From: Rhizobiales bacterium 64-17
Lineage (GTDB): Bacteria > Pseudomonadota > Alphaproteobacteria > Rhizobiales > Xanthobacteraceae
NCBI GenBank assembly: GCA_001899285.1
Contig: MKWA01000011.1
Location: forward strand, 1 to 33,873
DNA: 33,873 bases
Direction of reading: 5' to 3'
Each line of letters starts with the position of its first letter. The stretch's first letter is position 1. The notes under the pieces were generated by a model. The model saw only the letters and a list, made by a program, of their open reading frames with translations, searched no databases and was not told the DNA's origin. Shown here in pieces: positions 1 through 33,873 of the stretch. The position numbers were made by a program, and so were the translations under genes.

Positions 1-20
1 TGTATGTTCTGTACGCAAAG

Positions 21-29
21 TTATACAAT
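21..29 (+). promoter_or_regulatory. possible -10 region upstream of the dienelactone hydrolase gene
   Basis: The first 60 bases are AT-rich against a GC-rich background. TTATACAAT at 21-29 resembles a sigma-70 -10 box about 110 bases before the start codon at 141. No convincing -35 is visible because the window begins here. This is a weak call. Confidence 0.2.
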
Positions 30-140
30 AAAATATCGAAATATCCAATAGCGGCCGCGACCGTTCCCGCTGCGTCTTGCAGCAGAACGGACGTGCAGAA
101 AAAGAGCACGCGGCCTTGCGTCATCCGGGAGACGTTGAAT

Positions 141-833
141 ATGGGCGAGTTTATCGAGATCGCGGCCAAGGGCGGCGCTTTCCAGGCGTTCCTGTCGCTG
201 CCGGCAGCGGGCACGGGGCCAGGCGTTGTGGTGCTGCCGGAGATCTACAACGTCAACGATTGGGTCCGCGCGGTCTGCGACCTGTACTCGGAGGCCGGTT
301 ACGTGGCGCTGGCGCCGGACGTGTTCTGGCGGCATGAGCCTAACCTGTACATGGCCTACAATCCGGAGAACCAGCAGCGCGGCCGCAAGCTCGCAACTGA
401 ACTTGATACTGAACTCGCTCTCGACGACCTCGATGCCTGCTTCTCATTCCTGCGTAAAAGCTCGCACACGAACGGCAAGGTCGGTGTTGTCGGTTATTGC
501 CTCGGCGGACAACTTGCTTATCTGTCCGCCACGCGTCGAAATCCGGATGCGAGCTCGGTGTATTACGGCACCCGGATTCAGCATCATGTTCATGAAGCGC
601 GGACCATCCGCTGCCCGACCGACATCCATTTCGGCGAACTCGACCAGAGCGTGCCGGTCTCGGCCGCGGCGGAGATCGAGGCGGTGACCAAGGACATGCC
701 GCATGTCTCGGTCTACGTCTATGAGCAGGCACCGCATGCCTTCGGCCGCTTCGGCCATCCGCCCTATCGGCCCGGCGCATCCGGACTGGCGCTGCAACGG
801 ACTCACGATCTGTTCAGCAAGGCGCTGCGCTGA
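141..833 (+). CDS. dienelactone hydrolase family protein
   Basis: This is a 230-residue alpha/beta hydrolase of the dienelactone hydrolase family, about the usual length. The family hydrolyses dienelactones to maleylacetate in chlorocatechol breakdown, but many members act on other esters or lactones. The Cys-Asp-His triad is visible: Cys120 in GYCLGG, Asp168 in GELDQS and His199 in PHAFGR. Glu34 in LPEIYN matches the glutamate that orients the cysteine in family members. There is no signal peptide, so it is cytoplasmic. I chose ATG 141 because GGGAG precedes it at about 9 bases and homologous sequence begins there; the open frame reaches back to 93. The gene stands alone and converges on an ABC transporter operon across a shared hairpin. 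Its link to the neighbouring pathways is not evident, and the substrate is unknown. Confidence 0.9.
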   Translation: MGEFIEIAAKGGAFQAFLSLPAAGTGPGVVVLPEIYNVNDWVRAVCDLYSEAGYVALAPDVFWRHEPNLYMAYNPENQQRGRKLATELDTELALDDLDACFSFLRKSSHTNGKVGVVGYCLGGQLAYLSATRRNPDASSVYYGTRIQHHVHEARTIRCPTDIHFGELDQSVPVSAAAEIEAVTKDMPHVSVYVYEQAPHAFGRFGHPPYRPGASGLALQRTHDLFSKALR

Positions 834-850
834 CCCGTCGCCTGCCCTTG

Positions 851-881
851 AAAAAAACAGCCCCGCTTTCGCGGGGCTGTT
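851..881 (-). terminator. intrinsic terminator between convergent genes
   Basis: A perfect 11-bp stem (856-866 with 871-881) closes a TTTC loop. The A-run at 851-857 gives a U-tract when read on the minus strand, so it is a classic terminator for the transporter operon ending at 911. It may also end the plus-strand hydrolase transcript, where the T-tract is poorer. Confidence 0.85.
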
Positions 882-910
882 CGTTCCTGTCATCAACGCC
901 AAAGCGGGAT

Positions 911-1801
911 TTAGCGCTGCATGCCCCAGCGCTGCAGCGTACGCGCCTCGATCGTGCGGAAGATCACCGACTCGACCAGCAGGCCAATGACGATGACCGC
1001 CAGCAAACCCGCGAACACTTGCGCGGTCTCGAGTTCCGCACGCGACTCGAAGATATACCAGCCGAGGCCGCCCGAGCGCGACGACACCCCGAACACCAGT
1101 TCGGCGGCAATCAACGTGCGCCAGGCGAACGCCCAGCCGATCTTGAGGCCCGCCAGAATGGCCGGGAACGCCGCCGGCATCAGAATCTTCATCACGAACC
1201 GGACGCCGGACAGGTTGTAATTGCGCCCCGTCATCCGCAGCACCTCGGGCACCGAACGAAACCCGGATAGCGTGTTCAGCGACACCGCCCACAACACCGA
1301 GTGGACGATGACGAAAACCAGCGACGGAATTCCAAGCCCGAACCAGATCAATGCCAGCGGCAACAACGCGATCGCCGGCAGCGGATTGAACATCGCGGTC
1401 AGCGTGGTCAGCAGATCTGTCCCGATCCGCGTCGACACGGCGAGCGTCGTGAACACCGCCGACAACACGAGACCGAGACTATAACCGATCAGCAGAACCT
1501 GCATCGACACGCCGGTCCGATCGAGCAGAACACCCGACGTCAATTCGCGCCAGAAGGTCTGAATCGTTTCCGAGAAAGTTGGAAACAGCAGGGGGTTTCC
1601 GAGGAACCGCGCATACGCTTCCCAGACGACCGCAAGCACAACGAGGATCGCGAGCTTGCGGAGAAGGTCGTTGTCGGCCAGCCGTTCGGCCAGCGACAAC
1701 GGCTTCTCGATCGAACCGATCCCGGTGGCGTCGATCGGCACAACCTCGAATTCCTTGCGTTCGACCGGCGCTCTCGTCACGTCACCTGCGAGCGCATTCA
1801 T
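911..1801 (-). CDS. ABC transporter permease, NitT/TauT (SsuC/TauC) type
   Basis: This 296-residue integral membrane permease belongs to the nitrate/sulfonate/taurine/bicarbonate importer family. An N-terminal cytoplasmic tail of about 45 residues is followed by around six hydrophobic segments. The EAA-type coupling loop is near residues 190-230, in the stretch around RMTGRNYNLSG and LMPAAFPAILAGLKIGWAFAWR. The start overlaps the ATPase stop by 4 bases (ATGA), so the two are translationally coupled. It is the last gene of the SBP-ATPase-permease operon and ends at a strong terminator. Family members carry sulfonates, taurine, pyrimidine precursors, phthalate or amino-acid derivatives, so the family alone does not fix the ligand. 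The neighbouring hydantoinase operon suggests a nitrogenous substrate, which is inference. Confidence 0.93.
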   Translation of the reverse strand: MNALAGDVTRAPVERKEFEVVPIDATGIGSIEKPLSLAERLADNDLLRKLAILVVLAVVWEAYARFLGNPLLFPTFSETIQTFWRELTSGVLLDRTGVSMQVLLIGYSLGLVLSAVFTTLAVSTRIGTDLLTTLTAMFNPLPAIALLPLALIWFGLGIPSLVFVIVHSVLWAVSLNTLSGFRSVPEVLRMTGRNYNLSGVRFVMKILMPAAFPAILAGLKIGWAFAWRTLIAAELVFGVSSRSGGLGWYIFESRAELETAQVFAGLLAVIVIGLLVESVIFRTIEARTLQRWGMQR

Positions 1802-2640
1802 GCCACGGCCTCCGTCTCAGGTTCCGGCACGGGTTCGGATTCTTCGAACAGCAGGCCATGAATACGTTTCATCAGCAGGCCGAATTCCGGCATGTCGACG
1901 TTTTCGTGGGTGAACCGCTCCGCATTCAGCTCCGCCCGCACGCGTCCGGGATGCGGCGACAGGACGAGAATGCGCGAGCCGACGATGATCGCTTCTTCGA
2001 TCGAATGGGTCACGAACAGCACCGTAAAGCGTGTCTGATCCCAAAGACTGAGAAGCTCCTCCTGCATCTTGCGCCGCGTCAGCGCGTCCAATGCCGCAAA
2101 CGGCTCGTCCATCAGAAGGATATCCGGCTCCATCGCCATCGCGCGGGCAATGGCGACGCGCATCTTCATGCCGCCCGACAGCATATGCGGATAGACGTCG
2201 ATGAACTTCGACAATTTGACCTTGTCGAGCACCGCAAGCGCCCGGTCGCGGATTTCGCCGCGATCAAACCGCTTCGTCGCCTGCATCGGGAACATGACGT
2301 TCTGCAGAATCGTCTTCCAGGGCATCAACTGCTCGAATTCCTGGAACACCATCATGCGATCGGGGCCCGGCGCCTTCACGACCCGGTCGCGCACCCTGAT
2401 CGTTCCTTCAACCGGTTGCATAAATCCGCCGACCGCCTTCAGCAGCGTCGACTTGCCGCAACCGGACGGCCCGAGCAGAACGAAGCGATCGGATTGATAG
2501 ACGTCGAAATCGACCTTGTATGTCGCCGTGACGAGATGTTTCGGCGTCTTGTACTGAAGCGTCGCGCCGCGCACATCCAGGATAGGCGACGGCGCTTTCG
2601 CACCGCCGCCGACACCGGCGTTAATCCCCGGATTCGCCAT
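1798..2640 (-). CDS. ABC transporter ATP-binding protein, NitT/TauT type
   Basis: This nucleotide-binding subunit of the importer has 280 residues from the ATG at 2640. It has Walker A GPSGCGKST (about 57-65), a Q-loop in VFQEFEQ, signature LSGGM (about 154), Walker B ILLMDEP (about 174-180) and the H-loop histidine in THSIEEA. It would sit on the cytoplasmic face of the permease encoded by the next gene, which it overlaps by 4 bases. The start is uncertain: a TTG at 2652 has a better Shine-Dalgarno (GGAAGGA, about 8 bases away) than the ATG at 2640, and both overlap the end of the binding-protein gene. The C-terminal tail is rich in Glu and Pro (ESEPVPEPETE) and is probably flexible. Confidence 0.93.
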   Translation of the reverse strand: MANPGINAGVGGGAKAPSPILDVRGATLQYKTPKHLVTATYKVDFDVYQSDRFVLLGPSGCGKSTLLKAVGGFMQPVEGTIRVRDRVVKAPGPDRMMVFQEFEQLMPWKTILQNVMFPMQATKRFDRGEIRDRALAVLDKVKLSKFIDVYPHMLSGGMKMRVAIARAMAMEPDILLMDEPFAALDALTRRKMQEELLSLWDQTRFTVLFVTHSIEEAIIVGSRILVLSPHPGRVRAELNAERFTHENVDMPEFGLLMKRIHGLLFEESEPVPEPETEAVA

Positions 2641-3643
2641 GAGCGTTCTCAAAGAAAAGATCCTTCCAGCTCGCGGGAGTCGATTTCAGCGTACCCACGT
2701 CCTTCATGAACTTGGCGTAAGCCACGAAGCTCCGAGGACGCATGATGAACTGCACATCCTTGTCCTTCAGGATCTCCAGAACCTCAGCCTTCGATACGCC
2801 TTCCTTTGATGACTTCAGATAGATGTCGGCCGCAGCTTCCGGATGCTCCTTGATGAACTTCTGGGAGTCTTCCATCGCCTTGTAGAAGGCCGTCAACGTC
2901 TTCGGATTTTCCTTGGCGAACGCCTCAGTCGCATAAGTGACCGAGAAGGTCGCCGGCGCGCCCATCAGCTCGTATGACGTCGCCACACGGTGCAACCCGC
3001 GCTTCAGCTCGACGTACTGATAGGGGGGCGACGCGAAGTGCGCTGTGATCTCGGTTTTCGAGAGCAGCGCCGCCATCGCGTCGGGATGCGGCAGCGACGT
3101 GGTCAGCGGATCGAGGCGCTGATAGTCCTTCTGGCCCCACTTCTTCGCCGCCCACATCTGCATGATGATCGACGGGATCGACGTTTTCACCGCAGTCACC
3201 GCAATGCGATCCTGCGAGGTGAACTGGTCGAGCGACTTGATGTCGGCCTTGCGGGTCATCAACCACATCGGCAGCAGCGACAAGGGCGCCACCGCACGCA
3301 CCGATGACGGCGTGTTCAACGTCCGATTCCACATCACGAGGAACGACGGCGGGCCGTTCGAAACGATATCGACGTTGCGCGACAACAGCGCGTCGTTCAT
3401 CGCCGCGGGGCCACCGAAGGTCAGCCACTGCGGCTTCACGGTGAGGCCCGCTTCCTTGGTCCGCTTGCCCAGGAAGTCTTGCGACTCCATCACCATCAAC
3501 GGAAGAAAACCAAGTCCGTACTGCTTGGCGATCCGCAAGTCGCTGGTTTCCGCGGACGCCGTGGTCGGCGCGATCGCCCAGCCAAGCGCCGCTGCGACAG
3601 CGCCTGCCATTACGGAGAACATCAGTGTCTTTCTTAAGTACAT
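2621..3643 (-). CDS. ABC transporter substrate-binding protein, NitT/TauT type
   Basis: This is a 340-residue periplasmic binding protein. Residues 1-31 form a Sec-type signal peptide (basic MYLRK, a hydrophobic core, cleavage after TASA). The mature part has the two-lobed SsuA/TauA-like fold expected from LRIAKQYGLGFLPLMVMES near its start. I chose ATG 3643 because a very strong Shine-Dalgarno (GGAGGGGG) lies just upstream and the signal peptide starts there; the 16 extra residues back to 3691 have no such support. It is the first gene of the importer operon and would set its specificity. The ligand cannot be read from sequence. The promoter region just upstream carries one copy of the 14-bp element shared by four units in this window. 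Confidence 0.92.
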   Translation of the reverse strand: MYLRKTLMFSVMAGAVAAALGWAIAPTTASAETSDLRIAKQYGLGFLPLMVMESQDFLGKRTKEAGLTVKPQWLTFGGPAAMNDALLSRNVDIVSNGPPSFLVMWNRTLNTPSSVRAVAPLSLLPMWLMTRKADIKSLDQFTSQDRIAVTAVKTSIPSIIMQMWAAKKWGQKDYQRLDPLTTSLPHPDAMAALLSKTEITAHFASPPYQYVELKRGLHRVATSYELMGAPATFSVTYATEAFAKENPKTLTAFYKAMEDSQKFIKEHPEAAADIYLKSSKEGVSKAEVLEILKDKDVQFIMRPRSFVAYAKFMKDVGTLKSTPASWKDLFFENAHGESGD

Positions 3644-3707
3644 GCTTCCCCCTCCTTCACACTCTGTGGCCTCTGTATGGGCCGGTTTCACCTACGTGCG
3701 CTCGATA

Positions 3708-3723
3708 TGCGGGAAACGTGCCA
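3708..3723 (-). promoter_or_regulatory. weak sigma-54-like promoter before the NitT/TauT operon
   Basis: On the minus strand TGGCACGTTTCCCGCA has a perfect -24 box (TGGCAC) and a GC at the correct 10-base spacing after GG. The -12 box, however, is CCGC rather than TTGC. It would place a transcription start near 3697, about 54 bases before ATG 3643. The degenerate -12 makes this only a candidate. Confidence 0.3.
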
Positions 3724-3730
3724 CTTTCCC

Positions 3731-3746
3731 GTATCCAGTATCCAAA
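3731..3746 (-). promoter_or_regulatory. candidate GntR-type operator, copy A
   Basis: GTATCCAGTATCCA on the plus strand matches the 14-bp element found at 8835, 12080 and 14040. It is a heptad direct repeat of GTATCC. It lies about 88 bases upstream of ATG 3643, in the opposite orientation to the other three copies relative to the gene it precedes. It sits next to the sigma-54-like element. Confidence 0.45.
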
Positions 3747-3789
3747 CATCCTTTCACAGATCGGCCAACGATCAAACTCCTCATACAAA

Positions 3790-3812
3790 TGCATACAACA
3801 CGACCGTATGCA
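3790..3812. repeat. 7-bp inverted repeat in the intergenic region 3644-3916
   Basis: TGCATAC (3790-3796) and GTATGCA (3806-3812) form a perfect inverted repeat with a 9-base spacer in an AT-rich stretch upstream of the importer operon. It could be a regulator site. The rest of 3644-3916 shows no gene. Confidence 0.4.
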
Positions 3813-3916
3813 AATGAATACAGAAGCTTTTGACATGACTTATCTATCTGAAAATCAACATTTATTTATCTCACCAAACGACGACAAACGGCTGCGGCGA
3901 ACGGCCGCCCCATCGG

Positions 3917-5146
3917 TCAGCCGGCTGCGCGAATAGTCGGAGCAGTCTTTTTCACCCAACGGGCAGTGATGTCCGCGATCCGATCAATATCCGTCGGGTC
4001 GTTGTAGGCGTGGAGCGATAGCCGCAAAACGCCGCGCCGAATGGTGTGACAGATCCCGCCCGCTTCAAATGCGTCATGCAGCGCGAGCAGCGAGGAGTCG
4101 TCCACGCTGTCATGCGTCGCGCCGATGCCATGACCGATCGCCACGATATGCGCCATTCGCGTGTCGTTGCTTTTCGCGATCAGCGGCGCGCCCACCGCTT
4201 CCAGCTTGCTCGCAAGCTGACGCGCCAATCCGCAAACATAAGACTCGAGCGCTGCCGCATCGAACGCCTGCAGCTCCTTCATCGCCTGGTTGACGGCGAC
4301 CGCGCCGACATAATTGAAATTTCCGACATCGAAACGGCGCGCGCCCGCAGCGAACCGGAACGAACTCTCGGTGCCCGAGCTCGCTTCATGCGCCGTGCCG
4401 AGATCGACACCCATCCGCGACAGATACGCCGGGCGCATCGCCTCGGCGAGCGTGCGCCGAACGAACAGGAAGCCCATACCGTAAAGGCCCAGCAACCCCT
4501 TCTGTGTCGAGACGGCGAGACCGTCGATCATGTCTGCCGCGACATCCATCCTGGCAATGCCGATCGATTGCGCACCATCGACCAGAAAGAAAATGCCACG
4601 TTCGCGGCAGGCGCGGCCAAGACGCGCCATGGGAACGCGCAGCCCCGGCGAGAACGATACACTCGAAACCGTCACCACACGGGTCTTGTCGTCGATCGCA
4701 TTGAGGACAGCATCGGCAGAAATGGCGTTGTCGACCGGTGCAACCTCGCGAACCACGATGCCGCGCGTCTGCGCCAGTGACTGCCAAACGAAGATGTTGG
4801 CGGGATGTTCAAGGCTCTGACAGATGACGACATTGTCGCCTGCCTGCCACGGCAAGGCATTAGCGACAGCGTTGATGCCATCCGACACGTTCTTCGTGAA
4901 CGAAACCTCGTCGGAATGCGCGTTGATCAGTCCCGCGAAGCGGTCGCGCGTCGTTTCGATCAAATCGAAATAAGCCTGCTTGTCGACCCGGCCGGACATC
5001 CGCACATCGAGATGCGCCGCCACAGCATCACGCACCGTGGTGGAAATCGGTCCGCGCGCCGCCACGTCGCAATAGACCTGGTTCTGCGCAGCCGGAAACA
5101 GCCGTCGAAAGGCTGCAAACTGCGCCTGATGTGCGATGTCCGTCAT
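3917..5146 (-). CDS. class V aminotransferase family PLP enzyme
   Basis: This 409-residue fold-type I PLP enzyme belongs to the class V family (cysteine desulfurase, isopenicillin N epimerase, serine-glyoxylate aminotransferase and relatives). The Schiff-base lysine is Lys216 in STQKGLLG. Asp190 in LVDGAQSIG would pair with the pyridine nitrogen, with Gln193 beside it, and RRFDVGNFNY carries the conserved C-lobe arginine region. The start overlaps the hyuB stop by 4 bases (ATGA), so it is the third gene of the hyuA-hyuB operon and is probably made in step with them. It lacks the active-site cysteine loop typical of IscS and NifS as far as I can see, so an amino-acid lyase, epimerase or transaminase role is likelier than Fe-S assembly. 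The substrate is unknown. Confidence 0.88.
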   Translation of the reverse strand: MTDIAHQAQFAAFRRLFPAAQNQVYCDVAARGPISTTVRDAVAAHLDVRMSGRVDKQAYFDLIETTRDRFAGLINAHSDEVSFTKNVSDGINAVANALPWQAGDNVVICQSLEHPANIFVWQSLAQTRGIVVREVAPVDNAISADAVLNAIDDKTRVVTVSSVSFSPGLRVPMARLGRACRERGIFFLVDGAQSIGIARMDVAADMIDGLAVSTQKGLLGLYGMGFLFVRRTLAEAMRPAYLSRMGVDLGTAHEASSGTESSFRFAAGARRFDVGNFNYVGAVAVNQAMKELQAFDAAALESYVCGLARQLASKLEAVGAPLIAKSNDTRMAHIVAIGHGIGATHDSVDDSSLLALHDAFEAGGICHTIRRGVLRLSLHAYNDPTDIDRIADITARWVKKTAPTIRAAG

Positions 5147-6729
5147 TTTGAGACTGCTTTGCCATATGCGCCGCCGCCGGGCGTGCGAATGCTGATGACC
5201 GAATCGCGCGGGAGATCGACATCCGCCATCGCGGAGCCGAGGCGCGTTTCGTTCGGCTTGCCGGGATTGAGAATGAACTCACCGACCGCGCCCGCGCCAC
5301 CGCCACCGGCACCCAGAGCCGGCACATGCTGCCGCTCTGCCGAAAGACTGACACGAATGCCATCCGCCATCGCACGATATTCGCGGATCACGCCATGGCC
5401 GCCGCGTTTCTCGCCGACGCCGCCGGAGCCGTCGCGCAGCGCGTAACGCTCAAGCCGCACCGGATAGGAATGTTCGAGCGCCTCGATCGGAAGATTGGCC
5501 GCGCCCGACGCATGGACACGAACCGCATCGATGCCAGGCCGGCTCGGCCGCGCGCCCATGCCGCCGGCGATGGTTTCGTAATTGACGAAATACGTGTCGT
5601 TGCGCGGGTCCGGCCCCGAGAACACGACGAGATGATGCGGACCGCTGCCGGCCAGCGCCTTCTCCGGCATCGCCTGCGACATCGCCGCGGCGATCGCGTC
5701 GCCGAGAACACCACAGGAGATCGAACGGCAGCCGACCGGCGCCGGATCGCAGGGCTGCACGACACAACCGCGCGGCGCTATGATTTCCATCGTATCGAAA
5801 TAGCCGGCGTTCGCCGGCACGTCCGGATCGAGCATGCTTTTGGCAACGGTGCAGATGGTCGCAACCAGCGCCTGATGCGGAATGTTGCGCGCCCAGGTGA
5901 GCTGCGGCGCACTGCCGGTGAAATCGAACACCATGCGCTTGTCCTGCACCGTCAACTTCAGGGCGATGCGCGCCTTCTCTCCCTCGTTGTCGCCGTCGAG
6001 GAAGTCTTCCGACACGTAGACGCCATTCGGAATCTTGCTGATCGCCGCTTCAAAACGCGCACGGGTGAAATCGAGGAACGCGGCAATCGTCGCCTCGGTC
6101 TTTTCGCCGTAACGCTCGAACAAGGCCTCGACGGACCGGATGCCGGCGAAGTTGGAGGCGAACTGCGCGTTGAGATCGCCGCGCCGCTCGTCGGGCGTGC
6201 GCGAATTGAGCAGGATGATTTCCTGGAGATCGCGATTGATCTTGCCCTCGCGGACAAGACGCACCGCCGGGATGCGCAGACCTTCCTGGAAGATCGAGCG
6301 GCACACCGCAGCTTCGCTGCCGGGCACCATGCCGCCCACGTCCGAGTGGTGTGCGATGTTGGCGACATAAGCCACGATCTTGCCGCGCCAGAACACCGGC
6401 GCGACGATATTGATATCGGGAAGGTGCGTGCCGCCGCCGTTATACGGATCGTTGGCGGCGAACATGTCGCCGGGGCGGATATCCGCCTCATCGAAACGCT
6501 GCTTGATGGCGTCGACCGCGCCGATCATCGAGCCGAGATGGACCGGCACCCGGTGCGCCTGAGCGATGACGCGCCCGGCCGCATCGAAGATCGCGGTGGA
6601 GCAGTCGGCCCGCTCCTTGATGTTCGGCGAGAATGACGTCCGGATCAGGGCTGCCGCCATCTCTTCCGAGATCGTGTAAAGGTGGCGCGCGACGACTTCC
6701 GCGGTGATCGCATCGACTGTGTTGCTCAT
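5143..6729 (-). CDS. hyuB: hydantoinase B / oxoprolinase family subunit
   Basis: This protein has 528 residues from ATG 6729 and is the usual length for HyuB (N-methylhydantoinase/5-oxoprolinase beta subunit). It forms an ATP-dependent amidohydrolase or carboxylase-like complex with HyuA that opens cyclic amides such as hydantoins or 5-oxoproline. Family hallmarks are visible: NIKERADCSTAIFD near the N-terminus, FAANDPYNGGGTHLPD (metal-site region), HHSDVGGMVPGS, and a glycine-rich C-terminal end (APALGAGGGGAGAVGEF, TPGGGAYG). A TTG at 6747 would overlap the hyuA stop (TTGA), but ATG 6729 begins at the conserved MSNTVDAITAEVV and is preferred. The partner HyuA is directly upstream and a PLP enzyme overlaps the 3' end. 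Acetophenone and acetone carboxylases share the family, so the reaction is not certain. Confidence 0.92.
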   Translation of the reverse strand: MSNTVDAITAEVVARHLYTISEEMAAALIRTSFSPNIKERADCSTAIFDAAGRVIAQAHRVPVHLGSMIGAVDAIKQRFDEADIRPGDMFAANDPYNGGGTHLPDINIVAPVFWRGKIVAYVANIAHHSDVGGMVPGSEAAVCRSIFQEGLRIPAVRLVREGKINRDLQEIILLNSRTPDERRGDLNAQFASNFAGIRSVEALFERYGEKTEATIAAFLDFTRARFEAAISKIPNGVYVSEDFLDGDNEGEKARIALKLTVQDKRMVFDFTGSAPQLTWARNIPHQALVATICTVAKSMLDPDVPANAGYFDTMEIIAPRGCVVQPCDPAPVGCRSISCGVLGDAIAAAMSQAMPEKALAGSGPHHLVVFSGPDPRNDTYFVNYETIAGGMGARPSRPGIDAVRVHASGAANLPIEALEHSYPVRLERYALRDGSGGVGEKRGGHGVIREYRAMADGIRVSLSAERQHVPALGAGGGGAGAVGEFILNPGKPNETRLGSAMADVDLPRDSVISIRTPGGGAYGKAVSK

Positions 6730-6743
6730 GGAACGGCTCGCTT

Positions 6744-8804
6744 TCAACGCACGGTTTCGAGATCGATGAAGATATTACCGATCCGGTCGATGCGGACTTT
6801 GGAATGGGGAGGAACGACGGTCGTGGTGTCCATCTGCTCGATGATGACAGGCCCGGCCAGCGTCGCATCGGCCGGCAGGCTTTCGCGGCGATAGACCTTG
6901 GTGTCGACGAAACCCGTCCCGGCAAACCAGACCGGACGAACTTCGATCAGCGCCTTCTCGATCGATTCACCACCACCGCTCTGCTTCCAGGCCGGCGGCA
7001 CCGGCCGGCGCACGATCACCGTGAGGCGGAGATTAACCACCTCGATGGTCTGCTCCGGCATGCGATAGCCGTAGTTCTGTTCGTGCATGCCGTGGAACAC
7101 CTCGGCCAGGCGCTCAAGCTCCGCTTCGGTGAGATTGCGATTGAACGAGGTCGACAATTCCGAATTCTGGCCGAAATAGCGCATGTCGACGTGCCACTCG
7201 TGGATCGCGAGATCCTTGTCGAGCTTCTCCGCCTTGAGCCAGTCTTCGGCGCGTTCGCGCAGCCCTTCGATGCCGTCTTTCAGGCCAGCCAGAGACCCCG
7301 GCACCATCGGCACCAGGCGCGTGACGCTGAAATCGCCGCGGGCATCGGCATGCAGCAAACCGATCGCCGAGAGCAGGCCCGGTCGCTGCGGCACGAACAC
7401 CGTCGGCATGCCGACTGTGCGCGCCACGTCCGCGGCATGCAGCGGTCCGGCGCCGCCGAACGGCATCAGCGCGTAAGTGCGAGGATCCTCGCCCTGCTCG
7501 ACCGAGATGACGCGGACCGCGCCCATCATGTTAACATTGACGATTTCCAGAACGCCCGACGCGGCGCGTTCGAGATCAATGCCGAGCGGCTGGCAGAGAT
7601 GCTTTTCGAGCGCGACGCGCGCCCGCTCGGGATAGACCGGCATGCGGCCATCGAGCAGCGTCTTCTGATTGAGACGGCCGAGCGCCATGTTGGCATCGCT
7701 GACGGTCGGAAGTTCGCCGCCGCGGCCATAGCAGGCCGGGCCGGGACGCGCGCCGGCACTCTTCGGACCGACCTTGATGAGACGGCCCGGATCGACCCAG
7801 GCGATGCTCCCGCCACCGGCACCGATGGTGTGGATATCCAGCGTGCGGGTGCGCACCGGAAAGCCGCCCATCTCGCGGACGCTCTGATTGTTCGGATTGC
7901 CGTCGCGGATCAGGCAGACATCGGTGGACGTGCCGCCCATGTCGAAGGTGATGATGCGGTTGACCTCGGCGGCGACGCCGAGGCTGGCGGCGCCGATCAC
8001 GCCGCCGGCGGGACCGGAGAAGAACGTATTGACCGGCGCACGGCGCACCGCATCGGGCGAGACCGCGCCGCCATTCGATTGCATCACCCGCGGTTCGTCC
8101 GGAATGCCGAGCGAACGGACCCCGTTCTCGAAACGCTGCAGATAGCGGTCCATGACCGGCATCAGGCTGGCGTTCACCGTCGCGGTCGCGAAGCGTTCGT
8201 ATTCGCGGAATTCCGCGAGGATGTCCGAGGAGGCGCACACATAGGCTTCCGGCCATTCCGCCTTGACCGCGTCGCGGGCGCGCTGCTCGTGCTCCGGCGT
8301 CGCATAGGAATGCAGGAAGCAGATCGCCACCGACTCGCAGCCCAGATCGCGCAGCTTGCGCGTCGCCGCGCGCACCGCATCGGTATCGAGCGGTGTGACG
8401 ATCTCGCCGTCGTAGCCGACGCGCTCGGGCACCTCGATGCGCGCCTCGCGCAACGCCGGCGGGACCGGTTTCGGAATATCGAGATTGAAGAAGCTGGGGC
8501 GACGCTGCCGCGCGAGTTCGAGCACGTCACGGAAGCCTTCCGTCGTGATCATGCCTGTGGGCGCCCATTTGCCTTCGAGGACGGCGTTGGTCGCGAGGGT
8601 CGTCCCGTGACTGAGCAACCCCACATCTGCGGGGGCGAACCGGGCGAGATCGAGGATTTCGCTGATGCCGGTCAGAATGCCCTTGGAGGCATCCTCCGGC
8701 GTCGTCGGAACCTTGTGAAAGATGTAATTCCCGCTTTTGACGTCAACGAGCACCAAATCGGTGAAGGTTCCGCCGGTATCGATCCCAATCCAAACGTTTC
8801 GCAC
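6744..8804 (-). CDS. hyuA: hydantoinase A / oxoprolinase family subunit
   Basis: This 686-residue protein is the ATP-binding subunit paired with HyuB. The actin/ASKHA-type phosphate motifs are visible: DTGGTFTD at residues 9-16, LSHGTTLATNAV (about 65-76), DMGGTSTD in the middle, GAGGGSIAW, and the family signature KSAGARPGPACYGRGG. It would use ATP to activate a cyclic amide or related carbonyl for ring opening by the complex. It starts with GTG at 8804 behind AGGACAAGG. It is the first gene of the hyuA-hyuB-aminotransferase operon, whose promoter and candidate operator lie at 8835-8872. The length is normal and no motif is missing. The acetone-carboxylase-like alternative cannot be excluded, but no gamma subunit is present. 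Confidence 0.93.
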   Translation of the reverse strand: MRNVWIGIDTGGTFTDLVLVDVKSGNYIFHKVPTTPEDASKGILTGISEILDLARFAPADVGLLSHGTTLATNAVLEGKWAPTGMITTEGFRDVLELARQRRPSFFNLDIPKPVPPALREARIEVPERVGYDGEIVTPLDTDAVRAATRKLRDLGCESVAICFLHSYATPEHEQRARDAVKAEWPEAYVCASSDILAEFREYERFATATVNASLMPVMDRYLQRFENGVRSLGIPDEPRVMQSNGGAVSPDAVRRAPVNTFFSGPAGGVIGAASLGVAAEVNRIITFDMGGTSTDVCLIRDGNPNNQSVREMGGFPVRTRTLDIHTIGAGGGSIAWVDPGRLIKVGPKSAGARPGPACYGRGGELPTVSDANMALGRLNQKTLLDGRMPVYPERARVALEKHLCQPLGIDLERAASGVLEIVNVNMMGAVRVISVEQGEDPRTYALMPFGGAGPLHAADVARTVGMPTVFVPQRPGLLSAIGLLHADARGDFSVTRLVPMVPGSLAGLKDGIEGLRERAEDWLKAEKLDKDLAIHEWHVDMRYFGQNSELSTSFNRNLTEAELERLAEVFHGMHEQNYGYRMPEQTIEVVNLRLTVIVRRPVPPAWKQSGGGESIEKALIEVRPVWFAGTGFVDTKVYRRESLPADATLAGPVIIEQMDTTTVVPPHSKVRIDRIGNIFIDLETVR

Positions 8805-8834
8805 GCCTTGTCCTATTCAAAGGGAGAGAGGATT

Positions 8835-8872
8835 CTGGATACAGGATACCTGCAAAGCGATTTCAATGGCAA
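8835..8872 (-). promoter_or_regulatory. hyuA promoter with candidate GntR-type operator, copy B
   Basis: The gene-strand sequence GGTATCCTGTATCCAG (8835-8850) carries the shared 14-bp element. On the same strand, TTGCCA (8867-8872) and TATCCT (8843-8848) are spaced 18 bases apart and resemble sigma-70 -35 and -10 boxes. The element overlaps the -10, as expected for a repressor site. The start codon is 31 bases downstream of the element. Confidence 0.5.
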
Positions 8873-8941
8873 GAGGGCCCGGCGCCCCGCGACCGGGTTA
8901 TGCGTGCTGTTGATCCCGGTTGCGCGCCTGATCCCCGGTTA

Positions 8942-8980
8942 TCCGCCCTGTTGAGGGGAATTCCGCCTTGTTGAGGGGAA
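8942..8980. repeat. 19-bp direct repeat pair
   Basis: TCCGCC(C/T)TGTTGAGGGGAA occurs at 8942-8960 and 8962-8980, with 18 of 19 positions identical and a 1-base gap. Confidence 0.8.
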
Positions 8981-9186
8981 ATATCGGAGGTCGCTCAGGG
9001 TTGCCGATCGACAGCCGGCCCCTAACGCCGGTGGCGCCCTCCGGGCCGGTCGCCACGACCACGATCAATGCGGCCGCGGCCGTCCGCGCCGAACCCGCCA
9101 CCGATTTCCCCGCTGGCCGCTATCACTCGGTCAATCCGTACCGCCTCCCCGCACCAATCCGGTCTGGCCGGGTGTCATCGGCATGA

Positions 9187-9224
9187 CCTCCAAATTTCGG
9201 CACGGCCTCCAAATTTCCGCGCGG
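9187..9224. repeat. 19-bp tandem repeat pair
   Basis: Two adjacent units beginning CCTCCAAATTTC (9187-9205 and 9206-9224) share 17 of 19 positions. They are unrelated in sequence to the pair at 8942-8980, in either orientation. Confidence 0.75.
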
Positions 9225-9405
9225 ACCATTGGTCGAGCGCAGGGCAAACGTCCAGGACGGGAAAGACCGGAAACCCATTCACGGTCGCCAAACCGGCACC
9301 GCTGAAAACCGTATGTTCGCCGCGCATGACACGACACACAGATTGTTCGCGCACGCTTCCTGCGTGATCGTTCGCGCACGTGCAGAAATGCCCTGCCTGT
9401 GGCGC

Positions 9406-10143
9406 TTATTTCTCGCGCGAGATCAGTTCCTGCATGCCGACGCCGGTCTCGAACAGGTGGTTCTGCATGGCGTCGCCGGCGGCATCGAAATCACCCTTCT
9501 CCACCAGCGCCAGAATCTGCTCGTGCCATTTCTGATTGAGCAGAAGATGATCGACGTAATCGTTGGTCAGGACCGGGTTCTTTTCGATCATCAGCTTGAG
9601 CGATGAGCGCGCATAAAGCGTCAACCGCGAAATGTGCTCGATCACATGCCGCGCATAAGGGTTCTGGCTGCCCTCGATGAAATAGCGGTGAAACCGGGTG
9701 TTCAGCATGAACACCTCCTGGAACGCCCGCTCGGCCAGCCGCTCCCGGGTTTTTTTGATCAGCGCGTACAGCGCATCGATGTCCGCCCTGCTGATCTCGC
9801 CCTTGAAATCGCGAACCGCCAGCGCCTCAAGAACCGCGCGGCAGCGATAGAGCAGATTGAGGTCGGAAGGCCCGATCGCCTTGAGGACGTAGCCGCCGTT
9901 CGCCACCGGATCGAGGATGCCGTCCTGCTGCAGCTTGCGGAACGCTTCGCGCACCGGCGTGCGGCTGACGTTGAGATTCTCCGCCCATTCCACGTCGCGC
10001 AAGCGCTTGCCGACCGGCACCGCGCCGTCGAGGATCTTGCGCCACATGATGTCGTAGATCTGGTCGTAGAGCGGATCGGTCCGCGCGACCCGGTCAGTTG
10101 CGTTTTCGGCCGCCGCGCGGAGAATGTCGCTGACAGCTGTCAT
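9406..10143 (-). CDS. GntR family transcriptional regulator, FadR/FCD subfamily
   Basis: This 245-residue regulator has an N-terminal winged helix (about 22-90; NVSRTPVREAFRKLQQDGIL is the typical recognition region) and a C-terminal all-helical FCD ligand-binding domain. RFHRYFIEGSQN and the later QKWHEQILALVEKGD carry conserved FCD histidines that bind a metal near the effector. FCD members usually repress catabolic operons and release DNA on binding an organic acid or amino acid. The gene follows the HD-domain gene after 49 bases, with its own Shine-Dalgarno (GGAG), and appears to be last in the unit that starts at 12025. The 14-bp element before that unit suggests autoregulation. The same element precedes three other units here, so this is the best candidate for a local regulon repressor. 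Confidence 0.92.
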   Translation of the reverse strand: MTAVSDILRAAAENATDRVARTDPLYDQIYDIMWRKILDGAVPVGKRLRDVEWAENLNVSRTPVREAFRKLQQDGILDPVANGGYVLKAIGPSDLNLLYRCRAVLEALAVRDFKGEISRADIDALYALIKKTRERLAERAFQEVFMLNTRFHRYFIEGSQNPYARHVIEHISRLTLYARSSLKLMIEKNPVLTNDYVDHLLLNQKWHEQILALVEKGDFDAAGDAMQNHLFETGVGMQELISREK

Positions 10144-10190
10144 TCTGGCACTCCGTTTCTGGACTTGCGGAAGCTCGTCGAGACGCCCGC

Positions 10191-10841
10191 TTACAATGAA
10201 ATCGGGCGGATATACTTCTGCGATTCAGTGCCCGGCTGAATCAGATCACCCGCTAACATAATCGTCCAATAGCCGATATCGGCAACATGGACGATGGTGC
10301 ACGCGAGGCTGCGGACCAGCAATTCACCCTCCCCGGAATGCGCTGCAGCCATGTGCGCGACCTCCTCCGGCAAGCCGACAGTCAGGCAAATGAACGCGCC
10401 ATAGGCGTTGTGGCGAAGCGACGGCAGACCGACACGCCGCGGCGCTTCACGCCACCGCTTGAGGTTGTTTGCGTCGTATTCCCAAGGCTTGCCGACATCG
10501 TGGCACAAACCGCCGGCAATGATGATGTCGCGGTCGATTTTCATGTCCGGGTTGGAGGCCGCGAACTCGTCGGCCAGCGCCATCGCCGCGCGCGTCACAC
10601 CCCGAATATGATCGGTCTGGTCGCCGCGCTTGAGAACCATCTTGCCGGGATTGCCGGATGGCGGCATGTCACGGAGTGACGCGAAGCTGCTGTTGTGGAT
10701 CGCCAGCGCCCAGGCGTTGATCACGCGCTGGCGCAAATCCTCGTTCTTGATCTCTTCCACCTCGGGCAGTTCGGCGCGCATCTGCGCCCGCAGCTCCTCG
10801 GAAACATTGGTGTCGATCGAATTGATGTCGAGAACGTTCAT
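10191..10841 (-). CDS. HD-domain metal-dependent hydrolase
   Basis: This 216-residue protein has a clear HD phosphohydrolase signature: His78 in DQTDHIRG, His114-Asp115 in GGLCHDVGK and Asp188 in HVADIGYW. Additional His144 and His168 could bind a second metal. The family cleaves phosphomonoesters or phosphodiesters of nucleotides; some members (inositol oxygenase-like) instead do oxygen chemistry at a di-iron site. ATG 10841 was chosen because CGGAGTG lies upstream and HD homology begins just after; the open frame extends further, to 11189, inside the neighbouring gene and is not used. It sits between a D-amino-acid PLP enzyme and the GntR regulator, 41 and 49 bases apart. A catabolic rather than housekeeping role is therefore likely, but the substrate is unknown. 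Confidence 0.82.
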   Translation of the reverse strand: MNVLDINSIDTNVSEELRAQMRAELPEVEEIKNEDLRQRVINAWALAIHNSSFASLRDMPPSGNPGKMVLKRGDQTDHIRGVTRAAMALADEFAASNPDMKIDRDIIIAGGLCHDVGKPWEYDANNLKRWREAPRRVGLPSLRHNAYGAFICLTVGLPEEVAHMAAAHSGEGELLVRSLACTIVHVADIGYWTIMLAGDLIQPGTESQKYIRPISL

Positions 10842-10882
10842 AACACTCCGTCTGCTTTCTTTTGCCGATTGTCCGGAACCCG

Positions 10883-12025
10883 TCACCATCCCGAGAAGCG
10901 ATCCCACACCTCGGTGATGGCCCCATCGTTCCCGGCCACCACATGGTAGTGTTGATGCTGCGCGGCCGTGGCGCAGGCATGGTTCGGCAGGATGCGAACG
11001 CGGTCGCCCAGCTTGAGCGGCGGCAGCGACGCCGAACTGCCCGGACGCAACGCCAGAATCCCCTGCTCCTGATTGGCCGTCGTCATGATCAGGTCCGGAT
11101 AAACCCGGCCCTCCAGATCGGTCACGACGCCATATCCCTGATCGACCGGCTGGGCCGCGGTGCCGCGATCGCGCGACATCGCCATCCATCCGGCATCGAC
11201 GAGAATCCAGCCCTTGTCCGTCCGCGTCCCGATCACGGTCGCGAGAACGCTCAAGGCGATGTCGTCGATCCCGCAGACACCGATTCCGGCCATGACCAGA
11301 TCGAAGAACACGAAGACGCCAGCGCGCACTTCGGTCACGCCGGTGAGATCCCGTGCCGACAGCGCGGTCGGTGTCGCGCCGACGCTGACCACCGGCACCG
11401 GCAAACCGGCCGCCCGCAACGCTGTCGCGCAGCGGACCACGGCATCGCGCTCGCCATCCGCAGCGGTCTGCAGTGCCGCCTGGCCGCGCGCGAAATAGGA
11501 CTCACCCGCATGCGTCAGCACGCCGGCCAGCACCGCACCGCCATCGTGCAAGGCGCGTCCCACCGCCACCACCTGATCAAGCTCACGCACACTCAGACCA
11601 GCCCGGTGTCCATCGCTGTCGATTTCGATAAAAGCGGGAATCGGATTGCCGTTGGCACGGCTATAGGCCGCAACCGCTTGTGCGGCATCGAGGCTGTCGA
11701 CCAGAATTGACAGATCGACGCCACGCTGACGAAGCGCGACAACACGCGGAAGCTTGTCAGGCGTGATCCCGACTGCGTAGACAATGTCGGTGACACCGGC
11801 CGCCGCGAACTGTTCCGCTTCGAGGAGCGTCGACACCGTGGCCGGGCCGCGCGGACTGTCCATCAGCCGTCGTGCGATCGGCACCGACTTGGCGGTCTTA
11901 AGATGTGGGCGGAACGATGCCTTGCGCGCGCGGACCGCGCTTCGCATCCGCTTGATATTCGCGCCCATCTTGTGGTCGTCGAGCACCAGCGCGGGAGTCG
12001 GCAAAGTGGCGAGCGTCAGTTCCAC
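10883..12025 (-). CDS. D-threonine aldolase / D-serine dehydratase-like PLP enzyme (DSD1 family)
   Basis: This 380-residue fold-type III PLP enzyme has an alanine-racemase-like TIM barrel plus a C-terminal metal-binding domain. Lys43 in RPHLKTAKS is the Schiff-base lysine. PNHAC near residues 347-351 supplies the His349 and Cys351 that bind zinc or another divalent metal in D-serine dehydratases and D-threonine aldolases. Such enzymes cleave or dehydrate D-beta-hydroxy amino acids (D-threonine, D-serine, 3-hydroxy-D-aspartate). It starts with GTG at 12025 with only a weak Shine-Dalgarno. It is the first gene of a three-gene unit with the HD protein and the GntR regulator, and copy C of the shared element lies 55 bases upstream. 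The stereochemistry of the substrate cannot be settled from sequence. Confidence 0.88.
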   Translation of the reverse strand: MELTLATLPTPALVLDDHKMGANIKRMRSAVRARKASFRPHLKTAKSVPIARRLMDSPRGPATVSTLLEAEQFAAAGVTDIVYAVGITPDKLPRVVALRQRGVDLSILVDSLDAAQAVAAYSRANGNPIPAFIEIDSDGHRAGLSVRELDQVVAVGRALHDGGAVLAGVLTHAGESYFARGQAALQTAADGERDAVVRCATALRAAGLPVPVVSVGATPTALSARDLTGVTEVRAGVFVFFDLVMAGIGVCGIDDIALSVLATVIGTRTDKGWILVDAGWMAMSRDRGTAAQPVDQGYGVVTDLEGRVYPDLIMTTANQEQGILALRPGSSASLPPLKLGDRVRILPNHACATAAQHQHYHVVAGNDGAITEVWDRFSGW

Positions 12026-12079
12026 GGCGATTCCAGTATTGGACAGCGCGGCGGGTCACAGATCCGCATCCGCCTGATA

Positions 12080-12114
12080 CTGGATACAGAATACCAGGTA
12101 CACTTGCCTGTCAA
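12080..12114 (-). promoter_or_regulatory. promoter with candidate GntR-type operator, copy C
   Basis: CTGGTATTCTGTATCCAG (gene strand, 12080-12097) matches the shared element and also has CTGG/CCAG arms. TTGACA (12109-12114) lies 15 bases from TATTCT (12088-12093), so a sigma-70 promoter with a short spacer overlaps the element. It drives the PLP enzyme, HD protein and GntR unit. Confidence 0.5.
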
Positions 12115-12158
12115 ACCAACACATGTCTTCGTCAAGAACACGCGACCCCGTCGGGGGC

Positions 12159-12184
12159 GAGGCAAGTCACTGAGGCAAGTCACT
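12159..12184. repeat. 13-bp perfect tandem duplication at a gene end
   Basis: GAGGCAAGTCACT occurs twice in direct succession (12159-12171, 12172-12184), followed by the related GCGGCAAAAG. It spans the stop codon of the small membrane protein gene, so the duplication may have reset its C-terminus. Confidence 0.75.
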
Positions 12185-12413
12185 GCGGCAAAAGCATTTC
12201 CGTGATCAGTCGCACGATCTCGACATAGCTCATGACGACGATCCCACCGGCAAATGCCACCAGCAGGGCGACGAGCACCGCCGGCACCAGACCGAGCGGC
12301 AGTGCGATCCACAGAGCCATCACGGCGGCCGCCAGCACAAACACCGTTCCGCCGACCTTCCCGTAACGCACGATCAAACCGAGGGTCGGATAATCCTTCA
12401 TCGCATCCATCAT
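12180..12413 (-). CDS. small two-helix membrane protein
   Basis: This 77-residue protein matches no family I recognise. It has a short polar N-terminus (MMDAMKDYPTLG) and two strongly hydrophobic segments at about residues 20-39 and 42-65, separated by a tight GLVP turn, so it is almost certainly a membrane hairpin. The start overlaps the flavoprotein stop by 4 bases (ATGA), so it is translated coupled to it. The pairing suggests a membrane anchor, or a partner passing electrons from the flavoprotein to quinone. This is inference from context only. No heme-binding histidines or Fe-S cysteines are present, so it is not itself a redox carrier. Confidence 0.75.
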   Translation of the reverse strand: MMDAMKDYPTLGLIVRYGKVGGTVFVLAAAVMALWIALPLGLVPAVLVALLVAFAGGIVVMSYVEIVRLITEMLLPQ

Positions 12414-13879
12414 CGTTCCTCCACGCCGCGCGCGGCGCCCACAAGCTTTCCCTGTTCGGCAATTTGATCAGCGGCGCGCAGACCGAACACGCCCGCCTTG
12501 ATGAGACCACCGACATAACCGAAGTTGCCGCCTTCCAGTCCGCCGGTCGCGGCGCCGGCAGCAAACAGACCGGGAATTGGCGTGCGGTCGGCGCGCAACA
12601 CCGCGCCGTGGCCGTCAATCAGCAACCCACCCATCGTATAGGTGATGCCCGGCAACAGCGGAAATGCCCTGTAGGACGGCGTGTCGAGCGGTTGCGGCAT
12701 TACTCCGCGCTGCCGCGGCGGCGTCAGATCGGCGCCGCGCTTGTGAGCGAGCGCTTCGTTATAGGCGCGCACCGTCTCCGCGAGTCCATCGGCGTCGATG
12801 CCGGCCTCGTCGGCGAGCGCGCGAACCGTATCCGCGCTGAAGAATGTTGCGCCGGCATTCGTCATGAGCGGATTGGCGGGAATGCGCGCGGTCCGCCCCG
12901 GTCCATCCCAGACCTTCGCGTCGAACACGGCGAACACCGGTGAGACGTCCTGTCGCGATGCCAGCAGATTTGCCAACCCGACGCCGCCGACGCCTTCGTC
13001 GAACAGCCGCTTGCCATTGGCGTCGACCACAATGCCGGCGACGGCGAGTTCATCCGCCTGCGGATATGGCCACAGTTTCGGATTGGTCAGCGCGTCGCGA
13101 TGCAGCAGATGGCCGTAAAAGCGATCGCAGCGCGTTAATCCCGCGCCGACCTTCTGCGCCATCCGGATGCCGTCACCATGCGCGTTGGCCGCACCGCGCT
13201 GAAAGACTTCCTCGAAATGCGGCCCGATATTGGCGCGGAACAACTCGGCGTCCGATTGAAACCCGCCATCGGCGATCACCACGAAGCGGCCGCGAAATGC
13301 GATCTCCTGTCCGTCACGGTCGGCGACCACGCCGGTGCAACGGCCCTCCTCGACGATCAGTTCGCGCGCCCTGGTGCGCAGCGACAACGTGCCGCCATTC
13401 CGGAGGAACACCACCATCAGCCGCCGCAACGTCACATCGGGACCGCGGCCTTCCCAGTCGGTGCCCGGCCGGCGCCGCCGCGGCGGCGCCATGCTCCACT
13501 TGTAACCTTCCTTGAAGTTGAAGCGCATGAAGCGCGTGCCGTGGCTCTGCAGCCAACGCAGCAAGCGCCGCCCATCGCGCGCAACCGCATCCGCCACGCC
13601 CGGATCGACATCGCCGCCGGTAACGCGGTTGATGACATCGATCAGTTGCTCGGGCGGGCGATGCGGATCATGAAAACCGATGTGCACGATTCCGCCGGAG
13701 TAGCGCGAATTGCACGGATAGCGTTCACCATCGCCCTGTTCGATCAAGACGACACGAAGTCCGAGTTCCTGCGCGTGAACCGCGGCACACAAACCGGCCA
13801 GACCGCCGCCGACCACAACGATGTCGTGCAAAGCCAAATCGCGAGGGGCGGAAATGGAAACGACCGGTTCTGACGTCAT
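12410..13879 (-). CDS. FAD-dependent oxidoreductase, fumarate reductase/TcuA-like flavoprotein
   Basis: This 489-residue flavoprotein belongs to the FAD_binding_2 family (fumarate reductase, 3-ketosteroid dehydrogenase, tricarballylate dehydrogenase). The N-terminal dinucleotide fold shows VVVGGGLAGLCAAVHAQELG with the ribose-binding acidic residue in LIEQGDG. The C-terminal FAD motif is PIPGLFAAGAATGGLEGGNFGY. At the position where succinate dehydrogenases link FAD to histidine there is CNSRYSGG, so the cofactor is probably non-covalent. There is no signal peptide. It likely oxidises or reduces a C-C bond of a carboxylate intermediate. It is followed by an overlapping membrane protein gene and is divergent from an amino-acid ABC importer; the intergenic region carries a 16-bp palindrome and copy D of the shared element. 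The substrate is unknown. Confidence 0.88.
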   Translation of the reverse strand: MTSEPVVSISAPRDLALHDIVVVGGGLAGLCAAVHAQELGLRVVLIEQGDGERYPCNSRYSGGIVHIGFHDPHRPPEQLIDVINRVTGGDVDPGVADAVARDGRRLLRWLQSHGTRFMRFNFKEGYKWSMAPPRRRRPGTDWEGRGPDVTLRRLMVVFLRNGGTLSLRTRARELIVEEGRCTGVVADRDGQEIAFRGRFVVIADGGFQSDAELFRANIGPHFEEVFQRGAANAHGDGIRMAQKVGAGLTRCDRFYGHLLHRDALTNPKLWPYPQADELAVAGIVVDANGKRLFDEGVGGVGLANLLASRQDVSPVFAVFDAKVWDGPGRTARIPANPLMTNAGATFFSADTVRALADEAGIDADGLAETVRAYNEALAHKRGADLTPPRQRGVMPQPLDTPSYRAFPLLPGITYTMGGLLIDGHGAVLRADRTPIPGLFAAGAATGGLEGGNFGYVGGLIKAGVFGLRAADQIAEQGKLVGAARGVEER

Positions 13880-14000
13880 GGCTCGGAAATTGCTCTACCA
13901 GGATCGGAGGTGCTGTTTGAACGCTTTTCCATGCGCCCGTCACACCGTGACCGTCTCCATCGACGACATGTTCGTCATTGTGACGACCGCCATAACGACA

Positions 14001-14016
14001 GTCGACAATTGTCGAC
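14001..14016. promoter_or_regulatory. perfect 16-bp palindrome between divergent genes
   Basis: GTCGACAATTGTCGAC is a perfect palindrome, 122 bases upstream of the flavoprotein start and 85 bases upstream of the ABC importer start. It partly contains a second palindrome, TTGTCGACAA (14009-14018). Both have the look of a dimeric regulator site. It differs from the 14-bp element nearby, so a second regulator or a second half-site type may act here. Confidence 0.5.
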
Positions 14017-14020
14017 AAAC

Positions 14021-14057
14021 TTGCCAATCCGTTTGAACACAGTATCCTGTATACATC
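14021..14057 (+). promoter_or_regulatory. ABC importer promoter with candidate GntR-type operator, copy D
   Basis: AGTATCCTGTATACATC (14041-14057) carries the shared element. TTGCCA (14021-14026) and TATCCT (14043-14048), 16 bases apart, resemble -35 and -10 boxes, so the element again overlaps the -10. The start codon is at 14101, behind a strong AAGGGGGAATGAG. Confidence 0.5.
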
Positions 14058-14100
14058 AAGGCCCGACCTTCAATGGGCCCGCTGCTTAAGGGGGAATGAG

Positions 14101-14916
14101 ATGATCTCGCGTCGCGCACTCACACTCGGTTTGTCGGCCATTGCGGTCGGTGCTCTCACGCTGTCCGCTCATGCGGAGACGCTCGACGCCGTCAAGAAGA
14201 AGGGCGTGCTGTCGGTCGGCGTGAAAGCGGACTCGCGGCCGTGGGGTTATCTTGATCCGCAGGGCCAGCCGATCGGCATGGAGATTGATCTCGCCAAGAA
14301 CGTCGCCGATCGTCTCGGCGTGAAGTTCGAAGCCGTCATCGTTCAAAGCTCCAACCGCATTCAGTTCCTGGAGCAAGGCCGCGTCGATATGCTGATCGCA
14401 ACCATGTACGACACACCGGAGCGCCGGCGCGTGATCGACATGGTCCAGCCGCATTATTATTCGGCGGCCACCAACATCCTCGCGCCCAAGAGCGCCAACC
14501 TGAAGTCCTGGGAAGAGCTGCGCGGCAAGAAAGTCTGCGGCCAGCAGGGCAGCGTCTATAACAAGTGGATCGAGCGCACCTACGGCGCATCGGCAATGTC
14601 GCTGCCGACCATCGAGGAAGGCTACGCGGCGCTGCGCGCCGGCAACTGCGTCGGCTTTGTGTACAACGATCTGCTGCTGGAGATGGCGGCGGAGCAACCG
14701 ATCTGGGCCGGCTATACGGTGCCGCTCAAGAGCGAGGACCGCCAGTATCACTCGATCGGCGTGCGCAAGGGCGAGGCCGAGACGCCGTTCGGCAAGAAGC
14801 TGTCGGAGATCGTTATCGACTGGCACCGCACCGGCTATCTGAAAGAGCTGAACAAGAAGTGGGGTATCCCCGCGAACGAATATCTCGAGGAAGCCGCCAA
14901 GAAATACGCACGTTGA
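14101..14916 (+). CDS. polar amino acid ABC transporter substrate-binding protein (family 3)
   Basis: This 271-residue periplasmic binding protein is of the amino-acid-binding SBP_bac_3 type. A signal peptide of about 25 residues begins MISRRALTLG (an RR pair, possibly Tat-compatible) and ends at SAHA. The mature part follows the family layout: GVLSVGVKADSRPWGYLDPQG, GMEIDLAKNVADRLGVK, then the arginine-containing MYDTPERRRVIDM and the lobe crossing VCGQQGSVYNKWIERTYG. The start has a strong Shine-Dalgarno (AAGGGGG). It leads an SBP-permease-permease-ATPase operon under promoter D. The family imports polar amino acids, opines or related small zwitterions. The ligand here is unknown but should relate to the hydantoinase/D-amino-acid genes if the shared element defines one regulon. 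Confidence 0.92.
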   Translation: MISRRALTLGLSAIAVGALTLSAHAETLDAVKKKGVLSVGVKADSRPWGYLDPQGQPIGMEIDLAKNVADRLGVKFEAVIVQSSNRIQFLEQGRVDMLIATMYDTPERRRVIDMVQPHYYSAATNILAPKSANLKSWEELRGKKVCGQQGSVYNKWIERTYGASAMSLPTIEEGYAALRAGNCVGFVYNDLLLEMAAEQPIWAGYTVPLKSEDRQYHSIGVRKGEAETPFGKKLSEIVIDWHRTGYLKELNKKWGIPANEYLEEAAKKYAR

Positions 14917-14925
14917 CGCCGTTCG

Positions 14926-15669
14926 ATGTTCGGGATCGACGACTGGTTCCGGAGGCTGTACGACACCTCCGGAATCAATTTTACCTACCTCTATGATGCT
15001 TATGATCGCGGCCGGTTCCTGGCAGGCATCGTCCTGACGCTCGAACTGGCGGCGATCTGCATTATCGCATCCATTGTGATCGGCGTGGTCGGCGCAGCAC
15101 TGCACGGTTCGCGCTTTCGCGTCACCAATGCGCTGGTGCGCGGCTATGTGGCGCTGTTCCGCAACACGCCGCCGCTGGTGCAGCTGTTCTTTTTCTTCTT
15201 CGTGCTCGGTGGTCTGCTCACCTTCAAGACCCCCTACGGCACGTTTCAGCTCAGCAATTTCACCTGGGCTGCGATTTCGCTGTCGGTCTATTACGGCAGC
15301 TTCAACATCGAGAATTTCCGGGCCGGAATCGAGTCGGTGCCGCGCACGATGGTTCAGGCCGCCGAGGCGCTCGGCTATCGCAAGGGACAGATTTATCTCT
15401 ACGTCATCCTGCCGCTGGCGTTCCGCTTCAGCCTGCCGGCCCTCGGCAATACGCTGGTCAGTCTCGTCAAGGCAACGTCGCTTGCCTACGCCATCGCTGT
15501 TCCGGAAGTGCTCTATGTGTCGTCCGAGATATGGAGCGACCAGCTCAACGTCCCGGAGATGATGGTGACGATCATGGTGTTCTACGTCACGCTGGTCAGC
15601 ATCATGGTGTACGCGATCCACCGGTTCGAGAAACGCCTGCGGATTCCGGGCTATTCGGCGGGGCGCTAG
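14926..15669 (+). CDS. amino acid ABC transporter permease 1 (HisM/GlnP type)
   Basis: This 247-residue permease belongs to the His/Glu/Gln/Arg/opine family. An amphipathic N-terminus is followed by about five membrane segments. The family motif RNTPPLVQLFF is near residues 81-91, and the EAA loop around ESVPRTMVQAAEALGYRKGQ contacts the ATPase. It begins 9 bases after the binding-protein stop with a weak Shine-Dalgarno, which suggests translational coupling, and ends 2 bases before the second permease. Confidence 0.93.
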   Translation: MFGIDDWFRRLYDTSGINFTYLYDAYDRGRFLAGIVLTLELAAICIIASIVIGVVGAALHGSRFRVTNALVRGYVALFRNTPPLVQLFFFFFVLGGLLTFKTPYGTFQLSNFTWAAISLSVYYGSFNIENFRAGIESVPRTMVQAAEALGYRKGQIYLYVILPLAFRFSLPALGNTLVSLVKATSLAYAIAVPEVLYVSSEIWSDQLNVPEMMVTIMVFYVTLVSIMVYAIHRFEKRLRIPGYSAGR

Positions 15670-15671
15670 AG

Positions 15672-16514
15672 ATGACACAGCACACCGTCGAGCATCAGCA
15701 TCCGTTGTCGGCCCGCAGCAGCGTTCCGCGCGGCAGGCTGGCGCGCACGGCGCTGACCGCCGGATTCGTCCTGTCGGTCATTGTGGTCGTCACCGTGCCG
15801 CTCTACGGCGCCTACGCCGCGACCGGCACCAGTGCCGGCACGCTCGAGACGCTGGCGAAATGGGCGCCTCTCATTCTGCTCGGCTTTGGGCTCAACCTGT
15901 TGATGAGTTTCATCGCCATGGGCATCGGCACCGTCGCCGGCGTGGGCCTCGGCATCGCGCAGGTGTCTCAGGTCTCCTGGGTGCGCCGCGCCGCCTGGGC
16001 CGCAACCGAAATGTTCCGGAACACACCGACGCTGATCCTGCTGTTCATGGCCATGTTCCTGCTGCCGTTCGAGCTGCGTTTCGGTGACCTGGTGATTGCG
16101 CTCCCGCCGTGGCTCAAGGCCATTCTCGGCTTCTCGCTCTCGATGATGGCCTATGTGTCGGAGATCGTGCGCGGCGGTTTGCAGTCGATTCCGACCACGC
16201 AATGGGAAGCGGCCGAAGCCCTCGCTTTCACCCGGCGCGACACGCTGCGGCTTGTGATTATCCCACAGTGCTTCAAGCAGATGCTGCCGCCGTGGATGAA
16301 CGTCTACGCGATCATGATCATGTCGACGCCGCTGGCGTCGATCCTCGGCGTCCATGAAGGACTGACAATCACCCGCTCGGCGATTTCCGCGGAAGGGCAA
16401 CCGGAACTGCTCGCGCCGTTCTATCTGTTCCTGCTGGCGCTGTTCTTCGTCTATTCCTATCCGATCTCGCTCTGGACGCTGCGGCTGGAGCGGCGCTACG
16501 CAATCAAGCATTGA
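15672..16514 (+). CDS. amino acid ABC transporter permease 2 (HisQ/GlnP type)
   Basis: This is a 280-residue permease from ATG 15672, which lies two bases after the stop of permease 1. A polar N-terminus of about 30 residues precedes an extra hydrophobic helix (about 31-52) and then the permease core. FRNTPTLILLF is the counterpart of the RNTP motif in permease 1, and GLQSIPTTQWEAAEALAFTRRDT is the EAA coupling loop. It would form a heterodimeric membrane channel with permease 1. The open frame reaches back to 15531 inside permease 1, but that part is out of context and not used. Confidence 0.93.
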   Translation: MTQHTVEHQHPLSARSSVPRGRLARTALTAGFVLSVIVVVTVPLYGAYAATGTSAGTLETLAKWAPLILLGFGLNLLMSFIAMGIGTVAGVGLGIAQVSQVSWVRRAAWAATEMFRNTPTLILLFMAMFLLPFELRFGDLVIALPPWLKAILGFSLSMMAYVSEIVRGGLQSIPTTQWEAAEALAFTRRDTLRLVIIPQCFKQMLPPWMNVYAIMIMSTPLASILGVHEGLTITRSAISAEGQPELLAPFYLFLLALFFVYSYPISLWTLRLERRYAIKH

Positions 16515-16524
16515 ACGGGGAACC

Positions 16525-17271
16525 ATGACTGACGCTTCCACTCTCCCCATCGTCCGCATCGTCGATGTGCACAAATCATTCGGTCTGGTGCCGGTGTTGC
16601 AGGGCGTGTCGCTGGACATCGCGCGCGGCGAGGTCGCTTGCATCATCGGACCGTCCGGGTCCGGGAAATCGACCCTGCTCCGCTGCATCAACGCGCTGGT
16701 GCCGATCGACCAGGGCTCGATTCTGATCGAGAACGAGGAAATCAACACGCCCTCGCTCGACAAACTGACGCTGCGCCGCAAGGTCGGCATGGTGTTCCAG
16801 CAATACAATCTGTTTCCGCACCGCACCGCCCTGCAGAACGTGATGATGGCGCCGATCCATGTGCTGAAGCAGGACAAGGCCGCCGTGGAAACGCGCGCAC
16901 GGGCATTGCTCAAGAAAGTCCGCCTCGAAGGCAAGGAAGATTCCTTCCCCGGCGAACTGTCCGGCGGCCAGCAGCAGCGCGTCGCCATCGCCCGTTCGCT
17001 GGCGATGAACCCCAAGGTGATGCTGTTCGACGAGGTCACCGCCGCGCTCGATCCGGAGACGGTGAAGGAAGTGCTGGTGACCATCCGCGAACTGGCGGAG
17101 GAAGGCATGACCTGCGTTCTCGTCACCCACGAAATGGGCTTCGCCCGCGAGGTCGGCAACCACGTCTATTTCACCGACAAGGGCAAGATCGTCGAGCACG
17201 GGCCGCCGGCGGAATTCTTCGCCAACGCCTCCCATCCGCGTACCCGTGAATTCCTCAACCAGATCCTCTAG
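16525..17271 (+). CDS. amino acid ABC transporter ATP-binding protein (HisP/GlnQ type)
   Basis: This is a 248-residue ATPase of the importer. Motifs: Walker A GPSGSGKST (42-50), Q-loop VFQQYNLFPH (about 90-99), signature LSGGQQQR (145-152), Walker B VMLFDE (165-170) and H-loop His202 in VTHEMGFA. The residue after the catalytic glutamate is Val (FDEVTAALDPE) instead of the usual Pro, a mild variation seen in some members. It starts at ATG 16525 after ACGGGGAACC. It is the last gene of the operon and no clear terminator follows. Bases 17272-17435 hold only a sigma-54-like promoter for the next gene. Confidence 0.94.
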   Translation: MTDASTLPIVRIVDVHKSFGLVPVLQGVSLDIARGEVACIIGPSGSGKSTLLRCINALVPIDQGSILIENEEINTPSLDKLTLRRKVGMVFQQYNLFPHRTALQNVMMAPIHVLKQDKAAVETRARALLKKVRLEGKEDSFPGELSGGQQQRVAIARSLAMNPKVMLFDEVTAALDPETVKEVLVTIRELAEEGMTCVLVTHEMGFAREVGNHVYFTDKGKIVEHGPPAEFFANASHPRTREFLNQIL

Positions 17272-17365
17272 GCGACGGTGTCTCCAGCAAGAACAACAGG
17301 CCCGCCGGATGTCGTTCAAGCGCACAATCGCCCGACGCCGCCGGGAAATCTCCGTCGGTTTCCGA

Positions 17366-17382
17366 TTGGCATAGGACTTGCC
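17366..17382 (+). promoter_or_regulatory. sigma-54-like promoter upstream of the unknown gene 17436-18017
   Basis: TTGGCATAGGACTTGCC has -24 TGGCAT and -12 TTGC with the correct 5-base gap, against the consensus TGGCAC-N5-TTGC(A/T). It places a start near 17393, about 43 bases before ATG 17436. Together with the better promoter at 28062 and the activator gene at 28256 it suggests a sigma-54 regulon. Confidence 0.5.
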
Positions 17383-17435
17383 ACCAGATCGCCAGACACG
17401 ATTTTCGTCTCAACCACTGACCGCACCAGGAAGCC

Positions 17436-18017
17436 ATGTTCTCGTATATTGTCCGCTGCAACTTCTCCGACCCTGCCAAAGAGAAGCCCTGGAACGACTG
17501 GTATAGCGGGCCCAAGCTCGGCCAGATGCTGTCGAAGCCCTATTTCCGCTCCACCCAGCGGTTCCGCCGCTCGGACGGCACCGGACGCAACTATCTGGCG
17601 CTCTGGATTCTGGAATCGCCCGAGGCGTTCAACACGCATGAATACAAGTCCGACTGGGGCTTCTTCGAATGGCGTCCTTATATCATCGACTGGAGTCGCG
17701 ATCTGTTCGCCGGCAACGGTCTGGTCGAGGACAGCTTCGCGGTATCGCCGCAAGGCGCGCTGCACGTCGTGTCATTCGACGGCCTGAGCAAGGACAACGC
17801 CGAGAAAGCGCAGAAAGCCTATGCCTTCGTGCATCCAAACATGACCTGGATGACGATCGCCGGCCTCGACAAGCACACCGAGATCATCGGCGTGGAAGCG
17901 CTCGACGAACTGCCGCGTTCATGGCGGCCGAGCAACGCCGCCGTCGGCGCGCAAGAGGCGATCTATCTGCCGATCTCCGATTTTCATCGGGCATCGTCAT
18001 ATCGCAAGGTCGACTGA
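17436..18017 (+). CDS. conserved-looking protein of unknown function
   Basis: This 193-residue soluble protein is one I do not recognise. It is rich in aromatic residues, especially Trp and Tyr (KPWNDWYSGPKLG, YKSDWGFFEWRPYIIDWSRDLF). The two halves each look like a beta-alpha-beta unit (residues about 2-65 and 107-160), as in dimeric alpha/beta-barrel (EthD or antibiotic-monooxygenase-like) proteins. That is a fold guess from pattern only. There is no signal peptide or membrane segment. A sigma-54-like promoter precedes it, and it converges on the last gene of the sigma-54 catabolic operon across a hairpin at 18040-18064. It may therefore be an accessory catabolic gene of that pathway. Confidence 0.7.
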   Translation: MFSYIVRCNFSDPAKEKPWNDWYSGPKLGQMLSKPYFRSTQRFRRSDGTGRNYLALWILESPEAFNTHEYKSDWGFFEWRPYIIDWSRDLFAGNGLVEDSFAVSPQGALHVVSFDGLSKDNAEKAQKAYAFVHPNMTWMTIAGLDKHTEIIGVEALDELPRSWRPSNAAVGAQEAIYLPISDFHRASSYRKVD

Positions 18018-18039
18018 CGCCAATATCGGGCGCCATATC

Positions 18040-18064
18040 CGGCGCGGCCTCAAACGCCGCGCCG
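18040..18064. terminator. hairpin between convergent genes
   Basis: CGGCGCGGC (18040-18048) and GCCGCGCCG (18056-18064) form a perfect 9-bp GC-rich stem with a 7-base loop between the stops at 18017 and 18072. No clear U-tract follows on either strand, so termination is likely but not certain. Confidence 0.6.
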
Positions 18065-18071
18065 ATCCACA

Positions 18072-19064
18072 CTAAGACACTTGCAGGATCAGCTTGCCCT
18101 GCGCCTCACCGTCGCGAAGCATCGCCAGCGGCTCCTGAAAACGCTCCAGCGGAAACGTTCTGCTCACCAGTGGATCGATCTTGCCGGCAACCTGCAGCGC
18201 GAAGATCTCATCCTGCACCCGCCGGACCCCATCAGGATCGCGGTCGCGATAGTCGGACCACTGCAGACCCGATACCTCGATATTCTTGACCAGCAGATAG
18301 TTCGCCTTGATGGCCGGTATCTCGCCGGAAGCAAAGCCGATGATCACCATCCGGCCGCGCCAGGCCATGGCGCGCAGCGCCGCGGCATTGGCCGCGCCAC
18401 CGACCGGATCGATCACCACATCGGCGCCATGCCCGCCGGTTTCAGCGCGGACAGCGTCCCGCAGACCGTCGCGCAGATCGGCACTGCCGAGATCAATCAC
18501 CGCGTCGGCGCCACAGCGGCGGGCGACTTCGGCATTGGCTTCGCCGAGCACGCCAGCAATCACCTTAGAGGCTCCGAGCGCCTTCGCCAGTTGCAGGCTG
18601 GCGACACCGATGCCGCCGGATGCTCCGAGCACCAGCACGACATCGCCCTTCCGCAGGCGCGCGCGCTCGACCAGCGCGAAATGCGCGGTCTGATAAACAA
18701 GCCCCAGCGCCGCGCCTTTGATGAAGTCGACGCCATCGGGCATGCGGTACACATTCACCGCAGGCGCGCGCAGCTTCTGCGCATAGGCGCCGTATTCCAC
18801 CTGCGCGCTGACGCGATCGCCGACAGACAACCCGGTGACGCCCTCGCCCACCGCCGCAACGACACCGGCCGCCGCCTTGCCGGGCGAGAACGGACGTGGC
18901 GGCTTGATCTGATACTGTCCCGAGATCACCAGGATATCGGGGTAGTTCAGCTCCGCCGCCTTGACGTCGATGACGACCTCGCCCTTTCCCGGCACGGGAT
19001 CAGGCAACTTACCGACCGAAATCTGATCGAACGGCGCGAATTCTGTGACGACAACGGCTTTCAT
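18072..19064 (-). CDS. quinone oxidoreductase-like MDR family dehydrogenase/reductase
   Basis: This is a 330-residue zinc-free medium-chain dehydrogenase/reductase of the NADPH:quinone oxidoreductase/enoyl reductase type. The N-terminal GroES-like domain shows ELNYPDILVISGQY and PFSPGKAAAGVVAAVGEGV. The nucleotide fold follows with VLVLGASGGIGVASLQLAKALGA (about 141-163). The cysteines of the structural zinc lobe are missing. Family members reduce enoyl-CoA or enone double bonds or quinones with NAD(P)H. The start overlaps the upstream CoA-transferase-family gene by 4 bases (ATGA), which makes it the tenth and last gene of the operon under the sigma-54 promoter. It could reduce an unsaturated CoA intermediate. 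Confidence 0.88.
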   Translation of the reverse strand: MKAVVVTEFAPFDQISVGKLPDPVPGKGEVVIDVKAAELNYPDILVISGQYQIKPPRPFSPGKAAAGVVAAVGEGVTGLSVGDRVSAQVEYGAYAQKLRAPAVNVYRMPDGVDFIKGAALGLVYQTAHFALVERARLRKGDVVLVLGASGGIGVASLQLAKALGASKVIAGVLGEANAEVARRCGADAVIDLGSADLRDGLRDAVRAETGGHGADVVIDPVGGAANAAALRAMAWRGRMVIIGFASGEIPAIKANYLLVKNIEVSGLQWSDYRDRDPDGVRRVQDEIFALQVAGKIDPLVSRTFPLERFQEPLAMLRDGEAQGKLILQVS

Positions 19065-20179
19065 GTCTTGAACTCTGAATCGTGCGCGCCGAGCGGTGGC
19101 GCGGAAGCTGCACTATCGGCGGGACCGCGAAACTCCGACACGATCGGCAACGGCAAGGCCGGCATTATCTGCCCCGCTTCATTGACCAGAAGGCGGTCGA
19201 ACAGACCACGCGCGCGGAAATGCGGATCCTGCATGGCCTGTTCGAGGGTCGCGACGATCGAACAGCAGCAGTCGCGGCCAGCGAACCGCGAGCGCCAATG
19301 CTCGGCCGGCTGCGACCTGATGATGGCAGCGATGCGCTGCGTGGTGGCACCCATATCGCGCGTATCGTCGCGCAGATCCTGCTCCAGCCCGATCAACTCG
19401 CAGAACTCATTCCAGAATTTTTGTTCGATCGGCGCGGCGGCAACCACCTGATCGTCGGCGGTCGCATAGAGCCGATAGCGCGGCGTGCCGCCACATGTCA
19501 TCGCGGTGCCGTTGCCGGGCCATTGGCCAGCGGCAAGTCCATCGCCCATCGCCCAATATAGGAACGGGAACAGATTGTCCGCCATCGCCACGTCGAGATA
19601 ACAGCCGCGGCCGGTGCGCTGACGCTGCAGCAACGCCATCATGATATTCATCATCGCCGGATAAGCACCGCCGGCGATATCCGCGATCAGCACCGGCGGC
19701 ACCACCGGATGCGAGAGTTCACCCATCGACAACGCCAGCAATCCGGTGTCGCCGATATAGTTGAGATCGTGTCCCGCCGCGCTCCGCTTCGGTCCGGTCT
19801 GTCCGTAGCCGGTGACCGAGCAATAGATCAGACGCGGATTCCGTTTTGACAGTGTCTCGTAGTCGAGGCCGAGCCGCGCCATCACACCCGGGCGAAACTG
19901 CTCGACAACGATATCGGCACGCGCAATCAGCGGATCGAGCACGGCGAGATCGGCTTTGTTCTTCAGATCGAGCGCCAGGCTTTTCTTGCCGCGATTGAGC
20001 AGCGCAAAATTGACGCTGTCTTTGCCCCAGCTCGGCTGATAAGGCCGCATATCCTCGCCGGTTCCCGGCCGCTCGATCTTGATGACCTCGGCGCCGGCCT
20101 CCGCCAGCATCAGCGTCGCCAAGGGGCCGGGCACGAGCGTCGAGAAATCGAGAACGGTGATGCCTTCGAGCGGCCGCAT
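19061..20179 (-). CDS. alpha-methylacyl-CoA racemase-like CaiB/BaiF family protein
   Basis: This is a 372-residue family III CoA-transferase fold protein. VTGYGQTGPKRSAAGHDLNYIG carries His137, and Asp167 in VLIADIAGG lies 30 residues later. This matches the His-Asp pair of alpha-methylacyl-CoA racemases (His126 and Asp156 of the mycobacterial enzyme). A racemase that inverts a 2-methyl-type acyl-CoA centre is therefore at least as likely as a transferase. ATG 20179 shares one base with the upstream stop (TGATG), and family homology (MRPLEGITVLDFSTLVPGP) begins there. The long N-terminal extension open to 20455 is an overlap artefact. It follows the dehydrogenase genes in the operon and overlaps the MDR gene. 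Confidence 0.88.
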   Translation of the reverse strand: MRPLEGITVLDFSTLVPGPLATLMLAEAGAEVIKIERPGTGEDMRPYQPSWGKDSVNFALLNRGKKSLALDLKNKADLAVLDPLIARADIVVEQFRPGVMARLGLDYETLSKRNPRLIYCSVTGYGQTGPKRSAAGHDLNYIGDTGLLALSMGELSHPVVPPVLIADIAGGAYPAMMNIMMALLQRQRTGRGCYLDVAMADNLFPFLYWAMGDGLAAGQWPGNGTAMTCGGTPRYRLYATADDQVVAAAPIEQKFWNEFCELIGLEQDLRDDTRDMGATTQRIAAIIRSQPAEHWRSRFAGRDCCCSIVATLEQAMQDPHFRARGLFDRLLVNEAGQIMPALPLPIVSEFRGPADSAASAPPLGAHDSEFKT

Positions 20180-20802
20180 CAGATTTCTCCGCGCCGTTTG
20201 GCGGCGAGCGCCATGCGCGGCGGCGCATAGGCCGGTGTGCCGTAGCTTCTGAACAATGTTTCCGTGACGTCGCAATGATGCCCGAGGCCGCCGCGAATGA
20301 CGCGTTCGATCGGACCATCCGGATAGCCGAGGCCGAGCTTGCAGGTCGTGTCCATGTCGGCGGCGGTCGCCAGTCCCTCGTCGAGGAACCGCAGCGCCGC
20401 GTTGTATTTCGGCCGGATCAGCCGATCGAGAATACGGCCAGCCTGGTCGTCGCAAACGACGACGGTGAACCCCGCGGATTCGAACATCGCCTTGGCGGAG
20501 GCGACGGCAGCGGCAGAGGTGACGCGCATGCGCACCAGCTCGACCAGCGGCGACGGCGCATCGGTGCCGTTGCGGAAGCGCGCAAAGCCGACGACGTTCG
20601 CATGAGCCGCGTCGTCGTCCGCGACGTGATCGGCCAGATATTCGCTGTCAAGTTCGACCAGCACGGCCTTCTTGCTTGAATCCGCCGCGACCGGCGTGCC
20701 CAGATGCACGACGATATCGGCTCGCGCGGCAGCACCGGCCAGGAAAGCATCGCCCGGCGGAAACGAGCGGCTTTCGCCCTGCTGTTTGATCACGTAACTC
20801 AT
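20179..20802 (-). CDS. 3-hydroxyacyl-CoA dehydrogenase C-terminal part (reduced Rossmann + 3HCDH)
   Basis: This 207-residue protein lacks the NAD-binding GxGxxG. It starts with a degenerate Rossmann remnant: AAARADIVVHLG, then VVGFARFRNG and SPLVELVRMRVTSAAAVASAKAMFESAGF. It then has a complete 3HCDH helical domain (CDDQAGRILDRLIRPKYNAALRFLDEGLA, GLGYPDGPIERV). This is the layout of the second half of PaaH/PaaC-type fused dehydrogenases. It follows the full 3HAD gene by only 4 bases, so the two probably make one split enzyme. Start ATG 20802 was chosen over 20841 because it follows the upstream stop closely. On its own it should not bind NAD. Confidence 0.8.
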   Translation of the reverse strand: MSYVIKQQGESRSFPPGDAFLAGAAARADIVVHLGTPVAADSSKKAVLVELDSEYLADHVADDDAAHANVVGFARFRNGTDAPSPLVELVRMRVTSAAAVASAKAMFESAGFTVVVCDDQAGRILDRLIRPKYNAALRFLDEGLATAADMDTTCKLGLGYPDGPIERVIRGGLGHHCDVTETLFRSYGTPAYAPPRMALAAKRRGEI

Positions 20803-20806
20803 CACA

Positions 20807-21688
20807 TCAGGCTCCGAACATGGTATTGCCGGCATAATCATAGAAGCCGCGACCGGATTTACGCCCGAGCAGACCGGCGGCCACCATGCGACGCAGCAGC
20901 GGCGGACAGGCGGCGCGAGGATCGAGCGTTACCGGATAGAAGGCTTCCGACAGACGGATCTGCGTATCGAGGCCGATCAGGTCGATGAGTTCGAGCGGAC
21001 CCATCTTGTAGCCCAGCCCAGTCTTGATCGCCGTGTCGATGCTCGCCGCATCGGCCACGCCGGCCTCAATGGCACGGATCGCGTCATTGTTGAACGGCAC
21101 CAGCAGGGCGTTGAGGATGAAGCCCGGCTTGTCCTGAGTCTTCACCGGCTTCTGGCCGCACTGGACAGTCCAATCCCACGCCGCCTTGAACACCGTGTCG
21201 GAGGTGAGCAGGCCAGGCGACATCTCGACGAGCTTCATCAACTGCGCCGGCAGACAGAAATGCATGCCGACGACACGATCCGGCCGCTTGCAGCCGGCGG
21301 CGATCTCGGTGATCGACAACGTCGAGGTGTTGGAACCGAAGATCGTATGCTCCGGGCACACCGCATCGAGCGCACCGAGGAGCTTGCGCTTGACGCTCAG
21401 TTCCTCGAATACCGCCTCGATCACCAGATCGCAGGCCGCCAGAGCGCCGATATCGGTGCTGTGCTTCAGCCGCGCCATCACCGCGTCGCGCTCGGCCGCG
21501 GACATCTTACCGCGCTCAACCGACTTACCGAAGAACGCCCGGCTCTGATCCACCGCCTTGACCAGCGCAGCATCAGCCGTGTCGTAACAGATGACGTCGA
21601 AACCGGCGCGTGCCGCGACGATCGCGATGCCGGCCCCCATGGTGCCACCGGCGCCGCAGACGCCGACTGTCTTGATCGCTGCGCTCAT
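20807..21688 (-). CDS. 3-hydroxyacyl-CoA dehydrogenase
   Basis: This 293-residue NAD-dependent enzyme oxidises 3-hydroxyacyl-CoA to 3-oxoacyl-CoA. The N-terminal Rossmann fold has GVCGAGGTMGAG (9-20) and the NAD ribose acid in CYDTAD. Catalytic positions are present: Ser122 in SNTSTLS, His143 in GMHFCLPAQ and Asn193 in ILNALL. The 3HCDH domain follows, including GLGYKMGPLELIDLIGLD. HFCLPAQ replaces the usual HFFNP, so the substrate pocket may differ. The start overlaps the acyl-CoA dehydrogenase stop by 4 bases (ATGA). A C-terminal helper gene follows directly. Confidence 0.9.
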   Translation of the reverse strand: MSAAIKTVGVCGAGGTMGAGIAIVAARAGFDVICYDTADAALVKAVDQSRAFFGKSVERGKMSAAERDAVMARLKHSTDIGALAACDLVIEAVFEELSVKRKLLGALDAVCPEHTIFGSNTSTLSITEIAAGCKRPDRVVGMHFCLPAQLMKLVEMSPGLLTSDTVFKAAWDWTVQCGQKPVKTQDKPGFILNALLVPFNNDAIRAIEAGVADAASIDTAIKTGLGYKMGPLELIDLIGLDTQIRLSEAFYPVTLDPRAACPPLLRRMVAAGLLGRKSGRGFYDYAGNTMFGA

Positions 21689-22851
21689 TTCCTGACAAAG
21701 CTCCGGCCGATAAGCTGACGGTGGATCTGGTTGGTACCTTCCCAGATCTGCGTGATCTTGGCGTCGCGCATCAGCCGCTCGACGCGATAATCGCTGCAAT
21801 AGCCGTAGCCGCCATACATCTGCACCGCCTCGGTGGCGATGCGCATGGCAAGATCGGATGCGCGCATCTTTGCCATCGACGCTTCGAGACCGAAATCCTC
21901 GACGCCAGCTTCGATCAGCGACGCGACGTAATCGAGCCAGTTTTCCGCCATCGCCAGATCGGTGGCGAGATCGGCAAGCATGAATTGATTGCCCTGGAAT
22001 TCGGCGATGCGCCGACCCGACTGCACGCGGTCGTTCATGTAGCCGACCATGTCGCCGAACGCGGCGCGGGCAATGCCGAGCGCATGCGCAGCAACGCTCG
22101 GCCGCGATTTATTCAGCGACGCCAGCAGGATCGGCAGCCCGTCACCGGGCTTGCCGATCAGATTGGCGCGCGGCACGCGGCATTCATTGAAGGCGATCGA
22201 TGCCGTCGACGAGGCATGATGGCCCATCTTCTTTTCGAGGCGAATGACCTCGAAGCCGGGCGTGCCCTTCTCGAAGATCAGTACCGAAATGGCTTTCTTC
22301 GGATCGTCAATTCCGGACCATTTGCCGAACAGCAGAATCAAGTCGGCGACATCGCCATTGGTGATGAATATCTTGCCGCCCTGCACGACGATATCGTCGC
22401 CGTCCGGTGTGAACGTCGTCTTCATCCCCGTGGCGTCGGATCCCGCATTCGGCTCGGTGATCGCCAGCGCGCCGAGGCCGCCCTCGGCGATGCGCGGCAG
22501 CAGCCTGGCGCGTTGCTCGTCATTTCCCTTATCGATCAGCGGCTTCATACCGTGGAAATTGGTCGCATAGATGATGCCCGTTGACGCGCAGGCCGCGGAA
22601 ATGGTCTTCACCACTTCGAGATACAGCCGGAACGACACCGGCGCACCACCGTACGCTTCCGGCACGAACATCATGTTGGCGCCGAGCGCGTTCAGCGCCT
22701 TGATGTTCTCCCACGGGAATTCGCCGCTGTGATCATATCGCTCCGCATTGGGCGCGATGGTTTCGGCACACAGGCGCCGGACCTGATCGAGGATCATCTG
22801 CTCCTCTTCCGTCCATTGCCGCCGCCGCTGAAGCGTCTCGAAGATTTTCAT
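21685..22851 (-). CDS. acyl-CoA dehydrogenase
   Basis: This 388-residue FAD enzyme makes the 2,3-double bond of an acyl-CoA and passes electrons to ETF. It has the three family domains. ALAITEPNAGSDATGMKT and FITNGDVAD mark the FAD-binding middle domain, and MYGGYGYCSDYRVERLMRD the helical C-domain. Glu371 in QIWEGTNQIHR is at the catalytic base position of short- and medium-chain members. ATG 22851 shares one base with the SDR stop (TGATG). In the alicyclic reading of this operon it would correspond to the AliB/BadJ step. The chain or ring preference is not readable. Confidence 0.92.
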   Translation of the reverse strand: MKIFETLQRRRQWTEEEQMILDQVRRLCAETIAPNAERYDHSGEFPWENIKALNALGANMMFVPEAYGGAPVSFRLYLEVVKTISAACASTGIIYATNFHGMKPLIDKGNDEQRARLLPRIAEGGLGALAITEPNAGSDATGMKTTFTPDGDDIVVQGGKIFITNGDVADLILLFGKWSGIDDPKKAISVLIFEKGTPGFEVIRLEKKMGHHASSTASIAFNECRVPRANLIGKPGDGLPILLASLNKSRPSVAAHALGIARAAFGDMVGYMNDRVQSGRRIAEFQGNQFMLADLATDLAMAENWLDYVASLIEAGVEDFGLEASMAKMRASDLAMRIATEAVQMYGGYGYCSDYRVERLMRDAKITQIWEGTNQIHRQLIGRSFVRK

Positions 22852-23558
22852 CAGTGATTCATACCCTGGCCGCCGTCGAGATAGATCGTCTCGCCGGTCA
22901 GAAAGCCGATATTGTCTGAGAACAGTGTTGCGACGAGGCTCGCGACTTCGTGCGTCGCGCCGGCGCGGCCGACCGGCACACGACGCCCGAGCCAGGCCTT
23001 GACCTTGCCCTGCGCGAGGAAATCGCGGTTCAGATCGGTTTCGATATAACCGGGCGCGACGTTGAGCACGCGAATGCCGTCGCGCGCCCATTCGACCGCA
23101 AGACAGCGGGTCATGGCGCCGACCGCGGCCTTTGACGCGCAGTAAGCGACATTCCCGGCGACGCCGAGCTTGTCGAAAAACGATCCGATATTGACGATGG
23201 TGCCGCCCCCCGCCTGTTTGAGATGCGGGTAGACCTCGCGACAGGCGACCAGCGGCGCAGTCATGTTCAACCGCATGGTGTCTTCAAGCTCGCGCACGCT
23301 GAGGTCTGCGCTCGGCGTGGCCCGGTGAGCGCCGGCGTTATTGACCAGCCCCGCGATACGGCTTTCCCCGGCGATGCGCGCCACGGTTTCGCGAAGCGAC
23401 GCCTCGTCGGCAACGTCACAGCGATAGCCCCTGCCCACCGGCGCCTCGCCGCTGCGCGACAGCGCGGCGACTGCAAATCCGCGCCGCTCCAATTCGGCAG
23501 CGATCGCCGCGCCGATGCCGCGGCTCGCACCGGTGACGATAACGGTTGCGTCAAGCAT
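22851..23558 (-). CDS. SDR family oxidoreductase (acetoacetyl-CoA-reductase-like)
   Basis: This is a 235-residue classical short-chain dehydrogenase. It has TGASRGIG (9-16), NNAG (73-76), catalytic Ser126 in NIGSF, Tyr139 and Lys143 in YCASK, and a typical C-terminus FLTGETIYLDGGQGMNH. It would oxidise or reduce a hydroxy/oxo-CoA intermediate, like FabG/PhaB-type enzymes or BadH. ATG 23558 overlaps the hydratase stop by 8 bases. The open frame extends to 23708 inside that gene and is not used. The operon also encodes a 3HAD, so two different alcohol oxidations, or opposite stereochemistry, are likely. Confidence 0.9.
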   Translation of the reverse strand: MLDATVIVTGASRGIGAAIAAELERRGFAVAALSRSGEAPVGRGYRCDVADEASLRETVARIAGESRIAGLVNNAGAHRATPSADLSVRELEDTMRLNMTAPLVACREVYPHLKQAGGGTIVNIGSFFDKLGVAGNVAYCASKAAVGAMTRCLAVEWARDGIRVLNVAPGYIETDLNRDFLAQGKVKAWLGRRVPVGRAGATHEVASLVATLFSDNIGFLTGETIYLDGGQGMNH

Positions 23559-24318
23559 CGCGGAAACCCGGTTTGCGCTTCTCGCTAAACGCCGCCATGC
23601 CTTCTTCCGCGTCGGCGGTCCGGTAAGCGAGCGTGCCGAGATCGGCCTCGACCCGCAGGCCTTCCGCGAGTGGCACGTCGAGCGCCCGCTGCACCGCCGC
23701 CCGCGCAAAGTTCAGCGCAGGCAGACCATAGACCGTGAACTCGTGTGCAAAGGCGATGCCGGCCGCAACCACATCGCCGTCGACGAGGCGATTGACGAGC
23801 CCGATGCGCGCAGCTTCCTCGGCATCGACGGTCTTTCCGGTCAGGATCATTTCCAGCGCGCGGGCCTCGCCGATCACGCGCGGCAACCGCTGCGTGCCGC
23901 CGTAGCCGGGCGTCAGGCCGAGCTTGATTTCCGGCAACCCCATCTTGGCGTTGCGGGTCGCCAGCCGGAACGTGCAGGCCAAGGCCAGTTCCAGACCGCC
24001 GCCGAATGCATAGCCATTGATCAGCGCAACCGAAGCCACCGACAACGTGTCGAGTTTGGCGAAGGCCGCCTGTCCGCGCTCGATCCCGGCACGCTGCGCG
24101 GCGAGCGGACGGTTACGCAACTCCTTGATATCGGCGCCAGCACAGAAAGCCTTCGACCCGGCGCCGGTGATCAGCAAGGCGCGCACACCCATCTCCGGAA
24201 CCCGGCCGATTGCCGCGGCAATCTCCTCGATGATGTCGAAGGATAGCGCGTTCAGCGCCTCCTGCCGATCGAGCGTCAGCAGCGCGATATCGTCACGCTT
24301 TTCCAGTTTGACCGTCAT
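23551..24318 (-). CDS. enoyl-CoA hydratase/isomerase family protein
   Basis: This is a 255-residue crotonase with both catalytic glutamates: Glu110 in GGGLELA and Glu130 in LPEIKLGLTPGYGGTQR. The oxyanion-hole segments FCAGADIKEL and GYAFGGG are also present. It should hydrate a 2-enoyl-CoA to 3-hydroxyacyl-CoA, the step between the acyl-CoA dehydrogenase and the 3-hydroxyacyl-CoA dehydrogenase of the same operon. The start ATG 24318 shares one base with the ligase stop (TGATG). Confidence 0.92.
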   Translation of the reverse strand: MTVKLEKRDDIALLTLDRQEALNALSFDIIEEIAAAIGRVPEMGVRALLITGAGSKAFCAGADIKELRNRPLAAQRAGIERGQAAFAKLDTLSVASVALINGYAFGGGLELALACTFRLATRNAKMGLPEIKLGLTPGYGGTQRLPRVIGEARALEMILTGKTVDAEEAARIGLVNRLVDGDVVAAGIAFAHEFTVYGLPALNFARAAVQRALDVPLAEGLRVEADLGTLAYRTADAEEGMAAFSEKRKPGFRDA

Positions 24319-25946
24319 CACCCCGTCCTCGCCTGCGTGCCCGGATCGGTCCAGCGCACCGCCGTCGGCAAAAGCTCTCCGCGTTTGGTCATGTCGATCA
24401 GATCACGTTTGAGAATCTTGCCGCTCGGCGTCAGCGGAAATGCCGACGCGCGCAAGAAGAATTCCGGCATGTCGTATTTCGACAATCCCTGCTCCGCGAG
24501 ATGGCTCAACAACTCATAAGGCTCGATCTCGCCAATGACGGCAATACAAACCCGCTCGCCCAGGCGTTCGTCTGCGATCGGATAGCAGGCGACACGTTCA
24601 ACTGATGGATGGCGCAATGCCAGCGCCTCGATATGCACCGGATAGATGTTATGGCCGCCTCGGATGATCAGATCCTTTAGTCGTCCCTCGATCCGGAGAT
24701 TGCCCTTCTCGTCGAGTACACCAAGGTCGCCCGACAGGAACCAACCGTCGCGATTGAAGCTGCGTTCCGTCGCTGCCTGATTGGCGAAATAGCCAAGCAT
24801 CAGCGCCGCGCCGCGACCGCCGATCTGTCCGACTGAGCCGGCTGGCACTTCGCGATCGTCGTCCACCGGATCGAACAGCCGGACCTCATAGGCTTTGCCG
24901 CCGCGTCCGCAGGTCGAGATGATGATCTCGTTGTCATCATCGGGATGCGTGTATTGATGCGACGAGTTCTCGGTCATGCCATAGATGTTCTGCGGCTTGA
25001 TCCCCTGCCGGACAAACGCCTCGCACACCGAAGGCGGAATCGGCGCACCCGCCATATAAAACAGATTGACGGCGCCAAGCTTGTCGAGACCGCGGCGCTG
25101 CTGTTCCGCGAGAATGTCCATGGCATGTGTCGGAACGCCCATGACGTAAGTGGCGCCCGTCTCGATGATCCAGTCGAGACGACTCGTTCCCGCCGGCGGG
25201 TTGTCGGTGATCAGTGTGCAGCCCGCGACGAGCCACTGCGCCACCGCCACCCAGGCGATGTGATGCGACAGCGGGCTCAGCGACAATAACCGTGTGTCCG
25301 CGCCATGCTGCCAGTCCCGCACCAGATCGCGCGCATTGGCGAGCAGCGTGTTGTCCGAATGCATCACGCATTTCGGAACGCCGGTCGTGCCGGAGGTGAA
25401 GGCAAGATATACGACCTTGTCCGGGTCTTCGACCGGCGCCTGGCCGACGTGGTCGGGGCGCGGGAAATCGTCCGGTGTATAGATACGCCGCAGAGACTGC
25501 GCGCCTCGCAGCATCGTCTGGGTATCGATGCCAGACGGATCGGAGCCCCACTCCGGCTCGGTCAGCAGAATCTTCGCCTGCAGGCGGTCGAGCAACTGAA
25601 CAATATCGCTCGACGTATAGGTCCGATGCAGCGACGGATTGCAGGCAATGCCATTGCGACTGCAGGCCAGGAACGCAACCACCGCTTCGGCTCGATTGCC
25701 AAGCCATAGCGAAACGCGATCGCCCGCCTGTGCGCCGTTCCGGTGAAAATCGGCAGCCGCCCCGTCGACCCACTCGACGAGTTGCCGCCAGGTCAGTCGG
25801 TGGCGGCCATCATTCAGCGCAAGCGCATCCGGGCGGCGCTCGGCGTGACCGCGCAGAAGCGAATAGAACGTGTCTTTCCGCCACGTTCCATCCGCGTAAT
25901 GGCGCGCCGCCGCCGCCGGATGGTGCAAGGTCAGGAATGGCCGCAT
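24318..25946 (-). CDS. AMP-dependent acyl-CoA synthetase/ligase
   Basis: This 542-residue ANL-superfamily enzyme activates a carboxylic acid to its CoA thioester with ATP. Core motifs: YLAFTSGTTGVPKC (P-loop-like A3), NIYGMTENS (A5), GWFLSGDLG (A7), GRLKDLIIRGGHNIYP (A8/hinge) and the catalytic lysine in LTPSGKILKRDL (A10). It starts at ATG 25946, two bases after the stop of the upstream crotonase. It is the likely entry enzyme of the pathway. Its closest functional analogues by context are cyclohexanecarboxylate-CoA or medium-chain acid ligases, but the substrate cannot be read from the motifs. Confidence 0.92.
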   Translation of the reverse strand: MRPFLTLHHPAAAARHYADGTWRKDTFYSLLRGHAERRPDALALNDGRHRLTWRQLVEWVDGAAADFHRNGAQAGDRVSLWLGNRAEAVVAFLACSRNGIACNPSLHRTYTSSDIVQLLDRLQAKILLTEPEWGSDPSGIDTQTMLRGAQSLRRIYTPDDFPRPDHVGQAPVEDPDKVVYLAFTSGTTGVPKCVMHSDNTLLANARDLVRDWQHGADTRLLSLSPLSHHIAWVAVAQWLVAGCTLITDNPPAGTSRLDWIIETGATYVMGVPTHAMDILAEQQRRGLDKLGAVNLFYMAGAPIPPSVCEAFVRQGIKPQNIYGMTENSSHQYTHPDDDNEIIISTCGRGGKAYEVRLFDPVDDDREVPAGSVGQIGGRGAALMLGYFANQAATERSFNRDGWFLSGDLGVLDEKGNLRIEGRLKDLIIRGGHNIYPVHIEALALRHPSVERVACYPIADERLGERVCIAVIGEIEPYELLSHLAEQGLSKYDMPEFFLRASAFPLTPSGKILKRDLIDMTKRGELLPTAVRWTDPGTQARTG

Positions 25947-25948
25947 GA

Positions 25949-26728
25949 TTATTTGCCGAATTTTGCGGGGTTCGCCTTGCGCTTCGCGCCGAACGCTTCC
26001 GAGAGCTCGTGGCTCTCGTCACTTTCCATATACGAGCGAAGCAGGAGATCGTGCGCCATCCGCGCAAGTCCGGAAACGCCGCCATGGCGGGCATTGAAAG
26101 CCGCCTTGACCGAAGCCAGCGCGAACGGTCCCCGCTCCGCCGTTTCGAGCGCGAAGGTACGGGTTTCCTGCTTGAGCTGATCGTCCGGAACGACGCGATT
26201 GATCAGGCCAAGGGCCAGCGCATCGCGGGCTTTCATCTTCGGATTATTGAACCAGATTTCCTTGGCTTTCTTCTTGCCGACCATATCCTCGAGATACCAG
26301 GTGCCGTAACCAGCATCGAACGACCCCATCATCGGGCCGACCTGTCGGAACACGGCGCTCTCCTTGGCGATGGTCATATCGCAGACCATCTGCAACACGT
26401 TGCCGCCACCGACAGCAAAGCCATTGACCGATGCGATCACCGGCTTCTGCAGCTTGTCGATCGCGTCGTACATCTCCAGCGTCGGCAGCGTCCCGGCGTA
26501 GAGGATCGTGTCTTCCATTCCGTCCTTGCGGCCACCGATGCAGAAGAACTTGTCGCCCGCGCCGGTAATCACCACAACGCGCGTGCGCGTCTCACGGCGG
26601 ATCTGCTCGATACAGTCACGGATTTCATGGCACATGGTCACGTTGAACATGTTGCCATCATCCGGACGATTGAGCGTGATCGTGCCGATCGGGCCGTCTT
26701 CTTCATACAGGATCGTTTCAAAAGACAC
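25949..26728 (-). CDS. MenB/BadI-like crotonase (1,3-dicarbonyl-CoA C-C hydrolase or Dieckmann-type enzyme)
   Basis: This 259-residue crotonase-fold protein is clearly of the MenB/BadI branch. RQVGPMMGSFDAGYGTWYL with Ser136 and Asp138, VGKKKAKEIWF, and C-terminal Tyr233 in RSYMESDE are the branch hallmarks. The two glutamates of hydratases are absent. MenB closes a ring (naphthoyl-CoA synthase), and BadI opens the ring of 2-ketocyclohexanecarboxyl-CoA by the reverse reaction type. No menaquinone genes are nearby while beta-oxidation genes are, so ring or 1,3-diketone cleavage is the better inference. It starts with GTG 26728 behind AAGGAG at 7 bases. The metal-like GGD of some MenB proteins is GGR here. 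Confidence 0.88.
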   Translation of the reverse strand: MSFETILYEEDGPIGTITLNRPDDGNMFNVTMCHEIRDCIEQIRRETRTRVVVITGAGDKFFCIGGRKDGMEDTILYAGTLPTLEMYDAIDKLQKPVIASVNGFAVGGGNVLQMVCDMTIAKESAVFRQVGPMMGSFDAGYGTWYLEDMVGKKKAKEIWFNNPKMKARDALALGLINRVVPDDQLKQETRTFALETAERGPFALASVKAAFNARHGGVSGLARMAHDLLLRSYMESDESHELSEAFGAKRKANPAKFGK

Positions 26729-26741
26729 GTTAGAACTCCTT

Positions 26742-28007
26742 TTAAATCAAGCCATCGCGCTGCAGCGCTTCGATTTCCGCATCGCCGAGCTTCGCCAGAT
26801 CACGAAGCACATCGACCGTGGAAGCGCCGAGGCGGGGTGGCGCCATGCGCGGCACATTCGGCTTGCCGTCGACATGGAAACCGGTGCCGACCTGCGGCAA
26901 GCACCGATCGCCGTCGTCCAGCGTGAAAAACAAACCGCGCGCGAGCAATCCCTCATCGCGCGCCACTTCATCGAGCCGATAGATCGGCCCGGCCGGCACG
27001 CGGTTGCGGCTGAACAGGTCGAGCCAGTGATCGCGCGGCTTACCACGAAGGATATCCTGGATCAGCGAAACGATGTCCCCACGATGCTCGCGTCGCTTGG
27101 CGTTGCTATCGTAGCGCGTGTCGTCGCCGACGTCCGGGCGGCCGACAGCCACCCAGAAGCGTTTCCAGATCGCATCGTTGCCGAGGCCAAGGGTCAAAGG
27201 CAGATCGGCGGTTTCGAACGACTGATAGATCGCGATAACGCTGTCCTTGCCGCCCGCCCGTCGCGGCAGTTCGCCGGAACCGAGATAAGGCATGATCCGG
27301 CACGAAAGAAAGCGGGTCATGCTTTCGACCAGCGCAACATCGATGGATCGTCCCTTGCCGGTGCGCATCCGCTCGAACAGAGCGCCGACCGCAGCAAAAG
27401 CCGCATCCTGACCCGTCAGCATATCGGCCGCGGGCGCACCGATCTTCTGCGCCGGCCCGTCCGGCTCGCCGGTGATATCCATAATCCCCGAATATCCCTC
27501 GGCGATCAGGTCATAGCACGGCCAGTCCGCACGGGTGCCCTGCAACCCGAAACCGGTGATCGACACATGGATGATATCCAGGCGCAGGGCGCGGCAGGAC
27601 TCAGCATCCAGGCCCAGCTTTTTTTGCACGCGCGGCGGCTGGTTCAGCAGCACCACATCACTTGCCTTGATCAAGGTCTCCAGCGCCGCGCGCACACGCG
27701 GTGAAGCGATGTCGAGCGTGACGCTTCGTTTGTTGCGATTGACCGCGGCATACCAAAGCGACTCGCCTTCAAAAAAAGGCGGCCCCCAGGCCCGCACGTC
27801 ATCGCCGGTTCGCGGCCGTTCGATCTTGATGACATCCGCGCCGATGTCGCCGAGCAGCATGCCGGCATAAGGCCCGGCCACCGACGTGCTCAGATCCAGC
27901 ACCCGCACACCCGACAGGAACCCGAAGCCTTGACCAGGACCGACCACGGGCAGAGCGACCCGATCCGGCCAGGCAGGAGCCGGACGCTGACTGACTGATG
28001 ATTCCAT
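26742..28007 (-). CDS. CaiB/BaiF family III CoA-transferase
   Basis: This 421-residue protein moves CoA between carboxylic acids. The N-terminal nucleotide-like fold shows VRVLDLSTSVAGPYAGMLLGDIGADVIKIERP. CYDLIAEGYSG carries the acid at the position of the family nucleophile, without the His of racemases, and APAADMLTGQDAA follows. ATG 28007 was chosen because the sigma-54 promoter at 28062-28078 lies between it and the farther starts (open to 28130), and CGAGG precedes it. It is the first gene of the ten-gene operon. Together with the ligase it gives two ways to load CoA onto the substrate. Confidence 0.9.
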   Translation of the reverse strand: MESSVSQRPAPAWPDRVALPVVGPGQGFGFLSGVRVLDLSTSVAGPYAGMLLGDIGADVIKIERPRTGDDVRAWGPPFFEGESLWYAAVNRNKRSVTLDIASPRVRAALETLIKASDVVLLNQPPRVQKKLGLDAESCRALRLDIIHVSITGFGLQGTRADWPCYDLIAEGYSGIMDITGEPDGPAQKIGAPAADMLTGQDAAFAAVGALFERMRTGKGRSIDVALVESMTRFLSCRIMPYLGSGELPRRAGGKDSVIAIYQSFETADLPLTLGLGNDAIWKRFWVAVGRPDVGDDTRYDSNAKRREHRGDIVSLIQDILRGKPRDHWLDLFSRNRVPAGPIYRLDEVARDEGLLARGLFFTLDDGDRCLPQVGTGFHVDGKPNVPRMAPPRLGASTVDVLRDLAKLGDAEIEALQRDGLI

Positions 28008-28061
28008 AAACTCTATGCCTCGGCCTTGATCCGCGGCGTTCGACGCCTGCGCACAACCGAG

Positions 28062-28078
28062 AGCAACGACCGTGCCAG
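28062..28078 (-). promoter_or_regulatory. sigma-54 (RpoN) promoter of the catabolic operon
   Basis: On the minus strand CTGGCACGGTCGTTGCT matches the consensus YTGGCACGRNNNTTGCW at every defined position. It predicts a start near 28052, 45 bases before ATG 28007. The divergent neighbour at 28256 encodes a sigma-54 activator. Confidence 0.88.
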
Positions 28079-28134
28079 ACACTGGCTGATACGGAACTTG
28101 CATCATTTTCCAAGCTGGCTCCTCGAACAACCCT

Positions 28135-28150
28135 CATTCCGAAGCGAATG
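28135..28150. promoter_or_regulatory. candidate activator site, dyad 1
   Basis: CATTC (28135-28139) and GAATG (28146-28150) form an inverted repeat with a 6-base spacer, about 83-98 bases upstream of the predicted sigma-54 start. This is a usual place for an enhancer-binding protein site. Confidence 0.35.
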
Positions 28151-28212
28151 GACTGTGCCTATGTTTTTTATCCGTACAACAACGGCTAGAGTGTCTCCCA
28201 CGGAAACAGATA

Positions 28213-28226
28213 TTGCTGCATCGCAA
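28213..28226. promoter_or_regulatory. candidate activator site, dyad 2
   Basis: TTGCTGCATCGCAA has TTGC/GCAA arms. It lies about 160-175 bases upstream of the sigma-54 start and 30 bases before the activator gene, so it could serve activation or autoregulation. Confidence 0.3.
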
Positions 28227-28255
28227 CAAAGTCAGCATGCGTCGGGAGCGGAGTT

Positions 28256-29887
28256 ATGAGTGAGATGGATCGCATCGCCGGCCTGATTGTCGTGAATGAG
28301 GCCGGCAAGGTGGTGTTCTCCGTGGGCCGCGGCAAGGATCCGCGTATTGCCTCCCTCGCCGAAGACAAGATGTGGCGGACGGATGCGATCCAGCGTCGCC
28401 TGGTTCCAGTGCAGACCGAAGTGAAAAGCCTGCTGCTGTGGTCGAAGGTGAAGGACTGCTATTTCGCCGCCATCGTCGACGACGTCGCCGATCCGGTGTT
28501 CGAGTTCACCGCCGCAGTCGATTTCGCCTGGGACATTTTCCATCACCTGCTCACCGACCCGTTCAATGCGATGACGGTTGTCGATTCAGAAGCCAAGGTC
28601 GCCTTCCTCTCCCCGATACATGAAGGTTTTTTCGGTCTCGACCGTGGTGCAGCAATCGGCCGGCCGGTGCGCGACGTCATCGAGAACACCCGCCTCGACC
28701 GGGTCGCGAAAACCGGCAAGGCGGAGATCGGCGATATTCAGCGCGTGCGCGGCCAGGATCGCGTCGTCAACCGCAGCCCGATCTTCCGCGACGGCAAACT
28801 TGTCGGCGCGATCGGCCGCGTGATGTTCAAGAACCCGGAGCAGGTTCAAGCGCTGAGCAACCGCGTCAACACGCTGGAAAAGGAACTCGAATTCTACCGC
28901 CGCGAAGCGCATGTGTTGCGCCGCGAGGCATTTGATCTCGATACCATCGTTGGCCGAAGCAACGCGATCCAGCGCCTCAAGGAAGACATCGTTCGCGTTG
29001 CGCCACTCGACATTCCGGTGCTGATCCTCGGCGAGAGCGGAACCGGCAAGGAGCTGGTCGCGCACGCGATCCATCGTCTCAGCCCGCGACAGAAAGCGAA
29101 GATGGTAATCGTCAATTCGGCGGCGCTGCCGAGCAATCTGGTGGAAAGCGAACTGTTCGGTTATGAGCCCGGCTCCTTTACCGGCGCCGATCGCAAAGGC
29201 CGCCGTGGCAAGTTCGAGCAAGCAAACGGTTCATCGCTCTTTCTCGACGAGATCGGCGACATGCCGCTCGACATTCAAGCGAAATTGTTGCGCGTGCTCC
29301 AGGACCGGCAGGTGCAGCGCGTTGGCGGCGAAGGCACCCAGGAGGTCGACTTCCGCCTGATCGCGGCAACCAATCGCGACTTGCGCAACCTTGTCGCCAA
29401 TGAAAATTTCCGCGTTGATTTCTACTACCGCATCTCCCCGATCGTGCTCACCGTCCCGCCGCTACGCGAACGACTCGACGACATTCCGGTATTGATCGAG
29501 AAATTCCTGGGCGAATTCGGATCGCGCCATCAATTCCGGATTCCGGACATCGATGACGACGTGTTTCAGTACCTCGCCCGCCAGGAGTGGCCTGGCAACA
29601 TCCGTCAGTTGCGGCACGAGGTCGAACGCGCCGTTATCTTCTGCAAAGACAACCGACTTCGCATCTCCGACTTCCAGGCGCCGCTATTCGCGCCTCCCGC
29701 TCCCACAACGCCGATCGTGCCGAAACCGGAGCCGGGCCAGAGCGCCAATCTGAAGGATGCGCTCGACCGCGTCGAAAGCGACCTGATCCGTGACACGCTA
29801 TCGCGCTTCAAGGGCAACAAGAAAAAAGCTGCTGAGGAACTCGGGATTTCCCGATCGTATCTCTACAAAAAGCTCGACATATCCTGA
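28256..29887 (+). CDS. sigma-54-dependent transcriptional activator (PAS-AAA-Fis)
   Basis: This is a 543-residue enhancer-binding protein. Residues 1-100 form an unassigned alpha/beta domain; about 101-190 is a PAS-like domain (FNAMTVVDSEAKVAFLSP, INRSPIF-type end); about 196-225 is a coiled-coil linker. The AAA+ domain follows with Walker A GESGTGKE (259-266), a sigma-54-contact loop GSFTGA (306-311, Ser in place of the usual Ala), Walker B LFLDEIGD (328-335) and the arginine region NFRVDFYYRI. The C-terminus is a Fis-type helix-turn-helix (KKKAAEELGISRSYLYKKL). The Shine-Dalgarno is GGAGCGGAG. It is divergent from the operon headed by the sigma-54 promoter at 28062 and is its obvious activator. 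The effector is probably a pathway substrate or CoA ester. Confidence 0.93.
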   Translation: MSEMDRIAGLIVVNEAGKVVFSVGRGKDPRIASLAEDKMWRTDAIQRRLVPVQTEVKSLLLWSKVKDCYFAAIVDDVADPVFEFTAAVDFAWDIFHHLLTDPFNAMTVVDSEAKVAFLSPIHEGFFGLDRGAAIGRPVRDVIENTRLDRVAKTGKAEIGDIQRVRGQDRVVNRSPIFRDGKLVGAIGRVMFKNPEQVQALSNRVNTLEKELEFYRREAHVLRREAFDLDTIVGRSNAIQRLKEDIVRVAPLDIPVLILGESGTGKELVAHAIHRLSPRQKAKMVIVNSAALPSNLVESELFGYEPGSFTGADRKGRRGKFEQANGSSLFLDEIGDMPLDIQAKLLRVLQDRQVQRVGGEGTQEVDFRLIAATNRDLRNLVANENFRVDFYYRISPIVLTVPPLRERLDDIPVLIEKFLGEFGSRHQFRIPDIDDDVFQYLARQEWPGNIRQLRHEVERAVIFCKDNRLRISDFQAPLFAPPAPTTPIVPKPEPGQSANLKDALDRVESDLIRDTLSRFKGNKKKAAEELGISRSYLYKKLDIS

Positions 29888-29913
29888 CAGCGCCAGGCGT
29901 CCGGCCCCATCAA

Positions 29914-29973
29914 GCAGCCGGTAGATCATTTCCCGGTATCGGGCAATTCAGCGAATCCATTTTCACCGGCTGC
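29914..29973. repeat. long-range inverted repeat between convergent genes
   Basis: GCAGCCGGT (29914-29922) and ACCGGCTGC (29965-29973) are perfect complements with a 42-base spacer holding a small CCCG/CGGG hairpin. It may fold in RNA and help end the two converging transcripts (stops at 29887 and 29999). There is no T-tract. Confidence 0.35.
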
Positions 29974-29998
29974 GCTGAGCCTGAGATGATGCAGCGCC

Positions 29999-31450
29999 TC
30001 ACATCTCCGGCTGTGTCTTTAAGCCAGCTTCATCGGCTATGCGTAAGCCGCGCATAATAGATGACAAACGCCCTATGTTGCGCAGAGAGGAGAGTTGCCG
30101 ATAGCTTTCCTCGGCCTTTTCAGGTGTCATCCGCTTAAGCGCATTCTCGAAGAACTTGGCGCGAATCGCTTCGGCATTCATCGAGCTATCTTTGGAAAAC
30201 GCCGCTTGGGTCGATTCGATCTCACGGCCATCGGACAGAACCACCCGCACCGCCGACTGCACACCCGATTCGGTCGAACCTTGCCTTACCGTTACTTCAA
30301 TCCTTTGCAGGAACGATTGAAGAAGCGGATCCAGAACCCTGGCGCGAGAAAAACTTCCGCTGTCAACCGCTCCATCAAGCAAGGCACACGCGGCGATATA
30401 GACCAGAGAATGGTCCGCGGTTTCTCTTGAAAAAGGCGCCCAGGCGTGCGGCCGGGATTTCACCAGATGTTGATAGGCATCTGCATCGGTGATGACGCAA
30501 ACCTTGGCGATATCTTCTGTGTTGGCGATTTTTTGACGCAGTTCGACGCAGGCCTTAATCGTCGCTTGCGCTCGTGAGCCCACCGGCCAACGTTTCAGTA
30601 CGACGGAATCGATCCTGTCCAGACGGACGCCGCATTCGAGCCGCTCGCGCAATTTCTCAATGGGGGCTTCCTGCACTGCGAGTTTTCGCAGCAATCCATC
30701 CTTTCCCAGGAACGGACGGATTGCGCCCTCGACACCCGCTTCCGCCAGCGCGCACGCGTAGACCGCCTGCCGCATGGCATCGCCGGCGTTCAACCGTTTC
30801 CACATGGTCAAATCGCCGCGATCGTTGAGATCGCCGGATTCAATTTCGTCACTCGCCATGTGCGAGATTGCCGCTATCGCCAAAGCTTCGCGCGTCGTCT
30901 CCATCGAAAATCCTGAAAGCCGAGCGATCGCGCACACCGCGCCGAGCTGGGTGAGATTGCTATAGTCCCAGCCGACAGCTGCTGCCGGCAGCAGGTCAAA
31001 CAAAGCCAGCGTGACATCGTAACCGAGCGCAAGCGCCTCCAGAAACGCCTGACCGGAAGCATCACGCTGCTCGGCGCAAGCCCATACTGCAGGAATGATA
31101 TCACTGGGGTGGCCCCAGCTTTTTTGCCCAAGATAGAGATCGTTATAATCGTGGCATCGCAACAAGACGCCGTTCGCCAGCGCGGCGACTTCCGTATTCA
31201 CGCGCCACGATGTTCCCCAGATCGCGCACGCGGCGGCGTTCGACGAGAACGCTTCCGCATAGTGACGCACCGCGATCGCGGCCGGATGTTTGAGCGCCGC
31301 GAGCGCCACAGCCATCGAATCGATGACAATCGTGTTGAGACGGTCGAGCTTGTCGGCAACGATGTCGACCGGGCCAGAAACGGCATAGCGCGCCAGAAGG
31401 TCCGCAAATGCGTCTGTCTGACGAGGCGACGAATCCTGCACCGCGGACAT
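29999..31450 (-). CDS. MmgE/PrpD family protein
   Basis: This 483-residue protein belongs to the family of 2-methylcitrate dehydratase (PrpD), cis-aconitate decarboxylase and iminodisuccinate epimerase. Family marks: the active-site stretch ANGVLLRCHDYNDLYLG, GHPSDIIPAVWA, KRWPVGSRAQATIKA and ETADHSLVYIAACAL. It starts at ATG 31450 behind AAGGA and is the last visible gene of the dioxygenase operon, 24 bases after the aldolase stop. No prpB or prpC is nearby, so a role in the aromatic pathway (dehydration, decarboxylation or epimerisation of a hydroxy- or oxo-carboxylate) is likelier than the methylcitrate cycle. The length is normal. Confidence 0.9.
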   Translation of the reverse strand: MSAVQDSSPRQTDAFADLLARYAVSGPVDIVADKLDRLNTIVIDSMAVALAALKHPAAIAVRHYAEAFSSNAAACAIWGTSWRVNTEVAALANGVLLRCHDYNDLYLGQKSWGHPSDIIPAVWACAEQRDASGQAFLEALALGYDVTLALFDLLPAAAVGWDYSNLTQLGAVCAIARLSGFSMETTREALAIAAISHMASDEIESGDLNDRGDLTMWKRLNAGDAMRQAVYACALAEAGVEGAIRPFLGKDGLLRKLAVQEAPIEKLRERLECGVRLDRIDSVVLKRWPVGSRAQATIKACVELRQKIANTEDIAKVCVITDADAYQHLVKSRPHAWAPFSRETADHSLVYIAACALLDGAVDSGSFSRARVLDPLLQSFLQRIEVTVRQGSTESGVQSAVRVVLSDGREIESTQAAFSKDSSMNAEAIRAKFFENALKRMTPEKAEESYRQLSSLRNIGRLSSIMRGLRIADEAGLKTQPEM

Positions 31451-31474
31451 TTCTTTCCTTGAATTCTGGGTGCT

Positions 31475-32263
31475 TCAATAGATGCCGCTGGCGGCACTTT
31501 TCGCGTCAGCCTTGACAGCCTTCACGGCAGCCTGAGCCGCTTGCATGAGAATGCGGTTATCGCTCAGGATCGTCACGAGGTCGTACCCTTTGGCGATCAT
31601 CTGTGTCGCGTAATCGGTAGAGCCGACGTGAATACCGCAACGACGACCGGTCGCCTTGCAACGCGCCAGCACCTTGTCCATCGCCGCGACAATCTTCGGC
31701 TCGGTCGGGTCCATGCGGCCTGGAAAGCCGAACGACAGAGAGAGGTCCGCCGGTCCGATATAGATCCCGTCCAGACCTTCGACCGCAAGAATTGCGTCGA
31801 TGTTCTCTACGCCCGCAACGGTCTCGATCATCGCCAGCGTGACAACCTCGTCATTGGCCTTCTCCGGATAGTCAGGCCCACCATAAATCTGTGCCCTGAT
31901 CGGACCGAGGCTGCGATAGCCGAGCGGCGGATAACGGCAGGCGCCGACAAAGCGACGCACGTCGTCCGCCGTGTTAATCATGGGACAGACGACTCCATAA
32001 GCTCCCGCATCAAGACACTTCATGATGATAGCCGGGTCGTTCCATGGCACACGAACGATGGGCGTCACCGCGGTCGTGGAAATCGCCTGCATCATCGTCG
32101 TTGCGGTCTGGTAATCCACCAGACCGTGCTGAATATCGATACACAACGAATCCCAGCCGCAATGGGCCATGACCTCCGCCGAGAACGAACTTGGGATGGC
32201 AAGCCAGCCGTTGACGACACAGCCCCCCGCATTCCAAACGGTGCGGAGATTATTCGACCGCAT
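31475..32263 (-). CDS. HpcH/HpaI family aldolase
   Basis: This is a 262-residue class II (metal-dependent) aldolase of the pyruvate/oxaloacetate-type family that splits 4-hydroxy-2-oxo acids. His46 in DIQHG is the catalytic base position and Arg71 in IVRVPW is conserved. Metal ligands are Glu147 in MIETVAG and Asp173 in GPADLSLSFG. ATG 32263 has an ideal AGGAGG upstream. It lies 9 bases after the dioxygenase beta stop. Such aldolases normally act late in meta-cleavage pathways; no ring-cleavage gene is seen in this window. Confidence 0.92.
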   Translation of the reverse strand: MRSNNLRTVWNAGGCVVNGWLAIPSSFSAEVMAHCGWDSLCIDIQHGLVDYQTATTMMQAISTTAVTPIVRVPWNDPAIIMKCLDAGAYGVVCPMINTADDVRRFVGACRYPPLGYRSLGPIRAQIYGGPDYPEKANDEVVTLAMIETVAGVENIDAILAVEGLDGIYIGPADLSLSFGFPGRMDPTEPKIVAAMDKVLARCKATGRRCGIHVGSTDYATQMIAKGYDLVTILSDNRILMQAAQAAVKAVKADAKSAASGIY

Positions 32264-32272
32264 TCATGCCTC

Positions 32273-32785
32273 CTAGATATTATAAAAATCCACCGGGCTG
32301 ATGACCCGGTCATCGTGAACAAATACCTTTTTCAACTTGATCCGCAGACCGTCCTCGGTGTCACGCAGCTCGTACTCATAGCGTCCGGCGCGCACGAAGG
32401 CGCCCTTGGTCCGCCAGAAGAAATGCACAAGCCAGTTAGCGCGCGCTTTGATCAGCCCGCGCTCCTCACTTGCACCGGTGCAAGTCACCAGGTGCGACGT
32501 TTGCGGCAGCGGCATCGAGGCGTAGGAATCCTCACTCTCGACGCGGAATACGCGCGCTTCTAGATCGTGCATATCCGCGTAGATCAAACTCGTTTGGCGC
32601 GCCGGATCGGATGTGAATTTGTGATCATCGAGCCAGGCCGGCACCCAAAATTGGGCATCGCGCGAGAACAGAGCAAGCCACTCGTGCCAGTCTCGGTCGT
32701 CGATCAGCGCCGCCTCATGACCGAGAAACTCCGAAACGCGCTGGTAGAGCGAGACGTCGGGCCGCACCATGTCGAGTTGCGCCAT
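32273..32785 (-). CDS. aromatic-ring-hydroxylating dioxygenase beta subunit
   Basis: This 170-residue small subunit of a Rieske dioxygenase has an NTF2/SnoaL-like fold and a structural role in an alpha3beta3 enzyme. It resembles the benzoate/anthranilate group: EAALIDDRDWHEWLALFSRDAQFWVP, then SLIYADMHDLEARVFRVES and ASMPLPQTSHLVT. ATG 32785 follows the alpha stop by 2 bases (TAATCATG) with GGAGG upstream. The frame open to 32848 lies within the alpha gene and is not used. Confidence 0.92.
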   Translation of the reverse strand: MAQLDMVRPDVSLYQRVSEFLGHEAALIDDRDWHEWLALFSRDAQFWVPAWLDDHKFTSDPARQTSLIYADMHDLEARVFRVESEDSYASMPLPQTSHLVTCTGASEERGLIKARANWLVHFFWRTKGAFVRAGRYEYELRDTEDGLRIKLKKVFVHDDRVISPVDFYNI

Positions 32786-32787
32786 GA

Positions 32788-33873
32788 TTACCTGTCCTCC
32801 CCGGCGGTCATCAGATCGTGCCACTTCCGATAAAAGCCGAAGAAACACGTCTCGCTGTCGCCCTGACTATTGCTGGTTGTCGGCACGATACCCATGTCCT
32901 CGGCCGCGTCGTCGGCACCGTCTTTGGCAAACTCACGACCGCGGGCAAACTCCACCCATCCCATGCCGGTGGCGAGGCTGCCTTCATGAGCGCCCTCCAT
33001 CGCCGCGACGTCATCCGGGACCGCGAGACTGCTGGGAAAAAAGAAATCCTCGAACTTGCGAATACGCGCCTCACGCGCCTTCGGCGATTCGCCAACCGGC
33101 GCAAAACACCACGTTTCAAGCTCGGTCTCGTGGACGGAGACCGGGCGCCACACGCGGATCGCACTTGATGCCACGTCGTTGATCAGAAGGTTGGGAAAAG
33201 CGGTCAGCACGCGTCCGCGGCGCACCATCCACTTCACGAAACCTTCCGGAAATTGCTTGAGCAATTCGGGCTCTCGTTCGTGCAACGGGATGGCCGCGAC
33301 ATTCGCCCGGTCGGACCAGTTCAGCATATGCCCTTGGCCGAGATCATAGCTGCCAGTTCGCGTATTGGTCCGGTTGAGAATGCGGCCAGCCTCGGTCGCC
33401 TTGATCGGATCCAGCGAGTCACCGACCAATTCCTCGCGAAATGAAACCGTCGCGGCATAGTTTCGGTGAACCGCGGCGACATGATAACCGTCGGCGCCGT
33501 TCTCCGATTGAAACTTCCAGTTAGCACGCATCACGTAGCGGATGCTGCCATCCAGAACCTCGACCCCCTGCGGCGACTGATCGACCATGGTGTCGATGAC
33601 GCGCGCGGCCGCGCCGAGATAAGTTGCGATATCCTCCCCATCCGCCGCCAGCGACGCAAAGATAAACCCGCGATAGTTCGCAACGCGCGGCAGAGGCGTG
33701 AGATCGACACGGTAGCCCTTGGGCATACCGTTCGGCCAGCCGAGCTTTTCGTATTGTATCTTGGTGCATTTGCCGTTCGTGTCATAGCACCAGCCATGAT
33801 AGCGGCAGGTAATGGTCGACGCCTTTCCGGTCCGGCGCGTCGTCAACCTTGCGCCACGATGAGCGCAGGCGTC
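32788..33873 (-). CDS. aromatic-ring-hydroxylating dioxygenase alpha subunit (Rieske), 5' end cut by window
   Basis: This is the catalytic large subunit; its N-terminus lies beyond the window and 361 residues are visible. Reading the frame to the very edge gives CAHRGA and then CRYHGW 17 residues later. This completes the Rieske [2Fe-2S] motif C-x-H and C-x-x-H. The mononuclear iron site is NGADGYHVAAVH, with the distal Asp probably in VPDDVAAMEG. QSPQGVEVLDGSIRYVMRAN and HRNYAATVS closely follow the benzoate/anthranilate 1,2-dioxygenase pattern. It would dihydroxylate an aromatic acid using electrons from a reductase not seen here. Beta subunit, aldolase and PrpD-like genes follow in the same operon. 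The alpha subunit sets specificity, but the substrate is unresolved. Confidence 0.92.
   Translation of the reverse strand, partial: DACAHRGARLTTRRTGKASTITCRYHGWCYDTNGKCTKIQYEKLGWPNGMPKGYRVDLTPLPRVANYRGFIFASLAADGEDIATYLGAAARVIDTMVDQSPQGVEVLDGSIRYVMRANWKFQSENGADGYHVAAVHRNYAATVSFREELVGDSLDPIKATEAGRILNRTNTRTGSYDLGQGHMLNWSDRANVAAIPLHEREPELLKQFPEGFVKWMVRRGRVLTAFPNLLINDVASSAIRVWRPVSVHETELETWCFAPVGESPKAREARIRKFEDFFFPSSLAVPDDVAAMEGAHEGSLATGMGWVEFARGREFAKDGADDAAEDMGIVPTTSNSQGDSETCFFGFYRKWHDLMTAGEDR

Follow-up and report, generated by a model that had tools for sequence, protein, structure and literature searches.

Which regulator reads the short repeated element that stands before several transcription units of a gene cluster in Rhizobiales bacterium 64-17, and which genes does this element join? 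Within the window, that is, the whole 33,873-nucleotide stretch analysed here, GTATCCTGTATCCA occurs four times at no more than one mismatch, every time in a promoter region. The sequence makes it most probable that a regulator encoded among the genes binds the element; specifically, we consider it very likely that the element is the operator of GntR, the protein of 9406-10143, which would repress five promoters and be released by a compound of the pathway. The genes and candidate sites of the window are the following.

911-3691, minus strand: NMT1-type ABC importer (binding protein 2621-3691, PF13379; ATPase 1798-2652, PF00005; permease 911-1801, PF00528)
3731-3744, plus strand: operator candidate of the NMT1-type ABC importer unit (GTATCCA GTATCCA; one mismatch), in orientation opposite to the importer gene
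3917-5146, minus strand: class-V aminotransferase-fold PLP enzyme (PF00266)
5143-6747, minus strand: hyuB (hydantoinase B/oxoprolinase)
6744-8804, minus strand: hyuA (hydantoinase A/oxoprolinase; best NCBIfam label caprolactamase alpha, below cut-off)
8836-8849, minus strand: operator candidate of the hyuA-hyuB-aminotransferase unit (GTATCCT GTATCCA; exact), with a partial third heptad, GAATCCT
9406-10143, minus strand: GntR regulator with FCD domain, Atu1419-like (VanR group; PF00392, PF07729; closest PDB chain 6z74)
10191-10850, minus strand: HD-domain protein (PF01966), 47 bp upstream of GntR and in the same direction
10883-12025, minus strand: DSD, a D-serine dehydratase/D-threonine aldolase-type PLP enzyme (PF01168, PF14031), weakly like the 3-hydroxy-D-aspartate aldolase BhcC (NF045642, 97.5 bits against a cut-off of 690)
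12081-12094, minus strand: operator candidate of the DSD-HD-GntR unit, suggesting autoregulation (GTATTCT GTATCCA; one mismatch), with a third heptad, GTATCAG
12410-13879, minus strand: FAD-dependent oxidoreductase, TcuA-like, divergent from the operator candidate at 14042
14042-14055, plus strand: operator candidate of the family-3 ABC importer unit, divergent from the flavoprotein (GTATCCT GTATACA; one mismatch)
14101-17271, plus strand: amino-acid-type ABC importer (family-3 binding protein 14101-14916, PF00497; permeases 14926-15669 and 15672-16514, PF00528 twice; ATPase 16525-17271, PF00005)

The initial annotation had reported the four copies, placed them some 30-90 bases from start codons and noticed no further copy in the window, all of which holds at ≤1 mismatch, except that its minus-strand starts, 8835 and 12080, were each one base low (8836 and 12081). 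The measured distances are 31 bp to hyuA (GTG 8804), 55 bp to the DSD gene (GTG 12025), 45 bp to the family-3 binding-protein (SBP3) gene (ATG 14101) and, for the 3731 element, 87 bp (ATG 3643) or 39 bp (GTG 3691) to the NMT1-type binding-protein gene. The divergent flavoprotein starts 162 bp from the 14042 element, and its regulation through that element is doubtful. Each element consists of two, sometimes three, tandem heptads GTATNCN at 7-bp steps, and a heptad together with its preceding base, TGTATNCA, forms a near-palindromic GT-N2-NC site. At ≤3 mismatches, the window contains seven matches, three of which read an already counted array in an overlapping register, compared with 0.77 expected from 100 shuffles, none of which reached seven.

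Beyond the window, the 4.63-Mb genome holds one more copy at ≤1 mismatch, an exact one on contig 7 (C7:5303-5316), near that contig's end and upstream of a threonine-synthase-like (ThrS-like) gene; the next best sites are two at 2 mismatches on contig 9. The genome-wide scan that had been proposed as a check thus finds the copies nearly exclusive to the cluster, with four of the five in the window; the fifth stands before a gene whose counterpart in three relatives is found in the cluster itself or on the cluster's contig. The ThrS-like, MmgE/PrpD and Amdase-like genes, which keep together in all four genomes, are supported as a fifth unit of the regulon. As to adjacency, contigs C7 and C11 have no common 16-mer in their first 400 bases.

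The three relatives (genomes G029, G092 and G516) encode GntR orthologs 45-51% identical to the window protein, and a distant ortholog occurs in a fourth genome, G666. As the initial annotation had anticipated for genomes that keep the genes, the element, at ≤3 mismatches, is retained at the same genes in these three relatives: upstream of hyuA in 3/3, of the ThrS-like gene in 3/3 (4/4 with our genome) and of DSD in 2/3. G029 has no copy at ≤1 mismatch, its three sites carrying 2. In two genomes that possess DSD, the HD protein and the NMT1-type importer but lack this GntR, the 20 kb read contain no copy at ≤3 mismatches. With the consensus taken from our own genome, a search of the 200 bp upstream gives a best site of ≤3 mismatches at 10 of the 13 promoters that come from genomes with the GntR, or 8 of 11 when an importer remnant in G516 and the distant G666 are set aside, compared with 6 of 1063 background windows, a figure inflated by three background loci that had been chosen because they contained a match. 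At loci without this GntR, the corresponding count is 0 of 12 promoters; gene starts in relatives and controls are approximate, and some control promoters may be operon-internal. The HD, NMT1 binding-protein and GntR promoters of G092 have no site at ≤3 mismatches, but the NMT1 gene there may need none, since the aminotransferase gene precedes it by 144 bp with the same orientation.

These observations bear on one alternative, namely, that the copies are chance promoter-like words, a repeated -10 hexamer (TATCCT or TATACA) preceded by G. The heptad does hold a -10-like hexamer, so that promoters would be enriched for part of the element; nevertheless, with the sites kept at the same genes in relatives and absent from the control promoters, and with five copies at ≤1 mismatch in this genome as opposed to eight in 42 other same-genus genomes together (three of the eight were examined), we regard chance as extremely improbable. 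The reversed control pattern, at the same threshold, yields none in this genome and three in the 42 others.

A second alternative is that another regulator binds the element, most plausibly the second FCD GntR, encoded directly upstream of the fifth site (C7:4468-5187), the window GntR having other targets. This protein likewise carries GntR and FCD domains, has SRTPVREA in the recognition helix in common with the window GntR, and has relatives 47-48% identical in G092 and G516. However, the relatives' loci did not show it next to the ThrS-like gene, whereas the window GntR or its ortholog clusters with the sites in 4/4 genomes, and in G029 the C7 protein finds matches of only 30-38%. Because G029, without a close ortholog, still has three sites, the C7 GntR does not appear to be the common factor, and we consider this alternative quite improbable.

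The window GntR, to which we return as the preferred candidate, matches the GntR winged helix-turn-helix (HTH; PF00392; E 1.2e-10, 41.4 bits, cut-off 27) and the FCD domain (PF07729; E 8.7e-19, 68.6 bits, cut-off 24.3). By profile, its closest PDB chain is Atu1419 of Agrobacterium fabrum (6z74, E 2.3e-28; other entries 6za0, 6za3, 6za7 and 6zab), although the single-sequence score of 55.8 bits indicates that the two are only distantly alike. The residues that make side-chain contacts in Atu1419, Arg31, Ser44, Arg45, Thr46 and Arg49, align with identical residues R47, S60, R61, T62 and R65, and its Zn ligands N137, H141, H192 and H214 with N148, H152, H207 and H229, which are invariant in five sequences and form a putative metal site. 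Since many GntR proteins carry the SRTPVREA motif, this match signifies compatibility rather than a unique specificity. Among 14 aligned sites, heptad positions 1, 3, 4 and 6, the equivalents of the bases that Arg45 and Thr46 contact, keep the same base in 13 or all 14 sites, for either heptad, and variation falls on position 5 in each heptad and on position 7 in the first one; because the sites were chosen by a mismatch limit, this conservation is partly by construction. The alignment omits the weak G666 site, L065:756-770 (inside ORF 472-1794) and, at ≤2 mismatches, 4 of 7 matches in G029, 3 of 4 in G092 and 20 of 20 in G666; no cluster protein was matched within ~1.5 kb of the omitted G029 and G092 matches. 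The sites resemble TGTATACA, with a five-base step from G to C (G1 and C6 in 14 and 14 of 14; G8 and C13 in 14 and 13), which is consistent with membership of the regulator in the VanR group, and we infer that the protein binds these sites. Atu1419 is a VanR-group FCD repressor with the operator ATGTATACAT (PMC7797058), nearly the sequence of one heptad and with the same GTATAC core. Regulators of the VanR group have an effector domain of six helices instead of seven.

The element also sits where a repressor might be expected. TATCCT within the element serves as a -10 box with TTGCCA as the -35 box at 8836 (18-bp spacing) and at 14042 (16 bp); the initial annotation had claimed such an overlap for three copies. 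The 12081 copy has a TTGACA with a less good -10 match, and the promoter search gave no convincing -35/-10 pair for the copy at 3731. More broadly, pairs of TTGCCA, TTGCCT or TTGACC with TATCCT, TATACA or TATACT at 16-18 bp occur at hyuA and SBP3 here, at hyuA and ThrS in G029 and at hyuA in G516 and G092, all of these being best-of searches run free of a background control. A clean -10 overlap was not found at NMT1, ThrS and DSD here, at DSD in G029, at DSD and ThrS in G516 or at ThrS in G092. The lack of a convincing coincidence at our NMT1 and at DSD here, in G029 and in G516 would suit an activator, or a regulator whose effect depends on the promoter, and mixed effects are known for another GntR protein, HypR (PMC6608401). 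We nonetheless find this unlikely, and favor repression because the heptad overlaps or abuts the -10 box in several promoters, the clearest ones among them; similarly, Atu1419 represses three genes and a catabolic pathway, its palindrome overlapping the -10 boxes (PMC7797058).

How would GntR occupy such sites? Its dimers would line up next to one another on the heptads, in or close to the -10 region, and block RNA polymerase at five promoters, those of the NMT1-type importer, hyuA-hyuB-aminotransferase, the DSD-HD-gntR unit (and hence its own gene), the family-3 importer and the contig 7 ThrS-like/PrpD/Amdase-like unit, until a substrate or intermediate of the pathway in the FCD pocket releases it, so that uptake and breakdown would be induced together. 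Binding, repression, dimer placement and the inducer are all what we infer. Simultaneous binding of neighboring dimers is uncertain because, at a 7-bp step, their 10-bp footprints would overlap by 3 bp. The corresponding step in the NanR operator is 8-9 bp. NanR of Escherichia coli, which the initial annotation had taken as its model, resembles the present case in its direct repeats of a GTAT core; its (GGTATA)3 operator requires two or more repeats for high affinity, and its cooperativity depends on a 32-residue N-terminal extension (PMC8012715). This extension is not seen in the aligned orthologs (the ~15 residues before the HTH of the window GntR are missing from them), and the NCBIfam NanR model scores 42.1 bits against a cut-off of 260, so that a VanR-group GntR such as Atu1419 is the better fit. 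Atu1419, in turn, forms a tetramer able to loop DNA and binds lone 10-bp palindromes, one region having a pair of these separated by 190 bp (PMC7797058), whereas the cores here stand in tandem and are usually imperfect (TGTATCCA). FadR-subfamily operators, as surveyed by Suvorova et al. 2015 (PMC4494728), include a class in which 2 nt separate GT from AC, and in many orthologous groups an additional box lies beside the site, 7-12 nt from its center; that box is weaker than the main site, whereas both heptads here are almost equally conserved.

We regard the regulon as a local GntR regulon of an ordinary, if uncharacterised, kind. More tentatively, and with considerable doubt, one might envisage a VanR-type GntR without the NanR extension that runs an undescribed catabolic pathway, comprising an ATP-dependent hydantoinase/lactamase, a BhcC-like aldolase, ThrS-like, PrpD-type and Amdase-like enzymes and two importers, through tandem overlapping operators on which dimers wind round the DNA and produce a sharp switch. 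Either way, tandem occupancy by a VanR-group GntR becomes a test case, one that Atu1419, with its single palindromes, and NanR, with its repeats and N-terminal arm, answer differently. The motif, the regulator and five transcription units are here assigned to one another, and therefore the genes of an unassigned catabolic pathway, those of the three-gene unit on contig 7 included, can be handled as a single regulon; if this reading holds, nutrient-uptake and breakdown genes are switched on together. The single regulon proposed at the outset is supported for the two importers, hyuAB, the aminotransferase and the D-amino-acid PLP unit, and weakly supported for the flavoprotein pair.

Three good ortholog genomes were found in all. 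Searches of the class (385 genomes), the family of G516 (8), the genus of G092 (5) and the phylum (329) gave no further GntR ortholog, those of the class and phylum and some of the earlier ones scoring the best few first-look candidates per genome, and plasmids gave only 36% partial matches. A single-sequence scan of the genome contigs found no relative of GntR, and a scan with the five-sequence alignment found 80 loci, at most 44% identical over the best segment and mostly ~30%, which we take for paralogs. The family-3 importer site is weakly conserved: among the relatives it was seen once, with 3 mismatches, in G516, before the importer remnant (L068:12996). No family-3 binding protein was found behind that site, where a short secreted-type ORF starts instead; ~130 bases on follows a fragment of a broken ATPase, which shares 72% identity with the ATPase of the window importer. 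A tRNA-Ala placed by ARAGORN inside the GntR gene is unsupported, Rfam having no match in the window, and a small protein is encoded near 12175.

The element GTATCCTGTATCCA is sparse in the genome of Rhizobiales bacterium 64-17 (4.63 Mb in 26 contigs, the window being the start of contig 11), where a whole-genome search at one mismatch or fewer recovers a single copy beyond the window, at position 5303 of contig 7. The four window copies listed in the initial annotation are all present, with the minus-strand coordinates shifted by one base:

3731, plus strand, element copy
8836, minus strand, element copy
12081, minus strand, element copy
14042, plus strand, element copy

The transcription units behind the window copies and the fifth copy are:

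NMT1-type importer
hyuA, hyuB and a class-V aminotransferase-fold enzyme
PLP enzyme of the D-serine dehydratase/D-threonine aldolase type (DSD), HD-domain protein and GntR
Family-3 importer
On contig 7, a PALP-family, threonine-synthase-like gene with MmgE/PrpD and Amdase-like genes behind it

At the same threshold, the 42 other genomes of the genus hold 8 sites in total, one apiece in 8 genomes, and a reversed control pattern occurs 3 times in those 42 genomes and not at all in the genome under study; with 8 per 42 genomes as the rate, a Poisson estimate puts the chance of five copies per genome at about 2 in a million. In two genomes of the genus, a copy of the element (L184:369 and L166:1501) is embedded in near-identical DNA (GCGA.AGCGGGTATCCAGTATC.ACAAAGATAAGTAAC), with no cluster gene close by.

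The gaps between DSD and the HD gene (32 bp) and between the HD gene, with its start set at 10850, and the GntR gene (47 bp) are so short that GntR is very probably a member of the unit that follows the 12081 site, and hence autoregulated. The NCBIfam labels, all below cut-off and to be taken as leads only, are caprolactamase for hyuA/hyuB, BhcC for DSD, threonine synthase for the contig 7 enzyme, and EutA/arylmalonate decarboxylase for an Amdase-like protein of the same-genus relative G029. Targeted searches of an open-access library listed no description of the regulon. The window also carries a separate acyl-CoA catabolic cluster (18072-29887), comprising two CoA transferases, 3-hydroxyacyl-CoA and acyl-CoA dehydrogenases, two enoyl-CoA hydratases and an AMP-binding ligase, its end adjoining a sigma-54 activator gene (28256-29887); it contains no element copy within 3 mismatches.

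Orthologs of the window GntR are rare. One was found among 43 genomes of the genus (G029, 46%), one among 391 of the family (G092, 51%) and two among 397 of the order (G516, 45%; G666, 34%), and searches of 385 genomes of the class (E 1e-25) and 329 of the phylum (alignment query, E 1e-50) added no other. The order DSD-HD-GntR-hyuA-hyuB-aminotransferase is kept in G029 and G516, with the threonine-synthase-like gene about 5 kb and 7 kb, respectively, from the aminotransferase gene on the same contig; in G092, all these genes lie inside 16 kb in a different order. An ARAGORN call of tRNA-Ala within the GntR coding sequence (9432-9510) is probably false, Rfam giving no match in the window.

The sites accompany the regulator. 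The element lies upstream of hyuA and the threonine-synthase-like gene in G029, G516 (exact at the latter gene) and G092, and upstream of DSD in G029 and G516, with none ahead of DSD in G092; G029 has no site at one mismatch or fewer, its sites carrying 2. When 200-bp promoter regions were searched with the consensus from the genome under study, allowing up to 3 mismatches, 10 of 13 promoters in GntR-bearing genomes had a site (G029 3/3, G516 4/4, G092 2/5, G666 1/1), against 6 of 1063 background windows and none of 12 promoters at loci that lack this GntR (best, 4 mismatches). The clearest controls, G204 and G048, keep DSD (59% identity), the HD protein (48-64%) and the NMT1-type importer (binding protein, 48-50%), and have neither a GntR ortholog at the threshold used nor a site within 3 mismatches across 20 kb; G092, a genome from the genus of G048, has both GntR and sites. 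In G516, an extra 3-mismatch site precedes a family-3 importer remnant (L068:13028-13523), a short secreted-type ORF start followed by a broken ATPase fragment with an internal stop, 72% identical to the ATPase of the window importer.

Across 14 aligned sites from four genomes, two GTATNCN heptads are conserved, with mean matches to the 8-mer TGTATNCA of 5.7 and 6.4 of 7, compared with 0.9-2.1 at 16 out-of-phase offsets. The flanking heptads average just 3.0 after and 2.3 before the core, so that a third heptad is present at some sites only: at a score of at least 4, after the core at hyuA and DSD of the genome under study, the threonine-synthase-like gene and DSD of G029, and hyuA of G516, and before it at DSD and the family-3 binding protein gene of the genome under study and hyuA of G092. 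Because the 8-mer is nearly symmetric, both orientations relative to the gene occur, seven each. A perfect 52-bp palindrome (L068:10167-10218) is centred on the hyuA site of G516 and extends about to the presumed hyuA start; it may be a real cruciform-like operator or an assembly effect.

The comparison with E. coli NanR in the initial annotation is a useful analogy for the repeats, but we reject it as a family assignment: the closest solved structure is Atu1419. In the published account of its DNA complex, Arg45 is in contact with G3 of ATGTATACAT and Thr46 with A5, and binding is abolished when G3 and its partner C8 are changed. R61 and T62 of the window GntR align with these two residues, the Zn ligands of the two proteins likewise align with each other, and the most constant operator bases (heptad positions 1, 6, 3 and 4) are equivalent to those contacted in Atu1419. 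This match shows compatibility rather than unique specificity, because many GntR proteins carry the SRTPVREA motif; specificity for the window GntR we infer from the co-occurrence and from the absence in G029 of any close relative of the contig 7 GntR.

Promoter-like hexamers, identified as raw pattern matches, coincide with several sites. At hyuA and the family-3 binding protein gene of the genome under study and at hyuA of G029, TTGCCA is followed after 16-18 bp by TATCCT or TATACA inside the element, and the -10 shares one base with the 14-bp core or directly precedes it at the threonine-synthase-like gene of G029 (TTGCCA, TATACT) and at hyuA of G516 (TTGCCT, TATCCT) and G092 (TTGACC, TATACA); the other promoters have no clean -35/-10 pair. 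Since RNA polymerase would be obstructed by a protein sitting here, we favour repression, which a pathway metabolite would relieve, with GntR regulating its own unit.

The fifth site lies 5.3 kb from one end of contig 7 and the window likewise starts at a contig end, so the two regions may be adjacent in the genome. Contig 7 opens with an array of the 5-base repeat TCAGA (L031:1-100), a likely cause of the assembly break there. Close to the fifth site, tblastn places four MmgE/PrpD-like stretches near one another (L031:217-4370 and 6563-7978), and another MmgE/PrpD gene lies in the window at 29999-31450.
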